This document shows, one piece after another, positions 1 through 64,000 of a DNA stretch of 64,000 bases. Source of the stretch: Catenulispora sp. EB89 (GTDB lineage: Bacteria; Actinomycetota; Actinomycetes; Streptomycetales; Catenulisporaceae); assembly GCF_041261445.1 (NCBI RefSeq), contig NZ_JBGCCU010000010.1, positions 248,001 through 312,000 on the forward strand, given 5' to 3'. The position numbers and the translations under genes were made by a program. Position 1 is the stretch's first letter. Every line of letters starts with the position of its first letter. The notes under the pieces are model-generated. The model saw nothing but the letters and a program-made list of their open reading frames with translations, searched no databases and was not told where the DNA came from.

Positions 1-1998
1 GGCGGCTGGTACTCGGGCGGCTGGATCAAGGACGGCTACAAGTACGGCTCCGCCAGCCAGGCCGACGTCGCCTCGATCATCGACCAGGCGCGCCGGCTCA
101 CCCAGCCTCCGTACCACGCGCAGTACCAGGTGCTGGTCACGGACATGTACGGCCTGAACGGCGGCCAGCCCTCGAACACGACCTACCCGTGTGACAACGG
201 CGACTGTTCGAACTGGGTCTCGTTCATCGACTCGACGGTCGGGGCGTTGCAGGCCTCCGGTGTGAAATTCGCCTACGACATCGACAACGAGCCGGACATC
301 TCGGTCTTCTGGACGCGCGGCGTGAACAGCGCGCAGTACTTCCAGATGTGGGACACGGCCTACCGGGAGATCCGGCGGATCGCCCCCGGCGCACAGATCG
401 TCGGACCGTCGTTCGCGTACACCCCGCAGAGCCGGCTGAGCCAGTGGCAGACCTGGCTGGCGCACGTGAAGGCGGCCGGGACCGTGCCGGACATGATCAC
501 CAACCACGACGAGGGGGACGTGGACGACCCGGTCACGGTCTCCCAGTCCCTGAACAGCGCGATCTCGGCGGCCGGACTCAGCCCGATCCCGTTGTCGGCC
601 AACGAATACCAGCCTTCCGACCGGCAGACGGCCGGAGTGACCGCCTGGTACCTGGCGCGGTTCGCGCAGTCCGGCTACACCAACGCGATGCGCGGCAACT
701 GGCAGTGCTGCATCTCGCCGAACCTGACCGGCGTGATCGATCCGAACGCGAGCGGCGGCGCGGCCTACACCGGCAACTGGTGGGCCATGCGGGCCTACGC
801 GGATATGACCGGTTCCCTGGTCTCCACCTCCGGTCAGGTCGGATCCACGGCGATCTCGGCGGCGGAGGACAGCGCCCGTCGGCGTGCGGTGGCGGTCGTC
901 GGGGATTCGAACGGCTACACCGGTTCGGCGTCGGTGACGTTCAACGGGCTGTCGTCCGTGCCCTGGCTGGCGAACAACGGCACGGTCGAAGCCGTCGTCT
1001 ACCGGATCCCGGACCAGTCCGCGCTCACCGCGCCGCAGGTGGTGTCGGATCAGGTGGTCGGCGTCTCCGGCGGATCGGTGACGCTGCCCGTCACCTTCCA
1101 GGCCTCGCACGACGCGTTCGCGGTCTACCTGCTGCCCGGCTTCGCGCAAGGGTTCAGCAGCAGCGTGGTCAACCAGGGCGACAGCCTGTGCATGGAGAAC
1201 CCCGGCTTCACCACCGTGGCCTCTGCGCAGCTCGATCAGGGCTCGTGCGGGGCGGGGGCCGACCAGCAGTTCCAGTTCGTCCCGACGGCGGCCGGAAGCA
1301 GCACGTACTTCATCCGTCCGATGACGCCCGGCGACTGTGTGGAGGTGGGGACGGTGGTGACTCAGGGCCCGTGTACCTACGGCACCGACGAACAGTTCGC
1401 GCTGCACGCGGTGGGAACCGGCGTCTACCAGGTGGTGGCACAGAATTCGGGGCAGTGTGTAGCTCCGAACGGAGGGAGCACCGCCGGCGGCGCGGGGCTC
1501 GTCCAGACCGCCTGCACGGCCGCCGGCTCCGACGAGTGGAAGATCGGGCAGGGCCAGACGACCGGGTTCCCGAGCGGCTACCACCAGCTGGTCGTCGGAA
1601 ACGACAGCCTGTGCCTGGACGTCTACGGCGCCACCGGCGCCGCCGGAGCCGCGATCGACCAGTGGACCTGCAACGGCCAGACCAACCAGCAGTTCCAGTT
1701 CGTGCCGGTGTCCGGCGGCTACGGCGAGCTTCAGGCTCAGAACTCCGGCGACGACGTGGCGGTCTCCGGCGGCTCCATCATCGCCGGCCAGCCGGACATC
1801 GTGCAGCAGGTGCCGAACGGCGCGGCGAGCAGCCTGTGGCTCCCCGTGCAGCAGTCGGACGGCGGCTATTCGTTCCGGAACCAGGGCAGCGGCCTGTGTC
1901 TGGACGTCTACGGCGCCGGCAGCAACCTGGGCCAGCAGCTCGACCAGTGGCAGTGCAAGAACACCTCCGGAGGCAACCAGGACTTCACGGTCCGTTGA
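1..1998 (+). CDS. Secreted-type glycoside hydrolase (clan GH-A-like) with ricin-type lectin domains, 5' truncated
   Basis: The frame is open from the first base, so the N-terminus and any signal peptide lie outside the window; 665 residues are visible. The first ~340 residues look like a (beta/alpha)8 glycosidase: DIDNEPDIS (Glu at visible residue 97) fits an acid/base Glu after Asn, and SANEYQ (Glu 202) fits the nucleophile of clan GH-A enzymes. After a beta-rich module come two ricin-type beta-trefoil regions (~380-520 and ~520-665) with CLDVYG and Q-x-W/Q-x-F repeats, which usually bind sugars. I cannot assign the CAZy family. The likely role is extracellular plant or microbial polysaccharide degradation. 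A LacI regulator follows 63 bases downstream. Confidence 0.8.
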   Translation, partial: GGWYSGGWIKDGYKYGSASQADVASIIDQARRLTQPPYHAQYQVLVTDMYGLNGGQPSNTTYPCDNGDCSNWVSFIDSTVGALQASGVKFAYDIDNEPDISVFWTRGVNSAQYFQMWDTAYREIRRIAPGAQIVGPSFAYTPQSRLSQWQTWLAHVKAAGTVPDMITNHDEGDVDDPVTVSQSLNSAISAAGLSPIPLSANEYQPSDRQTAGVTAWYLARFAQSGYTNAMRGNWQCCISPNLTGVIDPNASGGAAYTGNWWAMRAYADMTGSLVSTSGQVGSTAISAAEDSARRRAVAVVGDSNGYTGSASVTFNGLSSVPWLANNGTVEAVVYRIPDQSALTAPQVVSDQVVGVSGGSVTLPVTFQASHDAFAVYLLPGFAQGFSSSVVNQGDSLCMENPGFTTVASAQLDQGSCGAGADQQFQFVPTAAGSSTYFIRPMTPGDCVEVGTVVTQGPCTYGTDEQFALHAVGTGVYQVVAQNSGQCVAPNGGSTAGGAGLVQTACTAAGSDEWKIGQGQTTGFPSGYHQLVVGNDSLCLDVYGATGAAGAAIDQWTCNGQTNQQFQFVPVSGGYGELQAQNSGDDVAVSGGSIIAGQPDIVQQVPNGAASSLWLPVQQSDGGYSFRNQGSGLCLDVYGAGSNLGQQLDQWQCKNTSGGNQDFTVR

Positions 1999-2061
1999 GA
2001 TCCCTGTCGCGGCCGTAGACTTCGGATCAGTGATCGTTCGACCCGTCGACCGCGGAGGGCC

Positions 2062-3138
2062 ATGAACATCGGAGAGATAGCGCGCCGCTCGGGGGTGGCG
2101 CGCAGCACGGTGTCGTACGCGCTCAGCGGCAAACGGCCGGTCTCGGAGGAGACCCGGCGGCGCATCCAGGCGGTGATCGACGAGCTGGACTACCGCCCCA
2201 GCGCCACGGCCCGCGCGTTGAAGGAGGGCCGGACCCGCACGGTCGGTCTGGTGATCCCGCCGGCCGGCGCGCGGCTGACGTCGATGCAGCTGGGCTTCGT
2301 GGCCAGCGTCGTGGAGGCCGCGGCGCTGGTCGACCTCGACGTGCTGCTCTCGCCGTCCGGCGGCGACCACGACGGCTCCTTCGAGCGGCTGGTCGGCGGG
2401 CGCCGGGTGGACGGCGTGATCCTGATGGAAATCCGGCTGGACGATCCGCGAGTCGGCCGCCTGGCGCAGACCGAGATGCCGTTCGTGACCATCGGCCGCA
2501 CCGCCGAACCGGACGGGACGTGGTGGGTCGACGAGGACTACGCGACGCTGGTCGGCGAGTGCGTCGACCACCTCGTCGACCTCGGCCACCGGCACCTCGC
2601 GCTGGTCAACCGGCCGGCCCGGATGGTGGCCGCCGGCTACGGCCCCGGGCGGCGGGCCCAGGAGGGGTTCGCCGCGGCGGTGGAGCGGCGCGAGGTGAAC
2701 GGATCAGAGTTCTGCTGCGAGGACGACGTCGCCGGGGGCGAGCGCTGCGTGGCGGAGATCCTGGCCACCCGCCCCGCGACGACCGCGATCGTCACCGTCA
2801 ACGAGGCGGCGCTGCCGGGCGTCCAGCGCGGGCTGGAGCGGGCCGGCCACGAGATCCCGAGGACGTTCTCCATCGCCGGGGTCGCGGCGGATCAGTGGGC
2901 TGAGGAGTTCCACCCGCCGCTGACCGCCGCCGACGTGCCGTCGATGGAGATGGGCGCCGTCGCGATGGATCTGCTGACCGAGCGCATCGCCGACCCGGAC
3001 GCCCCCGCGCGGCACCGGCTGTTCGTGCCGCCGATCTCGCTGCGGGCCAGCACCGGGCCCGCCCCGCGGCCGTCGGCGCGGCCGGCGTTCCTGCGGCCGA
3101 CCGCGCCGAGCCGGGTCAGGGGAACAGGCGGGGATTGA
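2062..3138 (+). CDS. LacI-family transcriptional regulator
   Basis: The 358-residue protein opens with a textbook LacI helix-turn-helix (IGEIARRSGVARSTVSYALSG, the hinge ending near LKEGRTRTVGLV), followed by a periplasmic-binding-protein-like sensor domain to about residue 335 and a Pro/Arg-rich tail. LacI proteins of this type bind palindromes upstream of sugar genes and are released by a sugar ligand. It sits between a truncated glycosidase and a convergent GH6 cellulase, so control of polysaccharide genes is likely. GGAGGG lies just before the ATG. The last 23 bases overlap the 3' end of the GH6 gene tail to tail. Candidate targets are the TCGAAGCGCTTCGA sites near 12.5 kb, but nothing shows this directly. 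Confidence 0.9.
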   Translation: MNIGEIARRSGVARSTVSYALSGKRPVSEETRRRIQAVIDELDYRPSATARALKEGRTRTVGLVIPPAGARLTSMQLGFVASVVEAAALVDLDVLLSPSGGDHDGSFERLVGGRRVDGVILMEIRLDDPRVGRLAQTEMPFVTIGRTAEPDGTWWVDEDYATLVGECVDHLVDLGHRHLALVNRPARMVAAGYGPGRRAQEGFAAAVERREVNGSEFCCEDDVAGGERCVAEILATRPATTAIVTVNEAALPGVQRGLERAGHEIPRTFSIAGVAADQWAEEFHPPLTAADVPSMEMGAVAMDLLTERIADPDAPARHRLFVPPISLRASTGPAPRPSARPAFLRPTAPSRVRGTGGD

Positions 3139-4504
3139 ACGTCAGCGCCGGGACCGCGTTCTCGGCGAGGGTGAGCGCCTGCGCGGGCCACCAGGCGCCG
3201 GCCGCCGGGTCCACGGCGCCGCCGTATTCGGGGTCGCCGGGCCCTGCGGTGCCGCGGGTGCAGCTGCCGTCAGACTCGCCGATGGTCTTGATGTAGAGGT
3301 AGGCGTCGACCAGCGCGACGCCGGTGGCGGCGGTGGGTTCGGCGCCGATGCCGCGGCCCGGCGGGTTGCACCAGACCTGCGGGTCGCCGGTGTACTTGCC
3401 CGGCGTCGGGGTCCAGGCGCCCTGGCCGTTGCGGCTGGTGTCCACGACGAAGTGGGTCAGCTGCGCCGGCGGCGGCGTGCCGACGTTCTGGGCGTACCAG
3501 GCGTCGGTCCAGTGCCAGGTGCTCGGATCGGTCGGGGACACCGCGTCGCCGGGCTTGCCGTCGTTCGGCGCGGCCGAGGAGTAGTACTGGCTGGCGCAGT
3601 AGTCGGTGTGGCCGGCGGCCCAGGCCGGGCCGTCGGTGGCGAACCACAGGCACTGGGAGACCCAGGTGCCGTAGTGGTCGGTCTGGTCGGTGGGCTGGTA
3701 GTTGGACACGTTCAGGAAGAAGCCCTGGGCCTGCCCGACGCCGGCCTGGATCAGGCGGTGCGCCATGTCCCCGACGGAGTGCCACTGGCTGTTGCCGGCG
3801 TCCAGGTAGACGACCGTCTGCGGCTTGGCTTCGAGCGCGGTCACGGCGTAGTTGATGTCGGCGATGCGCCCGGCGGTCAGAGTGCCGGTCGGGTCGGTGG
3901 TGGCGCCGCAGTCCGAGGGCAGGTTCGCCAGCGCGTCGGGCTCGACGACCACCACGGCCCGGCTGGAGCCGACGCCTTGGGCGAACGCTGATATCCACTG
4001 CTGGTAGGCGGCGTCGGAGGCCGCGCCACCGGAGGAGTACTGGCCGCAGTCGCGCAGCGGGATGTCGTAGGCGACCAGCACCGGGACGGCGCGCTCGGCC
4101 GCGGCGGTCCGGACAGCCGCCCGGACCTGGCTGCGGACCTGGTCCGGGGTGCCGCCGGTGAACCAGGTCGCCTCCGGCCAGCTGGCCAGCTTCGCCATGG
4201 CCGCGGCGTCGGTGAAGTCGCCCTGCCGCAGGTCGCTGAGGGCCTGGCGCTCGGCCTCGTTGTCGGGCGTGACCGCGAAGCGGGTGTCCGGCGGCAGCGT
4301 GTGGCCGGTGCTCGCGGTGCTCGCGGTGCTCGCGGTGCTCGCGGTGCTCGCGGTGCTCGCGGTGCTCGCGGTGCTCGCGGCGGGCGCCGCCACCGCCGCC
4401 GCGGCCGGGCTCGCCGCGCCCGAGGCGGCGGCAGCCGGGCCCAGGGCCGCGGCCGATACGGTGAGACCTGCGGCGAGCAGGAGTTTCCCGGTTCTGGACA
4501 GCAT
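3116..4504 (-). CDS. Secreted GH6 cellulase (endoglucanase or cellobiohydrolase)
   Basis: 462 residues. A Sec signal peptide (MLSRTGKLLLAAGLTVSAAALGPAAA) is followed by an Ala/Pro stretch and an unusual (Ala-Ser-Thr)8 linker, then one GH6 catalytic domain to the C-terminus. Family signatures are VAYDIPLRDCGQYSSGG, VVVVEPDALANLPSDCG, VDTSRNGQG and WCNPPGRGIG; the Asp of RDC and the Asp of EPDAL are typical active-site positions. GH6 enzymes invert beta-1,4-glucan linkages of cellulose. There is no carbohydrate-binding module. A GAAAGTTTC-type palindrome lies about 120 bases upstream. The length of the repeat linker probably varies between strains. Confidence 0.95.
   Translation of the reverse strand: MLSRTGKLLLAAGLTVSAAALGPAAAASGAASPAAAAVAAPAASTASTASTASTASTASTASTASTGHTLPPDTRFAVTPDNEAERQALSDLRQGDFTDAAAMAKLASWPEATWFTGGTPDQVRSQVRAAVRTAAAERAVPVLVAYDIPLRDCGQYSSGGAASDAAYQQWISAFAQGVGSSRAVVVVEPDALANLPSDCGATTDPTGTLTAGRIADINYAVTALEAKPQTVVYLDAGNSQWHSVGDMAHRLIQAGVGQAQGFFLNVSNYQPTDQTDHYGTWVSQCLWFATDGPAWAAGHTDYCASQYYSSAAPNDGKPGDAVSPTDPSTWHWTDAWYAQNVGTPPPAQLTHFVVDTSRNGQGAWTPTPGKYTGDPQVWCNPPGRGIGAEPTAATGVALVDAYLYIKTIGESDGSCTRGTAGPGDPEYGGAVDPAAGAWWPAQALTLAENAVPALTFNPRLFP
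4307..4378. repeat. 9-base tandem repeat, 8 copies, inside the GH6 gene
   Basis: The unit GGTGCTCGC is repeated eight times without a break. Read on the minus strand it encodes the (Ala-Ser-Thr)8 linker after the GH6 signal peptide. Because the unit is a multiple of three, copy-number slippage changes only linker length. Confidence 0.95.
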
Positions 4505-4626
4505 GGTTCCTCACTGGTGGAAGGGTCGGTGTCCGCAATCTCCAGTGCGCTCCGGGCGGTGTCAACGCGTCGGCGGGGCCTCCGACGCGGCTCGCAGGTC
4601 TTGAGCTTGCTGTTTTCCCGCCGGCA

Positions 4627-4639
4627 ATGAAAGTTTCAT
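4627..4639. promoter_or_regulatory. Palindrome ATGAAAGTTTCAT upstream of the GH6 gene (candidate operator)
   Basis: This is a perfect 13-base palindrome with core GAAAGTTTC, 123 bases upstream of the GH6 start. LacI-family regulators of xylanase and cellulase genes in actinomycetes often bind GAAA-S-TTTC motifs. The same nonamer occurs upstream of the GH12-FN3-CBM2 gene at 26091-26099. The binding protein is unknown. Confidence 0.4.
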
Positions 4640-4722
4640 GGGCTCGGCGCTGCTCGAAGACGGTTGGCGGCTGGCCATACTGGACACGGATGGGTTGTGA
4701 AACGCAGGGGGCTGAGGCGAAG

Positions 4723-5268
4723 ATGAGCGACTGGAACACCCCGGGGCTGACCCCGGAGGTCTCGAAGCGGATGGCGGACCAGGTACCGCTGTCGCAGGCC
4801 GCGGACCGGATCCACGTGTTGGTCCATGAGGATCCTGACTCGGGTTTCGCCGCGGTCTCGTTGGACACGCCGCATCGAGCGATCATCGTGCGCTGGAAGG
4901 GCCCGGTTCCCGCCGAGGTCGAGGCCGAGTTGGACCGTGACAGGGCTCTGGGAATCACGGTGACCGTCGTCGCGGCACGGTATTCCGTGAAGGAGTCCCT
5001 GGCCGAGGCGAATCGTCTGGGCAGCGCGGTGATCGGCGTCAAGGCGCCGAATGGCGACACGATCACGGCGATCGGTCCGAACAAGGACTACTCCGGCCTA
5101 CTCGTCAGGCTCGCCCCGGCCGCCGAGGAGAGACAGACGGTCCTCGCTCTGAGCCCTGAGGCACTGACGGCGCGAGCGCGTGCCGGGTTCCCCGCGCTGT
5201 CCTCGGACATGCCGATCGCGGTGGTGATCGGCGGTCCCATGACCATGTCTGTCGTTCTCTCGGACTAA
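4723..5268 (+). CDS. Orphan propeptide-like protein, partial paralogue of the neighbouring S1 protease
   Basis: 181 residues from the ATG at 4723, preceded by a GAGGCGAAG ribosome site. The protein is clearly homologous to residues ~35-200 of the next gene: TPGLTP.VSK.MADQ, LSQAADRI, DSGFAAVSLDTP, VVAARYSVKESL and GSAVIGVKAPNGDTIT recur almost unchanged. It lacks both the signal peptide and the protease domain, and homology stops at MPIAV, after which there is a short unrelated tail. It is therefore a truncated tandem duplicate. It could be a dead copy or a free cytoplasmic pro-domain; nothing in the sequence decides this. Confidence 0.55.
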   Translation: MSDWNTPGLTPEVSKRMADQVPLSQAADRIHVLVHEDPDSGFAAVSLDTPHRAIIVRWKGPVPAEVEAELDRDRALGITVTVVAARYSVKESLAEANRLGSAVIGVKAPNGDTITAIGPNKDYSGLLVRLAPAAEERQTVLALSPEALTARARAGFPALSSDMPIAVVIGGPMTMSVVLSD

Positions 5269-5461
5269 TCGGTGAACCTCTTTCCCCAGGCCAAAACCCT
5301 GATGCGACGGAGCACAAGTGTTCGATAACATCACGGCCTGAATCAGATACCTGATTCTCGCGAGGGGACCTGTCGAGCGGGGTACGGGGCACGGGGGCTG
5401 AGCCGTGGCTTCTTCGTCCGTTCAGCGATTCCTGACCGAACTCGTTCGGAAAGGGGCTCCG

Positions 5462-6817
5462 ATGGAGCGAAGAAACAAGGCTGCGCTGATGACGCTGACC
5501 ACCGCCGCGCTGGCGCTGGCCGCGACGATGTCGACCGCTGCGGCGAAGTCAGGGCCGCCGAGCCCGACGACGGGCAACGCCTATGCCACGCCGGGGCTGA
5601 CTCCGGCGGTCTCGAAGCAGATGGCGGACCAGGCGCCGCTGTCGCAGGCCGCGGACCGGATCTACGGGCTGGCCGACAAGGATGCCGGATCGGGCTTTGC
5701 AGCGGTCTCTTTGGACACGCCGAATCGGGCGATCACCGTGCGCTGGAAGGGTGCGGTTCCGGCGGCTGTCGCGGCCGAGCTGGGGCGTGACAGGGCTCGG
5801 GGGATCGCTGTGACAATCGTTGCGGCGCGGTATTCCGTGAAGGAGTCCCTGACTGAGGCCACGCGGTTGGGCAGTGCGGTGATCGGCGTCAAGGCGTCGA
5901 ACGGTGACACCATCACGACGATCGGTCCGAACGACGACTACTCCGGCCTGGTCGCCACCCTCGCACCCGGGGCGGCCGCCACCGCGGCTGAGAAGCAGGC
6001 TGTCCTTGCCCTGAGCCCCGAGGCGCTGATGGTGAGGGCGCGAGCCGAGTTCCCCGGCCTGAGCTCGACCATGCCGATCACGGTGACGCCTGGAGAAGTG
6101 CTGACGCCGCTTTCCTCGCGGCAGGCCGACACCGCTCCGTACTACGCGGGGGGCCAGTTGCAGGGCGGGTCCGGCTCACAGAAGATCGGCTGCACCACAG
6201 GGTTCTCCGCCACGCTGGGCACGTCGTCGGGGCTGCTGACGGCGGCCCACTGCACCTGGACGAACTGGTCCACCGGCGCCGGAGTGTCGATCGGACGCAC
6301 CAGCTCGATCACGTACTCCTACGACGAGCAGTTCATTCCCACGAGCGCCGCGCCCGACGTGTGGGACGGGCCGTCCATCGCCTCGCCCAACGGCGCCGGC
6401 CAGTTCTTCAAGCCGTCCTACGCCACCGGCCGCATGGCGATCGGCGAGATTCTGTGCGTGTCCGGCGCATGGGGCGGTGCAGCCTGCGGCAACGACGTGA
6501 TTGCCGGACCGGACGTCGCAGGCGTGACCCAGCCCGACGGCTCCACCAAGAACGCGACGCTGTGGGAGCTGTTCAACTCGGCCGGCGACGGCGTGGTCGG
6601 GAACGGGGACAGCGGCGGTCCGGTCTTCGGCCTGATGAACAACAACAGCGAAGACGTCGACTACGGCCTGATCAGCTCCGGCGCCCTGCAAGCGAACGCG
6701 CCCTGCATCGGCATGCAGACCTTCGGCTCCGGAACCAGGCGCTGTGCGTTCAGGTTCTGGGTGAGTAGCGCGGTCGACGGCGCGGCGGCCATGGGGGCGA
6801 GCATCTTCACATACTGA
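5462..6817 (+). CDS. Secreted trypsin/chymotrypsin-like (S1) serine protease with N-terminal prodomain
   Basis: 451 residues from the ATG at 5462; an upstream GTG at 5405 would add residues before an obvious signal peptide (MERRNKAALMTLTTAALALAATMSTAAA), so it was rejected. Residues ~35-220 form a prodomain duplicated in the preceding gene. The protease domain has TAAHC (His263) and GNGDSGGPV (Ser384), with cysteines placed as in secreted S1 enzymes; the catalytic Asp is probably in the APDVWDGP stretch. The product is likely an extracellular protease or lysin activated by prodomain removal. A strong inverted repeat lies 35 bases after the stop. Confidence 0.85.
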   Translation: MERRNKAALMTLTTAALALAATMSTAAAKSGPPSPTTGNAYATPGLTPAVSKQMADQAPLSQAADRIYGLADKDAGSGFAAVSLDTPNRAITVRWKGAVPAAVAAELGRDRARGIAVTIVAARYSVKESLTEATRLGSAVIGVKASNGDTITTIGPNDDYSGLVATLAPGAAATAAEKQAVLALSPEALMVRARAEFPGLSSTMPITVTPGEVLTPLSSRQADTAPYYAGGQLQGGSGSQKIGCTTGFSATLGTSSGLLTAAHCTWTNWSTGAGVSIGRTSSITYSYDEQFIPTSAAPDVWDGPSIASPNGAGQFFKPSYATGRMAIGEILCVSGAWGGAACGNDVIAGPDVAGVTQPDGSTKNATLWELFNSAGDGVVGNGDSGGPVFGLMNNNSEDVDYGLISSGALQANAPCIGMQTFGSGTRRCAFRFWVSSAVDGAAAMGASIFTY

Positions 6818-6852
6818 CCTGCTGGAACGCTCACGGCGGGTGATCGTCCATA

Positions 6853-6885
6853 GACATCCCATGTCCTTCCCGGACATGGGATGTC
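6853..6885. promoter_or_regulatory. Perfect 14-base inverted repeat built from two ACAT-N3-ATGT half palindromes
   Basis: GACATCCCATGTCC and its exact reverse complement are separated by 5 bases. Each arm is itself a palindrome (ACATCCCATGT at 6854-6864, ACATGGGATGT at 6874-6884), with centres 20 bases apart, about two helical turns. It lies 18 bases before the GntR gene, which favours an autoregulatory double operator. It also lies 35 bases after the protease stop and could act as a terminator hairpin, but no T-run follows. Confidence 0.6.
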
Positions 6886-6903
6886 GCTGTTACGCTGCCG
6901 CCC

Positions 6904-7605
6904 ATGTCCCTGTCCGACAAAGCGATCAGCCGCATCCGGGAGCTCATCGTGTCCGGGGAGCTGCCGCCCGGGTCGCGGCTGCCTCCGGAGCAGCAGCTGG
7001 CCTCGGAACTGGGTCTGTCCCGGAACCTGACGCGCGAGGCGGTCAAGGCGCTGGTGGTCGCGCGGGTGTTGGAGATCCGGCGCGGTGATGGGACGTATGT
7101 GACCAGCCTGGAGCCGGCGGTCCTGCTCGAAGGGCTCGGCGCCGCCTTCGAGCTGCTGCAGGGCGACACCCAGCTGGAGCTGGCCGAGGTGCGCAGGCTC
7201 TTCGAGCCGGTCGCCACCGGCGTGGCTGCCGGGCGGATCACCGCTGCGGAGCTCGGGGAGGTGGCGAGCCATCTGGCGGCGATGCGCGCGGCCAAGGACG
7301 ACGTGGAACTGCTGAACCAGCACGACGCCGCGTTCCACCGCGCCGTGTTCTCCGCGACCGGCAACCAGACCTTGGCCTCCCTGCTGGAGGGCATCTCCAG
7401 CCGTACCGTGCAGGCCCGGGTCTGGCGCGGCATGGTCGACGACGCCGTTGCCGACCGCACCATCGCCGAGCACCAGGCCATCTACGACGCCCTCGTCGCC
7501 GGAGACGCGGCGCTGGCCCAGGCCGCGGCGCTCATGCACATCAGCGCGACGGAGAAGTGGTTCCACGACCATCTCTTCGAGCACCGGGACGGGGACGAGG
7601 TGTGA
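6904..7605 (+). CDS. GntR-family regulator, FadR/FCD subfamily, probable regulator of the lar operon
   Basis: 233 residues. The N-terminal winged helix is typical (ISRIRELIVSGELPPGSRLPPEQQLASELGLSRN split around residues 7-40, then TREAVKALVVARVLEIRRGDGTYV). The rest is an all-helical FCD ligand-binding domain with the expected H-D-x-x-F-H element (QHDAAFHRAVF) that coordinates metal in FCD proteins. FCD regulators commonly sense hydroxy acids such as lactate. The larABCE operon starts 149 bases downstream on the same strand, so control of that operon is the natural inference. The double palindrome at 6853-6885 would suit autoregulation. Confidence 0.88.
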   Translation: MSLSDKAISRIRELIVSGELPPGSRLPPEQQLASELGLSRNLTREAVKALVVARVLEIRRGDGTYVTSLEPAVLLEGLGAAFELLQGDTQLELAEVRRLFEPVATGVAAGRITAAELGEVASHLAAMRAAKDDVELLNQHDAAFHRAVFSATGNQTLASLLEGISSRTVQARVWRGMVDDAVADRTIAEHQAIYDALVAGDAALAQAAALMHISATEKWFHDHLFEHRDGDEV

Positions 7606-7632
7606 GACTCGACGGCCACATCGTCGGGCCGG

Positions 7633-7651
7633 GCTGATGCGCCGCATCAGC
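7633..7651. promoter_or_regulatory. 19-base palindrome between gntR and larA
   Basis: GCTGATGCG and CGCATCAGC form perfect arms around one central base, 27 bases after the gntR stop and about 100 before larA. It could be an operator or a short terminator. No T-run follows, and it does not resemble the ACAT-N3-ATGT motif upstream. Confidence 0.35.
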
Positions 7652-7754
7652 TTCCTGTCACAATCGACACCGTGCGCGCACTACCGGAGCTGATATTCGT
7701 GCCAGACCACCTGTCCAGAACCTCTTCAGCCGCGGCTGCGCCCGAGGTTCCGGC

Positions 7755-9035
7755 ATGAGAATCCGGCTCGCGTACGGCGAATCAGGCCTCGACATCGATG
7801 TGGATCCGGCGCTCACCACCGTCGTCGAACCCGTCCACCACGAGGCGGCGGCGGATCAGACGGCTGTGCTGCTGGCCGCGTTGCGCGATCCGGTCGCCGG
7901 GCCGCCGTTGCGCGAGCGCGTGCATCGCGGCCAGACCGTCGCGATCTCGGCCTGCGACGGCACCCGCCCGCAGCCCCGCCACCTCATGATCCCGGCGATC
8001 CTCGCCGAACTGGACGGCGTGGTGCGGCTCGAAGACGTGGTGATCCTGGTCGCCACCGGCACGCACCGCGGCAACAGCGACGCCGAGCTGCGCCGGATGT
8101 TCGGCGACGAGGTCGTGGACGGCGTCCGGATCGTCAACCACGACGCCCGCGATCCGGGGCAACTGGCCTGGATGGGGACCTTCGGCGCCGGCGTCCCGGT
8201 GTGGCTGAACCGGGAATGGACCGAGGCCGACGTCCGGATCACCACCGGCTTCGTCGAACCGCACTTCTTCGCCGGGTTCTCCGGCGGGCCCAAACTGGTC
8301 GCCCCGGGGCTGGCCGCGCTGGAGACCGTCCTGGTCCTGCACGACGCCTCCCGCATCGGCGACCCCCGCGCCACCTGGGGCGTCGTCCACGGTAACCCGG
8401 TGCACGACGATGTGCGCGCGATCGCCGAGGCCACCGGCGTCACCTTCGCCTTCGACGTGGTCCTCAATCGCGAGCAGGACATCGTCGCGGCCTTCGGCGG
8501 CGACCTGCCGGCCATGCACGCCGCCGCCACCGCGCTCGCGCGCCGGACCGCGATGCGCGCGGTCGAGGCGCCGTTCGACGTCGTGGTCACCACCAACTCC
8601 GGCTTCCCGCTGGACCAGAACCTCTATCAGGCCGTGAAAGGCATGTCCGCGGCGTACCAGGTGGTGAAGCCCGGCGGGACGATCGTCTGCGCCGCCGAAT
8701 GCCGCGACGGCTTCCCCGACCACGGCTCCTACCGCGAGGTCCTGGCCTCGGCGGCGTCGCCGCGCGCGCTGCTCGACGCCATCAGCGCCCGGCCCGAGAC
8801 CGTGCCCGACCAGTGGCAGGTGCAGATCCAGGCGCGCATCCAGTCCGGGAGCCGCGTCGTGATGCACACATCCCATCTCAGCGACGCCGAGCTCGCGACG
8901 GCGCATCTGGAACAGACCGCTGATATATCCGCGACCGTCGCCGAAGCGCTGGCGCGCGCCGGAGCCGGTGCGCGGTTGTGCGTGCTGCCGGAGGGCCCGC
9001 AGACCATCCCCTACCTCGCGGGCACGGCGTCGTGA
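7755..9035 (+). CDS. larA: LarA-type nickel-pincer racemase/epimerase (lactate racemase family)
   Basis: 426 residues, full length. LarA interconverts D- and L-lactate using the nickel-pincer nucleotide covalently bound to a lysine. The key residues are here: Lys180 in SGGPK, His170 in EPHFFAG and His196 in LHDAS, matching Lys184, His174 and His200 of the Lactobacillus enzyme with a constant offset of four; GTHRG is also conserved. The family is broad, with members acting on other 2-hydroxy acids, so the substrate is not proved. larB, larC and larE follow in overlapping order, meaning the cofactor can be built and installed from this operon. Confidence 0.93.
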   Translation: MRIRLAYGESGLDIDVDPALTTVVEPVHHEAAADQTAVLLAALRDPVAGPPLRERVHRGQTVAISACDGTRPQPRHLMIPAILAELDGVVRLEDVVILVATGTHRGNSDAELRRMFGDEVVDGVRIVNHDARDPGQLAWMGTFGAGVPVWLNREWTEADVRITTGFVEPHFFAGFSGGPKLVAPGLAALETVLVLHDASRIGDPRATWGVVHGNPVHDDVRAIAEATGVTFAFDVVLNREQDIVAAFGGDLPAMHAAATALARRTAMRAVEAPFDVVVTTNSGFPLDQNLYQAVKGMSAAYQVVKPGGTIVCAAECRDGFPDHGSYREVLASAASPRALLDAISARPETVPDQWQVQIQARIQSGSRVVMHTSHLSDAELATAHLEQTADISATVAEALARAGAGARLCVLPEGPQTIPYLAGTAS

Positions 9036-9706
9036 GCGGGATCCTCGACCTCGGGTTCGCCCGGCTCGATCTCGGCCGCGAGGAGCGGCAGGGGCTGCCG
9101 GAGGTCGTGTACGGCCCGGGGAAGACCGCGGATCAGATCGCTGCCATCGTCGCCGCGCTGTTGGCGAACAACACCGGTCCGGTGCTGGCCACGAGGGTCG
9201 CGCCGGACGTCGCGGAGCTCGTTCTGGACCACGTGCCCGACGGTGCGCATGAGCCCGAGGCGCGGCTGCTGGTCTGGCGGCCGGCGACCGTCGGGGACTT
9301 CCGGGTCGCGGTCGTCGCGGCCGGGACCTCCGATCGCCCGGTCGCGATGGAAGCCGCCGCGGTCGCCGGTGCGATCGGGTTGAGCATCGCGGCCGTCCAC
9401 GACGTCGGCGTCGCGGGGCTCGACCGGATCCTTCAGGTCCGCGACCAGCTGCGATCGCAGGACGCGGTGATCGTCGTCGCCGGGATGGAAGGGGCGCTGG
9501 CCAGCGTCGTCGGCGGCCTGGTGCGCTGCCCGGTGATCGCGGTCCCGACGTCCACCGGCTACGGCGCCGCCCTGGAAGGGGTCACCGCGCTGCTGGCGAT
9601 GCTCAGCTCCTGCGCGGCTGGGCTCACCGTGGTCAACATCGACTCCGGATTCGGCGCCGCGATGGCCGCCCACCGGCTCGCCCGCGTACTGGAGGACCGT
9701 CGGTGA
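9032..9706 (+). CDS. larB: LarB, nicotinic acid adenine dinucleotide carboxylase/hydrolase for the nickel-pincer cofactor
   Basis: 224 residues from the GTG at 9032, which overlaps the larA stop (GTGA) and gives the usual length. The C-terminal half is PurE/NCAIR-mutase-like (AVVAAGTSDRPVAMEAA, VVAGMEGALASVVGG, VPTSTGYG). LarB carboxylates the pyridinium ring of NaAD and releases AMP, the first step of pincer synthesis. The N-terminal part has the LarB-specific L-G-R-E-E-R-Q-G-LPEVVYGPGKT region. Translational coupling to larA and larC is likely. Confidence 0.93.
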   Translation: MSGILDLGFARLDLGREERQGLPEVVYGPGKTADQIAAIVAALLANNTGPVLATRVAPDVAELVLDHVPDGAHEPEARLLVWRPATVGDFRVAVVAAGTSDRPVAMEAAAVAGAIGLSIAAVHDVGVAGLDRILQVRDQLRSQDAVIVVAGMEGALASVVGGLVRCPVIAVPTSTGYGAALEGVTALLAMLSSCAAGLTVVNIDSGFGAAMAAHRLARVLEDRR

Positions 9707-10890
9707 TCTGCTGGATCAACCCCTTCACCGGCCTGGCCGGCGACATGCTGCTGGCCGCGCTGCTCGACGCCGGCGCCCCGATCGAGCCGGTCCGGGCGGC
9801 CGTCGCGGCCACCGGGCTGACCGGCTGGGAGCTGACCGCCGAGCGGGTCAGCGAGCACGGGCTGGCCGCGACCCGCGTCCACGTCCGCGTCACCGACCAC
9901 GCCGTCGACCACGCCGTCGAACGCCGGGCCGCCGAGCTCATCGCGCTGGCCTCGGCAGCGGTGCCGCAGCCGGTCGCGGCGCGCGCCGTCGCCGCGTTGC
10001 AGGCGATCGCAGAGGTCGAAGCCCGGATCCACGACGCCGACCCGGCCTCCGTGCACCTGCACGAGCTCGGCGGACACGACACGATCGTGGACGTGGTCGG
10101 GGTCGCGGCGGCGATGCACGCGCTCGGCGTCGACGACGTCGTGTGCGCGCCGCTGCCGCTGGGCACGGGCCGCGTGCGGAGCGCGCACGGCGTGATCCCG
10201 GCTCCCGCTCCGGCCACGCTCGCACTGCTCACCGGGGCCGCGGTCATCGGGACCGACATCCCCGGCGAGACCGTGACCCCGACCGGCGCGGCGCTGCTGC
10301 GGGCGCTCGACGCGCGCTTCGATCCGGTTCCGGCGATGACGGTGCGCGCGACCGGGTACGGCGCGGGGACGCGGAGCCTCGCCGATCGGCCGAACGTCGT
10401 CGCCGTGACCCTCGGCGAGCGGCTGCGCGGCGGCGGCGGGGGCGGCGACGGTGGCGGTGGCGGTGACGTCGTGACCGTTCTGGAGACGAATCTGGATGAC
10501 GTGACCGGGGAGGTGCTGGGCCACGTCATCGCGCGCTCGCTGGAGGCCGGGGCGCTTGACGCGTGGGCGACTCCGGCGGTGATGAAGAAGGGGCGGCCGG
10601 GCCATGTCCTGCATCTGCTGGTCCGGCCGCAGGACCGCGACACGTTGCAGGAGCTGCTGTTCGTCGAGACCGGCACGCTCGGCGTCCGGCGCAGCACGGT
10701 CGATCGCATGGTGCTGCCACGGTGGTTCGAGACCGTGCACGTCGACGGCGTGCCGGTGAGTGTGAAGCACGGTCCGCACGGTGCCAAGCCGGAGCATGAC
10801 GACCTCGTCGTGGCCGCCGGCCGGCTGGGGCTGCCGGTGCGCGCCGTCGCTGAGCGTGCGATGCGACTTTCATCGGGGAGTGTTGCGTGA
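9703..10890 (+). CDS. larC: LarC, nickel insertase for the nickel-pincer cofactor
   Basis: 395 residues starting with GTG at 9703 (GTGA overlap with larB). LarC is a CTP-dependent cyclometallase that inserts nickel into the pincer ligand. The start ICWINPFTGLAGDMLLAAL is characteristic, as is VHLHELGGHDTIVDVVG. Many LarC genes have a programmed break between the N- and C-terminal parts; here both are in one continuous frame, joined by a Gly/Asp-rich linker near residues 245-260 where the break usually falls. Confidence 0.93.
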   Translation: MICWINPFTGLAGDMLLAALLDAGAPIEPVRAAVAATGLTGWELTAERVSEHGLAATRVHVRVTDHAVDHAVERRAAELIALASAAVPQPVAARAVAALQAIAEVEARIHDADPASVHLHELGGHDTIVDVVGVAAAMHALGVDDVVCAPLPLGTGRVRSAHGVIPAPAPATLALLTGAAVIGTDIPGETVTPTGAALLRALDARFDPVPAMTVRATGYGAGTRSLADRPNVVAVTLGERLRGGGGGGDGGGGGDVVTVLETNLDDVTGEVLGHVIARSLEAGALDAWATPAVMKKGRPGHVLHLLVRPQDRDTLQELLFVETGTLGVRRSTVDRMVLPRWFETVHVDGVPVSVKHGPHGAKPEHDDLVVAAGRLGLPVRAVAERAMRLSSGSVA

Positions 10891-11693
10891 GCGCCGCGGA
10901 TACGTTGCTCGACATCGTCGGTGGCTACGGCCGCCTCGCGGTCGCGTACTCCGGCGGGGCGGACTCAGCCCTCGTTCTTGCCGCCGCTGTGCGGGCGCTC
11001 GGGCCCGGCGAGGTGCTGGCGGTCACGGCGGTCTCGGAGAGCCTCGCGTCCGGCGAGCTCGATCCGGCGCGGGCGTTCGCCGCATCGCAGGGCGTGGAGC
11101 ACCTGACGCCCCGGACCCACGAACTGCGCAGCGCCGGCTACCGGGCCAACGGCCAGGACCGCTGCTACTTCTGCAAGTCCGAGGTTCTGGACACGATCGT
11201 CGCCCTCGCCACCGAACACGGCTTCGACCAGGTCGCCACCGGCACCAACGCCGACGACGCCGCCGACCGGTTCCGCCCGGGCATCGCCGCCGGCCGCGAA
11301 CGCGGCATCCGCACACCGCTGCTGGAGGCCGCGCTGACCAAGGCCGAGGTACGCGAGATCAGCCGCTCCTGGTCACTGCCCACCTGGAACAAGCCCGCCA
11401 CCCCCTGCCTGGCCAGCCGCATCCGCCACGGCATCGAGGTCACCCCGCACCGCCTGGCACGCGTCGACCGCGCCGAGACCGCACTGCGCGCCGTACTGGC
11501 GCAGGCCCGCATCCCGGTCACCGACCTACGGGTACGCGACCTCGGCACCTCGGCGCGCGTGGAGGTGCCCGCCGCCGACGTCGAGGCGGTCGCGGCGCTG
11601 CCCGGAGTGCGGGAGGCGGTCGAGGCCGCGGGCTTCGGGGCCGGGGGGTTCGAGGTGAGTGCGTTCCGGTCGGGGCGGCTGAACGTGGGCTGA
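10887..11693 (+). CDS. larE: LarE, ATP-dependent sulfur transferase for the nickel-pincer cofactor
   Basis: 268 residues from GTG 10887 (GTGA overlap with larC). It has the N-type ATP-pyrophosphatase loop SGGADS near residue 25 and the LarE sulfur-donor region PCLASR with Cys174, equivalent to Cys176 of the Lactobacillus protein, which gives up its own sulfur. A second cysteine pair, DRCYFCKSE, is also present. LarE thiolates the two carboxylates made by LarB. It closes the operon; no dedicated nickel transporter gene is visible nearby. Confidence 0.93.
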   Translation: MSAADTLLDIVGGYGRLAVAYSGGADSALVLAAAVRALGPGEVLAVTAVSESLASGELDPARAFAASQGVEHLTPRTHELRSAGYRANGQDRCYFCKSEVLDTIVALATEHGFDQVATGTNADDAADRFRPGIAAGRERGIRTPLLEAALTKAEVREISRSWSLPTWNKPATPCLASRIRHGIEVTPHRLARVDRAETALRAVLAQARIPVTDLRVRDLGTSARVEVPAADVEAVAALPGVREAVEAAGFGAGGFEVSAFRSGRLNVG

Positions 11694-11841
11694 CCAAAGC
11701 CCTCGCCGACTGCTCGGAATGCTCGCACACGCGCGCGGCGCTCCGAATCAGCAGTCTGACCAACTATCGGGGCGGTCGAAGTCGAAAACCCCAGTCGAAA
11801 ACCCCCAAAGGATCACCGCGGCGCCGCACTAGGGTTGATCC

Positions 11842-12432
11842 ATGACTGACAGGCTGGTGTGGATCGACTGCGAAATGACCGGGCTCGACCTGGACAAGGA
11901 CGCTCTGATCGAGGTGGCCGTGCTGGTCACGGACGCGGAGCTGAACGTTCTGGGGGACGGCATCGACGTGGTCGTGGCGCCGCCGGCCGACGCGCTTCCG
12001 GGACTGCTGGCCGGCATGGTCCAGGTGGTGCGGGAGATGCATACCGCGTCGGGGTTGCTGGCGGAGCTGGCCGGCGGGATTCCGATGGCCGAGGCGCAGG
12101 AGCGGGTCCTTGCTTACGTGCGCGAGCATGTGCCGGAGGCCGGTACGGCGCAGCTGGCGGGCAACTCGGTCGGCTTCGACCGGCGCTTCCTGGCTCGGGA
12201 CATGCCAGAGCTCGAACAGTATCTGCACTACCGGGTCGTCGACGTCACCTCGGTGGGCGAGCTGGCGCGCCGCTGGTATCCGAAGGTTCGCAGCAACTCG
12301 CCGAAGCGGACCGGCAATCACCGCGCGCTGGGCGATATCCGTGACTCCATTGCCGAGCTGCGGTACTACCGTGACGCGATCTTCGTCGCTCCGGCGGAGG
12401 CTTCGACTTCGGGATCTGCGTCGGCGGTGTAG
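11842..12432 (+). CDS. orn: Oligoribonuclease
   Basis: 196 residues. This DEDDh 3'-5' exoribonuclease degrades 2-5 nt RNA and linear cyclic-di-GMP product. WIDCEMTGLD carries the first Asp/Glu pair, AGNSVGFDRRF the second Asp, and GNHRALGDIRDSI the His and last Asp. Length and order are standard. The protein ends with a short Ser/Ala-rich tail. A palindromic operator for the next gene starts at the base right after its stop codon, so the GH12 promoter region begins immediately. Confidence 0.95.
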   Translation: MTDRLVWIDCEMTGLDLDKDALIEVAVLVTDAELNVLGDGIDVVVAPPADALPGLLAGMVQVVREMHTASGLLAELAGGIPMAEAQERVLAYVREHVPEAGTAQLAGNSVGFDRRFLARDMPELEQYLHYRVVDVTSVGELARRWYPKVRSNSPKRTGNHRALGDIRDSIAELRYYRDAIFVAPAEASTSGSASAV

Positions 12433-12446
12433 TCGAAGCGCTTCGA
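12433..12446. promoter_or_regulatory. LacI-type operator TCGAAGCGCTTCGA, copy 1, upstream of GH12
   Basis: A perfect 14-base palindrome with a central CG-centred GAAGCGCTTC core, the kind bound by LacI-family sugar regulators. It abuts the orn stop codon and lies 113 bases from an identical second copy. Confidence 0.75.
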
Positions 12447-12545
12447 ATTGTTCTCGTCGAATACGTGATTGCTGTTCGATGACTGATTCTTTACCGGCGC
12501 GTCCCCTGTGAGTGTCTTGACTCGTTGATGTAACGGGCTGATTAT

Positions 12546-12559
12546 TCGAAGCGCTTCGA
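12546..12559. promoter_or_regulatory. LacI-type operator TCGAAGCGCTTCGA, copy 2, upstream of GH12
   Basis: Identical to the site at 12433-12446 and 38 bases before the GH12 start. Two identical operators 113 bases apart would allow DNA looping by a tetrameric LacI protein. The window encodes one LacI protein, at 2062-3138. Confidence 0.78.
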
Positions 12560-12597
12560 CTTTCGTCCGCACCACTTCCCGAACCGGAGGCTTCGCC

Positions 12598-13317
12598 ATG
12601 GCAAAACTCCTCCCCACGTTCAACCGCCGGAGCGTGCTCGCCCTCACCGCGCTGCCCGCCGCGGTGGCGACCGTCGCGCTGGCGGCCGGCCCCGCGCAGG
12701 CGGCCACGTGGTCCTCCTCGGACAAGTTCGCGTCGTGGAACAACAACGGCTACACGCTCTACAACGACGTGTGGGGCGGCGGCGCCGGGCCGCAGACGAT
12801 CTGGGCGAACTCCGCCAGCAACTGGGGCGTGTGGTCGAACCAGCCCAACACCGGCGGCATCAAGTCCTACCCCAACGTCAGCAAGTGGGTCGGCACGCCG
12901 ATCAACTCGCTGCACTCGGTCACGTCCGGCTACTCCGTCTCCGTGCCGTCCTCCGGCGCGTTCGAGAGCGCGTACGACATCTGGGACTCGTCGAACGCGG
13001 ACGAGATCATGGTGTGGCTCAACAAAACCGGCGCCATCGGCCCGATCGGCTCCTACGTCACCAACGTCTCGGTCGGCGGCTACAACTTCAACGTGTACAA
13101 GGGCTGGAACGGCTCCAACAACGTCTACTCCTTCCTCAACACCGGCTACTCCACCTCCGGCACGGTCGACATCCTCGCCGTCCTGAAGTGGCTGGAGAAC
13201 TCCCAGCACTGGATCGGCAACGTCACCCTCGGCAACGTGCAATTCGGCTGGGAGATCACCTCGTCGAGCGGCGGCATGAACTTCCAGGTGAACAACTACT
13301 GGGTGTCAGCTTCCTGA
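12598..13317 (+). CDS. Secreted GH12 beta-glucanase (endoglucanase/xyloglucanase)
   Basis: 239 residues. The signal peptide has paired arginines before the hydrophobic core (FNRRSVLALTALP, ending near AQA), so Tat export is possible. The rest is a single GH12 jelly roll: YNDVWGGG, the nucleophile region DEIMVWLN (Glu136) and the acid/base region FGWEITS (Glu219), with a retaining mechanism. There is no binding module. GH12 enzymes cut cellulose, xyloglucan or mixed-linkage glucan. CCGGAGG precedes the ATG. Regulation through the two TCGAAGCGCTTCGA sites is likely. The stop is 10 bases from the convergent GH27 gene. Confidence 0.93.
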   Translation: MAKLLPTFNRRSVLALTALPAAVATVALAAGPAQAATWSSSDKFASWNNNGYTLYNDVWGGGAGPQTIWANSASNWGVWSNQPNTGGIKSYPNVSKWVGTPINSLHSVTSGYSVSVPSSGAFESAYDIWDSSNADEIMVWLNKTGAIGPIGSYVTNVSVGGYNFNVYKGWNGSNNVYSFLNTGYSTSGTVDILAVLKWLENSQHWIGNVTLGNVQFGWEITSSSGGMNFQVNNYWVSAS

Positions 13318-13327
13318 GACATCCCAC

Positions 13328-14983
13328 TCAGCTGAGCGTCCACTGCTGATTGCTCTGGCCGTTGCACGTCCACAACTCCACGGGAGTCCCGGCGGCGGTC
13401 CCGGCTCCCGTGACGTCCAGGCACAGCCCGGACTGCACTCCGGTGATGGTCCCGTTGCCGTTGACGAGCCACTGCTGGTTCGTCTGCCCGTTGCAGGTCC
13501 AGATGATCACCTTGGTGCCCGGGCTGCTGCCCTGGTTGTTCGCGTCCAGGCACATCTGGCCGCTCCCGGAGTAGACCGCAAGCTGGTTGCCGCTGGTGTG
13601 CGTGAAGACCTGGTTCGCGCCGCCGGAGCAAGCGTTGACGTCCAGCTGCGTGCCGCCGGCGGTGGAGCTGTTCGGCACGTCCAGGCACTTGCCGGCACCG
13701 ACGGCGTGCACCTCGCCGGCGCCCGATCCGCCGCCCCCGCCGCCCCCGCCGCTGGTGCCGCCGGCGACGCGGAGCATGACGGTCGCGTGTCCGGGGACCG
13801 AGGCGCTGATCGCGCCGGTGGTGGTCGATGTCGCGCCGGTCCACAGGTCGGTCAGGGTGTAGCTGCCGGCGCCGGTCTTGCCGATCGCCGTAGCCGAGGT
13901 GGCGATGGTGGCGGTGCCGCTGTTCTCGTTGAACAGCGCGACGGAGACGTCGCCGTTGGCCAGCGGCTTGGCCAGCACGTCCAGGCCGCCGGAGGAGGAG
14001 ACCTCAGTGCCCTGTTTCCCGAGTGAGTCCTGGTCGACTGCGATCACGCGGGTGTTGGTGAGGATGCCGAGCGTTGTCGAGTTGGCGTTGGCGACGTTGG
14101 TCCCGGAGATCAGCGGTGCGGCCATCTCCGACCACAGGCTGAACTCGCTCTGGTCTTCGGTGGCGGACATGCCGTTGCCGACTTCCAGCATGTCCGGGTC
14201 GTTCCAGGCGCCGGGGCCGGCGGAGGAGGCCAGGCCCACGTTGTTGTGGAAGTTCGACAGCATGCTGCCGAAGCTGGCGTTGATGTCGCCGGTGGTGCGC
14301 CAGGAGTTCCCGACGCTGGGACCCCAGCTCCACGGGTTCTGGAAGCCCCAGTCGCACAGGCTGAACAGGATCGGCCGGCCGGTCGCGGCGAGCGCGTCGC
14401 GCATCGTGGTGTAGCGGCTCTGGGCGCTGGGCCCGCCGTTGCTGGTCTGGTTGACGCCGTCGGAGTAGCAGTTGTCGTACTTAAGGTAGTCCACGCCCCA
14501 GGACGCGAACGAGTTCGCGTCGGTCTGCTCGTGGCCGAGGCTGCCCGGGAAACCGGCGCAGGTCATGGTGCCGGCGTCCTCGTAAATGCCCAGCTTCAGG
14601 CCCAGGGAGTGGACGTAGGCGGCGGTGCCGGAGATCCCGTCGGGGAACTTGGCGGGGTCCGGGACGAGGTGCCCGGAGGAGTCGCGGTTGTGGGTGAGCC
14701 AGCAGTCGTCGATGTTGACGTAGCTGTACCCGGCCGCCTGCATGCCGTCGGTGTGCATGGCCAGCGCCGTGGACTTGATCAGGGACTCCGACACGTTGCA
14801 GCCGTAGGCGTTCCAGTCGTTGAACCCCATCTGCGGCGTCAGCGCCAGGTTGTTGCCGAGCGCCTGAGCCTGCGGCGCCGAGACGGAGAACACCGTCAGC
14901 GGGCCGGCGGTCAAGCTCAGGGCTACGGCCAGGACGCCGCGCCACAGGCGCCGCGCCATGGTCGAGCGGTGGTTCGAGAACAT
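13328..14983 (-). CDS. Secreted GH27 alpha-galactosidase with C-terminal ricin-type lectin domain
   Basis: 551 residues from the ATG at 14983, chosen because GAGGAGGT sits just upstream and the signal peptide then starts properly (MFSNHRSTMARRLWRGVLAVALS). The catalytic domain has TPQMGFNDWNAYGC, NIDDCW, the nucleophile motif YLKYDNC and acid/base region WRTTGDI, all typical of GH27. A Gly-rich linker leads to a ricin-type trefoil (~residues 425-551) with CLDV..Q-x-W repeats. It removes alpha-galactosyl groups from galactomannan or raffinose-type sugars. It converges with the GH12 gene. Confidence 0.94.
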   Translation of the reverse strand: MFSNHRSTMARRLWRGVLAVALSLTAGPLTVFSVSAPQAQALGNNLALTPQMGFNDWNAYGCNVSESLIKSTALAMHTDGMQAAGYSYVNIDDCWLTHNRDSSGHLVPDPAKFPDGISGTAAYVHSLGLKLGIYEDAGTMTCAGFPGSLGHEQTDANSFASWGVDYLKYDNCYSDGVNQTSNGGPSAQSRYTTMRDALAATGRPILFSLCDWGFQNPWSWGPSVGNSWRTTGDINASFGSMLSNFHNNVGLASSAGPGAWNDPDMLEVGNGMSATEDQSEFSLWSEMAAPLISGTNVANANSTTLGILTNTRVIAVDQDSLGKQGTEVSSSGGLDVLAKPLANGDVSVALFNENSGTATIATSATAIGKTGAGSYTLTDLWTGATSTTTGAISASVPGHATVMLRVAGGTSGGGGGGGGSGAGEVHAVGAGKCLDVPNSSTAGGTQLDVNACSGGANQVFTHTSGNQLAVYSGSGQMCLDANNQGSSPGTKVIIWTCNGQTNQQWLVNGNGTITGVQSGLCLDVTGAGTAAGTPVELWTCNGQSNQQWTLS

Positions 14984-15104
14984 CCGGGACCTCCTCGATT
15001 TCGTCGTCATCGCGGAGGTGAAGCTGCCAAGCGCACAGTCGGACCGCAAGGGTGGTGCGGGCGGCTCTCGGTGGGCTCAAAGGATGGAGCAGGTCAGCGC
15101 GTTG

Positions 15105-15590
15105 CTACGGACGGGAGGCGGCGGGAAGAGTATGAAACATTCCAAGATTCCGCGCCGAACCGGCGTCCGCTTCGTCGGCCAGGCGGCCGAGCAGCGCCGC
15201 CAACTCGGCACCGGCGTCCGTCGGAAGCGGCACGTCCGCCTGCGCGTCGGCCAGCGCCGCGGCGAGCCGGGCGTGCAGTTCGCGGCCGCGGTCGGCGGCG
15301 TGGACCAGGACGCGGCGCCGGTCCGCGGGGTCGGGGTGCCGGTAGACGAGGTTGTCGGTGACGAGCCGGTCGACCAGCTTGGTGGCGGTCGGCGCGGGCA
15401 GCAGCGCGTGCTCGGCGAGCTCGGACATGGTGTGGCCGGCTCCGTCGGCGAGCAGGTTGAGCACCCGCCACTGCTCGATCGAGCAGTCCTGGCCTTGCGC
15501 CCGCAGGACGGCCGCCTGGCGGCGGACCGCGTGGTGCTCGGCCACGCTCAGCAGGTGCACGAGGTCGCGCCGGGGTCCGGTGCCGGTCAT
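15105..15590 (-). CDS. MarR-family transcriptional regulator
   Basis: 161 residues. Winged-helix core: CSIEQWRVLNLLADGAGHTMSELAEHALLP with T-x-x-x-L-V-D-R-L and the wing R-H-x-D-P-A-D-R-R-R-V-L-V. MarR proteins usually repress stress, efflux or catabolic genes and respond to small aromatics. It is alone on its strand between GH27 and the amide-binding-like gene; its target is not evident. Confidence 0.88.
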   Translation of the reverse strand: MTGTGPRRDLVHLLSVAEHHAVRRQAAVLRAQGQDCSIEQWRVLNLLADGAGHTMSELAEHALLPAPTATKLVDRLVTDNLVYRHPDPADRRRVLVHAADRGRELHARLAAALADAQADVPLPTDAGAELAALLGRLADEADAGSARNLGMFHTLPAASRP

Positions 15591-15734
15591 CGGTTCGCCC
15601 TTCCTGATCGGTTCGCGGGGTGCTGCGGGCTGGACGGACAGGCCCGGTGCCGGTCAGGATGGCAGCGCCCGACGTTCAGCGTCGAACCGTGGCGCGCGCC
15701 GTGGTGCCCCAGCCGCCCCGGCTCGAGCCCCGGC

Positions 15735-15763
15735 TCCAGTCCCAGTCCCAGTCCCAGTCCCAG
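15735..15763. repeat. Hexamer tandem repeat (CCCAGT), about 4.8 copies
   Basis: A short direct repeat in the 268-base gap between marR and the amide-binding-like gene. It is embedded in C-rich sequence (15700-15800) with no convincing gene; the Leu/Gly reading frame across it is taken as a by-product of the repeat. Confidence 0.8.
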
Positions 15764-15858
15764 CCTGAGCTCCAGTCCCAGCCGAAGCCCCGTCCGCCGC
15801 CGCACCCTCACCATGGTCCGTATCCTCGCATCCCCGCATCCGTCACCGAGGTGGTCGC

Positions 15859-16920
15859 TTGTCCCGCATGTCGCGCGAGGAGCTGACAGTGGCCCTCGTG
15901 ATCCCGCTGTCCGGACCCGCGGGCGTCTTCGGCCCCTCCTGCGAGCTGTCGGCGCGGCTGGCGGTCAGCGAACTCAACGACACCGGCGGAGTGCTCGGCC
16001 GACGGCTGCGACTCCTGCCGGTGGACGGCGGCGGACCGCCGGAGCGGGTCGCGGCCGAGGTCGAGGCGCTGGTCGCGATCGGCGCCGTGGACGCGGTCGT
16101 GGGCTGGCACATCTCGGCGGTGCGGAAGGTGCTCGCGCCGCGCATCGCCGGCCGCGTGCCGTACGTCTACACCGCGCAGTACGAGGGCGGCGAGCGGACG
16201 CCCGGCGTCTTCGTGACCGGCGAGACCCCGGCGCGTCAGCTTCTTCCGGCGATGCGGCTGCTCGCCGGGTCGCACGGCGTACGCCGCTGGTTCGTGGTCG
16301 GCAACGACTACGTGTGGCCGCGTGCGACGGCGCGCGCCGCGCTGAGGTACGCGCGCGCCTGTGGAGGAAGCGTCTGCGGCCAGGAGTTCGTCGCGCTCGG
16401 CACCGAGGACTACAGCGGCGTGCTCCGTGCGATCGAGCGCAGCGCGGCGGATGCCGTCCTGATGCTGCTGATCGGCGCGGACGCGGTCCACTTCAACCGG
16501 GCCTACGCGTCCTTCGGCCTGCATCACCGTGCTCTGCGACTGAGCACGCACATGGACGAGAACATGCTGATGGCCACCGGCGCCGCGGCCACCGAGAACC
16601 TGTGGGCGGCCGCCGGCTACTTCGAAACCCTCGCCACCGCCGAGAGCCTGGACTTCAGCGGACGCTACGCGGCGCGCTTCGGCACGCAGGCGCCGGTGCT
16701 CAGCAGCCTGGGGGAGTCCTGCTACGAGGGCGTCCGGCTGCTGGCGGCGCTGGTCGGACGGGCTCACAGCCTGGACGTCCGCACCCTGCTTCGCGCGGGA
16801 CGGGCCGCGGTGTACGAGGGCCCGCGGGGCACGGTCCGGCTGCACGGCAACCATGTGGAGCAACCCATCTATCTGGCGAGGGCCGACGCCTTCGACTTCG
16901 ACATCGTCGCGCAACTGTAG
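15859..16920 (+). CDS. Amide/urea-binding protein of the AmiC/UrtA/FmdD type, without signal peptide
   Basis: 353 residues from TTG 15859, supported by GAGGTGG five bases upstream; an ATG at 15868 is the alternative. The fold is type I periplasmic-binding: ALVIPLSGPAGVFGPSCELSARLAVSELN, then VDAVVGWHISAVRKVLAP and YVYTAQYEGGE, which match urea and short-chain-amide binding proteins. The N-terminus shows no signal peptide or lipobox, so it is probably cytoplasmic, as AmiC is, rather than the binding protein of an ABC importer; no ABC genes are nearby. It precedes an NCS1 permease and urease genes, so sensing urea or an amide for nitrogen control is a reasonable inference. Confidence 0.75.
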   Translation: MSRMSREELTVALVIPLSGPAGVFGPSCELSARLAVSELNDTGGVLGRRLRLLPVDGGGPPERVAAEVEALVAIGAVDAVVGWHISAVRKVLAPRIAGRVPYVYTAQYEGGERTPGVFVTGETPARQLLPAMRLLAGSHGVRRWFVVGNDYVWPRATARAALRYARACGGSVCGQEFVALGTEDYSGVLRAIERSAADAVLMLLIGADAVHFNRAYASFGLHHRALRLSTHMDENMLMATGAAATENLWAAAGYFETLATAESLDFSGRYAARFGTQAPVLSSLGESCYEGVRLLAALVGRAHSLDVRTLLRAGRAAVYEGPRGTVRLHGNHVEQPIYLARADAFDFDIVAQL

Positions 16921-17019
16921 ACCGGTGCAGGGCCGGAATACCCCGTCGCAGAAATAATTTCTCTGTGAAGTAACACTGCGTAACACGATCTCAACACCCG
17001 CGCACCAGGCTCAACCGGC

Positions 17020-18726
17020 ATGACCGACACCCACACCGGCACCGACAGTCCGGCCGCCGCCGCCAGTACCGGGCCGGCCCAACGCGCGTACCACCGCTGG
17101 GCCAAGAACGACACGCTGGAGGACTACTCCCTGCGCTACGCGCCCAAGTCCTTCCGCCGCTGGAGCCCCTACGTCGTCGCCACGACGGCGCTCGGCGGCA
17201 TCGTCTACCTCGCCGACTTCGCCATCGGCGGCTCGATCGCCATCTCCTACGGCTTCACCAGCGCCGCCGTCGCGATCGGCATCGCCGCGTTCGTCATCTT
17301 CGTCACCGGCATCCCGATCGCCTACTACTCGGCGAAGTACTCCGTGGACATGGACCTGCTCACCCGCGGCGCCGGCTTCGGCTACCTCGGCTCGACGCTG
17401 ACGTCCATCATCTACGCCAGCTTCACCTTCATCTTCTTCGCCCTCGAAGGCTCGATCATGGCGCAGGCCTTCCAACTGGGCCTGCACATCCCGCTGGCCG
17501 TCAGCTATCTGATCGCCTCGTTGCTGGTCATCCCGCTGGTGATCTACGGCATGACCGCGCTGTCGAAGATGCAGGTGTGGACCCAGCCGATCTGGCTGAT
17601 CCTGATGGTCGCGCCGTTCATCGCCATCGCGATCAAGGATCCGGGGCAGTTCGGCCGCTTCACGCACTTCGGCGGCGACTCGCCGACCGGCGCCGGGTTC
17701 AGCTTCCTCAGCGCCGGCGCGGGCGCCGGGGTCGCGCTCTCGCTCATCGCGCAGATCGGCGAGCAGGTCGACTACCTGCGCTTCATGCCGGACAAGACGG
17801 AGAAGAACAAGAAGCAGTGGTGGGGCGCGGTGCTCTCGGCGGGGCCGGGCTGGGTGGTCCTCGGCGCGCTCAAGCAACTGGGCGGCGCGTTCCTGGCGTT
17901 CTACGTCACCGAGAAGATCGGCAAGTCCGTCGCCGACGAGCCCATTCAGCAGTATCTGCTGGGTCTGAAGACCTTCGCCGCGCCGGTCGCGCTGGGCGTG
18001 GCCACCTTCTTCGTGGTGCTGTCGCAGATCAAGATCAACTCGACGAACGCCTACTCCGGATCGCTGTCCTGGTCCAACTTCTTCTCCCGGGTCCTGCACA
18101 AGCATCCCGGCCGGGTGGTGTGGATCTTCCTGAACGTCGGCATCTCGCTGGCCCTGATGGAGTTCGGGGTGTTCGGGTTCCTCAACAACGTCCTCGGCTT
18201 CTACTCCAACGTCGCCATCGCCTGGATCGGCGCGGTCACCGCAGACCTGGTCATCAACAAGCCGCTGGGGCTCAGCCCGTCCTACATCGAGTTCAAGCGC
18301 GCGCACCTGTACAACTTCAACCCGGTCGGCTTCGGCTCGATGCTGGTCGCCTCGGCGGTCTCGATCATCGCGTACTTCAACGCCTTCGGCGCCTACGCCA
18401 AGGCCTTCTCCCCGCTGATCGCCCTCGGCATCGGCCTGGTCCTCCCGCCGATCCTGGCCTACGCGACCAAGGGCAAGTACTACATCGCCCGCGTGGACGA
18501 CCTGGAGGAGCCGCTGATCGTGGACGGCCAGCTGGCGGCCGTCGAGCTCACCTGCACGGTCTGCGCGGACGCCTTCGAGCGGCCCGACATGGCCTCCTGC
18601 CCGTTCCACGAAGGCCCGATCTGCTCGCTGTGCTGCAGCCTGGAGGCGGCCTGCCACGACGTGTGCAAGAAGGCGGTTTCCGGGCCGGTCGACCTGGGCA
18701 TGCCGGTCACCGCGACCACGGCGTAA
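17020..18726 (+). CDS. NCS1-family permease with a cysteine-rich C-terminal domain
   Basis: 568 residues. Residues ~40-490 form about twelve membrane helices of the purine/cytosine/allantoin NCS1 family ([41 protein letters not shown]). The tail is unusual: eight cysteines and two histidines at 512-549 (C512, C515, C527, H530, C535, C538, C539, C545, H546, C549) around DMASCPFH and ICSLCCSLE. This looks like a metal- or cluster-binding module. As I recall, a similar segment links NCS1-like membrane regions to histidine kinases in some proteobacteria; no kinase follows here. Next to urease, the substrate may be urea, allantoin or a purine. Confidence 0.85.
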
Positions 18727-18748
18727 TCGACGAAAGGCGCGCTCAATC

Positions 18749-19051
18749 ATGCTTCTGTCCCCCCACGAGCAGGAACGCCTGCTCATCCACGTCGCCGCCG
18801 GCCTGGCCCGGGAACGGCGGGCCCGCGGGCTGCGGCTGAACTACCCGGAGGCGATCGCCGTGCTCACCTCGTTCCTGCTGGAGCGCGCCCGGGACGGCCA
18901 CAGCGTCAGTGAGCTGATGGACGCCGGACGTCACGTGCTGACGCGCGAGGACGTGCAGGAGGGGGTGCCGGAGATGATCGACGACGTGCAGATCGAGGCG
19001 ACCTTCCCGGACGGCACGAAGCTGGTCACCGTGCACCGGCCGATCGGATGA
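18749..19051 (+). CDS. ureA: Urease subunit gamma
   Basis: 100 residues, the standard length. Typical features are [33 protein letters not shown] and [23 protein letters not shown]. The small structural subunit packs with beta and alpha in the trimer of heterotrimers. It begins 22 bases after the NCS1 permease and overlaps ureB (ATGA), so permease and urease are probably co-transcribed. Confidence 0.96.
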
Positions 19052-19440
19052 GGGCCGGCGTGGAGGACACACAGCACCCGGATCCCGGACCGATCCCCGG
19101 CGAGGTCCGGCTCGCCGCCGGGCCCACCGGGACCACCGGGCCCGCCGAACCCATCGAACTCAACGCCGGCGCGCCGCGCACGACGCTCACCGTGCTCAAC
19201 ACCGGCGACCGGCCGGTCCAGGTCGGCTCGCACTACCACCTGGCCGAGGCCAACCCGGCCCTGGACTTCGACCGCGACGCAGCCTGGGGCCTGCGCCTGG
19301 ACATCCCGGCGGGCACCGCGGTGCGGTTCGAGCCGGGACTGGCCCGCGAGGTCGCGCTGGTCCCGATCGCCGGGCGGCGGGTCGTCACCGGACTGCGCGG
19401 GATCAGCGGCGCGCGCCAGGAGGGCAGGCTCGATGGCTGA
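19048..19440 (+). CDS. ureB: Urease subunit beta
   Basis: 130 residues with the canonical core [10 protein letters not shown]...[40 protein letters not shown] (read in parts) and the ending [14 protein letters not shown]. The N-terminus is ~12 residues longer than usual. The ATG overlaps the ureA stop, and the last 8 bases overlap ureC. Confidence 0.96.
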
Positions 19441-21178
19441 GATATCCCGCGAGCGCTACGCGGCGCTGTACGGCCCGACCGTCGGCGACAGCGTCCGGCT
19501 CGCCGACACGAACCTGTTCATCGAGGTCGAGCAGGACCTCTGCGCCGCGGCCGGATACGGCGAGGAGGCGGTGTTCGGCGGCGGGAAGGTGATCCGGGAG
19601 TCCATGGGCATGGGCCACGTCACCCGCACCGCGCGCGGCGACGTGCCCGGGAGCCCGGACACCGTGATCACCGGCGCCATCGTGCTCGACCACTGGGGCA
19701 TCGTGAAGGCCGACGTCGGCATCCGGGACGGCCGGATCGTCGCGCTCGGCAAGGCCGGCAACCCCGACACCATGGACGGCGTGCACCCGGCGCTGGTGAT
19801 CGGCCCGTCCACGGAGGTCGTCGCCGGCAACGGCAAGATCCTCACCGCCGGCGGCATCGACGGGCACGTGCACTTCATCTGCCCGCAGTCCGTCACCGAG
19901 GCGCTGGCCTCCGGCGTCACGACGCTGATCGGCGGCGGCACCGGACCGGCCGAGGGCAGCAAGGCCACCACCGTCACCCCCGGCGCCTGGCACCTGGCCC
20001 GGATGTTCGAGGCGCTGGACCCCTGGCCGGTCAACTTCGCGCTGCTCGGCAAGGGGAACACGACCAACGAGGACGCGCTGTGGGAGCAGCTGCGCGCCGG
20101 GGCGGCCGGGTTCAAGATCCACGAGGACTGGGGTGCCACACCCGCCGCGATCGACGTCTGCCTGCGGGTCGCCGACGCCTCCGGGGCCCAGGTGTCCATC
20201 CACACCGACACGCTCAACGAGGCCGGGTTCGTCGAGGGCACCGTCGCCGCGATCGCCGGGCGCACCATCGAGGCCTACCACGTGGAGGGCGCCGGCGGCG
20301 GGCACGCGCCGGACATCATCACCGTGGCCGGACTGCCGAACTTCCTGCCGGCCTCGACCAACCCGACCCGGCCGCACACCGTCAACACCATCGACGAGCA
20401 CCTGGACATGCTGATGGTCTGCCACCACCTGTCCCCGGCGATCCCGGAGGACCTGGCCTTCGCCGAGTCGCGCATCCGGCCGACCACGATCGCCGCCGAG
20501 GACATCCTGCACGACCTCGGCGCCATCTCGATGATCGGCTCGGACTCCCAGGCCATGGGCCGGATCGGCGAGACCGTCATCCGCACCTGGCAGACCGCGC
20601 ACGCGATGAAGGAACGGCGCGGCGCGCTGCCCGGCGACGGCGCGGCCGACAACCACCGGGCCCGCCGCTACGTCGCCAAGTACACGATCGGCCCGGCCGT
20701 CGCGCACGGCATGGACGCCGAGCTCGGCTCGGTCGAACCGGGCAAGCTCGCCGACCTCGTGCTCTGGGACCCGCGCTTCTTCGCGGTCCGCCCGCACCTG
20801 GTGATCAAGGGCGGCGCGATCGCCTGGGCCGCGATGGGCGACGCCAACGCCTCCATCCCGACGCCGCAGCCGGTGCTGCCCCGGCCGATGTTCGGCGCGT
20901 ACGGCGCCGCGGCCCCGGCGACCAGCGTGGCGTTCGTCGCCCCGGCGGCGCTGGAGGACGGGCTCGCCGAACGGCTTGGCGAGCGGTTTGCTGTGCGGCG
21001 GGAACTGGTCGCGCAGAAGGATGTACGGGGACTGACGAAGGCCGACCTGCCGGAGAACACCGCGCTGCCGCGGATCGAAGTCGAGCCGGACACCTTCACC
21101 GTGCGCATCGACGGCGAGGTGGTGGAGCCCGCGCCGGCTCGGACGCTGCCGCTGGCTCAGCGCTACTTCCTGTTCTGA
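19433..21178 (+). CDS. ureC: Urease subunit alpha (catalytic)
   Basis: 581 residues. This subunit hydrolyses urea to ammonia and carbamate at a dinickel centre. Metal and active-site residues are visible: GHVHF with His145 and His147, the carbamylated Lys228 in GFKIHEDWG, the mobile flap MVCHHL, and [12 protein letters not shown] nickel enzyme, it shares a metal demand with the lar operon 8 kb upstream. Confidence 0.97.
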
Positions 21179-21190
21179 GGCCTGGTATTC

Positions 21191-21961
21191 GTGAACCTGA
21201 CCTCGTTGCTCATGCTGACGGACAGTCGCTTGCCTGCGGGGACGCACGCGCACTCGGGCGGGTTGGAGGCCGCGGTGGCCGCCGGGCGGGTCGGCGATGC
21301 CGCCGATCTGTATGCGTTTCTGCTCGGCCGGCTCACCACCGCTGGGCTGACCGGGGCGGCGTTCGCAGCCGCAGCGCTCGAAGCGGCGGCGGTCGGAGCG
21401 CCGGTGCTCGAAGCGCCGGTGGCCGGAGCTGCGGTGGTCGGAGCTTTGGCGGTCGAAGCGGCGGCGGTCGAGGCGGCGAGCGGGCCGGACCAGGCACTGC
21501 TCGCCGAACTCGACGCCGAGTACGAGGCGCGTACACCCTCGCCGGCGCAGCGCCGGGCCTCGCGCAAGCTGGGCCGGCAGTTGCTGCGCGCGGTCCGGGC
21601 CGGCTGGCCGGGGCCGGCGCTCGCCGCGGCCTCCGCCGTGCATCCGGAGGGCCCGCATCAGCCGATCGCTTTCGGCGCGGCGGGCGCGGCCGCCGGGCTG
21701 AGTGCGTACGACGTCGCCGTCGGCTCCGCGCTCGGCGCCGTCAGCGGTCCGGCGAACGCTGCGACGCGGCTGCTCGGCATCGACCCCGACGCGGTCACCG
21801 CGGTTCTCGCCGCGCTCGAACCCGTCATCCAGGACACCGCCGACAGCGCTGTGAAAGCGGCGCTCGGACCGATCAGCGAGTTGCCGTCGTTCAGCGCACC
21901 CCGCCTGGACATCTCGGCAGAACACCACAACACATGGGAGGTGCGTCTCTTTGCATCCTAA
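21191..21961 (+). CDS. ureF: Urease accessory protein UreF with Ala/Val-rich insertion
   Basis: 256 residues from GTG 21191. The ends are normal UreF ([27 protein letters not shown] and [17 protein letters not shown], with [11 protein letters not shown]). Residues ~55-100 hold a low-complexity stretch of repeated Leu/Val-Glu-Ala-Ala and Val-Gly-Ala units that is not part of the family core. UreF works with UreD and UreG in nickel delivery to the apo-enzyme. No ureE is present, which is common in actinobacteria. Confidence 0.92.
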
Positions 21962-22718
21962 ATATCCTGAGGAAGCCACGGGAACAGGCATGGGATTCGG
22001 TCGAAACGACACCGACTCGGACGGACCGTTGCGGGTCGGCATCGGCGGTCCGGTCGGCTCGGGCAAGACCGCGCTGGTCGCAGCGCTGTGCCGGGCGCTG
22101 CGGGACGAGTACGAGCTCGCCGTGGTGACCAACGACATCTACACCCGCGAAGACGCCGAGATCCTGCTGCGCCAAGGCGTTCTCGACCCTGAGCGGATCT
22201 CCGCCGTCGAGACCGGCTGCTGTCCGCACACCGCGATCCGCGACGACATCTCGGCCAACCTCGAAGCCGTCGAAGCCCTGGAGAACCGGTTCGCGCCGCT
22301 GGACCTGGTGCTGGTCGAGAGCGGCGGCGACAACCTCACGGCGACCTTCAGCAAGGGCCTGATCGACCGGCAGATATTCGTGATCGACGTGGCCGGCGGG
22401 GACAAGGTGCCGCGCAAGGGCGGTCCCGGCATCATCTCCTCGGATCTGCTGGCGATCAACAAGACGGACCTGGCGGAACTGGTGCACGCAGATCTGGATG
22501 TGATGCGGTGTGACGCCAAGCGGCAGCGCACCGACGCGCACGGTACCGAGCGCCCGACGGTGTTCATGTCGCTGTCTGTCGATCCGCTCGCGGGGGAGGT
22601 CGCCGCGTGGATCAGAGGGCTGATCGCCGAGCGCCGCGCCACTGCGAAGACCGCCGCCGCGAACGCAGCCGATGCGGCGACTGTCGACGTGAACACCGCC
22701 GCCGCGACTCCGGTATGA
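21951..22718 (+). CDS. ureG: Urease accessory GTPase UreG
   Basis: 255 residues from TTG 21951, supported by GGGAGGTG eight bases upstream inside ureF; an ATG at 21990 is the alternative. P-loop GGPVGSGKT, metal motif CPH ([13 protein letters not shown]), switch ESGGDNL and NKTDL are all present. UreG provides GTP-driven nickel insertion with UreF and UreD. The last ~25 residues are an Ala/Thr-rich tail not seen in the core family. Confidence 0.95.
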
Positions 22719-23494
22719 AGGCGACCGCGCGCCTGGTCGCCGAGGCCCGTCCCGACGGCACGACCCGGCTGACCACCCTGGCCGGCCAGGCTCCGCTGCT
22801 GCTGCGCCAGACGATCGCGGACGGCGAGGCCCGCGGCGTCGCGCAGGTCTACCTGGTCGCCGGGGCGGCCGGCCCGGTCGGCGGCGACGAGCTCCACTTC
22901 GGCGTGCACCTCGGCCCCGGCGCCCGGGTGCGGGTCCGCAGCGTCGCCGCCACGGTGGCCCTGCCCGGGCTCCGACCGGATGAGTCGACGCTGACCATCA
23001 GCGTGCGTGTCGACAGCGGTGCCGATTTGCTCTGGGATCCCCAGCCCTTCATCGCGGCGCGCGGCGCGCGGCACCGCACCACCGTGCGCATCGAGCTGGC
23101 CGACGACGCCCGCCTGACCTGGCACGAGCAGACGCTGCTCGGCCGGCACGGCGAGGAGCCCGGCTCGGTGGCCACCCGGCTGTGCGTCCGCCGCGCCGGA
23201 CGTCCGCTCCTGGACCACACCGTCGCAGTCGGGCCCGACCATCCCGGGTCGCTCGGCCCGGCCGTCACCGGAGCCGACCGGGCCGGATCCACGACCGTGA
23301 TCGTCGACCCGGCCTGGGAAGGCGTGCCGCCCGCTGACCGGCTCACGCTGGAACCGCGCGATGACGCGCACGGCGCCGTGGCGGTGTTTCCGCTTGCGGG
23401 CCCGGCCGTTGTCATCAGTGCCCTGAGTCGCGGCGGGTTGGATCTGGAACGGCTGCGAGAGCCTGGGCGCGCGGCTCGGGGACTCCCAGGATGA
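22715..23494 (+). CDS. ureD: Urease accessory protein UreD
   Basis: 259 residues from ATG 22715, which overlaps the ureG stop (ATGA). UreD features include [38 protein letters not shown] and the [16 protein letters not shown] region. UreD is the scaffold of the UreDFG maturation complex. The last 80 bases overlap the convergent TetR gene, a long tail-to-tail overlap. Confidence 0.93.
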
Positions 23495-24038
23495 GCAGGC
23501 TGGTGATCGTTGCGGCGCGGGCGTCGAGGGCCTGGTCGGAGCGGTGGTTGTCGGCGATGGAGAACACGGTGGCGTAGGCGACCTGACTGAGCGTGTCCGC
23601 GGGCAGGTGCCGTCCGAACTCCCCGGCGTCCTGGCCCCGTCGCACGAGGTCGGCGAGGATCTTGTCGACCGGTCCCAGGAGCGCGTGGATCTCGTCGCCG
23701 TACTCGCCGCGGCGGAGCGCCAGGAGCACTCGGTAGCGGCGTGCCAAGGGCCACACGCGGGCGACGAAATCGGCCCACGCCGTCTCGGCCGCTCGGTCGG
23801 AGGCGTTGACCTCGGTCAGCACGCCGACCATCTCGTCCACGGCCCGCTGCGTGAGGCTCCGCACCAGGTCGGTGCGAGTGGGGAAGTGGCCGTAGACGGT
23901 GCGGCGGACCACGCCGGCGGCGGAGGCGACGTCGCCCATGCCGGCGTTCGGGTTCTGCCCCAGGACCTCGAGCGCGACGTCGAGGATGAGGTTCCGGGTG
24001 TCGTTCACGGAGCGCGCCCGGGCGGGTTCGGTCTGCAC
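23415..24038 (-). CDS. TetR-family repressor of the epoxide hydrolase gene
   Basis: 207 residues from the GTG at 24038; a farther start would read through the operator sites, giving Cys-Thr-Pro-Val repeats that are not protein-like. HTH: ILDVALEVLGQNPNAGMGDVASAAGVVRRTVYGHFPTR, split between residues ~14-50. The rest is the usual helical ligand domain. Three palindromes lie between it and the divergent epoxide hydrolase gene, so it very likely represses both. Overlaps ureD by 80 bases at its 3' end. Confidence 0.87.
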   Translation of the reverse strand: MQTEPARARSVNDTRNLILDVALEVLGQNPNAGMGDVASAAGVVRRTVYGHFPTRTDLVRSLTQRAVDEMVGVLTEVNASDRAAETAWADFVARVWPLARRYRVLLALRRGEYGDEIHALLGPVDKILADLVRRGQDAGEFGRHLPADTLSQVAYATVFSIADNHRSDQALDARAATITSLLILGVPEPRAQALAAVPDPTRRDSGH

Positions 24039-24048
24039 GGTTCCATCA

Positions 24049-24111
24049 TTGCACACCGGTGTGCAACGGGGTAGATTGCACACTGGTGTGCAAATGCACA
24101 CCGGTGTGCAG
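24049..24111. promoter_or_regulatory. Three tandem palindromic operators between tetR and the epoxide hydrolase
   Basis: TTGCACACCGGTGTGCAA at 24049-24066 is perfect; TTGCACACTGGTGTGCAA at 24076-24093 has one central change; TGCACACCGGTGTGCA at 24095-24110 is perfect. Centres are 27 and 18 bases apart. The cluster fills the divergent promoter region and is the expected target of the adjacent TetR protein. Confidence 0.88.
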
Positions 24112-24154
24112 CGGACCGCTGCGCCGCGAAGCAAGAGTTCAGGAGACCAAGCCC

Positions 24155-25318
24155 ATGGCCGCATCGACGTCCGCGCCCTCGACCCTCGTCCGCCCCTTCA
24201 CCGTCGCGATCCCCGACTCCGAGATCGAGGACCTGAAGCGGCGACTGGCCAGAACGCGCTGGCCGGATCCCGAAACCGTCCCGGACTGGTCGCAGGGCGT
24301 GCGGCTGGAGAATGCCAAATCGCTTGTCGACTACTGGGGGCGGGAGTACGACTGGCGTCGGTTCGAGTCGGAGCTCAACCGGTTTCCGCAATTCCTGGCC
24401 ACGATCGACGGGCTTGATATTCACTTCATTCATGTCAAGTCCAGGAATCCGAATGCGATGCCGCTCATCTTGACGCACGGATGGCCGGGTTCGATCGTCG
24501 AATTCCTGAAGCTGATCGGCCCGCTGACCGATCCGGTGGCGTTCGGGGGGAGCGTCGAGGATTCCTTTGACGTGGTCATCCCGTCGCTGCCCGGATTCGG
24601 GTTCTCCCAGAAGCCGACTGAGGCGGGCTGGACCGTTTCCCGCATCGCAGCGGCGTGGGTGGAGCTCATGGCGCGTCTTGGCTATGAGAATTGGGCCGCT
24701 CAGGGCGGTGATTGGGGCGGTGTCGTGACCACTGCCCTCGGGGTCATGCGGCCTGAGGGTCTTCTCGGAATTCACCTGAACACCCAATTCGCTTTCCCCG
24801 CACAGATTCCCGAAGAGTTGTCGCCGGAAGAGCGCTACGCCGTCGACACGCTCGCCCTCTACAACGGGGACCTCGGCGGATCGAGCCACCTTCAGGCCAC
24901 GAAGCCGGAGACCGTCGGATTCGCTCTGGCCGACTCTCCGGCCGGCCAAGCAGCCTGGATCTACGAGAAGTTCCAGTCCAAGACGGACAACCAGGGCCTC
25001 GCCGAGGACGCCCTCGGCGTCGACGACATGCTGGACGCGATTTCGCTCTACTGGTTCACCAACAGCGCCGCGTCATCCGGCCGCATCTACTGGGAGAACA
25101 AGGCGGGCAGCTTCGCCGGCCCGAAGCTCACCCTGCCGGTCGCGGTGACGGTGTTCCCGCGCGACATCCCGCGCCTGCCCCGAACCTGGATCGAAGACAC
25201 CTACGCCGACCTGATCCACTACGGCGAGGCCGACAAGGGCGGACACTTCGCAGCCCTCGAACAGCCCGAGATCCTGGTCAGCGAGATCCGCGCCGGGCTC
25301 AGGGGCCTGCGTTCCTGA
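24155..25318 (+). CDS. Epoxide hydrolase (alpha/beta hydrolase with EHN domain)
   Basis: 387 residues from ATG 24155 with CAGGAGA upstream. The N-terminal EHN segment (FTVAIPDSEIEDLKRRLARTRWPD) precedes an alpha/beta-hydrolase fold with LTHGWPGS (oxyanion hole HGWP) and GGDWGG holding the nucleophile Asp; the His near the end is in KGGHFAALEQPE. It opens epoxides to diols. Local AT content is slightly higher than in neighbours between 24.4 and 24.8 kb, hinting at transfer, though weakly. Confidence 0.9.
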   Translation: MAASTSAPSTLVRPFTVAIPDSEIEDLKRRLARTRWPDPETVPDWSQGVRLENAKSLVDYWGREYDWRRFESELNRFPQFLATIDGLDIHFIHVKSRNPNAMPLILTHGWPGSIVEFLKLIGPLTDPVAFGGSVEDSFDVVIPSLPGFGFSQKPTEAGWTVSRIAAAWVELMARLGYENWAAQGGDWGGVVTTALGVMRPEGLLGIHLNTQFAFPAQIPEELSPEERYAVDTLALYNGDLGGSSHLQATKPETVGFALADSPAGQAAWIYEKFQSKTDNQGLAEDALGVDDMLDAISLYWFTNSAASSGRIYWENKAGSFAGPKLTLPVAVTVFPRDIPRLPRTWIEDTYADLIHYGEADKGGHFAALEQPEILVSEIRAGLRGLRS

Positions 25319-25425
25319 CGCGAACTGCTGTATATGCGTCGCGATGCTGGATGAAGAGGTTGAGCTCCGCGACGTTCGCCACGTCGCGGAGCTCGCAATC
25401 CTCGGCCGGGTTCTTGGAGCGCGGC

Positions 25426-25911
25426 CTAGTAGACGCAGCCGCTGTCGCCGATGAGGTGGTTGCCGACGAAGATCATCCCTACCCGGACGGTGCCGTTGTC
25501 CGCGGTGTTCTTCAGGGGGCTCATGTTGACGATGGTGCCGCCGACCCCCTTGGTGTGGGACTCCCAGTCGACGCCCTTGGTGTTCTCGTCGTACATCACG
25601 AAGTTGCCGTCCTGCTGGTAGGTCACGTAGTCGGTGTGCCCGCGACCCCAGGTGTTGGTCGACCAGCAGGCCCAGAAGGTGCTGCCGAAGTGGTGGTACT
25701 CGACGAGGTTGCCGTCCGTCTGCATGATGAGCTGCAGGTAGCCCCCGTTCGGAACGTCCTGGTACAGCGAGTCCCCGGGGTTGAGCGTCTGGCCGCGCTG
25801 CAGGTACCACTGCCCGGGGTTCGCGGACGCGGACCCGGTCACGCCGACCGTGCCGCCGAGAGCGGCCGCGCAGACCGCGAGCGCGGTGGCCGCCTTGCGG
25901 AGCTTTGCCAT
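25426..25911 (-). CDS. Secreted bulb-type (mannose-binding) lectin
   Basis: 161 residues from ATG 25911. A clean signal peptide (MAKLRKAATALAVCAAALGG...GSASA) precedes one B_lectin domain. Two copies of the mannose-binding signature Q-x-D-x-N-x-V-x-Y are visible: QTDGNLVEY (residues 64-72) and QQDGNFVMY (99-107). Proteins of this kind are bacteriocin-like (lectin-like) toxins or adhesins in bacteria. It has no partner gene, so function stays open. The last third (GTIVNMSPLKN...) is not lectin-like that I can see. Confidence 0.85.
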   Translation of the reverse strand: MAKLRKAATALAVCAAALGGTVGVTGSASANPGQWYLQRGQTLNPGDSLYQDVPNGGYLQLIMQTDGNLVEYHHFGSTFWACWSTNTWGRGHTDYVTYQQDGNFVMYDENTKGVDWESHTKGVGGTIVNMSPLKNTADNGTVRVGMIFVGNHLIGDSGCVY

Positions 25912-26090
25912 GGTGATGATCCAATCTGTGAGGTGCCAGGTGCGGCGTCGTCGACGACCGCACTCCGGCGGCGCCGGACGTCCCCCCATCCGGGTCGGTT
26001 CCGGCACGAGTCCCAGGCTCACAGCGAGACCTGGCATTTTTCTGGCAGCGGAGTGTCAGTGGCAGCCGTCTGCCCGCCGCGGGCTCGGCT

Positions 26091-26099
26091 GAAAGTTTC
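26091..26099. promoter_or_regulatory. GAAAGTTTC operator-like palindrome upstream of GH12-FN3-CBM2
   Basis: This is the same nonamer as in the GH6 upstream palindrome (4627-4639), here 187 bases before the GH12 start. It suggests a shared LacI-type regulator of cellulase genes. Confidence 0.4.
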
Positions 26100-26213
26100 G
26101 CTCCGGCGCACGACGTGTGCGCCGGCGCTTCAGCCGTATCGACGACGCGTGACCTGCGGCGTCCGACATGTGCCCGACACGGATGCCAGCGAATCGGTTC
26201 GACGCACCTTGCG

Positions 26214-26240
26214 GTGAAGGTGCCTTCTTGGCACCTTCAC
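26214..26240. promoter_or_regulatory. Perfect 11-base inverted repeat in the GH12-FN3-CBM2 leader
   Basis: GTGAAGGTGCC and GGCACCTTCAC are separated by TTCTT. The repeat ends 46 bases before the start codon. It could be an operator or an mRNA hairpin. Confidence 0.5.
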
Positions 26241-26286
26241 GGCGACGCGGTGTACGTCGGCGGATGTTCGAAAGGATGAGGACCAG

Positions 26287-30077
<3,791 letters not shown>

Positions 30078-30101
30078 TCGGAAGCCATACGAAAGTGAGG
30101 G

Positions 30102-30136
30102 GACCGGGGAGCCGCTGACGCGGTGGCTCCCCGGTC
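30102..30136 (+). terminator. Terminator hairpin after GH59
   Basis: GACCGGGGAGCC and GGCTCCCCGGTC form a perfect 12-pair stem with an 11-base loop, 24 bases after the GH59 stop. No T-run follows, as is usual in high-GC actinomycetes. Confidence 0.8.
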
Positions 30137-30227
30137 AGGGTGCTGCGGACCCGGGCCCCGATGGCCTTGCCCGCGGCCCTGCGAGCGGTCAGCTCGGGCA
30201 CACAGTTCGCTGGCGAGATCGTTGCTA

Positions 30228-30289
30228 TGGCGAGTGCGTCGACGTGGCGAGTGCGTCGACGTGGCGAGTGCGTCGACATGGCGAGTGCG
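30228..30289. repeat. 17-base tandem repeat, about 3.6 copies
   Basis: Unit TGGCGAGTGCGTCGACG starts at 30228, 30245 and 30262 (one change), with a partial copy at 30279. It lies just past the 3' end of the oxidoreductase gene (minus strand) and contains no gene. Each unit carries a GTCGAC palindrome. Confidence 0.92.
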
Positions 30290-30306
30290 GCCGGTTCGGC
30301 GCCGGA

Positions 30307-31263
30307 TCAGAGATCGATGACGACCTTGCCGCGGACGTGGCGGTCCGCCTGGCGCTCGACGGCCGCGCGGATGTCCGCGACGGGGTAGGTCGCGGCGATG
30401 GGGACGTGCAGGCGGCCGGCTGCGACCAGGCGCGCGATGTCGTCGAGGGCGGCGGGCCCGGCGCTGGCGCCGCTGACGGCCGGGACGCCGTCGACGGCGC
30501 CCGCGATGGTGCAGATGCGATCGTCCGGGACCCCCAGCTCGCGGGCGGCGTGCACGGTGTCAGTGCCGTGCAGGTCGAGCGCCGCGGTGACGGGGCCCGC
30601 GGCGAGGCCGCGGACGCGGTCGGCCAGGCCGTCGCCGTACGCCACCGCTTCGGCGCCGAGGGCCCGCAGGTGGTCCGCCGTCGCCGGCGAGCCCGTGCCG
30701 ATCACCCGCGCGCCCGCGATGCGTGCCAGCTGGACGGCGAACACCCCGACGCCGCCGCCCGCGCCGCCGACCAGCACGGTGTCGTCCGGGCCGAGCTTGA
30801 GAACGGCGAGCGCGGCGGCCGCGGTGCTGCCCGCGATCGCGAGGGTGGCCGCGGTACGGTCATCGACGCCGTCCGGGGTATGGTGCGCGACGCCGGTGGC
30901 GATGTCGCCGTCCGCGTCGACCACGACGAAGTCGGCGACGGCCCGGGACAGGGCCGCCCCGAACACCCGGTCCCCGACCTCGTAGCCCTTCGCACCCGCC
31001 CCGACCTGGTCGACGACCCCCGCGTAGTCGGTCCCGAACCCGCAGGGCAGGCTCAGGCCGAACCGCGCCGCGGTCGCGTCGTCCGAGGTCATGATCCAGT
31101 CCATCGGATTCAGCCCGGCCGCCGTGACGCGGATGCGGATCTGCCCGTCGCCCACGTGGGGCTCGGGCACGTCCTGGACCACCAGTGCCTCCGGGCCGCC
31201 GAACGACTCCAACCGGACCGCCCGGCTCACCCCGTTACGCGGCCCGCCGTCGTGCTGCTGCAT
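30307..31263 (-). CDS. NADPH:quinone reductase-like (MDR family) oxidoreductase
   Basis: 318 residues from ATG 31263; GAGGAG lies nine bases upstream of it, whereas an ATG at 31272 touches that site. The GroES-like half (RLESFGGPEALVVQDVPEPHVGDGQIRIRV, AAGLNPMDW, GTDYAGVV) and the Rossmann half (DDTVLVGGAGGGVGVFAVQLARI) are complete. Zinc-binding cysteines are absent, so it is a quinone-oxidoreductase-type reductase. It follows the XRE regulator gene by 62 bases on the same strand, so the regulator may control it. Confidence 0.87.
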   Translation of the reverse strand: MQQHDGGPRNGVSRAVRLESFGGPEALVVQDVPEPHVGDGQIRIRVTAAGLNPMDWIMTSDDATAARFGLSLPCGFGTDYAGVVDQVGAGAKGYEVGDRVFGAALSRAVADFVVVDADGDIATGVAHHTPDGVDDRTAATLAIAGSTAAAALAVLKLGPDDTVLVGGAGGGVGVFAVQLARIAGARVIGTGSPATADHLRALGAEAVAYGDGLADRVRGLAAGPVTAALDLHGTDTVHAARELGVPDDRICTIAGAVDGVPAVSGASAGPAALDDIARLVAAGRLHVPIAATYPVADIRAAVERQADRHVRGKVVIDL

Positions 31264-31325
31264 GCTTCGCATCTCCTCGGGTTCACGGAGCCGCCACGAA
31301 ACGGATCGCGCTCCGGTTGGCGAGG

Positions 31326-32198
31326 TTAGCACAAGCGGAGCGTGTTCCGTTTGTCGATCGGGGCACCGGACGTGCCACCACCACCGTCCGCACCGCCGGC
31401 GCCGATCCCCGCGAGCAGCCGCAGCCCGTCCTCGCTGGCGCTGCCGGGGGCGGCGGACAGCACCAGCAACTCCATGCTCGACTCGCCGGGCAGCGCGAAG
31501 TTCTCCTGATGCAGTTCCAGCGGTCCGACCAGCGGATGCCGGTACGCCTTGGGCCCGTGCGTGCGGGCGCGCACGTCGGCGCGAGCCCAGAGGCGGCGGA
31601 AGCGTTCGCTGCCCATCGCGAGTTCGCCGATGAGGGAGGCCAGGCGGGGGTCGTCCGGGTACTTGCCGACGGCCAGGCGCAGGTGCCCGACCACGTCGAG
31701 GGTGCAGTTTTCCCAACCGGCGTACAGGCCGTGCTCGGCCTCTTCGAGGAAGAGGTGTCGGGCGGTGTTCAGGCCCGGTATCGGGCGGCCGTACAGGAGT
31801 CCGGCGAGGCGGTTGCCGGCCAGGACGTCCATGCGGTGGTCCATGATCAGCGCGGGTGCGTCGGGGACCAGGTCCAGGACGCGCAGCAGCTCCGGGCGGA
31901 CCCGGCCGCTCGGCGCCTTCGCGCGGCGGCGGCGCTGCCGGGCGAGGCGGAACAGGTGCCCGCGTTCGGTCTCGTCCAGGCCGAGGACCCGGGCCAGTGC
32001 GTCCAGGACGTGTTCGGAGGGCTGGGTCGCGCGGCCCTGCTCCAGCCGGACGTAGTAGTCGACGCTGACGCCGGACAGGTGCGCGATCTCTTCGCGGCGC
32101 AGCCCCTCGACCCGTCGGCGGCTGTCGACGGGGATGCCCACGGCCGCGGGGTCGACGCGGGAACGCCGGGTCCGCAGGAAGCCCGCAAGATCGTCCAT
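31326..32198 (-). CDS. XRE-family regulator with MmyB-like ligand-binding domain
   Basis: 290 residues from ATG 32198 (an in-frame ATG at 32222 is possible). The HTH reads VEGLRREEIAHLSGVSVDYYVRLEQGR, followed by the MmyB-like sensor (ALIMDHRMDVLAGNRLAGLLYG, HPLVGPLELHQENFALPG), a pairing found in many actinobacterial regulators next to short-chain or quinone oxidoreductases. It is divergent from the quinone reductase gene at 32359 and upstream of another reductase, so it probably controls a small redox-stress set. Confidence 0.9.
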   Translation of the reverse strand: MDDLAGFLRTRRSRVDPAAVGIPVDSRRRVEGLRREEIAHLSGVSVDYYVRLEQGRATQPSEHVLDALARVLGLDETERGHLFRLARQRRRRAKAPSGRVRPELLRVLDLVPDAPALIMDHRMDVLAGNRLAGLLYGRPIPGLNTARHLFLEEAEHGLYAGWENCTLDVVGHLRLAVGKYPDDPRLASLIGELAMGSERFRRLWARADVRARTHGPKAYRHPLVGPLELHQENFALPGESSMELLVLSAAPGSASEDGLRLLAGIGAGGADGGGGTSGAPIDKRNTLRLC

Positions 32199-32358
32199 GG
32201 CTTCCAGTATGACCTCGGCCATGGCCTCCGCGCTGCCCGCGAGGGTGGTCCTGCCGTTACCAGGAAGTCCAGTCCGTGGGTAGTCGGGCCCCTGAATGTC
32301 GGGCGCCGCGATGTCCAGAATCGAGGGCACCCGAACTGAAGGATCTGAAGGAGTGCTC

Positions 32359-33138
32359 GTGAAGACCCTGATCGTCTACGCCCACCCGGAGCCGAAGTCG
32401 CTCAACGCCGCGCTGAAGGACCTCGCCGTGTCCACCTTGGAGACCGCCGGGCACGAGGTGCGGATAAGCGATCTGTACGCGATGAACTGGAAGGCGGTCG
32501 TGGACGCCGCGGACTACGGCCCCGACGCCTCGAACCCGCTGAAGGTCGCGCAGGACTCCGGCCGCGCCTTCGACGCCGGCACTCTCACCCCGGACGTCCG
32601 CGCCGAGCAGGAGAAGCTGCTGTGGGCCGACACGATCGTCTTCCAGTTCCCGCTGTGGTGGTACGCGATGCCTGCGATCCTCAAGGGCTGGGTGGACCGC
32701 GTGTTCACGTACTACTTCGCCTACGGCGTCGGCGAACACAGCGACACCAAGTACGGCGAGCGCTTCGGCGAAGGCACCCTCGCCGGCCGCAGGGCACTGG
32801 TGTCGGTGACGGCCGGGGGACCGGAGTCGCACTACACGGCCCGGGGGATCAACGGGCCCATCGACGATCTGTTGTTCCCGTTCCAGCACGGCGTCCTGTA
32901 CTACCCGGGCATCGAGGTGCTGCCGCCGTTCGTGCTCCACGGCACCGACCGGATGACCGAGGAGGACTACCCCGACGTCGCGAAGGCCTGGGAGCAGCGA
33001 CTGCTCACACTGGAGTCGACGGAGCCGATCGCATTCCGGCGACAGAACTTCGGCGACTACGAGATCCCGTCGCTCCAGCTGAAGGCGGGATTGGAACCTG
33101 CGGGTCGCTCGGGCTTCGGACTGCACGTGCGAGGCTGA
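32359..33138 (+). CDS. NAD(P)H dehydrogenase (quinone), flavodoxin-like fold
   Basis: 259 residues from GTG 32359, five bases after AAGGAG. The start KTLIVYAHPEPKSLNAALKD and the motifs FQFPLWWYAMPAILKGWVDRVF and SVTAGGPESHYT are typical of NQO1/MdaB/KefF-type FMN or FAD two-electron quinone reductases. These protect against redox-cycling quinones. It is divergent from the XRE regulator. Confidence 0.9.
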   Translation: MKTLIVYAHPEPKSLNAALKDLAVSTLETAGHEVRISDLYAMNWKAVVDAADYGPDASNPLKVAQDSGRAFDAGTLTPDVRAEQEKLLWADTIVFQFPLWWYAMPAILKGWVDRVFTYYFAYGVGEHSDTKYGERFGEGTLAGRRALVSVTAGGPESHYTARGINGPIDDLLFPFQHGVLYYPGIEVLPPFVLHGTDRMTEEDYPDVAKAWEQRLLTLESTEPIAFRRQNFGDYEIPSLQLKAGLEPAGRSGFGLHVRG

Positions 33139-33208
33139 CGCGGATGTGCGGATGTGCGGACGTAGAAAGGCATCCGTGGGTCTGGGTGGCGGGCGCTAGC
33201 GTTGGCCT

Positions 33209-33436
33209 ATGAAGGTGTACTTGCTGTGGCACACCCACGACCTGGCGGCTGACGCCGACGACGAGCCGGATGACGATGCGAAGCTGCTCGGCGTGTACTC
33301 GTCCGGTCAAGGGGCGGAGGCCCGCATCGCGCGAGCGCGGCAGCTTCCCGGATTCCGCGACAGTCCCGACGGCTTCGAGGTGTCGGAGTACACCGTGGAC
33401 GAGGACGAGTGGAACGAGGGCTATACGACGGTATAG
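33209..33436 (+). CDS. Small conserved actinobacterial protein of unknown function
   Basis: 75 residues, no signal or membrane segment, very acidic. MKVYLLWHTHDL, KLLGVYSS...A..RI.RARQLPGFRD and the ending DGFEVSEYTVDEDEWNEGY resemble a widespread short family whose members share this pattern. No function is known to me. It stands alone 70 bases after the quinone reductase gene. Confidence 0.7.
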   Translation: MKVYLLWHTHDLAADADDEPDDDAKLLGVYSSGQGAEARIARARQLPGFRDSPDGFEVSEYTVDEDEWNEGYTTV

Positions 33437-33477
33437 CTGCTGCGACGTAGGTCAGCCTATTTGCTGAGACTTGACGG

Positions 33478-34472
33478 ATCGACGGAAGGCCACGGGCTTG
33501 GTCGACGATACGACGCGCCTGCTGGGTCCGGACGGGGTGGCGGTCACTTCCGTGCGGCTCGACGATGACGCGAATCCGATGATCGCCCTCGTCACCCGCG
33601 ATGAGCAGGCCCAATGCTGTCCGCGCTGCGGCGCGCGGTCGGAGAATCCGCACGGCTGGGTGCGCACCCGTCCACGGGATTCAGCGGTGGCAGTGCCGCA
33701 CGCAGGACTGTCCGCGCCGGACGTTCACCGAGGCGCTGCCGCAGATCCCGTCCCGGTCCAGGTTGACCGGCTGGCTGCGGGTCTCGGCCGGCGCGGCGGT
33801 GGCCGAACGGGGCCGCACGGTGCTCCAGTCCGCACGGGACCACGAGATCTTCTGGCCGATCGTGCAAGCCGCGTTTGCCGCGCACGCAGCAGCGGCGCTG
33901 CCCGAGCGCGTTCCGAGTGTGGAGCATCTGGGGATCGATGAGACCCGCCGTGGAAAGGCGAAGTTCCGGCTGACCCGCTCCGCGGCGAGGATGCCCGCCG
34001 ACCACCTCGACCCGATGGTCGAGGACCTGACGGCGCTCCCGAAGAAGATCGGGGCCCCGATTCTGGCCGCTTGGAATGTGAAGGACGACCTGATGGACCT
34101 GCTCGCCCTGCACGGCACCCACCTCGGCCGCGCCGAGATCTACGACCGGCTCGTGAAGTTCTACGAATCGGCGGCCGCCTCCGGACTGCCGGAGATGGAA
34201 CGCCTGGCCACGACCGTCTCGACCTGGTGGCCGCAGATCCTCGCCGGGATTACCGCCGGGATAACGAACGCCGCCTCCGAGGGCATCAACCGGCTGATCA
34301 AGACCGACGCCCGGTGCGCCTTCGGCGACCGGAACCCCGCCAACCAGCGGCTACGCGCCCGCTGCGCCACGACCCGACGAGCCCGAGGCCACCTCAGCCG
34401 ACACCCGAGCGGCCGTCACAGCCAGCCTCGACGCTCAAGCCCCTGACGTCACAGCCAAATTTGATGAGCCCC
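33478..34472 (+). mobile_element. Decayed ISL3-type insertion sequence, copy 1
   Basis: A transposase pseudogene is followed by TTTGATGAGCCCC at 34460-34472, which matches the right end of copy 2 (TTTGATGAGCCC near 36740-36751). The left terminal repeat is not recognisable. Confidence 0.7.
33498..34446 (+). pseudogene. ISL3-family transposase, frameshifted and internally deleted
   Basis: The N-terminal zinc-finger part (LVDDTTRLLGPDG...CCPRCGARS) starts at TTG 33498 in one frame and breaks at about 33660-33680; the sequence continues in the next frame as GIQRWQCRTQDCPRRTF, VEHLGIDETRRGKAKFR and the C-terminal EGINRLIKTDARCAFGDRNPANQRLR. The middle of the DDE catalytic domain between GIDET and the conserved C-terminal Glu region is shorter than normal. 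It is not expected to be active. Confidence 0.85.
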
Positions 34473-34680
34473 ATCTCTTGAAGTGACTAGGAGAGCTCTA
34501 AGGTGTTACTGCGAAATGCATAGTCGCTCTCGCCGCCGAAGTCGGAATAGTGCAGATGGCTGACTTGTTCGCTGCACCTGAATCGCATGTCGTCTGGCAT
34601 TGATATAGATCGAAGAGGAGAGCCTTCGCCTTCGAACCTGCGCCTTGGTGTCTTTCGGCGCCGGAGGCACACTGAGCGTC

Positions 34681-35790
34681 GTGAAGAATGGATATGGCTC
34701 ATTCGCGAAAGCCCGGGCCGCCGCTATCGCCGTCCTGGCCGCCGTATTCTCGATGGTGTTTGCGGTGGTTCCGGCCACCGCGGATCCGCCCATCCCGGCC
34801 GCTACGGACATCATCTCGGTCGGCGCGAACACCACCCAGGCGTTCGACAACGGCTTGTCTGCGGCGTACAACGCGACCCACCCGGCCTCGAATTACTACA
34901 GCTGGAACGCAGGCACCTCGGCGATCACGCCCAAAGCGGGCTGCGACACGACGGCCGACCCGCCCGGGGCGGGTGAGATCGTCCGGGCGGATGGTTCCGA
35001 CGCCGGCATCGGCCAACTGAATTACAACGACCACACCTGTGTCGACATCGCCCGTTCCGGCCGGGCCCCGCACTCCGGAACCACCGATTACTTCATCCCG
35101 TTCGCCGTGGACGCGGTGGGCTGGTCGGCCTACACCGGTGGCAACGCGCCGACCAATCTGACCAGCCTGGAGCTGAAAGGCATCTTCAGCTGCCAGTACC
35201 GCACCTGGAACAGTCTGCCAGTGGACCCGGCCTCGTCGAGCGACACCATCGACGTGATCCTGCCCCCACCCGGTTCTGACACCCGCGAATTCTTCCTGGG
35301 CGCAATAGGCGTCCCGGACGTCACCCCCAACCCGCCTTGCTGGGACACCTCCGCCTTCCCCGACGAGAACGAGGGCACCGACCCGGCGTTCGCTGGTAAT
35401 AAGGACGCGATCTACCCCTACTCGCTGAGCCACTACGTCGGTCAGACCTTCTACGGCAGGGGCAGCGGCATCGACCAAGCCGGAGCGCTGGACGCCCAGC
35501 GTTCGATCGACGGCATCAGCCAGATCGTAACGGCGTACAAGGACTGGAACTCCGGTCTGTCCACGGCCTATTACCGCGCCGTTTTCCACGTCGTGCGCGC
35601 CAGCGACTGGAACGCCTCCGGCCCCGGCGGAACGACCGAGCAGGCGGCCCTGAAAGCCCTGCTGGGCCGTTACAACAGCGGTACCCGGACCGGCGGCTGG
35701 CTGTGCAGCCTCGATGGCCAAGCTCTACTCCCGCAGTACGGCTTCCATCTACTCGGCGCGGGCTGCGGCACGCCACAGCCTGGCATCTGA
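34681..35790 (+). CDS. Secreted phosphate-binding (PstS-like) family protein
   Basis: 369 residues from GTG 34681 with GGAGG upstream. Signal peptide KNGYGSFAKARAAAIAVLAA...VVPATA. The mature part looks like a type II periplasmic-binding fold of the PstS-like group: DIISVGANTTQAFDNGLSAAYN, a GADGSDAGIG-like loop (RADGSDAGIGQLN), DYFIPFAVDAVGWS and YPYSLSHYVGQ. No lipobox and no pst transporter genes are nearby. It lies between two ISL3 remnants, so it may be passenger DNA. The ligand is not known. Confidence 0.7.
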   Translation: MKNGYGSFAKARAAAIAVLAAVFSMVFAVVPATADPPIPAATDIISVGANTTQAFDNGLSAAYNATHPASNYYSWNAGTSAITPKAGCDTTADPPGAGEIVRADGSDAGIGQLNYNDHTCVDIARSGRAPHSGTTDYFIPFAVDAVGWSAYTGGNAPTNLTSLELKGIFSCQYRTWNSLPVDPASSSDTIDVILPPPGSDTREFFLGAIGVPDVTPNPPCWDTSAFPDENEGTDPAFAGNKDAIYPYSLSHYVGQTFYGRGSGIDQAGALDAQRSIDGISQIVTAYKDWNSGLSTAYYRAVFHVVRASDWNASGPGGTTEQAALKALLGRYNSGTRTGGWLCSLDGQALLPQYGFHLLGAGCGTPQPGI

Positions 35791-36316
35791 CCCCTTCCTC
35801 ACCCACATCACGGCCCTCGGGACTTCCCGGCGGCCGTTTCGTCATGAGGGGTTCATCAGGGCCGGTTGCGGCGGCGTTGGTGAGTAGATCGCGGTGTCGG
35901 TGTAGGACAGCGCCCAGGCTCACGACCAGCTGCAGCCGGCGAATTCTGCTGCGCGGCAGCGTGCCCAGCAATGCCCCCAGCGGCGTCCGATCCGCCGTGG
36001 CTGTTGCGATCCGTGACTGCGCCGGATCGCCCATCGCCGCGGTGCCCTGAACACCGCCGCCGCGAAGATCGAACGCTCCCTGGAACTCGGCCACGCGGAG
36101 TGGCCTCCGGAGTGACTCGCGCCCGGAAGCTTCCCACCGGTGGAGCACCGCCATCGGTGTGACATGGGAGTTTGTCGGGTCTTCGAAGTTGACCGTGCTT
36201 CGAGTCCCTGGAGGGCTTGACGACGTCATCAATGCCTTGATGGATGCGAAGCGCCCGTGACGCTCTGTGGTTCTTCGGGTTGCGAAGCTTAAAGGACCAC
36301 GAGAAGGGCCACGGGC
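35791..36316. other. 526-base gap without a supported gene
   Basis: It holds a hairpin just after the PstS-like gene (35810-35837) and a possible left end of the second ISL3 remnant (GGTTCTTCGGGTTG at 36269). Minus-strand frames between about 35860 and 36230 read like eroded coding sequence (RIRRLQLVVSLGAVLHRHRDLL), but I recognise no family and no start. Confidence 0.5.
35810..35837 (+). terminator. Possible terminator after the PstS-like gene
   Basis: ACGGCC and GGCCGT arms enclose an imperfect inner stem (TCGGG/CCCG) and are followed by TTTCGT, 19 bases after the stop codon. Confidence 0.45.
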
Positions 36317-36752
36317 TTGCCCAACGATACGACCCGTCTGTTCGGCCTGTTCGGCCTGTTCGGGGTGGAGGTGGTCGCGGTCGAGGTCGGTGAGGACGAC
36401 ATTCCGATACTTGACCTGGTTACCACCGCTGAACAGGCCAGACCACGCTGCGGTGGACCAAGCGCCGCTGGCGCTGTCCGAACCAGGCGTGTGCGCGCAG
36501 GACGTTCACCGAGGCGCTGCCGTCGATGCCGCCGCGACACCGCTCACGGCCCGGTCGCGGGTTGCGATCGGGCCGCCGTGACCGATGGCAGACGCACCGT
36601 GATCCAGGCCGCCCGCGACTTCGAGGTGTCCTGGCCGGTCGCGAACGCCGCGTTCACCGCCGCGGCCAAAGCCGCACTGCCGGCACAGACGCCGCCAGTG
36701 GAGTATCTGGGCCTTGACGAGACTGCCGTCACGGCTGAGTTTGATGAGCCCG
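36269..36752 (+). mobile_element. Decayed ISL3-type insertion sequence, copy 2
   Basis: It starts at a GGTTCTTCGGGTTG sequence resembling ISL3 left ends and finishes at TTTGATGAGCCC, shared with copy 1. The right end lies 18 bases from the dxr stop codon. Same orientation as copy 1. Confidence 0.65.
36317..36752 (+). pseudogene. ISL3-family transposase fragment, frameshifted and mostly deleted
   Basis: Begins at TTG 36317 like copy 1 (LPNDTTRLFG) with a tandem Leu-Phe-Gly duplication, then passes through broken zinc-finger frames to TVIQAARDFEVSWPVANAAF and VEYLGLDET. Everything after the first catalytic region is missing, and the frame jumps straight to the right end of the element. Confidence 0.8.
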
Positions 36753-36769
36753 CATATGGGACGGCGCCG

Positions 36770-38071
36770 CTAGGCCGTCAGCTCCCGCGCCCGCACCCGG
36801 GCCCGGTGATCGGCGTCGAGCACCGTGTCCAGGGTGAGCTCGCCGGGCGCGGAGTCGTGCTCGGCGAGCACGCGTTCCACCGTGTCCACGATTGCCGGGA
36901 ACGGGATCTGACCGGCCAGGAAGGCCGCGACGCACTGCTCGTTCGCGCCGTTGAACGCCGCCGGGGACGTGCCGCCGGCCGCGGCGGCCTGCTTGGCGAG
37001 CCGGACCGCCGGGAACGCCTTGTCGTCCAGCGGGAAGAACTCCCAGCGCGCCGCGGTGGACCAGTCCAGGGGCGGGGCCGCGCCGGGGATGCGGTGCGGC
37101 CAGCCCAGGGCCAGGGCTATCGGCAGGCGCATGTCCGGCGGGCCGGCCTGGGCGATGGTGGAGCCGTCCCGGTACTCGACCATCGAGTGCACGATCGACT
37201 GCGGATGGACCACCACGGCGATCCGGTCCAGCGGCACGTCGAACAGCAGGTGCGCCTCGATCACCTCAAGGCCCTTGTTCACCAGGGTCGCGGAGTTCAC
37301 GGTGACCAGCGGACCCATCGACCACGTCGGGTGCGCGAGCGCCTGTTCGGGGGTGACGTGCGCCAGTTCGTCGCGTCGGCGGCCGCGGAACGGGCCGCCG
37401 CTGGCGGTCAGGATCAGACGCTCCATCTCGTCCTGCGTGCCGCCGCGCAGGCACTGGGCCAGCGCCGAGTGCTCGGAGTCGACGGGCACGATCTGGCCCG
37501 GCCGGGCCGCCCCGGTCACCAGGTCGCCGCCGATGATCAGCGACTCCTTGTTCGCCAGCGCCAGGACGTGTCCGGCGCGCAGTGCGGCGAGGGTGGCCGG
37601 CAGCCCTGCCGCGCCGGCGATCGCGTTGAGGACGGTGTGGCACGGCATCGCCGCCAGTTCGGTCGCCGCCTGCGGCCCGGCCACGATCTCGGGCAGGTCT
37701 TCGGTCAGCGACGACGCGCCGCGGGGAGGCGACGCGGTGGTACGGGTAGCCGATGCCGTGCGCGAAGACGAACCCGTACGCGAAGAGGCAGCCGCGCGGG
37801 AAGACGAACCCGCGCGGGCCAACGCCCCCGCACGCCAAGCAGCCTCGGCCCGCAGCGCCAGCCGCAGGTCGGGCACGGCGCCGACATCGGCCACGCCGAC
37901 CACCCGCGCCCCGCAGTCGAGCGCCTGCCGGGCCAGCAGCGCCGGGTCGCCGCCGCCGGCGGCCAGGCCCACCACCTGCAGGTGCTCCGGCGTCCGCCGG
38001 GCCACGTCGAGGGCCTGCGTGCCGATCGACCCGGTCGAGCCGAGGATCACGATCTGTCGAGGACGGTCCAC
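36770..38071 (-). CDS. dxr: 1-deoxy-D-xylulose 5-phosphate reductoisomerase with a low-complexity insertion
   Basis: 433 residues, GTG start at 38071. Dxr converts DXP to MEP, the committed step of the MEP pathway. Features: NADPH loop [47 protein letters not shown], and MVEYRDGS. Residues ~75-120 contain an Arg/Ser/Ala/Thr-rich insertion (repeated S-S-R-T/A units) absent from ordinary Dxr; it falls between the NADPH-binding motifs. The gene is divergent from the methyltransferase-ispGH operon and shares the TGAC..GTCA operator region. It lacks the usual rseP neighbour, suggesting a cluster-dedicated copy. Confidence 0.93.
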
Positions 38072-38091
38072 GCCGTTGAGCCTACACCTTT

Positions 38092-38110
38092 ACTGACCGT
38101 CGGTCAGTCA
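38092..38110. promoter_or_regulatory. TetR-type operator between dxr and the methyltransferase operon
   Basis: ACTGACCGTCGGTCAGT (38092-38108) is a perfect odd palindrome, and 38094-38110 matches TGACTGACGGTCAGTCA at 15 of 17 positions. It falls between a TTTACT and a TAGGAT hexamer (18-base spacer) that make a plausible promoter for the methyltransferase operon. The same motif occurs at 42999-43015 and 56359-56375. Confidence 0.8.
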
Positions 38111-38195
38111 CTTAGGATCGGCGGCGTACCCGGGCCGGAATCAGGACGCTGCCACGCGTCCGCCGGCCGACCGACACGGCGAGGGGAAGACATCC

Positions 38196-39008
38196 GTGAC
38201 GACCACCAGACCCGCCTGGGCGCCCGAGGGCGTCGACATCGAGCGGCCCGCCGCCGCCCGCGCGTACGACTACGTGCTCGGCGGCACGCACAACTTCGAG
38301 GTGGACCGCGAGCTGGCCCGCCGCCTCACCGAGGCCACCCCGGACCTGGCCCAGCACGCCCGGGCCAACCGGGCCTTCCTGCAGCGCTGCACCCGGTACC
38401 TGCTGCGCCGGGGCGTGCGCCAGTTCCTCGACCTGGGCTCGGGCATCCCGGCCAGCGGCAACGTGCACGAGGTCGCGCTGGCGGTCGAGCCCGACACCCG
38501 GGTGATGTACGTGGACATCGACCCGGTGGCCGTCGCGCACAGCGAGCAGATCCTCGCCGACGTGCCGCAGAGCGCGATCATCCACGGGGACCTGCGCAAG
38601 GCGGACGAGATCCTCGACAATCCCGAGACCAGGAGCCTGCTGGACCTCGACCAGCCGGTCGCGGTGCTGCTGCTGGCGATCCTGCACGCCATGTCCGATG
38701 CCGACGACCCGTACGACATCGTGAACCGGCTCATGGACCGGCTGGCGCCGGGCAGCTATCTGGTGGTCTCGCACTCCACCTTCGAGCGCCGCCCGGAGGA
38801 GGCGCGCAAGATGGAGGAGCTGTCCAAGCAGAGCCCGACCGCGCTGCGCATGCGCAGCCGCTCGGACATCACCCGGTTCTTCGACGGCCTGGAGGTCGTC
38901 GACCCCGGGATCACCTGGGTGTCGCAGTGGCACCTGGAAGAGGACGGCGGCGTGTTCGCGGCGGACCAGTCGGACATGCTGCTGTGCGGCGTCGGCCGGA
39001 AGCCGTAG
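38196..39008 (+). CDS. SAM-dependent methyltransferase (Methyltransf_19/DUF574-type)
   Basis: 270 residues. The family opening is clear: DIERPAAARAYDYVLGGTHNFEVDRELA, then FLDLGSGIPASGNVHEVA as the SAM loop and VMYVDIDPVAVAHSE. This actinobacterial family is common in secondary metabolism; individual substrates are mostly unknown. It leads the run methyltransferase-tautomerase-cupin-ispG-ispH-HSD-like, with only 9 bases to the next gene, so it may tailor the cluster's product. Confidence 0.9.
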   Translation: MTTTRPAWAPEGVDIERPAAARAYDYVLGGTHNFEVDRELARRLTEATPDLAQHARANRAFLQRCTRYLLRRGVRQFLDLGSGIPASGNVHEVALAVEPDTRVMYVDIDPVAVAHSEQILADVPQSAIIHGDLRKADEILDNPETRSLLDLDQPVAVLLLAILHAMSDADDPYDIVNRLMDRLAPGSYLVVSHSTFERRPEEARKMEELSKQSPTALRMRSRSDITRFFDGLEVVDPGITWVSQWHLEEDGGVFAADQSDMLLCGVGRKP

Positions 39009-39017
39009 GGGCCCGGC

Positions 39018-39401
39018 GTGCCGAGCATCGAAGTGGACTTCTCGGGCCTGCCGGCCGGCCGCGCGCTGTCGCTGGCCGAGACCGTGCGCCGCTGCGTCGT
39101 CACCGCACTGCCGGACGTCGCGGCGGTGTGCAGCTGCCGGGCCCGGCCGTGTGTGGCGGCCCGGCCCGGCGGCTCGACCCGGCCGGCGGCCTGGATCGGC
39201 GTCTCGCTGTTCCCGGGCCGCACCCTGGAATGGAAGCGCACCCTGTACCGGGCGCTGGTGGACGCCTGCGCCGAGGCCGGGATCGGCGGCGACGCGGTGA
39301 GCATCACCGTGCGCGAGCCGGCGTTGGAGAACTGGGGGATCCGCGGCGGGATACCCGGCGTGGACGTGTTCGAACCGAGCTCTGGAAGGGCGGGACCATG
39401 A
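39018..39401 (+). CDS. Tautomerase-superfamily protein (4-oxalocrotonate tautomerase-like)
   Basis: 127 residues; GTG start followed at once by a proline codon, giving the N-terminal Pro that serves as general base after Met removal. The C-terminal part (RTLYRALVDACAEAGIGGDAVSITVREPALENWGIRGG, read in parts) matches the tautomerase family. An internal Cys-rich stretch (CSCRARPC) is unusual. The stop overlaps the cupin gene start (ATGA). Confidence 0.78.
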   Translation: MPSIEVDFSGLPAGRALSLAETVRRCVVTALPDVAAVCSCRARPCVAARPGGSTRPAAWIGVSLFPGRTLEWKRTLYRALVDACAEAGIGGDAVSITVREPALENWGIRGGIPGVDVFEPSSGRAGP

Positions 39402-39823
39402 CTGTCACTGCGGGGGGACGCATCCGCGTCGGGGATGTCAGCGGCTGGGTCCGCACCGACCCCGACGCGCCGTTCAACATCATCGAGTTCTCCCTCGTGC
39501 CCGGCGGCGCGCCGTCGCCGCGGCACGTCCACGACCGGATCTTCGAAGCCGACTACGTCCTGGCGGGCCGGGTCCTGGCCAGGGTGGGCACCGAGACCGA
39601 GGTCGTCGAGGCCGGGGCGTTCGTCCCGGTGCGGCCGGGGACGCCGCACAGCCTCGTCGCGCACGACGGCCCGGCGCGCATCCTCGCCGTGCACTTCCCC
39701 GGCGCGGACGCGCTCGCGATGTTCGAGACGCTGGGGCGGGCGTTCGACGAGCGTCCGAGCCCTGAGGAACTGGCCAAGCACCTGGCGGGCCTGGACATCC
39801 GGTTCGTCGGGGAAGAGGGGTGA
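39398..39823 (+). CDS. Cupin-domain protein
   Basis: 141 residues forming a single cupin: [19 protein letters not shown] (motif 1 with metal-binding His-x-His and Glu) and [22 protein letters not shown] (motif 2 with His). It may be a small isomerase, dioxygenase or binding protein; nothing decides. It overlaps both neighbours by four bases. Confidence 0.85.
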
Positions 39824-40992
39824 GGGCGATGCCGGTCACGGACGTCATGCTCCCCGACCCGGCGATGCCGCCGAGACCGCTGGCCGGGCGGCGCCGCTCG
39901 CGCCAGGTCATGGTGGGGAGCGTGCCGGTGGGCGGAGACGCGCCGATCTCGGTGCAGTCGATGACCACGACGCTCACCGCTGATGTGAACTCGACGCTTC
40001 AGCAGATCGCGGAGCTCACCGCTGCCGGGTGTCAGATCGTGCGGGTCGCGGTGCCGTCGCAGGACGACGCCGACGCGCTGCCGGCGATCGCGAAGAAGTC
40101 GCAGATCCCGGTGATCGCCGACATCCACTTCCAGCCGAAGTACGTGTTCGCGGCGATCGACGCGGGGTGCGCGGCGGTGCGGGTGAACCCGGGCAACATC
40201 AAGGCTTTCGACGACAAGGTCGGGGAGATCGCGCGCGCCGCTTCGGACGCCGGGATCCCGATTCGGATCGGCGTGAACGCCGGTTCGCTGGACAAGCGGT
40301 TGTACGAGAAGTACGGCAAGGCCACCGCTGAGGCGCTGGTGGAATCCGCGCTGTGGGAGTGTTCGCTGTTCGAGGAGCACGACTTCCGGGACATCAAGAT
40401 CTCGGTCAAGCACAACGACCCGGTCGTGATGATCAACGCCTACCGGTTGTTGGCCGAGGCCTGCGACTACCCGTTGCACCTGGGGGTGACCGAGGCTGGT
40501 CCGGCGTTCCAGGGCACCATCAAGTCCGCGGTTGCCTTCGGGGCGCTGCTGGCCGAGGGTATTGGCGACACGATTCGGGTCTCCCTGTCGGCGCCTCCGG
40601 TGGAGGAGGTCAAGGTCGGCCAGCAGATCCTGGAGTCTCTGGGCCTGCGCAAGCGCGGCCTGGAGATCGTTTCCTGTCCGTCGTGCGGTCGTGCCCAGGT
40701 GGACGTGTACAAGCTCGCCGACCAGGTCAGCGCCGCGCTCGACGGCATGAAGGTGCCGTTGAGGGTGGCGGTCATGGGTTGTGTGGTGAACGGCCCGGGG
40801 GAGGCGCGCGAGGCTGATCTCGGCGTGGCCTCCGGGAACGGCAAGGGGCAGATCTTCGTGCGCGGCGAGGTCGTCAAGACCGTGCCGGAGTCGCAGATCG
40901 TGGAGACGCTGATCGAGGAGGCGCTCAAGCTCGCCGCCGTCATGGGCCTGGAGATCGACACCGACACCGGCGAGGTGCTTGGCCATGAGTGA
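39820..40992 (+). CDS. ispG: 4-hydroxy-3-methylbut-2-enyl diphosphate synthase (flavodoxin/ferredoxin)
   Basis: 390 residues from GTG 39820 (overlaps the cupin stop; an ATG at 39829 is possible). IspG converts MEcPP to HMBPP with a [4Fe-4S] cluster. The TIM-barrel start ([14 protein letters not shown]), [10 protein letters not shown]-type segment ([17 protein letters not shown]) and the cluster cysteines SCPSCGR and [11 protein letters not shown] are intact. It needs low-potential electrons; a ferredoxin gene lies at the far end of the same regulon (56.4 kb). Overlaps ispH by 8 bases. Confidence 0.96.
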
Positions 40993-42409
40993 TCGCAGAG
41001 TTCTGCTGGTCTCCCCGCGCGGCTTCTGCGCGGGGGTCGAGCGGGCGGTCCAGACCGTCGAGAAGGCGCTGGACCTCTACGGGCCGCCGGTCTACGTGCG
41101 GCACCAGATCGTCCACAACAAGCACGTGGTGGAAGCGCTCGAACAGCGGGGCGCGGTGTTCGTGGAGGAAGTCGACGAAGTGCCCTCCGGGGCCGTGGTC
41201 ATCTACTCGGCCCACGGCATCGCGCCGGAGGTGCGGTCGGCGGCGGCCACCCGCGGGCTGCACCCGATCGACGCGACCTGCCCGCTGGTGACGAAGGTGC
41301 ACCGGGAGGCGGAGCGGTTCGCGCGCGAGGACTACGACATCCTCCTGATCGGGCACGCCGGCCACGAGGAGGTCGTGGGCACGCTCGGCCACGCGCCGGA
41401 GCGGATCCACCTGGTGGACGGGCCCGAGGACGTGGCCGGCGTGCAGGTCCGCGATCCGGCGCGGGTGGCGTGGCTGTCGCAGACCACGCTGTCGGTGGAC
41501 GAGACCGCCGCGACGGCGCAGCAGCTGCGCCAACGGTTCCCGCTGCTCCAGGACCCGCCGAGCGAGGACATCTGCTATGCCACGCAGAACCGCCAAACCG
41601 CGGTCCGCCGCGTCGCCGGCGACTGCGACCTGCTCCTGGTGGTCGGCTCGGCGAACTCCTCGAACTCACTCCGCCTGGTCGAGGTCGCCCTCGACGCCGG
41701 CGCCCGGGCCGCGCACCTCGTGGACGACCCGGCCGGCATCGACGAGGCCTGGTTCGCCGGAGCCCGCACGGTCGGCCTGACCAGCGGCGCCTCGGCACCA
41801 GAACAGCTGGTCGGCCAGGTGCTGGACTACCTGGCCGAGCACGGTTACGGCGATGTCAGCCAGGTCGAGGCCGCCGAGGAGCACACGGTGTTCGCGCTGC
41901 CGCACGAGCTGGGGCGGCCGCGCGCCGGCGGGACGAGTGTGTCAGTGGACGAACCCGTTTCGGCCGACTCTGCTCCGACGGAACTTGCCTCTGCCGCCGC
42001 TCCGGCCGGGCCCGCCGCGGCCGAGCCCGACTCTGCTGCCTCTGCGCCGAGTGTGGCCGCGCCGGCCGAACTCGCCTCTGCCGCCGCTACGGCCGGGCCC
42101 GTCGCGGCCGAACCTGACTCTGCTGCCTCCGCGCCAGCCAGCGCCGAACTCAGCTCTGCCGCCGCTTCGGCCGAGCCCGCTCCAGCCGAACGTGCCTCAG
42201 CTGCCGCTGCTCCCGCCGAACTCAGCTCTGCTGCCCCTGCGCCGAGTGAGGCCGCGCCGGCCAAACTCAGCTCTGCTGCCGCTCCGGCCGAGCCCGTCGC
42301 GGCCGAGCCCGACTCTGCTGCCTCCGCGCCAGCCAAAGTCAGCCCTGCCGCCGCCTCGGCCGACTCCACCTTGACCGACCCCCAACCGCCCGGGAGCGCC
42401 AGCCCGTGA
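40985..42409 (+). CDS. ispH: 4-hydroxy-3-methylbut-2-enyl diphosphate reductase with a long repeat tail
   Basis: 474 residues; the enzyme itself is the first ~315 and is complete: Cys15 (RGFCAGV), Cys99 (DATCPLV) and Cys197 ([10 protein letters not shown]) ligate the iron-sulfur cluster, with SAHGIAPEV and GSANSSNS at the active site. IspH makes IPP and DMAPP from HMBPP. The last ~150 residues are an Ala/Pro/Glu/Ser-only tail built of imperfect repeats ([22 protein letters not shown]), with no counterpart in ordinary IspH. Overlaps the next gene (GTGA). Confidence 0.95.
41960..42380. repeat. Imperfect coding repeats in the ispH tail
   Basis: Units of roughly 20-60 bases around CTCTGCTGCC, GCCGCCGCTCCGGCCGA and CCGAGCCCGACTCTGCTGCC recur through the region and encode the Ala/Pro/Glu/Ser tail of IspH. 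Confidence 0.8.
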
Positions 42410-42900
42410 CCGCCGGCTCGGTGACCTCTCCCGTCGTCACCATCCTGACCGTGACCCGCGGGCGCCGCGGTGCGGCTCTCGTCCAGGAGTTGCACGCGCG
42501 TGCCGAGTACATGGCCGCGGTCACCGGGCGGCCGGTGCGGTTCGCCGGGGTTCATGCTCCGGGCGGGCCGTTGGATCCGATGGTGGTGCGCGCGGTGGTC
42601 GACCTGATCGCGCGCAGTCGTCCGATCGTCGTGGTCGAGGCGCTGGGGCAGCCGGGTCCGGCGGCCGCGGTCGCCGAGCGGGCGCTGCGGGCTTCGGCCA
42701 GTGTGGTCACCGCCTCCGAGGTGCTTGTCGCGCAGTGCGGTCCGCGGCTGCACGACTTGGCCGCGGCGCATGGTGCGGCGTTCCTCATCGCCTGCGGTGG
42801 TTGTCCGTTGCCGCCGCTGGTGGTGCTGGCGGCGCGGCCGGCCGGGGTGGCCTGGGCGGCCTCGCACCGGCCGCAGCCTGCCGGGCGTTGCTGGGGGTGA
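42406..42900 (+). CDS. Homoserine-dehydrogenase-like NAD-binding fragment
   Basis: 164 residues, start coupled to ispH. The stretch [52 protein letters not shown] resembles the homoserine dehydrogenase segment in which the cofactor domain ends (ALEAGKHVVTANKALLA..G..L..LA), but Asn-Lys of TANK is replaced by Ser-Glu and no substrate domain follows. It is too short for a full dehydrogenase. Either a degenerate paralogue or a small protein recruited to the cluster; function unknown. Confidence 0.6.
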
Positions 42901-42916
42901 GCGGTGTGCGACCGCC

Positions 42917-42928
42917 GAGAGCGCTCTC
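42917..42928. promoter_or_regulatory. Palindrome GAGAGCGCTCTC upstream of the inositol-phosphate synthase promoter
   Basis: A perfect 12-base palindrome with a central GAGCGCTC core like LacI-type operators, 32 bases upstream of the proposed -35 box. A second layer of control by sugar status is possible but unproved. Confidence 0.35.
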
Positions 42929-42959
42929 AGAGCTCTTACTCACTACCCGCCGGTACGCG

Positions 42960-42989
42960 TTGACCCCCTTGACGGCGCCGGGATATAGT
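42960..42989 (+). promoter_or_regulatory. Promoter of the inositol-phosphate synthase/ebo-like operon
   Basis: TTGACC at 42960-42965 and TATAGT at 42984-42989 are separated by 18 bases, close to the consensus of the vegetative sigma factor. The start of transcription would fall at about 42996, directly against the TetR-type operator. Confidence 0.7.
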
Positions 42990-42998
42990 GAGTCATCC

Positions 42999-43015
42999 TG
43001 ACTGACGGTCAGTCA
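42999..43015. promoter_or_regulatory. TetR-type operator of the ebo-like operon, TGACTGACGGTCAGTCA
   Basis: A perfect 17-base odd palindrome at the expected transcription start of the operon, ideally placed for repression. Near-identical sites lie at 38094-38110 and 56359-56375. The expected binder is the TetR protein at 55566-56258. Confidence 0.88.
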
Positions 43016-43136
43016 ATAGGGTGCCCGATCGGGCTGATCGGGCGCCCGCAGGTCATTGGTGCACCCCCCACCCCACCCCCCACGGCTTCATCCGTCGTAC
43101 CGCCACACGTTTCATCCGATATGAGGGGCAAAGACG

Positions 43137-44321
43137 ATGACTCGAAACGACAAGTCGCCGATCGGCGCGTGGCTCGTGGGCTCGCGAGGCTCGATCGCCA
43201 CGACCGTGGTCTCCGGCGCGGCCGCCATCACGGCCGGCACCGCCGGCGCCGTCGGCTGCGTCACCGAACTGGCCGACTTCGCCTCCGCCGGGCTCGTCCC
43301 GCTGGACCGGCTGGTGTTCGGCGGCTGCGACGTGGTCACCACGCCGCTGCGCAAACGCGCCGAGCAGCTGGCGTCCGCCGGGGTGATCCCGGCGCACGTC
43401 GGCGCCGCGGTCGGGGACGCCCTGGACCGCGCAGAGAACGAGATGATCACCATCGCGGGCCCCGGGACCGGTGTCCCGCAGCGGGTCCGCGCGGACTGCC
43501 TGATCAAGGCGCTGGCCGACTTCCAGGCCCGCACCGGCTGCGAGCAGGTGGTCGTGGTGAACGTCGCCTCCACCGAGCCCACCCCCGATTCCGATCCGGC
43601 CTACCAGAGCCTCCAGGCGCTGGAAGCAGCCCTGGACACCCGTCCCGACGTCCTCCCGCCGAGTTCCCTCGCGGCTTACGCCGCCTTCCGCAGCGGACAT
43701 CCCTTCGTCGACTTCACCCCGTCGGTCGGCGCCCGCCTGCCGGCCCTGGACGAGTTGGCCCGCCAGGCGAACCTGCCCTATGCGGGCAATGACGGCAAGA
43801 CAGGCGAAACCCTGGTGAAGTCGGTGCTCGCGCCGATGTTCGCCTACCGGGGCCTGGACGTGCGGTCCTGGTACAGCGCCAACATCCTCGGCGGCGGCGA
43901 CGGCGCCACCCTGTCCGACTCCGAGGCCTGCGACACCAAGATCCGGTCCAAGGCCTCCTCGCTGTCCAAGCTCCTGGGCTACGCCCCGGAGAGCACCGTG
44001 CGGATCGACTACGTCGCCGACATGGGCGACTGGAAGACCGCCTGGAACCACGTCGCCTTCCAGGGCTTCCTCGGCGTGCAGATGAAGCTCCAGTTCACCT
44101 GGCAGGGTTGCGACTCGGCGCTGGCCGCCCCGCTCATCCTGGACCTGGTCCGGCTCGCCGCCTTCGCCCAGCAGCGCGGCGAATCGGGTCCGCTGTCGGA
44201 GTTCGGCTTCTTCTTCAAGGACCCGGTCGGCGACGGCGACGACAGCCGGCTGTCGGGCCAGTACGACCGCCTCAGGGCGTGGGTCGCGGGCACGCCGGCC
44301 CCGGCCGGGACCGCGTCGTGA
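43137..44321 (+). CDS. ino1: Inositol-3-phosphate synthase (myo-inositol-1-phosphate synthase)
   Basis: 394 residues. It cyclises glucose 6-phosphate to inositol 3-phosphate with NAD. Features: GSRGSIATTVVSGAAAI (Rossmann loop), VVVVNVASTEP, FVDFTPSVGARLPAL, GNDGKTGETLVKSVLAPMF, and the Asn-Ile-Leu-Gly-Gly-Gly-Asp-Gly region, all standard. As the first gene of a co-directional operon of about 12.3 kb with EboC/A/B/E-like genes, it probably supplies the cyclitol, taking the place of the EboD sugar-phosphate cyclase of other ebo clusters. The stop overlaps the next start (GTGA). Confidence 0.93.
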   Translation: MTRNDKSPIGAWLVGSRGSIATTVVSGAAAITAGTAGAVGCVTELADFASAGLVPLDRLVFGGCDVVTTPLRKRAEQLASAGVIPAHVGAAVGDALDRAENEMITIAGPGTGVPQRVRADCLIKALADFQARTGCEQVVVVNVASTEPTPDSDPAYQSLQALEAALDTRPDVLPPSSLAAYAAFRSGHPFVDFTPSVGARLPALDELARQANLPYAGNDGKTGETLVKSVLAPMFAYRGLDVRSWYSANILGGGDGATLSDSEACDTKIRSKASSLSKLLGYAPESTVRIDYVADMGDWKTAWNHVAFQGFLGVQMKLQFTWQGCDSALAAPLILDLVRLAAFAQQRGESGPLSEFGFFFKDPVGDGDDSRLSGQYDRLRAWVAGTPAPAGTAS

Positions 44322-45211
44322 GCCGCCTGGGCACCCGCCGCGACGATCTGCGGGCGCTGACAGAACTGATCCGCGCCCCCGCCGCGCTGTCCGTCCCCGG
44401 CGACGTGATCGCCGGGGCGGCGGCCGCCGGCTGGCCGCTGGGCCGGACCCGCACCGCCGGGGTCGCCGCGTCGTCCGTCCTTCTCTACTGGGCCGGCATG
44501 GCGCTCAACGACTACGCCGACCGGGAGATCGACGCCAAGGAACGCCCGAACCGGCCGATCCCGTCCGGGCGGATCAGCCCGCAGACCGCGCTGCGGGTGG
44601 CCCAGTCGCTGACCGTCGGCGGCCTGGCGGTCTCGGCCCTGGCCGCGGGGCGCCGCGGGCTCGGCGTCTCGGTCCCGCTGGCCGCCGGCGTCTGGGCCTA
44701 CGACACCGTCTTCAAGGGCACCCCGGCCGGCGCCGCGTCGATGGCGCTGGCCCGCGGGCTGAACGTGCTGGCCGGGGCCGGGATCGGCGGCGTGCGCAAG
44801 GCCGCCGTGCCGGCCGGGGTCGTGGCCGCGCACACCATGACCCTGATGGCCCTGTCGGCCAAGGAGGTCGACGGCTCCGACCCGGCGCTGCCGGCCGTCA
44901 CGCTCGCGGCGACCTCCGCCGTGGGCACCGCGGCCGCGCTGCTGCCGGGCCGCTCGCCGCGCGGCCGGGACAAGGCGGCGGCCGCCGCCGCGGCCGCCGG
45001 CTACGTCGCGATCTTCGGCCGCGCGCAGGCCAAGGCGGTGCGCAAGCCCACCGCCAAGAACCTGCAGAAGGCGGTCGGCGCGGGCATCATGAGCCTGATT
45101 CCGCTGCAGTCGGCGCTGTCCGGCAAGGCCGGCGCGCTCAAGCCGATGGGCCCGCTGCTGGCCGCGCTTCCGGTGGGCCGGATGTTGGGCCGGAAGGTGG
45201 CCACGACATGA
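44318..45211 (+). CDS. eboC: EboC-like UbiA prenyltransferase
   Basis: 297 residues from GTG 44318. A multi-helix membrane protein with the first Asp-rich motif N64-DYADREID-72 and the following ERPNRPIPSGRISP; the second motif is reduced to YDTVFKG with MALARGLNVLAG, as in the SCO/EboC-type branch rather than quinone-type UbiA. It should transfer a polyprenyl group to a polar acceptor; with inositol-phosphate synthase upstream and a prenyl synthase downstream, an inositol-derived acceptor is the inference. Confidence 0.85.
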   Translation: MSRLGTRRDDLRALTELIRAPAALSVPGDVIAGAAAAGWPLGRTRTAGVAASSVLLYWAGMALNDYADREIDAKERPNRPIPSGRISPQTALRVAQSLTVGGLAVSALAAGRRGLGVSVPLAAGVWAYDTVFKGTPAGAASMALARGLNVLAGAGIGGVRKAAVPAGVVAAHTMTLMALSAKEVDGSDPALPAVTLAATSAVGTAAALLPGRSPRGRDKAAAAAAAAGYVAIFGRAQAKAVRKPTAKNLQKAVGAGIMSLIPLQSALSGKAGALKPMGPLLAALPVGRMLGRKVATT

Positions 45212-46872
45212 GCGACGGCAGCGGACCAGGCCCGGCGGTGCCCGACGGGGTGCTGTGGGGCTACGGCACCAACGGCTTCGGGAACCACCGCCTCGAAGAC
45301 GCCCTGCGGATCATCGCCGACCTCGGATACCGCGGCGTGGCCCTGACCCTGGACAACCACCACCTCGACCCGTTCGCCCCGGACGCGTCCGCCCGGGTCG
45401 GTCAGGTGGCGGCCCTGCTGGACCGCCTGAATCTGGCCGTCGTGATCGAAACCGGCGCGCGCTACCTGCTCGATCCGCGGCGCAAGCACCAGCCGTCGCT
45501 CGTCTCGCCCGAGGCCGAGCGCCGTCTGCGCCTGATGGACCGGGCCTGCGCCATCGCCGGGGATCTGAATGCCCAAGCCGTCTCGTTCTGGAGCGGCGTC
45601 GACCACGACGACGATCCGGACGCGGCCTGGGACCGGATGCGCGAGAACACGGCGCGGGTCGTGGAGTACGCCGACACCTACGGGGTCACGCTCGGCCTGG
45701 AGCCCGAGCCGGGCATGGTCGTGCAGACCCTGGACGACTACGACGCGCTGCTGCTCGACCTGGGCTGCCCGCCGCGGCTGGGGCTGACGCTGGACATCGG
45801 CCACTGCCGCGCGGTCGAGGAGCAGCCGGTGCCCGAGTGCGTCCTGCGGGCCGGGCCCCGGCTGGTCAACGTGCAGATCGACGACATGGTGCGCGGCGTG
45901 CACGAGCACCTGGAGTTCGGGGTCGGCGAGATCGACTTCCCGCCGGTGATCGCCGCGCTGATCGACTCCGGATACACCGGCCTGGTCGGGGTCGAGCTGC
46001 CCCGGCACGGCCACGCCGCCCCGGACGTCGCGCGCCGCTCGCTGGAGTTCCTGCGCGCGGCGACACCGGCCCCGCCGGCTTCGCAGGCTCCGACGATGCC
46101 TACGCCGCCCCCGATGCCCACGCCGCCCACGACGGGGACGATGTCGGCCGAGACGCTGCGCCGCGAACTCGAACCACACCTGGACGCCCGAGCCGCGGCC
46201 TGGCTCGACACGGCGGTGACCGAGATCGCCGCCGACCCGGACCGCTGCGCCGTGCACAGCGCCGGGGCGGCCCGGCGCTGCGGCCGCGGCCCGCTGACCG
46301 CACGCTGGAACGTCGACGAGGCGGTCAGGGCTCTGCTGCTCCACGCCGTCCCGGCCGAACGCCGCGCCGAAGTCCTGTGGGACGTCTACACCCGCGGCGA
46401 CCCGGCCGAGCGCCGCGCCGCCCTCAAAGCCCTGCCCCTGCTCCTCGGCCTGGCCGCGGGCAGCGGCCGGGCGCTGGTCGAGGACGCGCTGCGCACCAAC
46501 GACGCGACCCTGATCACGGCGGCGCTCGGCCCGTACGCCGCCGCGCACCTGGAGCCGGACGCGCTGCGCCAGGCGGTGCTCAAGTGCGCCTTCCTGTCGG
46601 TGCCGTTCACCGCGGTGCCCGAGGTGATCGCGCTGGCCGACGCAGAGCTCGCCGCGCTGCTGTCCGACTACGCCCGCGAGCGCGTCCTGGCCGGCCGCGA
46701 CGTCGACGACCAGATCCTCGACCTGATCGCCGCGCTCCCCAGCCGGGCCCGCACGGACCTGTCCACGCAGCTGGCCGACCTGGTCCGCGAGCCCGACGAG
46801 CGGGCCCGCTTCCGGTCCGAGGCGGCCCGCCGCGCCGCCGACCGCCTGGCGGCCGGCGCCGGGACTTCCTAG
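45208..46872 (+). CDS. eboA: Fusion of a sugar-phosphate isomerase-like TIM barrel with EboA
   Basis: 554 residues. Residues ~12-285 are a xylose-isomerase/AP-endonuclease-2-like barrel (LWGYGTNGFGNHRLEDALRII, GLEPEPGMV, LTLDIGHC, HLEFGVGEIDFPPV, VGVELPRH) with metal-binding Glu, Asp, His and Glu. A Pro/Thr linker (TPPPMPTPP) leads to an EboA domain, ~310-545 (WNVDEAVRALLLHAVP, LRTNDATLITAALGPYAAAHL, RQAVLKCAFLSVP, DYARERVLAGR). Fusion to EboA suggests the barrel works on the ebo metabolite. ATGA overlap with eboC. Confidence 0.83.
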   Translation: MSDGSGPGPAVPDGVLWGYGTNGFGNHRLEDALRIIADLGYRGVALTLDNHHLDPFAPDASARVGQVAALLDRLNLAVVIETGARYLLDPRRKHQPSLVSPEAERRLRLMDRACAIAGDLNAQAVSFWSGVDHDDDPDAAWDRMRENTARVVEYADTYGVTLGLEPEPGMVVQTLDDYDALLLDLGCPPRLGLTLDIGHCRAVEEQPVPECVLRAGPRLVNVQIDDMVRGVHEHLEFGVGEIDFPPVIAALIDSGYTGLVGVELPRHGHAAPDVARRSLEFLRAATPAPPASQAPTMPTPPPMPTPPTTGTMSAETLRRELEPHLDARAAAWLDTAVTEIAADPDRCAVHSAGAARRCGRGPLTARWNVDEAVRALLLHAVPAERRAEVLWDVYTRGDPAERRAALKALPLLLGLAAGSGRALVEDALRTNDATLITAALGPYAAAHLEPDALRQAVLKCAFLSVPFTAVPEVIALADAELAALLSDYARERVLAGRDVDDQILDLIAALPSRARTDLSTQLADLVREPDERARFRSEAARRAADRLAAGAGTS

Positions 46873-46885
46873 AAGGAGACGAACC

Positions 46886-47746
46886 ATGCGCGTCTTCGAT
46901 CCACACATCCACATGACCTCCCGCACCACCGCCGACTACCAGGTGATGGCCGACGCCGGGGTGGCCGCGATCGTCGAGCCCGCGTTCTGGCTCGGCCAGC
47001 CCCGGACCTCCGCGGAGACCTTCCTCGACTACTTCGACAGCCTGCTGGGCTGGGAGCCCTACCGGGCCGCGCAGTTCGGCATCACACACTTCTGCGCCAT
47101 CGCCCTGAACCCCAAGGAGGCCAACGACCCCCGCTGCCGCGCCGTCCTGGACCTGCTGCCGCGCTACCTGGAGAAGGACCGGGTGGTCGCGGTCGGCGAG
47201 GTCGGCCTGGACAGCGGCACGGCCGACGAGGAGAAGGTGCTGCTGGCCCAGCTGCACCTCGCCGCCGAGCACGGCCTGCCGGTCGTGGTCCACACCCCGC
47301 ACCGGGACAAGGCCGCCGGGACCCGCCGGATCGTGGAGCTGGTCGCCGCCTCCGGCCTGCCGCCGGAGCACGTGGTGATCGACCACCTCAACGAGATGAC
47401 CGTGGCCATGGTCAAGGACAGCGGCAGCTGGTGCGGCTTCACCATCTATCCGAACACGAAGATGGACCCGGCCCGGATGGCGCTGATCGCCGCCGACCAC
47501 GGCCTGGACAAGGTGCTGATCAACTCCGCGGCCGACTGGGGCGTCAGCGACCCGCTGTCGACCGTGGCCACCGCCGCGGCGCTGTCCGGCGCCGGCTTCG
47601 ACGACGCCGAGATCGCCCGCACCTTCTGGGACAACCCGGTCGCCTTCTACGGGCAGAGCGGCCGCCTGGTCTTCGACGACGCGGCCCTGGCCGACGCCCG
47701 CGACCAGGACTTCGGCGGCAACACCGTGGCCCGAGGGGAGAAGTGA
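46886..47746 (+). CDS. eboB: EboB-like TatD-type metal-dependent hydrolase
   Basis: 286 residues with AGAAGGAGA before the ATG. Metal motif DPHIHM at the start, then EPAFWLGQPRTSAETFLDYF, ALNPKEANDPR, EVGLDSGTADEEKVLLAQL, VHTPHRDKAAGT, DHLNEMT and NSAADWGVSDPL: these are the special features of the Ebo branch of the TatD family rather than of the DNase TatD. A hydrolytic step on the cluster metabolite is likely; substrate unknown. Confidence 0.88.
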   Translation: MRVFDPHIHMTSRTTADYQVMADAGVAAIVEPAFWLGQPRTSAETFLDYFDSLLGWEPYRAAQFGITHFCAIALNPKEANDPRCRAVLDLLPRYLEKDRVVAVGEVGLDSGTADEEKVLLAQLHLAAEHGLPVVVHTPHRDKAAGTRRIVELVAASGLPPEHVVIDHLNEMTVAMVKDSGSWCGFTIYPNTKMDPARMALIAADHGLDKVLINSAADWGVSDPLSTVATAAALSGAGFDDAEIARTFWDNPVAFYGQSGRLVFDDAALADARDQDFGGNTVARGEK

Positions 47747-48906
47747 GGGGCGTGCACTTCTCCCATCCCGACGGTGCGGACGTGCTGCTCAGCTACTGCA
47801 CCAACGTCCACCCCGCGCAGGACGTGGCCGGGGTGGTGGCCCAGCTGGACCGCTACGCCGCCCCGATCCGCCGCCGCCTCGGCTGGCCCCGCCTGTGGCT
47901 GCCGGCCTCGGCCGCGGCGGTGCTGGCCGCCGACCCCGTCGCCCTGGCCGCCTTCGGCAGGGAACTGAACGCGCGCGACCTGTTCGTCGTCACCGTCAAC
48001 GGCTTCCCGTACGGCGACTTCCACGGCGAGCGGGTCAAGAAGCTGGTGTACCGGCCCGACTGGTCCGATCCGCGACGGCTCGCCTACACCCTGGACCTGG
48101 CCCGGATCCTGGCGGCGCTGCTGCCCGGGGACGTCACCGAGGGGACCATCAGCACCCTGCCTCTGGGCTGGCGCGACGGCTGGAGCGACGAGCACCACGC
48201 GGCGGCCCTGGGCCATCTGTCCGATCTGGCGCGCGAGCTGCGCCACCTGCGGCGGCAGACCGGCCGGAACATCCGGGTCGGTCTGGAGCCCGAACCCGGC
48301 TGCGTCATCGAGACCTGCGACGACCTGGCCCGGGCGGCGCTGCCGGCGGAGATCGGCGACCACGTCGGCCTGTGCCTGGACACCTGCCACCTGGCCGTGG
48401 GCTTCAGCGACACCGGCCACTTCCTGAACGCGGCCGCCGAGGCCGGGCTCAGCGTCGTCAAGGTGCAGGCGGCGTGCGCGCTCCAGGCCGACCGGCCCGC
48501 CGACGGCACGGCCCGCGAGGCCCTGCGCTCGCTGGCCGAGCCCCGCTATCTGCATCAGGTGCGGCGGCGGCGCGCGGACGGCGGCCTGGACGGCGTCGAC
48601 GACCTTCCGGACGCGGCCCGCACGCTGGCCGCCGACGAACCCTGGCGCGTCCACTTCCACGCCCCCGTGCACCGGACGCACGTCGGCGCGCTGCGCACCA
48701 CCCAGCCCGAACTCGCCGACGCGCTCGCCGGCTTGTTCGGCGGGCCGCACCCGGCCACCCGGCACCTGGAGGTCGAGACCTACACCTGGGACGTGCTGCC
48801 CGGAGCCGGCGGCGAGGCGGACCTCGTCGCGGGCATCGCCGGCGAGCTGTCCTGGACGGCGGGCCGGCTGACCTCACTCGGATTGAAGGGGGAGACACAG
48901 ACATGA
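47743..48906 (+). CDS. eboE: EboE-like protein (TIM-barrel, metabolite traffic)
   Basis: 387 residues from GTG 47743 overlapping the eboB stop. LLSYCTNVHPAQDVAGVVAQL, FVVTVNGFPYGDFHGERVKKLVYRPDW, TISTLPLGWRDGW, RVGLEPEPGCVIET and LCLDTCHLAVGF match the EboE family, whose name comes from export phenotypes of ebo mutants, not from a known reaction. It has a sugar-isomerase-like barrel and no membrane segment. ATGA overlap downstream. Confidence 0.87.
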   Translation: MRGVHFSHPDGADVLLSYCTNVHPAQDVAGVVAQLDRYAAPIRRRLGWPRLWLPASAAAVLAADPVALAAFGRELNARDLFVVTVNGFPYGDFHGERVKKLVYRPDWSDPRRLAYTLDLARILAALLPGDVTEGTISTLPLGWRDGWSDEHHAAALGHLSDLARELRHLRRQTGRNIRVGLEPEPGCVIETCDDLARAALPAEIGDHVGLCLDTCHLAVGFSDTGHFLNAAAEAGLSVVKVQAACALQADRPADGTAREALRSLAEPRYLHQVRRRRADGGLDGVDDLPDAARTLAADEPWRVHFHAPVHRTHVGALRTTQPELADALAGLFGGPHPATRHLEVETYTWDVLPGAGGEADLVAGIAGELSWTAGRLTSLGLKGETQT

Positions 48907-50312
48907 GCACGGGAAAGAGCAACACCCTGAGCCGCGGCCGGGTCTACACGATCCTGGTCGTCGGGCTCACGCCGCGGCTGCTGCAGTTCATGCCGGCGCT
49001 GCGCAAGGTCGCCGAGAACGGCTTCGCGGCGAACCTGGACCCGGTGTTCCCGGCGGTCACCACGCCGGTGCAGTCCAGCATGCTGACCGGCCGCTACCCC
49101 GACGAGCACGGCATCGTCGGCAACGGCTGGTTCTTCCGCGACCTCGGCGAGGTCCACTTCTGGAAGCAGCACAACGCCCTGGTGTCCGGCGAGAAGGTCT
49201 GGCACGCCGCCCGCAAGGCCGATCCGGAGTTCACCGTCGGCAACATGTGCTGGTGGTACGCGATGGGCATGGAGATCGACTCGGTCCTCACACCGCGGCC
49301 GGTCTTCCACTACGACGGCTCCATCGAGCCCGACCTGTACACCCGGCCCGACGGGATGCGCGCGGACCTGCAGCGCCGGTTCGGCACCTTCCCGCTGGCC
49401 GAGTTCTGGAGTCCGCTGTCCAACATCAAGCCCAGCAAGTGGCTGGTGGCCGCCGCCCGGCACCAGCTGGACGAGGCGCCGCACGACCTGGACCTGCTGT
49501 ACATCCCGCACCTGGACTACGACCTCCAGCGCTACGGCGCCGACGGGCCCGAGGCCGTGCAGGCCGCCAAGGAGCTCGACACCGTCCTGGCCCCGCTGCT
49601 CAAGGACCTGGACGACCGCGGCTACCGGACCCTGATCGTCAGCGAGTACGGCCTGACCACCGTGGACCGGCCCATCGACATCAACCGCGCCCTGCGCCGC
49701 GCCGGACTGCTCAACGTCTACAGCCAGCACGGCATGGAGTACCTGGACCCGTGGACCTCCGCGGCGTTCGCCGTCTCCGACCACCAGGCCGCGCACGTCT
49801 ACATCAAGGACCCGGCCGCCCACCAGGAGACCGTGCGCGGCCTGATCGCCGAACTGCCCGGCGTCGACCAGGTCCTGGACCGCGAGCAGCAGGGCAAGTA
49901 CCGCATCGGGCACGCGCGGGCCGGCGAACTCGTCGCGGTCGCCGACCCGACGTCCTGGTTCACGTACTACTACTGGCTCGACGACGACCGGGCCCCGGAC
50001 TTCGCCCGCTGCATGGACTTCTTCAAGAAGCCCGGCTACGACCCGGCGGAGCTGTTCTTCGACCCCGACGACCGGTTCGTGAAGGTGCGCGCGGCGTACC
50101 AGCTGGCGCGGATGAAGCTGGGGATGCGCTCCGGCTTCAACGTCGTCCCGCTGGACCCGTCCTGCGTGCGCGGCAGCCACGGCCGGCTGCCCGACCGCGC
50201 CGAGGACGGCCCGATGGTGCTGTGCAGCGAGCCCGCCCTGGAGGCGAAGTCGTTCCACGCCACCGACGTCAAGTCCCTGATCCTGCGCACCGCGGGCCTG
50301 GAGGCGCTGTGA
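48903..50312 (+). CDS. AlkP-superfamily nucleotide pyrophosphatase/phosphodiesterase-like protein
   Basis: 469 residues from ATG 48903; no signal peptide. VVGLTPRLLQ, FPAVTTPVQSSMLTGRYPDEHGIVGNGWFFRDL, PHLDYDLQRYG, IVSEYGLTTV and VSDHQAAHVYI identify the branch of AlkP-type phosphodiesterases that accompanies ebo genes. The threonine in AVT is the expected nucleophile. In relatives I recall an Asp directly before VVGLTP that binds metal; here it is Leu (ILVVGL), which deserves a check. It may split a nucleotide or diphosphate from the product. GTGA overlap with the next gene. Confidence 0.8.
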   Translation: MSTGKSNTLSRGRVYTILVVGLTPRLLQFMPALRKVAENGFAANLDPVFPAVTTPVQSSMLTGRYPDEHGIVGNGWFFRDLGEVHFWKQHNALVSGEKVWHAARKADPEFTVGNMCWWYAMGMEIDSVLTPRPVFHYDGSIEPDLYTRPDGMRADLQRRFGTFPLAEFWSPLSNIKPSKWLVAAARHQLDEAPHDLDLLYIPHLDYDLQRYGADGPEAVQAAKELDTVLAPLLKDLDDRGYRTLIVSEYGLTTVDRPIDINRALRRAGLLNVYSQHGMEYLDPWTSAAFAVSDHQAAHVYIKDPAAHQETVRGLIAELPGVDQVLDREQQGKYRIGHARAGELVAVADPTSWFTYYYWLDDDRAPDFARCMDFFKKPGYDPAELFFDPDDRFVKVRAAYQLARMKLGMRSGFNVVPLDPSCVRGSHGRLPDRAEDGPMVLCSEPALEAKSFHATDVKSLILRTAGLEAL

Positions 50313-51367
50313 GCACCGTCTCGGGGCAGACCGCCACGCTCAGCCCGGACCAGGCGGCCACCATCCAGACCGATCTGGCCGAACGGCGCGCGCTGCTGCG
50401 CCGCGGCCTGCACGACGCGGTCGCCCGGCTGGGCGCCGACGTCCGGGCCATCGTGTCCTACCACCTGGGCTGGACCGACTCCGACGGCCGGCCGGCCAGC
50501 GCCGACTCCGGCAAGCTCCTGCGCGGCAGCATGGCCCTGCTCGGCGCCGAGGCCTTCGGCGCCACGCCGGAGGCCGGGCTTCCCGGCGCGGTCGCGGTGG
50601 AGCTGGTCCACAACTTCTCCCTGCTCCACGACGACATCATCGACCTGGACCGGGAGCGTCGGCACCGGCCGACCGCCTGGACCGTGTTCGGCGTCGGGCC
50701 GACGATCGTGGCCGGCGACGCGCTGCTGACGCTGGCGGTGCACACGGTGCTCGAAGCGCCCTCGCCGACCGCCGCCGAGGCCGCCTCGGTGCTGCTGTCG
50801 GCCACCGTCGCGATGATCGACGGCCAGGCCCTGGACCTGAGCTACCAGGTCCGTCGGGACGTGACCACCGGCGAGGTGGGCGCGATGTCGGAGAAGAAGA
50901 CCGGGGCGCTGCTGGGCTGCGCGGCGGCGATCGGCGCGGTGCTGGCCGGCGCCGACCGGCCGGCGTGGGAGGAGATGCGCGAGTTCGGGACCCGGCTGGG
51001 CGTGGCGTTCCAGGCCGTCGACGACGTGCTGGGCACCTGGGGCGATCCGCTGGTGACCGGCAAGGACGTGGGCAGCGACCTGCGCCGCCGCAAGCTCACC
51101 CTGCCGCTGGCCGCCGCGCTGGCGGCCGAGGGCGAGCACGCCGAGGAACTGCGGGCCCTGATGAACGCGGCCAGCGACCTCGAACCCTGGTACGTGCGGC
51201 GGGCGACGGCGCTGTTGGACGCCTGCGGCGCCCGCGGCTGGACCGAGGAGCACGCCCGCGAGCAGTTCGGGGTGGCCGTGGCCGCCCTGGACCGGGCCGG
51301 TGTCGTGGGACGTCCGCGCGAACTGCTGCACGGCATAGCCGCCTTCTCGGTCTGGCGCGCTTATTGA
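50309..51367 (+). CDS. Polyprenyl diphosphate synthase (GGPP synthase-like)
   Basis: 352 residues from GTG 50309. First Asp-rich motif D108-D-I-I-D112, then the arginine region RRHRPTAW, the KTGALLGCAA segment and the second motif D238-DVLGTWGD-246, all features of trans-prenyl synthases of the actinobacterial GGPP-synthase-like branch. The residues before the first motif (Phe-Ser-Leu-Leu-His) set chain length, but I cannot predict it. It elongates the IPP/DMAPP made by the MEP enzymes for EboC. Confidence 0.92.
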   Translation: MSTVSGQTATLSPDQAATIQTDLAERRALLRRGLHDAVARLGADVRAIVSYHLGWTDSDGRPASADSGKLLRGSMALLGAEAFGATPEAGLPGAVAVELVHNFSLLHDDIIDLDRERRHRPTAWTVFGVGPTIVAGDALLTLAVHTVLEAPSPTAAEAASVLLSATVAMIDGQALDLSYQVRRDVTTGEVGAMSEKKTGALLGCAAAIGAVLAGADRPAWEEMREFGTRLGVAFQAVDDVLGTWGDPLVTGKDVGSDLRRRKLTLPLAAALAAEGEHAEELRALMNAASDLEPWYVRRATALLDACGARGWTEEHAREQFGVAVAALDRAGVVGRPRELLHGIAAFSVWRAY

Positions 51368-51408
51368 TCACCCCCGCTCACCGACACACCAAAGTACGGA
51401 GCTGACTC

Positions 51409-53565
51409 ATGGATCTTCTCGCCCGGTGGTGCCACCAGCACCGCCGCCTCGTCCTCGTCTTCTGGCTCGTGGGCATCCTCGCGGTATTCGGACTGGGACA
51501 GGCGGTGAAACCGCACTACCGGGCCGGGGACCTGCTGCCCGGGACCGGCTCCCGGCAGGCCGCCGACGTGCTGGCCTCCGGGTTCCCGGCGCAGGCCGGG
51601 GACGAGGACGTCATCGTGATCTCGGTGGCCGCCGGCAGCGTGCGCGACCCCGACGTGCGGGCGCCGATGACGGCGATGCTCGGCCGGGTCGCGGCGCTGC
51701 CGCACGTGCGCGACGTGCAGAGCCCGTACACGCCCGGCGGCGCGGCGGACGTCAGCGCGAACGGCCGGGTGGCCTACGCGAACATCACCTTCGACCAGCC
51801 GGTCGACACCCTGCCGACCTCGGCGGTGAAGAAGGTGGTGGACACCGCGACCGCGGCCGGCGACGCGCGGGTCCGCGTGAACGCCGGCGGCAACGCGGTG
51901 TCGCAGGCCACGATGACGGTCGACACCACGGTCAGCGAGATCGTCGGGGTGCTGGCGGCGATGCTGATCCTGTTGTTCGCCTTCCGCTCCCTGGTGTCCG
52001 CCACGCTGCCGCTGATCTCGGCGCTGGTCTCGCTGCTGCCCTCGATCGCGCTGATCGGCATGGTCTCGCGGGCGCTGGTGGTGCCGAGCTTCGCCTCCAG
52101 CCTCACGATCCTGTTGAACCTGGGGGTCGGCATCGACTACGCGCTCTTCCTGGTCACCAGGCAACGCAGGGGACTGTTGGAGGGGGAGACGCCGCAGGAC
52201 GCGATCGTCAGCACCATGCGGACGGCCGGCCGCTCGGTCCTGTACGCCGGGCTCGTGGTGTGCCTGGCGCTGCTCAGCCTGATGGGCATGGGGATCGGCT
52301 ACCTGTCCGGGATGGGCGCCGCGGCCGCGATCGGCATCGCGTTCACCGCCCTGGCCGCCCTGACCCTGACGCCGGCGCTGCTCGGCTTCTTCGGGGACAA
52401 GGTCTTCAGCCGCCGGGAGCGGCACCGGATGGCGCAGGGCATCCAGCCGCTGGACGTCACCAGCCCCGGCTGGGCGCGCTGGGCGCGGGTGGTCCAGGGC
52501 CGGCCCGCGGCCTTCGCCGCGCTGTCCGCGCTGATCATCGTGGTGCTGGCGCTGCCGGTGTTCTCGATCCGGCTCGGGGCCAGCGACCAGGGCAACGACC
52601 CGACCTCCAGCACCACCCGGCGGGCCTACGACGACCTGGCCGCCGGATTCGGGCCCGGGTTCAACGGGCCCTTGTTCATCGTCGTGCAGGGCGCCTCGGC
52701 CCCGGCGGCGGCCACCGCCGTCGCCTCGGCCGTGGCGGCCACGCCGGGCGTCACCTCGGTGCGTCCGCCGCAGCTCGCGCCGTCCGGGCAGGTGGGGCTG
52801 ATCGAGGCGTTCCCGACCGCCGCGCCGCAGTCCCAGGCCACGGTCGACCTGGTCGGGAAGCTGCGGGCCAGTGTTCTGCCGCACGCGGTGGCCGGGACCG
52901 GTGCCGCGGTCTACGTCGGCGGCTTCACCGCGACCCAGATCGACTTCACGCACGCGGTCGGCACCAAGCTGCCGATCTTCATCGTCATCGTCGCGCTGTT
53001 CGGCGCGGTGCTGGTCACCGTGGCCTTCCGCAGCCTGTTCATCGCCGGGCTCACCGCGGTGATGAACCTGCTCGCGGTCGGCGTCTGCTTCGGCATCATC
53101 ACCGCGATCTTCAACTGGGGCTGGGCCGGCAGCCTGCTGGGCCTGGGCCGGCCCGGGCCGATCGACGCGTTCCTGCCGGTGTTCCTGTTCTCCATCCTGT
53201 TCGGCCTGTCGATGGACTACCAGGTGTTCCTCATCGGCCGGATCCACGACGGCTGGCACCGCACCGGGCGGGCGCGCGAGGCGGTGGCGGCCGGCCAGAC
53301 CGAGACCGGCCGGGTGATCACCGCGGCGGCCGGCGTCATGGTGCTGGTGTTCCTGTCCTTCGCCACCGGCAACCGGCTGGAGACGCTGTTCGGCATCGGG
53401 CTCGGCGCGACCGTGCTGCTCGACGCCTTCGTGATCCGGACGATGCTGGTCCCGGCGATCCTGCACCTGGCGGGGTCCCGCGCGTGGTGGGCCCCGCGCT
53501 GGCTGGCGCGGACGCCGAGCACGCGCCCGGAGAGCGACCACGAACCCGAGGGGGCTTATCAATGA
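51409..53565 (+). CDS. MMPL/RND-family membrane transporter
   Basis: 718 residues with about 11-12 membrane helices and two large extracytoplasmic loops (~35-185 and ~390-520). VGIDYALFLVTRQRRGLLEGETPQDAI and FGLSMDYQVFLIGRIHDGW are the paired Asp-Tyr motifs of MMPL proteins, which use proton flow to export lipids. Placed between a prenyl synthase and dxs, it is the likely exporter of the cluster's prenyl-lipid. The stop overlaps dxs (ATGA). Confidence 0.93.
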   Translation: MDLLARWCHQHRRLVLVFWLVGILAVFGLGQAVKPHYRAGDLLPGTGSRQAADVLASGFPAQAGDEDVIVISVAAGSVRDPDVRAPMTAMLGRVAALPHVRDVQSPYTPGGAADVSANGRVAYANITFDQPVDTLPTSAVKKVVDTATAAGDARVRVNAGGNAVSQATMTVDTTVSEIVGVLAAMLILLFAFRSLVSATLPLISALVSLLPSIALIGMVSRALVVPSFASSLTILLNLGVGIDYALFLVTRQRRGLLEGETPQDAIVSTMRTAGRSVLYAGLVVCLALLSLMGMGIGYLSGMGAAAAIGIAFTALAALTLTPALLGFFGDKVFSRRERHRMAQGIQPLDVTSPGWARWARVVQGRPAAFAALSALIIVVLALPVFSIRLGASDQGNDPTSSTTRRAYDDLAAGFGPGFNGPLFIVVQGASAPAAATAVASAVAATPGVTSVRPPQLAPSGQVGLIEAFPTAAPQSQATVDLVGKLRASVLPHAVAGTGAAVYVGGFTATQIDFTHAVGTKLPIFIVIVALFGAVLVTVAFRSLFIAGLTAVMNLLAVGVCFGIITAIFNWGWAGSLLGLGRPGPIDAFLPVFLFSILFGLSMDYQVFLIGRIHDGWHRTGRAREAVAAGQTETGRVITAAAGVMVLVFLSFATGNRLETLFGIGLGATVLLDAFVIRTMLVPAILHLAGSRAWWAPRWLARTPSTRPESDHEPEGAYQ

Positions 53566-55478
53566 CCACTGTCACGACACCGGACACAACTCCGGAGGCG
53601 ACTTCGGAGACTTCTTCGGAGACGAGGGCGTTCTTCGACAGCCCCGCCGACCTCAGGGAGCTGTCCTCCGAGGAGCTGACCGAGGCGGCCCGGCAGATCC
53701 GCCGCTTCCTGGTCGACACGGTGTCCGCCACCGGCGGGCACCTGGGCTCCAACCTCGGCGCGGTCGAGCTGACGCTCGCGCTGCACCGGGTCTACGACTC
53801 GCCGCGGGACGCGGTGCTGTGGGACACCGGCCACCAGGCCTACGTCCACAAGCTCGTCACCGGGCGCGGTCCGCGGTTCAGCACGCTGCGGCAGGCCGGC
53901 GGCGTGTCCGGCTACCCGAACCGGGCCGAGTCGCCGCACGACTGGATCGAGAACAGCCACGCCTCGACCGCCACCGCCTACGCGCACGGCCTGGCGCAGG
54001 CCTTCGCCTCGCGCGGGGAGCGGCGGCGGGTGGTGGCGGTGGTCGGCGACGGCTCGCTGACCGGCGGCATGGCCTTCGAAGGGCTCAACAACCTCGGCCG
54101 CAGCGGGCTGCACGCCGTCGTCGTGCTCAACGACAACGGCCGCTCCTACGCCCCGACCGCCTCGCGGCTCCAGGAGCGGCTGCGGGGGAGTGTGAGCTCC
54201 AAGCTGCACGACCTGGAGGCGCGGCAGATGGCGGCGCTGCTCGGCCGGGACGGCACCGGGCCGGCCGGCGCGGAGCTGCACGCGATGTATCTGGCGCTCG
54301 GCGGGGCCCCGCGCCCGGAGTCCTTCTTCCACTCGCTCGGCCTGGCCTACATCGGCCCGGTCGACGGGCATTCGGTGCCGGAGGTGGAGCGCGCGCTGCG
54401 CGAGGCCGAAGCGGTCGCCGGGCCGGTCGTGGTGCACGTGGTGACGCGCAAGGGCCGCGGCTACTCCTTCGCCGAGGACGACGAGGAGAAGTGCCTGCAC
54501 GACGTCTCGGTGTTCGATCCGGTGGCCGGGCCCGCGGCCTCCGTCCCGGGCGGCTATACCGGCGCCTTCGCCAGGACCCTGATAGAGCTGGCCGAGCAGG
54601 ACGAGCGGATCCACGCCCTCACGGCGGCGATGCCCGGCCCCACCGGCCTGCTGGCCTTCCAGGCCCGCTTCCCGGACCGGTTCCACGACGTCGGGATCGC
54701 CGAGCAGCACGCGGTGGCGATGGCCGGAGCGCTGGCGATGGGTGGCCTGCGGCCGGTGGTCGCGGTCTACTCCACGTTCCTGTCGCGCGCCTTCGACCAG
54801 CTGATGCTGGATGTCGGCCTGCACGGCCAGCCGGTGGTGTTCGCCCTGGACCGGGCCGGGATCACCGGCGACGACGGCCCGAGCCACCACGGGGTCTCGG
54901 ACCTGGCGTTGTGTTCGCTGGTGCCGGGGATGACGGTGCTGGCGCCGGCCACGCCCGACGAGCTCTCGGGCATGCTTCGATACGCGCTGACCCTGCCGGG
55001 CCCCTCGGCGATCCGGTGGCCGAAGGGCACGCCGGTTGACGTCCCGGGTGCTCCGGGCGTGGGCGGTGGGGCGCGGCTGCTGTGGCCGGCGGCCGACCCC
55101 GAGCGGGCCGTCGCGGTGCTCGCGGTCGGGCGGATGTGCGCGGCGGCGCTGGGCGCGGCCGAGCTGGCCGCGGCTTCGGGCGCGGACGTCGCGGTGTGGG
55201 ACGTGCGCTGCGTCAAGCCGCTGGACGAGCGGATGCTGGAGGCCGCGGCGGTCCATCGTGCCGTGGTGACGGTCGAGGACGGGTTCGCCGTGGGCGGAGC
55301 CGGTTCGGCGATCGCCGCCGCGCTGGCCGCGCGGCGTCCGGGCTCTGCGGCGCCGACGCTTTTGGGCGTGCCCGACCGCTATCTGGCGCACGGGAAGCCC
55401 GACGCGGTGCTGGCCGGGATCGGGTTGGACGCCGAGGGGATCGCGGCGGCCGTGCTCGCGGCGGCGCGGCGGTCCTGA
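53562..55478 (+). CDS. dxs: 1-deoxy-D-xylulose 5-phosphate synthase
   Basis: 638 residues. It condenses pyruvate and glyceraldehyde 3-phosphate with thiamine diphosphate, the entry to the MEP pathway. ThDP motif GDGSLTGGMAFEGLNN, HLGSNLGAVEL, DTGHQAYVHK, VGIAEQHAV and DGPSHHG are present. The first ~25 residues are a Thr/Glu/Ser-rich extension. Being in this operon, it should raise IPP supply when the cluster is on. A terminator follows. Confidence 0.96.
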   Translation: MTTVTTPDTTPEATSETSSETRAFFDSPADLRELSSEELTEAARQIRRFLVDTVSATGGHLGSNLGAVELTLALHRVYDSPRDAVLWDTGHQAYVHKLVTGRGPRFSTLRQAGGVSGYPNRAESPHDWIENSHASTATAYAHGLAQAFASRGERRRVVAVVGDGSLTGGMAFEGLNNLGRSGLHAVVVLNDNGRSYAPTASRLQERLRGSVSSKLHDLEARQMAALLGRDGTGPAGAELHAMYLALGGAPRPESFFHSLGLAYIGPVDGHSVPEVERALREAEAVAGPVVVHVVTRKGRGYSFAEDDEEKCLHDVSVFDPVAGPAASVPGGYTGAFARTLIELAEQDERIHALTAAMPGPTGLLAFQARFPDRFHDVGIAEQHAVAMAGALAMGGLRPVVAVYSTFLSRAFDQLMLDVGLHGQPVVFALDRAGITGDDGPSHHGVSDLALCSLVPGMTVLAPATPDELSGMLRYALTLPGPSAIRWPKGTPVDVPGAPGVGGGARLLWPAADPERAVAVLAVGRMCAAALGAAELAAASGADVAVWDVRCVKPLDERMLEAAAVHRAVVTVEDGFAVGGAGSAIAAALAARRPGSAAPTLLGVPDRYLAHGKPDAVLAGIGLDAEGIAAAVLAAARRS

Positions 55479-55498
55479 GGGGGTCGCGGTGTGAATGC

Positions 55499-55528
55499 TT
55501 CCGGCGCCGACACCTGACGGCGCCGGAA
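55499..55528. terminator. Terminator between convergent dxs and tetR
   Basis: TTCCGGCGCCG and CGGCGCCGGAA form a perfect 11-pair stem with an 8-base loop, 20 bases after the dxs stop, and can serve both directions. Confidence 0.8.
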
Positions 55529-55565
55529 CATTCTCGGCTCGACCTGCTGCGGTCGGTGTGCTCCG

Positions 55566-56258
55566 TCAGTGGTCGCGGTCGGCCAGGAGCTGCTTGCGGA
55601 ACACGTCCTTGACGGTCTGCAGGGCCTTCTTCTGGTCGGCCTCGTCGCGGTGCATGCTGTCGGCGAAGACCCCGTGCATGCCGTGGACCAGGAAGCCCAC
55701 GACGTCCTCGGGATCGTCGACCTCGAACTCCCCGGAGACGATGCCCTCGCGGACGTGCATCATCAGGCCGTCGCGGGCCATCTGGACCTCGGTGCCGTCG
55801 TCGCCCACGGCCTCGTGGAAGAGCAGGAACAGCAGCTGCGCGTTGACCTTCGTGAACTCGAATATGGTCTCCACGAACCGCTCGACCCGGTCGATCACGG
55901 CGGCCGACTGCCCGTCGGCGGCGGCCGCGTGGCACGTCGCGAGCATGCGCTGGACGTGACGGATCCGCAACGCGGCCAGCACCTGGGCCTTGGACTTGAA
56001 GTAGAGGTAGGTCGTGCCCTTGGCGAGCCCGGCGGTCCCGGCGATCTCGTCCATGGTCAGAGCGCTCATGCCCTTGGCCAGCAGGATCTCGGTCGCGGCG
56101 TCGAGGATCTGGTCGGGCCGGCTCTCCGGGGCCCGGCGCGGTCCGCGCGAGGCCGACGCGGGACTGTCGGCCGCCGACGCGGGACTGTCGGCCTGGGCCG
56201 GGGACGGCGTCCCCTCGGCGTCGTGGGGGGCGACGGCGGCGCTGGCGCCATCGTTCAT
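55566..56258 (-). CDS. TetR-family regulator, probable repressor of the ebo-like cluster
   Basis: 230 residues. The HTH is clear (ILDAATEILLAKGMSALTMDEIAGTAGLAKGTTYLYFKSK, residues ~50-90, read in two parts) with a helical ligand domain after it. The first ~45 residues are low-complexity Ala/Ser/Pro with ADSPASA repeated. It is convergent with dxs and divergent from the ferredoxin gene, with a TGACTAACGGTCAGTCA site between; the same palindrome marks the other two cluster promoters. A prenyl or acyl intermediate could be the inducer, which is inference. Confidence 0.88.
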   Translation of the reverse strand: MNDGASAAVAPHDAEGTPSPAQADSPASAADSPASASRGPRRAPESRPDQILDAATEILLAKGMSALTMDEIAGTAGLAKGTTYLYFKSKAQVLAALRIRHVQRMLATCHAAAADGQSAAVIDRVERFVETIFEFTKVNAQLLFLLFHEAVGDDGTEVQMARDGLMMHVREGIVSGEFEVDDPEDVVGFLVHGMHGVFADSMHRDEADQKKALQTVKDVFRKQLLADRDH

Positions 56259-56358
56259 GGGGCGGTTACTCCTTTCGGCGGCCGTGGCGTCAGGGGGTGG
56301 AGAGGTCGGAACCGGGACTGTTGACTCCCACCACGGCGGACTGCGACACTTGGCGTAC

Positions 56359-56375
56359 TGACTAACGGTCAGTCA
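56359..56375. promoter_or_regulatory. TetR-type operator between tetR and the ferredoxin gene
   Basis: TGACTAACGGTCAGTCA differs by one base from the perfect palindrome at 42999-43015. It lies 101 bases before the tetR start and 49 before the ferredoxin start, suiting control of both. Confidence 0.85.
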
Positions 56376-56423
56376 CTCATGTTCTCGCATTCTATATCCT
56401 ATCGACCCCGAGAGGCATCTCCC

Positions 56424-56762
56424 GTGTCCCCTTCGAAACACACCGAGAACTCGGAGAACGCCGCCGAGGCCGCCGACGAGGTCGTGTGCCGGTCCAAGGC
56501 CGAACCCGGCTCGGCCCTGCCGATCGTGGACCGGAACCGCTGCGAGGGTGCGCGCGACTGCGTGGACGTGTGTCCGTACGACGTCTTCGAGGTCAGGACG
56601 TTGACCGGCGCGGAGCGGCAGGGGCTGTCGCTGGTCGGGACGGTCAAGTCGTTCTTCCACGGGTACCAGCAGGCGTTCGTCGTGCGGCCGCAGGACTGCC
56701 ACGCGTGCGGGCTGTGCGTGAAGGCGTGTCCGGAGAACGCGATCACGCTGCGCAAGGTGTGA
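56424..56762 (+). CDS. Bacterial-type ferredoxin, probable 7Fe or 8Fe, of the cluster regulon
   Basis: 112 residues from GTG 56424, preceded by GAGAGG; an ATG at 56379 lies in frame but close to the operator. Cluster II has C92, C95, C98 and C50 for [4Fe-4S]. Cluster I has C40, C46 and C102, but the second position is Ala43, so a [3Fe-4S] centre is likely. A ~35-residue insertion separates the two motifs. IspG and IspH both require low-potential electrons, so this ferredoxin may feed them. Confidence 0.82.
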   Translation: MSPSKHTENSENAAEAADEVVCRSKAEPGSALPIVDRNRCEGARDCVDVCPYDVFEVRTLTGAERQGLSLVGTVKSFFHGYQQAFVVRPQDCHACGLCVKACPENAITLRKV

Positions 56763-56796
56763 TCCGGGTGTGATCCGGGTGTAACTCGAGGGTGAT

Positions 56797-57441
56797 TCAG
56801 GACACTGAGTTTTCTCGGACGAACAGCGCGGTCGCGTCGGCGACGAGTGCTTCGGCCTGTTCCAAGGGCATCTTCAGGGTACTGACGAGCCCGGCGATGC
56901 CCTGGAACGTGGCCATGACGATCAGTAGCAGGCGTTCGGGATCGCCGGGGCGCAGGTCCCCGGATTCGTGTCCTTGGCGGATCAGTTCCTTGAGGATCGA
57001 ATATGGGCGCTGATATACCTTGACCGCTGCTTCCGGTCCGTCGGCGCCGGCGCCGGTCATCATGAGGTCCAGCAGTGCCGGGTTGTCCAGGGCGAAGCGG
57101 ACGTAGGCGGTCGCGGCGGCTTGGAGCCGTGCTGCGAAATCCTTGCCGGCTTTCTTTGCCCCGCCGGCCTCCTTGGCGGCTCTTTCGGTGGCGGCGGTGA
57201 TCGCGTCCCCGAGGCGCGTGTATCCGACGGCGGCGAGCTCTTCGAGCAGTGCCTGGCGGTCGCGGAAGTGGCGGCTCGGCGCGCCGTGGCTCACGCCTGC
57301 CTGGCGTGCGAGTTCGCGCAGTGTCACTTGCTCGACGCCTTGCTCGCGCAGCGTGCGCTCGGCCGCGGTGAGCAGCGCGGCGCGCAGGCTTCCGTGGTGG
57401 TAGGGCTTCTCCCCGCTGCGGTACGGCTCTGGTTCCGGCAC
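56797..57441 (-). CDS. TetR-family regulator with WHG domain
   Basis: 214 residues. HTH: AALLTAAERTLREQGVEQVTLRELARQAGVSHGAPSRHFRDRQALLEEL (in parts), with the WHG-type C-terminal domain (YVRFALDNPALLDLMM). Divergent from the SDR gene with a perfect inverted repeat between them. It probably represses the SDR gene and itself. It begins 35 bases past the ferredoxin on the opposite strand and belongs to a different unit. Confidence 0.88.
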   Translation of the reverse strand: MPEPEPYRSGEKPYHHGSLRAALLTAAERTLREQGVEQVTLRELARQAGVSHGAPSRHFRDRQALLEELAAVGYTRLGDAITAATERAAKEAGGAKKAGKDFAARLQAAATAYVRFALDNPALLDLMMTGAGADGPEAAVKVYQRPYSILKELIRQGHESGDLRPGDPERLLLIVMATFQGIAGLVSTLKMPLEQAEALVADATALFVRENSVS

Positions 57442-57456
57442 GGCGACAGCCTATCC

Positions 57457-57479
57457 CAATGTTGTCGTTGACAACATTG
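57457..57479. promoter_or_regulatory. TetR operator between tetR and the SDR gene
   Basis: CAATGTTGTC and GACAACATTG form a perfect 10-base inverted repeat with a 3-base spacer, 16 bases from the tetR start and 23 from the SDR start. Confidence 0.85.
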
Positions 57480-57502
57480 TAGACGCTGCCTACATTGGGG
57501 GC

Positions 57503-58399
57503 ATGATGAGATTCAGTGCTTCCGACCTGCCGGATCTGAGCGGGAAGACCGCTGTCGTGACCGGTGCGAACAGCGGTATCGGGCTGGCCACGGCGCGCGC
57601 TCTGGCGGGGGCCGGGGCGCGGGTGGTGTTCGCCGTGCGGGATGTCGAGCGGGGCCGCGCTGCTGCCGCGTCGATGCCCGGCTCGACCGAGGTTCGCTTG
57701 CTCGACCTGGCCGACTTGGAGTCCGTGCGCACCTTCGCAGCCTCCTGGCACGGCCCGATCGACCTGCTGATCAACAACGCGGCGGCGACCGGCCCGAAGT
57801 CGCGCGCCCGCACCGCCGACGGCTTCGAGCTGCAGTTCGGCGTCGACCACCTCGGCCACTTCGCGCTGACCAACCTGCTGCTGCCGCACGTCGTCGGGCG
57901 CGTGGTCACGGTCGCTTCGCAGGCCGAGCGGATGGGCCGGATCGACGTTGACGATCTGAACTGGGAGCGGCGCGAGTATCGGACGTCGCGTGCGTACGCG
58001 GCGGCGAAGCTCGCGAACCTGCTGTTCACCGCGGAGCTTCAGCGGCGCCTGGCGGCTGCCGGGTCCAGCGTGCTCGCGCAGGTGGCACACCCGGGCTTCG
58101 TCGCGACGGAGATCTACAGCGAGAGCGGACGCGTGTCGAAGGTCTTGCAGCGGCTGCTGGCTCAGAGCCCTGATCAGGGCGCGCTTCCGGTGCTGTACGC
58201 GGCCGTGGCCGACGTCCCGGGCGACAGCTTCGCCGGCCCGAGCCGTCTGGTGCACATGCGCGGGGCTCCCGAGCTCATCGGCCGGTCGGCTGCGGCGAAG
58301 GACGCGGAGCTTGCGCGGCGGTTGTGGGACGTGTCGGAGCGGATGACCGGTGTGACGTGGCAGCTCGACAGCCGGCAGTCCGCTCGTGCTATTAAGTGA
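57503..58399 (+). CDS. Short-chain dehydrogenase/reductase
   Basis: 298 residues. Cofactor loop TGANSGIGLATARAL, LINNAA, a serine in VASQAERMG, and YAAAKLANLLFTAEL where the expected Y-x-x-x-K reads Y-A-A-A-K. The layout resembles retinol-dehydrogenase or WW-oxidoreductase-like SDRs, which reduce carbonyls or oxidise alcohols. Alone in a TetR-controlled unit; substrate unknown. Confidence 0.9.
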   Translation: MMRFSASDLPDLSGKTAVVTGANSGIGLATARALAGAGARVVFAVRDVERGRAAAASMPGSTEVRLLDLADLESVRTFAASWHGPIDLLINNAAATGPKSRARTADGFELQFGVDHLGHFALTNLLLPHVVGRVVTVASQAERMGRIDVDDLNWERREYRTSRAYAAAKLANLLFTAELQRRLAAAGSSVLAQVAHPGFVATEIYSESGRVSKVLQRLLAQSPDQGALPVLYAAVADVPGDSFAGPSRLVHMRGAPELIGRSAAAKDAELARRLWDVSERMTGVTWQLDSRQSARAIK

Positions 58400-58401
58400 C
58401 C

Positions 58402-58411
58402 AGTGGCCACT
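58402..58411. promoter_or_regulatory. Short palindrome AGTGGCCACT upstream of the serine hydrolase
   Basis: A perfect 10-base palindrome just after the SDR stop, with a related AGTGACC directly before it. It may be a regulator site for the beta-lactamase-like gene. Confidence 0.3.
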
Positions 58412-58472
58412 AAATGCTCTATCCTGACGTCAGAGCCCGTCGAAAAGGCGGCTTCGGCACAGGTGGGAGGAC

Positions 58473-59630
58473 ATGATGGCGCGCGACGAGCGGATTCACG
58501 GGACGACGGCGGCCGGTTTCGAGGCGGTGCGGGAGGAGTTCGGCGCGATCGCGGCCGGGCAGGGCGGCGACTACGCCGCGCAGGTGGCGGTTTATCGGCA
58601 CGGCTCGCGGGTCGTGGATCTGTGGACCGGTCCCGGGCTCGATGCCAGCAGCCTTCTCGGCGCCTACTCGGCCTCGAAGGGCGCCACGCACCTTGTGGTC
58701 GCCTCGCTCGTGCAGGAAGGCGTGCTGGACTACGAGCAGAAGGTCAGCCACTACTGGCCGGAGTTCGCGGTCGCGGGCAAGGGTGAGCTGACGCTTCGCG
58801 AGCTGACCGCGCACCGCGCCGGGCTGGTCGGTGCTGATGACGGGTTCAGTCTTGAGGAGCTCGCCGACGATCGTGTGGTGGCAGAGCGGCTTGGCTCGCA
58901 GCGTCCTTACTGGCGGCCGGGTGCTGCGTTCGGGTACCACGCGCTGGTTATGGGAGCGTTGAGCGGCGAGGTGGTGCGGCGGGCGACGGGGCGTAGCGTG
59001 CAGGAGTTGTTCGCGGAGCGCGTGACCAAGGCTTATGACGTTGACTTCTACCTTGGGTTGCCTGCCGACCTCGAAGAGCGGTTCTGCCCGACTCTGCCGA
59101 TGGTCGAGACGCCCGAGCGCTTGGCCGAGCTGGCGCGGACGACTCAGGGCCCGAACAGCCTCAACGGCATCGCGTCCAACCGCAACAACCCGCACGGCCC
59201 ACAGGTCTGGGAGCTCCCGAACCACCCGGTGGTGCGCGAACTCGGCACCGCGTCGTTCGGCGGCGTCGCCTCGGCCCGCGGCCTGGCCAAGATGTACGCC
59301 GCCGCGATCAGCACGGTCGACGGCGTCGCCCCGCTGCTGAACGCCGGCACCGTCGAGGCGCTGGGCCAGATCCAGTCCATCGGACACGACGTGGTACTCG
59401 GCATCCAGCGCGCCTTCACCCTCGGATTCCACGCGGTCGCGGAGTACTACCCGCAGCTCGGCCAGGGCGCGTTCGGCCACAGCGGCGCCGGCGGCCAGCA
59501 GGCGTTCGCGGATCCCCGGAACGGGATCGCGTACGGCTACACGCGGCGGCGGATGCCGTTTCCTGCGACGCCGGGTCCGGAGAACGATCGGCTTCTTGCG
59601 GTGATCTACAAGGCTGCTGCTGGGGGATGA
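58473..59630 (+). CDS. Serine hydrolase of the beta-lactamase/class C esterase family
   Basis: 385 residues, with GGGAGGAC upstream; ATG codons at 58473 and 58476 are both possible. S-A-S-K (SASKGATH) is the Ser-x-x-Lys nucleophile motif, and HSGAGGQQAF plays the role of the Lys-Thr-Gly element. The Tyr motif reads YHA rather than YxN. No signal peptide, so a cytoplasmic esterase (EstB-like) is more likely than an antibiotic-resistance enzyme. Confidence 0.88.
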   Translation: MMARDERIHGTTAAGFEAVREEFGAIAAGQGGDYAAQVAVYRHGSRVVDLWTGPGLDASSLLGAYSASKGATHLVVASLVQEGVLDYEQKVSHYWPEFAVAGKGELTLRELTAHRAGLVGADDGFSLEELADDRVVAERLGSQRPYWRPGAAFGYHALVMGALSGEVVRRATGRSVQELFAERVTKAYDVDFYLGLPADLEERFCPTLPMVETPERLAELARTTQGPNSLNGIASNRNNPHGPQVWELPNHPVVRELGTASFGGVASARGLAKMYAAAISTVDGVAPLLNAGTVEALGQIQSIGHDVVLGIQRAFTLGFHAVAEYYPQLGQGAFGHSGAGGQQAFADPRNGIAYGYTRRRMPFPATPGPENDRLLAVIYKAAAGG

Positions 59631-59649
59631 GCTGTTGCTCGGCCCAGGA

Positions 59650-59689
59650 GGCGCCGGCCTCGGAAGCCCAAGCTCCCGAGGCCGGCGCC
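59650..59689. terminator. Bidirectional terminator between convergent genes
   Basis: GGCGCCGGCCTCGG and CCGAGGCCGGCGCC form a perfect 14-pair stem with a 12-base loop between the serine hydrolase and GH54 genes. Confidence 0.88.
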
Positions 59690-59710
59690 CAGCCCGCTCC
59701 TAACCCCGCA

Positions 59711-62497
59711 TCACGGGGCCCAGGCCGGCGTCGGAATGAAACTGCTGTCATCCGTCCACGATGTCGCGTTGTCCCAAGCGTCGGGCCCGCCGTTGCTGGC
59801 GATGTACACCTGCCCGTTGTAGTGCCGCAGGAACAGCGCGGGGTTGGCGACCGACGCCAGCGACACGCCCTGGCCGTTGTGCCCGGGGGCGGGGCAGAAC
59901 GTGGCGTCGGAGGCGAACTGCCCCGTGCCGTCGTTCTGCTGCTGGTACACCGCGCCGGCGTTCTGGCGCAGGTAGCCGTTCGGGAAGTCCTTCGACTCGA
60001 ACGACAGGCATGCGCTGTTGCTCAGCCCCTGGTGCACGATCCAGGTGGCGTCCTGCTTGTCCAGCGTGGGGTTGCCGCCGTTGATCGCGGAGATCTTCGC
60101 CACGCCGTTCTGGTGCCGGATGTAGTCCGACGTGCAGCACGGCGTGGTGGCGCGGAATGAGACCTCCGTGCCGGGGGTCAGGGCCGACGTGCTCTGGTAC
60201 GTGAACACCTGGCTCGCGGCGCCGGTGCAGGCCTCGATGTCCAGCACCGTGCCGTTCGCGGTGTTGGCGCCCGGGTCGGTCAGGCACAGGCCCGACTGCG
60301 GGTTCAGCAGCGTCCCGTCCGCCTGCTGCACCCACTGCTGGCCGCCGATGCCGTTGCAGTTCCAGAGCTCCACCTTCGCGCCGACGGCGGTCGAGTTGCC
60401 GTCGATGTCCAGGCAGCGCGTCAGGGTCTCCAGCGTGTTGGCCGCGGTGTGGACCCAGTGCTGGTCGACCGCGGTCTGCTGGCAGTCCCACAGCTGCACC
60501 GGGAAGCCGAAGCCTCCGTAGCGGTCGTCGCCCTGGACGTCCATGCACTTGCCGCCGGGGGCGTTGACGGCCGCGCCGCCGGAGGCGAAGAACTTCTGTG
60601 CGGCGGAGCCGGAGCAGGCCTCGATGTCCAGGACGGTGCCGTTGCCGGTGTTGCCGCCGGGGGCGGTCAGGCACAGGCCCGACTGCGGGTTCAGCAGCGA
60701 GCCGTCGGCCTGCTGCACCCACTTCTGGCCGCCGACCTGGTTGCAGTCCCACAGCTCGACCTGCGTGCCGGAGGTGGTGACGTTCCCCTTGATGTCCAGG
60801 CACAGCCCGAGCGTGGTGATCGAACCGTCCGGGTTCTTCCACCACGCCTGGCCGTTGGCCTCGCGCGCGCAGTCGGTGAGCACGACGTTCGCGCCGTCCG
60901 CGCCGGAGGTGCCGAGGGCGTTGTCCACGCACTTGCCCGCCGGGGCGTTGATCGGCGTGCTCTGGAACACCGGTCCGGGCGAGACGATGAACCGCTGGCC
61001 GGCGCTGCCGGTGCAGGCCTCGATGTCCAGCACCGTGCCGTTCGCGGTGCTGCCGCCGGGACTGGTGAGGCAGAGCCCCGACTGCGGGTTCAACAGCGTC
61101 CCGTTGGCCTGCGGCACCCACTGCTGCCCGCCGACGCCGTTGCAGTCCCACAGCTCGACCTGGGTCCCGGACGCGGTGCCGTTCCCCTTGATGTCCAGGC
61201 AGCGCCCCAGCGTCTTCAGGTCGTTCTGGTACTCGGGAGTCCCGCCGGTGATGTAGATCAGCGGTACGTTCCGCATGTACTCCCAGTGCTGGTCCACCGC
61301 GTCGTGCTTGCAGTCCCACAGGTCGACGTCGGTGCCGTTGGCCCCGTTGTCGTCCCCGTAGACGTCCAGGCACTTGCCGCCGGGCCCGGTGATCCCGACG
61401 CCGGGGCCGCCGCCGGAGGTCCCGGTGTACGCCGCCGAGGAGATGCTCGTCTGCAGCGAGGCGACGGTGGCGTTCGAGGCGTAGCCGGTGGTCATCGCGC
61501 CTTCGAAGAAGGCGCCCGGAGCGGCGTTGCTGTTGTCGCCGCCGGTGCCCAGGGCTATGCCGCCCTCCTTCTTCATCGGCGCGTAGCCCGACGGCAGCGA
61601 GCCGCTGTACAGCGATGGCACCGTTGGCTGCGTCGCATCACCGCCGTCCAGGGCGAAGTTCGCCGTCCCGTCGTTGCGCAACACCGCCGTGACGAACGGG
61701 CTGTGCAGGCTCGTGTTGGACGCGTTGCTGGAACCGCCGCCCATGAACACGCCGTTCTCCAGGTCGGCCTGGATCCACGGACCCGGACCCGAACACGGCG
61801 AGGCCGAACAGTACGAAGAGATGATCAGCGCGTCCATGTGTGCCGCGCCGGTGTCCTTCGAGGCGTTCTCCACGTTGCCGAAGTCCGAGCAGCACCCGTT
61901 GGTCGCGTTGGTGCCGCTGGCGACCTCGTAGATCGACTCCGGCTGGCTCCCGGTCGCCACCCCGGTGCCCACGGAGCGCCGGTACCCGGTGCGCGGGAAC
62001 GTGGCTATGCCGTACGCCTTGTGGCCGCCGACCGTGATCGGCAGCGCGTCGGCGCGCGCGCCCACGTCGCTGGACCCGGCGTCGCCGACCGGGGCGACGG
62101 TCAGGTCGTTGTGGTTGGCCGACTGGTCGTAGATCTTCGTGATGGTGCAGACCGTGCCGGCGCAGAACGCGTCCTGCGCGGCGGCGTTGGCGTAGTCGCC
62201 GGCCGCCAGCAGGCCGATGTCGGACGCCGCGCCGTCGGAGGCGCGCGTCACCTGGTAGAGCGGGCCGTTGTAGGACGCGTACATCGCGCGCACGGAGCTG
62301 TACGCGGCGACGCACGGAGTGCCGCCGTTGCCGAAGGCGTCGCAGGGCAGGGAGGTCGAGGCAGCGGCCGCTGCCGGCTTCGGAGCCGCAGAGGCCTGCG
62401 ATGGTGGACTGAGGATCAGCATGGACGCGACTGCGAGCAGCGCGCCCAGAACAGAGAGCAATCGGCGTGGCGACGCCGAGGCGGAGCGATTGAACAT
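59711..62497 (-). CDS. Secreted GH54 alpha-L-arabinofuranosidase with ricin-type regions and AbfB domain
   Basis: 928 residues from ATG 62497. Signal peptide (to ~QASA); GH54 catalytic domain ~50-375 (CDAFGNGGTPCVAAYSSVRAMY, SYNGPLYQVTRASDG, YANAAAQDAFC, and CCSDFGNVE with the nucleophile Glu); then three ricin-type regions (~380-510, ~510-650, ~650-790) that share near-identical blocks (QSGLCLT, ANGTVLDIEAC, VELWDCN), and a C-terminal AbfB/CBM42 domain (~795-928: FRATTPCCTSDYIRHQNG, FLRHYNGQVYI). It removes arabinose from arabinoxylan or arabinan. The usual GH54 ends directly in AbfB; the inserted lectin array is unusual. It lies downstream of a GH51 gene on the same strand. Confidence 0.92.
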   Translation of the reverse strand: MFNRSASASPRRLLSVLGALLAVASMLILSPPSQASAAPKPAAAAASTSLPCDAFGNGGTPCVAAYSSVRAMYASYNGPLYQVTRASDGAASDIGLLAAGDYANAAAQDAFCAGTVCTITKIYDQSANHNDLTVAPVGDAGSSDVGARADALPITVGGHKAYGIATFPRTGYRRSVGTGVATGSQPESIYEVASGTNATNGCCSDFGNVENASKDTGAAHMDALIISSYCSASPCSGPGPWIQADLENGVFMGGGSSNASNTSLHSPFVTAVLRNDGTANFALDGGDATQPTVPSLYSGSLPSGYAPMKKEGGIALGTGGDNSNAAPGAFFEGAMTTGYASNATVASLQTSISSAAYTGTSGGGPGVGITGPGGKCLDVYGDDNGANGTDVDLWDCKHDAVDQHWEYMRNVPLIYITGGTPEYQNDLKTLGRCLDIKGNGTASGTQVELWDCNGVGGQQWVPQANGTLLNPQSGLCLTSPGGSTANGTVLDIEACTGSAGQRFIVSPGPVFQSTPINAPAGKCVDNALGTSGADGANVVLTDCAREANGQAWWKNPDGSITTLGLCLDIKGNVTTSGTQVELWDCNQVGGQKWVQQADGSLLNPQSGLCLTAPGGNTGNGTVLDIEACSGSAAQKFFASGGAAVNAPGGKCMDVQGDDRYGGFGFPVQLWDCQQTAVDQHWVHTAANTLETLTRCLDIDGNSTAVGAKVELWNCNGIGGQQWVQQADGTLLNPQSGLCLTDPGANTANGTVLDIEACTGAASQVFTYQSTSALTPGTEVSFRATTPCCTSDYIRHQNGVAKISAINGGNPTLDKQDATWIVHQGLSNSACLSFESKDFPNGYLRQNAGAVYQQQNDGTGQFASDATFCPAPGHNGQGVSLASVANPALFLRHYNGQVYIASNGGPDAWDNATSWTDDSSFIPTPAWAP

Positions 62498-62598
62498 AGG
62501 GTTCCAATCACTTGCTCGATGGAGTGGGACGGATGCGCCCGAGCAAAGTTCACCGGCGGGAGGGAAGAGGGTCCGCCGGTTACGCCAGATGTGACTCA

Positions 62599-62630
62599 CC
62601 CGGCCAGCGATCGGCAGGTCACTGGCCGGG
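62599..62630 (-). terminator. Terminator after the GH51 gene
   Basis: CCCGGCCAG and CTGGCCGGG pair over nine bases around a 14-base loop, 19 bases after the GH51 stop on the minus strand. A weaker stem (ACCGGCGG/CCGCCGGT, 62552-62580) follows. Confidence 0.7.
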
Positions 62631-62649
62631 GAGATTTGGGGCGGCCGCG

Positions 62650-64000
62650 TTACCGACCGGCGGGAACGAGCCGGATCATGTTCCAGGACACCGCCGGCAG
62701 CGCGGCCGCCAGCTTGCGTCCCTCGGTGGTCGTGCCCTCGACACCGACCGGCGCGATCGCCCGCGGCGCCTCGGCCGAGTTCACCGCGTCCAGGTCCTGC
62801 GCGCCGCCGAGGTGCACGTGCTCGGCCACCACCAGGTCGCCGAACGCCCGCAGGTCGATCTCCAGCCGGGCCGGGCCGTCGATGGCGCGGTTCATCGCGA
62901 ACACGGTGACCTGCCCGCTGTCCGGGTCGTGTGTGGCCACCACGTCCACGAGCGGCACGTCGCCGTGCTCGGCGGTGTCGTAGACGCCGGTCGTCGTCTC
63001 CACGCGCAGCACCTCGCCGACCGCGTGCCGGGCGGTGAGCGCGAAGGGGAAGTAGATGGTCTGCGCCCAGGCCGGGCGGTCCGGCTCGGCGCGGATCGGG
63101 CCGATCACGTTCACCAGCTGCGCCAGGCACGCGATGGCGACCCGGTCGGCGTGCCGCAGCAGCGACATCAGCAGGCTGCCGAACACCACCGCGTCCTGCA
63201 CGGTGTAGGTGTCCTCGATCAGCCGCGGCGCCTGCTCCCAGTCCAGGTTCGTGTGCCCGGCGAAGCGGCTCTCCTGCCACAGGTTCCACTCGTCGAAGGA
63301 GAGGTTGAGCTTCTTGCGGGATTTCTTCTTCGCCGCGACGTGGTCGGCGGTGGCCACCACGCCGTCGATGAACCGGTCCATCCCGACCGCCGCGCCCAGG
63401 AAGCTGGCGCGGTCCTCGCCGTGCTGCTCGTAGTAGGCGTGCAGGGAGATGTAGTCCACGTAGTCGAAGGTGTGGTCCAGGACTGTGGACTCCCAGGAGC
63501 CGAACGTCGGCATCAGCGCGTTGGAGCTGCCGCAGGCCACCAGCTCGATGCTGGGATCGACCTGGCGCATGGCCTTGCCGGTCTCGGCGGCCAGCCGGCC
63601 GTACTCCTCGGCGCTCTTGTGGCCGGTCTGCCAGGGGCCGTCCATCTCGTTGCCCAGGCACCACAGCCTGATGTCGTGCGGCTGCTCGACGCCGTGCTTG
63701 CGGCGCAGGTCGGAGAAGTACGTGCCGCCCGGGTGGTTGGCGTACTCCAGCAGGTCGCAGGCCTCCTGAAGCCCCCTCGTGCCCAGGTTGACCGCCATCA
63801 TCGGCTCGACGCGCGCCAGCTTCGTCCAGGTCATGAACTCGTTCAGGCCGAACTCGTTGGTCTCGATGGAGCGCCAGGCCTGGTCCAGGCGGCGCGGCCG
63901 CTCGGAGACCGGGCCGACGCCGTCCTCCCAGCGGTAACCGGACACGAAGTTCCCGCCGGGATAGCGGATGACGCTTATCCCGAGCTCGCGGGTGAGTTCC
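62650..64000 (-). CDS. GH51 alpha-L-arabinofuranosidase, N-terminus outside the window
   Basis: 450 residues are visible; the frame stays open to the window edge, reading ISVIRYPGGNFVSGYRWEDGVGP, the standard GH51 start region, so only about the first 50 residues are missing. CLGNEMDGPWQ holds the acid/base Glu and LSFDEWNLW the nucleophile Glu. No secretion signal can be judged, but GH51 enzymes are usually intracellular and trim arabino-oligosaccharides, which complements the secreted GH54 next to it. Confidence 0.94.
   Translation of the reverse strand, partial: ELTRELGISVIRYPGGNFVSGYRWEDGVGPVSERPRRLDQAWRSIETNEFGLNEFMTWTKLARVEPMMAVNLGTRGLQEACDLLEYANHPGGTYFSDLRRKHGVEQPHDIRLWCLGNEMDGPWQTGHKSAEEYGRLAAETGKAMRQVDPSIELVACGSSNALMPTFGSWESTVLDHTFDYVDYISLHAYYEQHGEDRASFLGAAVGMDRFIDGVVATADHVAAKKKSRKKLNLSFDEWNLWQESRFAGHTNLDWEQAPRLIEDTYTVQDAVVFGSLLMSLLRHADRVAIACLAQLVNVIGPIRAEPDRPAWAQTIYFPFALTARHAVGEVLRVETTTGVYDTAEHGDVPLVDVVATHDPDSGQVTVFAMNRAIDGPARLEIDLRAFGDLVVAEHVHLGGAQDLDAVNSAEAPRAIAPVGVEGTTTEGRKLAAALPAVSWNMIRLVPAGR

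What the first reader, a model, noticed from the sequence alone, without database searches (positions are those of the whole stretch)
43137..53565. Ebo-like cluster in which inositol-phosphate synthase stands in for EboD
EboC, EboA, EboB and EboE homologues lie in a tight operon, but the dehydroquinate-synthase-like EboD cyclase is absent and ino1 leads the operon instead. Both enzymes are NAD-dependent sugar-phosphate cyclases, so the cluster probably uses an inositol as the cyclitol acceptor for a prenyl group. ebo clusters are known for exporting an unidentified metabolite; this version would predict its chemistry: a prenylated inositol.
Basis: partly seen in the sequence, partly recalled or inferred. 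Interest (0 to 1): 0.85.

Follow-up and report, generated by a model that had tools for sequence, protein, structure and literature searches.

The report
Inositol-synthase variant of the ebo operon
A widespread but uncharacterised bacterial gene set that probably builds a lipid-linked ring sugar has, in actinobacteria, exchanged its usual ring-making enzyme for an inositol-making one, which predicts that the unknown product contains inositol.

Summary
ispG, ispH, dxr and a ferredoxin lie beside it, so it carries isoprenoid-supply genes. No eboD was found: the genome's single DHQ-synthase match is aroB.

This is a type, not an oddity. Of 20 ebo loci fetched from a survey of 396 genomes of the phylum, 17 carry ino1, 1 eboD, 2 neither. 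Of 116 grouped loci none has both cyclases; ino1 comes with an extra TIM barrel (23 of 23). One tree split separates the types. In 150 genomes of another genus of the order, EboE and Ino1x occur together in 100, one alone in 8, neither in 42.

Five catalytic residues of archaeal inositol-phosphate synthase are invariant, and EboC models closest to an archaeal lipid prenyltransferase. A prenylated inositol (phosphate) is the best prediction but unproven: a 12-locus sub-clade lacks ino1, and an EboC of an eboD-type cluster farnesylates quinolines in vitro. Secreted-looking sugar-dehydrogenase-like proteins sit beside these operons in 15 of 21 genomes.

The parts
43137..44321 (+). ino1x: myo-inositol-1-phosphate synthase closest to the archaeal type; leads the operon in place of eboD
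   Evidence: PF07994 135.6 and PF01658 113.5 bits, over cut-off; best solved relative A. fulgidus MIPS 1u1i, 246 bits; catalytic N/K/K/K/K invariant in 15 of 15
44318..45211 (+). eboC: UbiA-superfamily prenyltransferase, SCO3242 family
   Evidence: NF045897 338 bits, over its cut-off of 260; AF2 model pLDDT 87.9, best PDB matches digeranylgeranylglyceryl phosphate synthase 7bpu/6m31, TM about 0.6
45208..46872 (+). TIMx-eboA fusion: xylose-isomerase-like TIM barrel (N-terminal) joined to an EboA domain (C-terminal); start may be 45208 or 45238
   Evidence: PF01261 147.6 bits and NF035938 121 bits over cut-off; fused also in L133 and L044
46886..47746 (+). eboB: TatD-like metal-dependent hydrolase
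   Evidence: PF01026, over cut-off; PDB relative 3guw
47752..48906 (+). eboE: TIM-barrel metabolite-traffic protein
   Evidence: NF035939 403 bits, over its cut-off of 250
48903..50312 (+). eboF: type I phosphodiesterase/nucleotide pyrophosphatase superfamily
   Evidence: PF01663 201.8 bits on the longer frame; relatives follow eboE in other ebo loci
50309..51367 (+). short-chain polyprenyl diphosphate synthase (C15-C20, probably C20; chain length inferred)
   Evidence: PF00348 170 bits on the longer frame; NF041169 358 bits and NF045549 GGPP synthase 259 bits, both below cut-off; FARM HNFSLLHDDIID
51409..53565 (+). MMPL-family RND exporter
   Evidence: PF03176 258 bits; seen beside ebo only here and in L133 among the loci
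53562..55478 (+). dxs paralogue (1-deoxy-D-xylulose-5-phosphate synthase), last gene of the operon
   Evidence: PF13292 314 bits; one of three strong Dxs matches in the genome
39829..40992 (+). ispG (GcpE)
   Evidence: PF04551 487 bits; syntenic in L133
40985..42409 (+). ispH (LytB) paralogue
   Evidence: PF02401 307 bits; one of two copies in the genome
42406..42900 (+). small protein between ispH and ino1, unknown
   Evidence: PF03447 weak; syntenic in L133
36770..38071 (-). dxr (DXP reductoisomerase); start uncertain
   Evidence: PF08436, PF13288 and PF02670
55566..56258 (-). TetR regulator next to the operon
   Evidence: PF00440; syntenic in L133
56424..56762 (+). 4Fe-4S dicluster ferredoxin, possible electron donor for IspG/IspH (inferred)
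   Evidence: PF12838 and others; syntenic in L133

Best explanation
This is an ebo operon of a distinct actinobacterial type in which a myo-inositol-phosphate synthase, together with an extra xylose-isomerase-like TIM barrel, takes the place of the sugar-phosphate cyclase EboD. Proposed route: Ino1x cyclises glucose-6-phosphate to inositol-1-phosphate; the TIM barrels (TIMx-EboA, EboE) and the TatD protein (EboB) modify the cyclitol; the membrane prenyltransferase EboC joins a C15-C20 prenyl chain to a hydroxyl of the cyclitol or its phosphate, by chemistry like that of archaeal digeranylgeranylglyceryl-phosphate synthase; EboF removes or cleaves a phosphate. The resulting prenyl-inositol lipid works at or beyond the membrane, as a carrier or partner for exported or secreted functions. 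In this strain the operon also brings isoprenoid-supply genes (dxs, a prenyl synthase, with ispG, ispH and dxr nearby) and an MMPL exporter. Shown by sequence: gene content, cyclase exclusivity in the loci sampled, conserved catalytic residues, a single split in the tree, purifying selection. Inferred: every reaction, their order, and the product.
For: Family assignments. No eboD in the genome. Ino1x in 17 of 20 phylum loci, order nearly constant. Cyclase exclusivity: Ino1x 23/23, 0/12 and 0/81, EboD 0/23, 0/12 and 75/81, in the three groups of 116 loci. Genome-level linkage in 150 genomes: both in 100, one in 8, neither in 42, Fisher P 7e-28. Tree: eboD side 24 rows, other side 35 rows, SH-aLRT 100. 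N255/K274/K278/K306/K367 equivalents invariant in 15/15. EboC first motif NDxxDxxxDxxERPxRPxPSG invariant at its key positions in 19 of 19, closest structures DGGGP synthase. A prenyl synthase stands beside 7 of 24 ino1-type loci, and an extra IspH and Dxs lie in the window's block. dN/dS 0.05-0.31.
Against: No metabolite or enzyme data. Twelve loci of one derived clade have no ino1 in the fetched stretch but keep the other ebo genes; two of their genomes (G473, G421) show no Ino1x match at all. Four eboD-group loci (L055, L074, L075, L105) show no cyclase within the flank. An EboC from an ebo cluster with eboD (UbiA-297) farnesylates quinolines in vitro, and no inositol-type acceptor is mentioned in the passages seen (PMC9235831). 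Two ebo-linked systems concern indole compounds: scytonemin, and the EDB cluster, said to contain a full ebo cluster, which gave indoles in E. coli (PMC6282210 and PMC9655573, passages). MIPS-fold enzymes can act on other sugar phosphates (6k96). 17 of 24 ino1-type loci show no adjacent prenyl synthase by phmmer.
Confidence: 0.5

Rival explanations
1. Ino1x makes a cyclitol other than myo-inositol-1-phosphate, or its inositol phosphate is so remodelled by TIMx/EboE (oxidation, epimerisation, dehydration) that the final head group is not an inositol; EboC then prenylates that product.
For: TIMx comes with Ino1x in 23 of 23 loci and was not found in 81 eboD-group loci. Its weak relatives are sugar epimerases and the inosose dehydratase IolE. 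6k96, a five-membered-cyclitol-phosphate synthase, is a distant MIPS relative. One locus has a GFO/IDH/MocA dehydrogenase just upstream of ino1 (L040; best model levoglucosan dehydrogenase, below cut-off, inositol 2-dehydrogenase weaker).
Against: The best solved relative by far is an inositol-phosphate synthase, with every mapped catalytic residue kept.
Confidence: 0.22
2. EboC acts on an aromatic acceptor, as UbiA-297 does in vitro, and the cyclitol branch (Ino1x or EboD, TIM proteins) makes a separate molecule, such as a carrier or activating group for an aromatic or indole cargo. (Odds raised from 0.13 to 0.15 on adding the EDB evidence.)
For: UbiA-297 farnesylates 8-hydroxyquinoline-2-carboxylic acid and quinaldic acid (PMC9235831, passages). 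In Nostoc the ebo genes are needed to bring the scytonemin monomer to the periplasm (PMC6282210, passages). The EDB cluster made indoles in E. coli (PMC9655573, passages; the original paper is not held).
Against: UbiA-297 was assayed with aromatic acceptors only, 6 of 14 accepted, phenols and catechols not (passages). EboC and ino1 overlap by 4 bases in the window. Nearest folds of EboC include the polyol-phosphate prenyltransferase DGGGP synthase.
Confidence: 0.15
3. The module serves sugar oxidation outside the cell: the ebo product is a lipid-linked partner of secreted glucose/sorbosone-dehydrogenase-like beta-propeller proteins, and the TIM barrels belong to keto-sugar metabolism.
For: A GSDH-family protein lies within the fetched flanks in 15 of 21 ino1-type genomes, expected about 0.25 under uniform placement of one 19-kb stretch per genome. 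Seven loci also show ThuA and 3-keto-disaccharide-hydrolase domains with strong GSDH.
Against: Absent from the fetched flanks in 6 of 21 genomes and not detected by phmmer in window 30001-64000. Among eboD-group loci phmmer finds GSDH in 3 of 81 and Pfam in 4 of 81 flank proteins, with about 8 GSDH matches per genome, a weak excess. Neighbourhood does not show joint function.
Confidence: 0.1
4. The ino1-ebo adjacency is a chance or lineage-local juxtaposition.
For: Operon boundaries are inferred from sequence only.
Against: The ino1-type set recurs in eight family codes of the phylum, and genome-level linkage gives Fisher P 7e-28 (genomes of one genus, not independent).
Confidence: 0.01

Closest known systems
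ebo operon, eboD type (eustigmatophyte plastids, Bacteroidota, Cyanobacteria; PMC5133447, PMC6282210)
   Same: [quoted passage not shown] EboC keeps the first Asp-rich motif, and the majority consensus of both types has a similar second motif (SRxEVxG), not universal in either set
   Different: EboD replaced by Ino1x plus an extra TIM barrel, sometimes fused to EboA; the window EboC scores over cut-off on the SCO3242 model and below cut-off on the EboC model
S. coelicolor SCO3242-SCO3243 (listed as CDA-cluster genes in PMC3610822, passages)
   Same: NCBIfam names the EboC family after SCO3242, and the paper lists SCO3243 as myo-inositol phosphate synthase, so the pair probably belongs to this operon type
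   Different: The S. coelicolor sequence was not fetched; the match of the whole operon is inferred. No function was found in print.
Archaeal myo-inositol-1-phosphate synthase (A. fulgidus, 1u1i and mutant entries)
   Same: Sequence similarity over the catalytic part and five mapped residues
   Different: Sits in an ebo operon next to a prenyltransferase; the genome has another PF01658 copy outside ebo
Archaeal digeranylgeranylglyceryl phosphate synthase (6m31, 7bpu)
   Same: UbiA fold; best structural match of the EboC model
   Different: TM-score only about 0.6, 17-18% identity; acceptor unknown for EboC
Scytonemin/ScyE system of Nostoc punctiforme
   Same: ebo and scyE mutants both stop before scytonemin, ScyE being periplasmic (PMC6282210, passages); two GSDH neighbours have sub-threshold ScyD/ScyE matches (20.5 bits for L034, 16.5 for L089, cut-off 80)
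   Different: eboD type, indole-derived cargo; scytonemin genes were not searched for in the window

Membership tests
ebo operon (sensu PMC5133447) | EboC UbiA-superfamily prenyltransferase | tested here: met
   Matches NF035940 below its cut-off (119.6 bits, cut-off 250) and the sister family NF045897 over it (338 bits, cut-off 260); motifs shared with eboD-type EboC. Met as homology, not as the EboC equivalog model.
ebo operon (sensu PMC5133447) | EboE TIM-barrel protein | tested here: met
   NF035939 403 bits, over cut-off 250
ebo operon (sensu PMC5133447) | EboA (or EboG) | tested here: met
   NF035938 domain model 121 bits over cut-off; NF035937 family model 61 bits, below its cut-off of 320
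ebo operon (sensu PMC5133447) | EboB TatD-like hydrolase and EboF phosphodiesterase-type hydrolase | tested here: met
   PF01026 and PF01663 over cut-off; homologues in eboD-type loci hit by phmmer
ebo operon (sensu PMC5133447) | EboD, DHQ-synthase-like sugar phosphate cyclase | tested here: not met
   The only PF01761 match in the genome is AroB
ebo operon (sensu PMC5133447) | role in precursor transport to the periplasm | not testable with these tools
   Reported for Nostoc (passages)
myo-inositol-1-phosphate synthase | catalytic Asn/Lys set of the archaeal enzyme | tested here: met
   N249, K268, K272, K300 and K361 invariant in 15 of 15
myo-inositol-1-phosphate synthase | conversion of glucose-6-phosphate to inositol-1-phosphate | not testable with these tools
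   no assay
mycothiol-type Ino1 (TIGR03450) | score over curated cut-off 638 | tested here: not met
   45.3 bits
UbiA prenyltransferase (DGGGP-synthase-like) | fold and first Asp-rich motif | tested here: met
family 2 encapsulin cargo polyprenyl transferase (NF041169) | score over curated cut-off 450 | tested here: not met
   357.8 bits; an encapsulin shell gene was not sought

The most novel reading that the evidence does not exclude
ebo systems of both types build a membrane lipid (prenyl-cyclitol) that is the dedicated partner (carrier, anchor or electron acceptor) of secreted beta-propeller oxidoreductases: GSDH/ThuA proteins in actinobacteria and some Bacteroidota, ScyE in scytonemin-making cyanobacteria. 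Actinobacteria exchanged the cyclitol head group (inositol for the EboD cyclitol) while keeping that role.
Probability: 0.15. Interest if true: 0.88.

Novelty: new variant of a known kind. Interest (0 to 1): 0.67.

Why it matters
In the papers found here the ebo product remains unknown although the operon is widespread. A natural experiment in which one cyclase is exchanged for another whose reaction is textbook knowledge turns an open question into a testable prediction: feed labelled inositol or glucose and look for a labelled prenyl lipid. It also suggests that the ino1/eboC genes listed with the CDA cluster of S. coelicolor (SCO3242, SCO3243) belong to an operon of this type instead. The repeated neighbourhood with secreted-looking sugar-dehydrogenase-like proteins gives a new lead on where the product acts.

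Tried and rejected
A viral-contig search with EboF (the query also held upstream residues of the same frame) confirmed no relative. EboD elsewhere in the genome: only AroB. Chance adjacency: rejected. Window prenyl synthase as encapsulin cargo: below cut-off, not pursued. A third cyclase in the ino1-less clade: genes upstream of eboC were read in L145, L148, L152, L154 and L028/L137; L148 and L152 share neighbours, and so do L154 and L028, but no gene is common to all and I recognised no cyclase; only two L154 genes were family-searched (an IMPase/HisN-like phosphatase, best model histidinol-phosphatase below cut-off, and an FAD oxidoreductase). EboA fold: confident model (pLDDT 93.3) but no PDB match with E <= 0.001; the best are armadillo-type designs. 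Ino1x in eboD-type genomes: 7 of 25 have a lower-scoring Ino1 homologue (226-268 bits, against 539-618 for the full-length matches), 2 a weak one, 16 none; none of 81 eboD-group loci has one within the fetched flank. Other phyla were sampled only through an alignment whose confirming row is an eboD-type EboE, 80 of 581 confirmed places kept, so ino1-type operons outside the phylum are not excluded. Papers: nothing on inositol in ebo operons in searches; the word inositol is absent from the main text of three ebo papers. The library holds only open-licence papers; PMC9328163 on the EDB cluster is not held.

Rows dropped: one search uses rows typed with at least about 350 bits, so 5 weak EboE rows and the weaker or fragmentary Ino1x rows were left out (at E <= 0.001 the tools count EboE in 107 and Ino1x in 108 of 150). 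Grouping left out L046 (broken EboE, neither cyclase), L147 and L156 (cut contigs), L157 (two merged clusters), L158 and L159 (Ino1x without EboE), and the window itself. The eboD group (81) includes 6 loci in which EboD did not reach the threshold: L078 and L113 have fragments, L055, L074, L075 and L105 none. Alignments used subsets: 15 Ino1x, 19 ino1-type or ino1-less EboC and 20 eboD-group EboC. The tree used 24 eboD-type loci, all with EboD. Flank proteins: 81 of the 115 listed were scanned.
Full report
What is there. The window belongs to an 11.9 Mb, 70-contig genome. From 43137 to 55478 nine genes run on the plus strand: ino1x, eboC, a TIM-barrel/EboA fusion, eboB, eboE, eboF, a polyprenyl synthase, an MMPL exporter and dxs; five of the eight junctions overlap by 4 bases if the fusion starts at 45208, the others have gaps of 5 to 41 bases. 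Upstream, on the same strand, lie ispG, ispH and a small unknown gene; dxr is on the other strand, and a TetR gene and a ferredoxin follow.

EboD is missing. The genome has one DHQ-synthase match, AroB with a dehydroquinase-like frame behind it. It has three PF01658 matches: one on contig C1 outside ebo (it reads like the mycothiol-type enzyme, recalled, not scanned), this one, and one in a second ebo operon of the same genome.

A conserved type. EboE was found in 19 of 396 genomes of the phylum, 18 over cut-off. Twenty loci were fetched (the window locus itself not counted): 17 have Ino1x, with the order Ino1x-EboC-TIMx-EboA-EboB-EboE-EboF; L031 has EboD instead; L028 and L046 have neither (in L041 the EboC position printed there comes from an overlong frame, the gene used later, 12680-13570, fits the order). 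The ino1 type is seen in eight family codes (f1, f2, f4, f7, f9, f17, f19, f32). In 14 genomes of the window's own family, its own included, 5 have EboE. One, G403, repeats the whole ispG-to-dxs block (L133); the 14 proteins compared are 87-99% identical with dN/dS 0.05-0.31. The other loci read in that genus (L132, L134-L136) have only the seven-gene core.

Mutual exclusion. A scan of named genomes with an eboD-type EboE as the confirming row gave 80 loci from Bacteroidota, Cyanobacteria, Chloroflexota, Acidobacteriota and others. Together with L031 they form a group of 81: EboD in 75, Ino1x in 0, TIMx in 0. The ino1 group of 23 has Ino1x 23, TIMx 23, EboD 0. A third group of 12 has TIMx 12, Ino1x 0, EboD 0. 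Groups were formed by content, so the informative numbers are the zeros for joint presence and the pairing of TIMx with the non-eboD loci. The named scan favours eboD-type loci by design. A quick tree of EboE plus EboF (59 rows, SH-aLRT only; 29 rows have an unusual letter make-up) puts all 24 eboD-type rows on one side of a fully supported branch and all 35 others on the other; the ino1-less loci are one derived clade inside the ino1 side. This fits one exchange of cyclase and a later loss of ino1 from a paralogous operon; direction is not rooted.

Prevalence. In 150 genomes of the genus of G107 (same order; probably Streptomyces, not told by the tool) EboE over 350 bits is in 104 and Ino1x over 348 bits in 104; both in 100, neither in 42 (Fisher P 7e-28; genomes of one genus are not independent). 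89 of 118 EboE genes have Ino1x upstream within 9 kb on the same strand (median 4.8 kb). Of the remaining 29, fourteen places (15 rows) and three stray Ino1x places were fetched: 11 are intact ino1-less operons, L147 and L156 are cut by contig ends, L157 holds two merged clusters. Fourteen rows were not followed in that step, one of which (G128) is L028, read before. With L028 the ino1-less set is 12; ten of their genomes have an Ino1x elsewhere, G473 and G421 none.

Chemistry from sequence. The closest solved relative of Ino1x is A. fulgidus inositol-phosphate synthase; N255, K274, K278, K306 and K367 (that they are catalytic is recalled; the printed alignments show three of them altered in mutant entries 3qvw, 3qvx and 3qw2) map to N249, K268, K272, K300 and K361, invariant in 15 of 15. 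EboC keeps the first Asp-rich motif. All 19 non-eboD EboC and all 20 eboD-group EboC match both NCBI models; best E-values are 1e-116 (SCO3242) against 4e-42 (EboC) in the first set and 1e-46 against 2e-128 in the second; single-protein ranks were shown only for the window (338 against 120 bits) and L031 (84 against 96). The EboC model (pLDDT 87.9) is closest to DGGGP synthase, which prenylates a hydroxyl of a phosphorylated polyol (recalled). TIMx and EboE are related TIM barrels (hhalign probability 95.8). The TIM-EboA fusion, noted for actinobacteria in PMC5133447 (passage), occurs in the window, L133 and L044. The window prenyl synthase has DDxxD with Phe five residues upstream, which suggests a C15-C20 product (rule recalled).

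Isoprenoid supply. The genome has two IspH and three strong Dxs. Among the 10 genomes of the genus, the two with the block have more than one IspH (2 in G000, 3 in G403); G402 also has extra matches, without an ebo locus; the other seven have one. By phmmer a prenyl synthase is near 7 of 24 ino1-type loci (queries included some of those loci's own genes) and 0 of 81 eboD-group loci.

Unexpected neighbour. Ino1-type loci recurrently sit beside a large protein with a GSDH domain, in seven loci together with ThuA and 3-keto-disaccharide-hydrolase domains; several N-termini look like signal peptides by eye (no predictor run). PF07995 counted in 21 ino1-type genomes lies within the fetched cluster flank in 15; uniform placement of one 19-kb stretch per genome predicts 0.25 (11 of 17 without the four same-genus relatives, expected 0.24; three genomes hold two ebo loci, so the expectation is slightly low). 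The window locus shows none; its genome counts through the second operon. For eboD-type loci the excess is weak: phmmer finds GSDH in 3 of 81 loci, Pfam in 4 of 81 flank proteins, where cytochrome c is commonest with 7, against about 8 GSDH matches per genome, for which I estimate by hand about 0.8 in 24 flanks. Two GSDH neighbours show sub-threshold matches to the ScyD/ScyE family, of interest because ScyE acts in the same pathway as ebo in Nostoc (PMC6282210, passages). This is a lead, not a result.

What is known. PMC5133447 proposed that ebo makes an isoprenoid-cyclitol compound; PMC6282210 showed that ebo genes are needed to move the scytonemin monomer to the periplasm; PMC9235831 showed quinoline farnesylation by an EboC; PMC9655573 reports indoles from the EDB cluster, said in PMC6282210 to contain a full ebo cluster (all passages). 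The first three do not contain the word inositol. The ino1 type, its exclusivity with eboD and its prevalence were not found in the searches named under Tried and rejected.

Verdict. Observation confirmed and extended; interpretation partly supported. The cyclase exchange is solid in the loci sampled; the prenyl-inositol product is the best prediction, at about even odds.

Noticed in passing
G000:C22:5134-12132 (locus L039): The same genome carries a second, seven-gene ino1-type ebo operon without the MEP genes, next to a GSDH protein.
   Followed up: yes
L030, L033, L034, L035, L036, L037, L040, L041, L043, L045 (strong); L039, L132, L134, L135, L136 (weak by phmmer): Secreted-looking GSDH proteins, in seven loci with ThuA and DUF1080 domains, recur beside ino1-type ebo operons.
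   Followed up: partly
A3 and A4 alignments (19 and 20 EboC sequences): Every EboC aligned ends in a threonine, across both types and several phyla.
   Followed up: no
L028, L145, L146, L148-L155, L161: A derived paralogous ebo operon in the G107 genus lacks ino1 but keeps TIMx and the rest; L028 and L154 have an IMPase/HisN-like gene and an FAD oxidoreductase upstream.
   Followed up: partly
L034:11699-12907 and relatives in L030, L032, L033, L035, L036, L037: A further xylose-isomerase-like TIM barrel gene follows eboF in seven loci of that genus.
   Followed up: no
L096:12600-16070 and L118:12721-16071: In two Flavobacteriaceae a ThuA-GSDH protein directly follows eboF on the same strand, in an eboD-type operon.
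   Followed up: partly
window 39018-39823: Tautomerase and cupin genes precede ispG and are syntenic in L133.
   Followed up: no
window 59711-62293: Large secreted-looking protein with repeated ricin-type-looking segments on the minus strand; not part of the operon (impression from the sequence, no family search).
   Followed up: no
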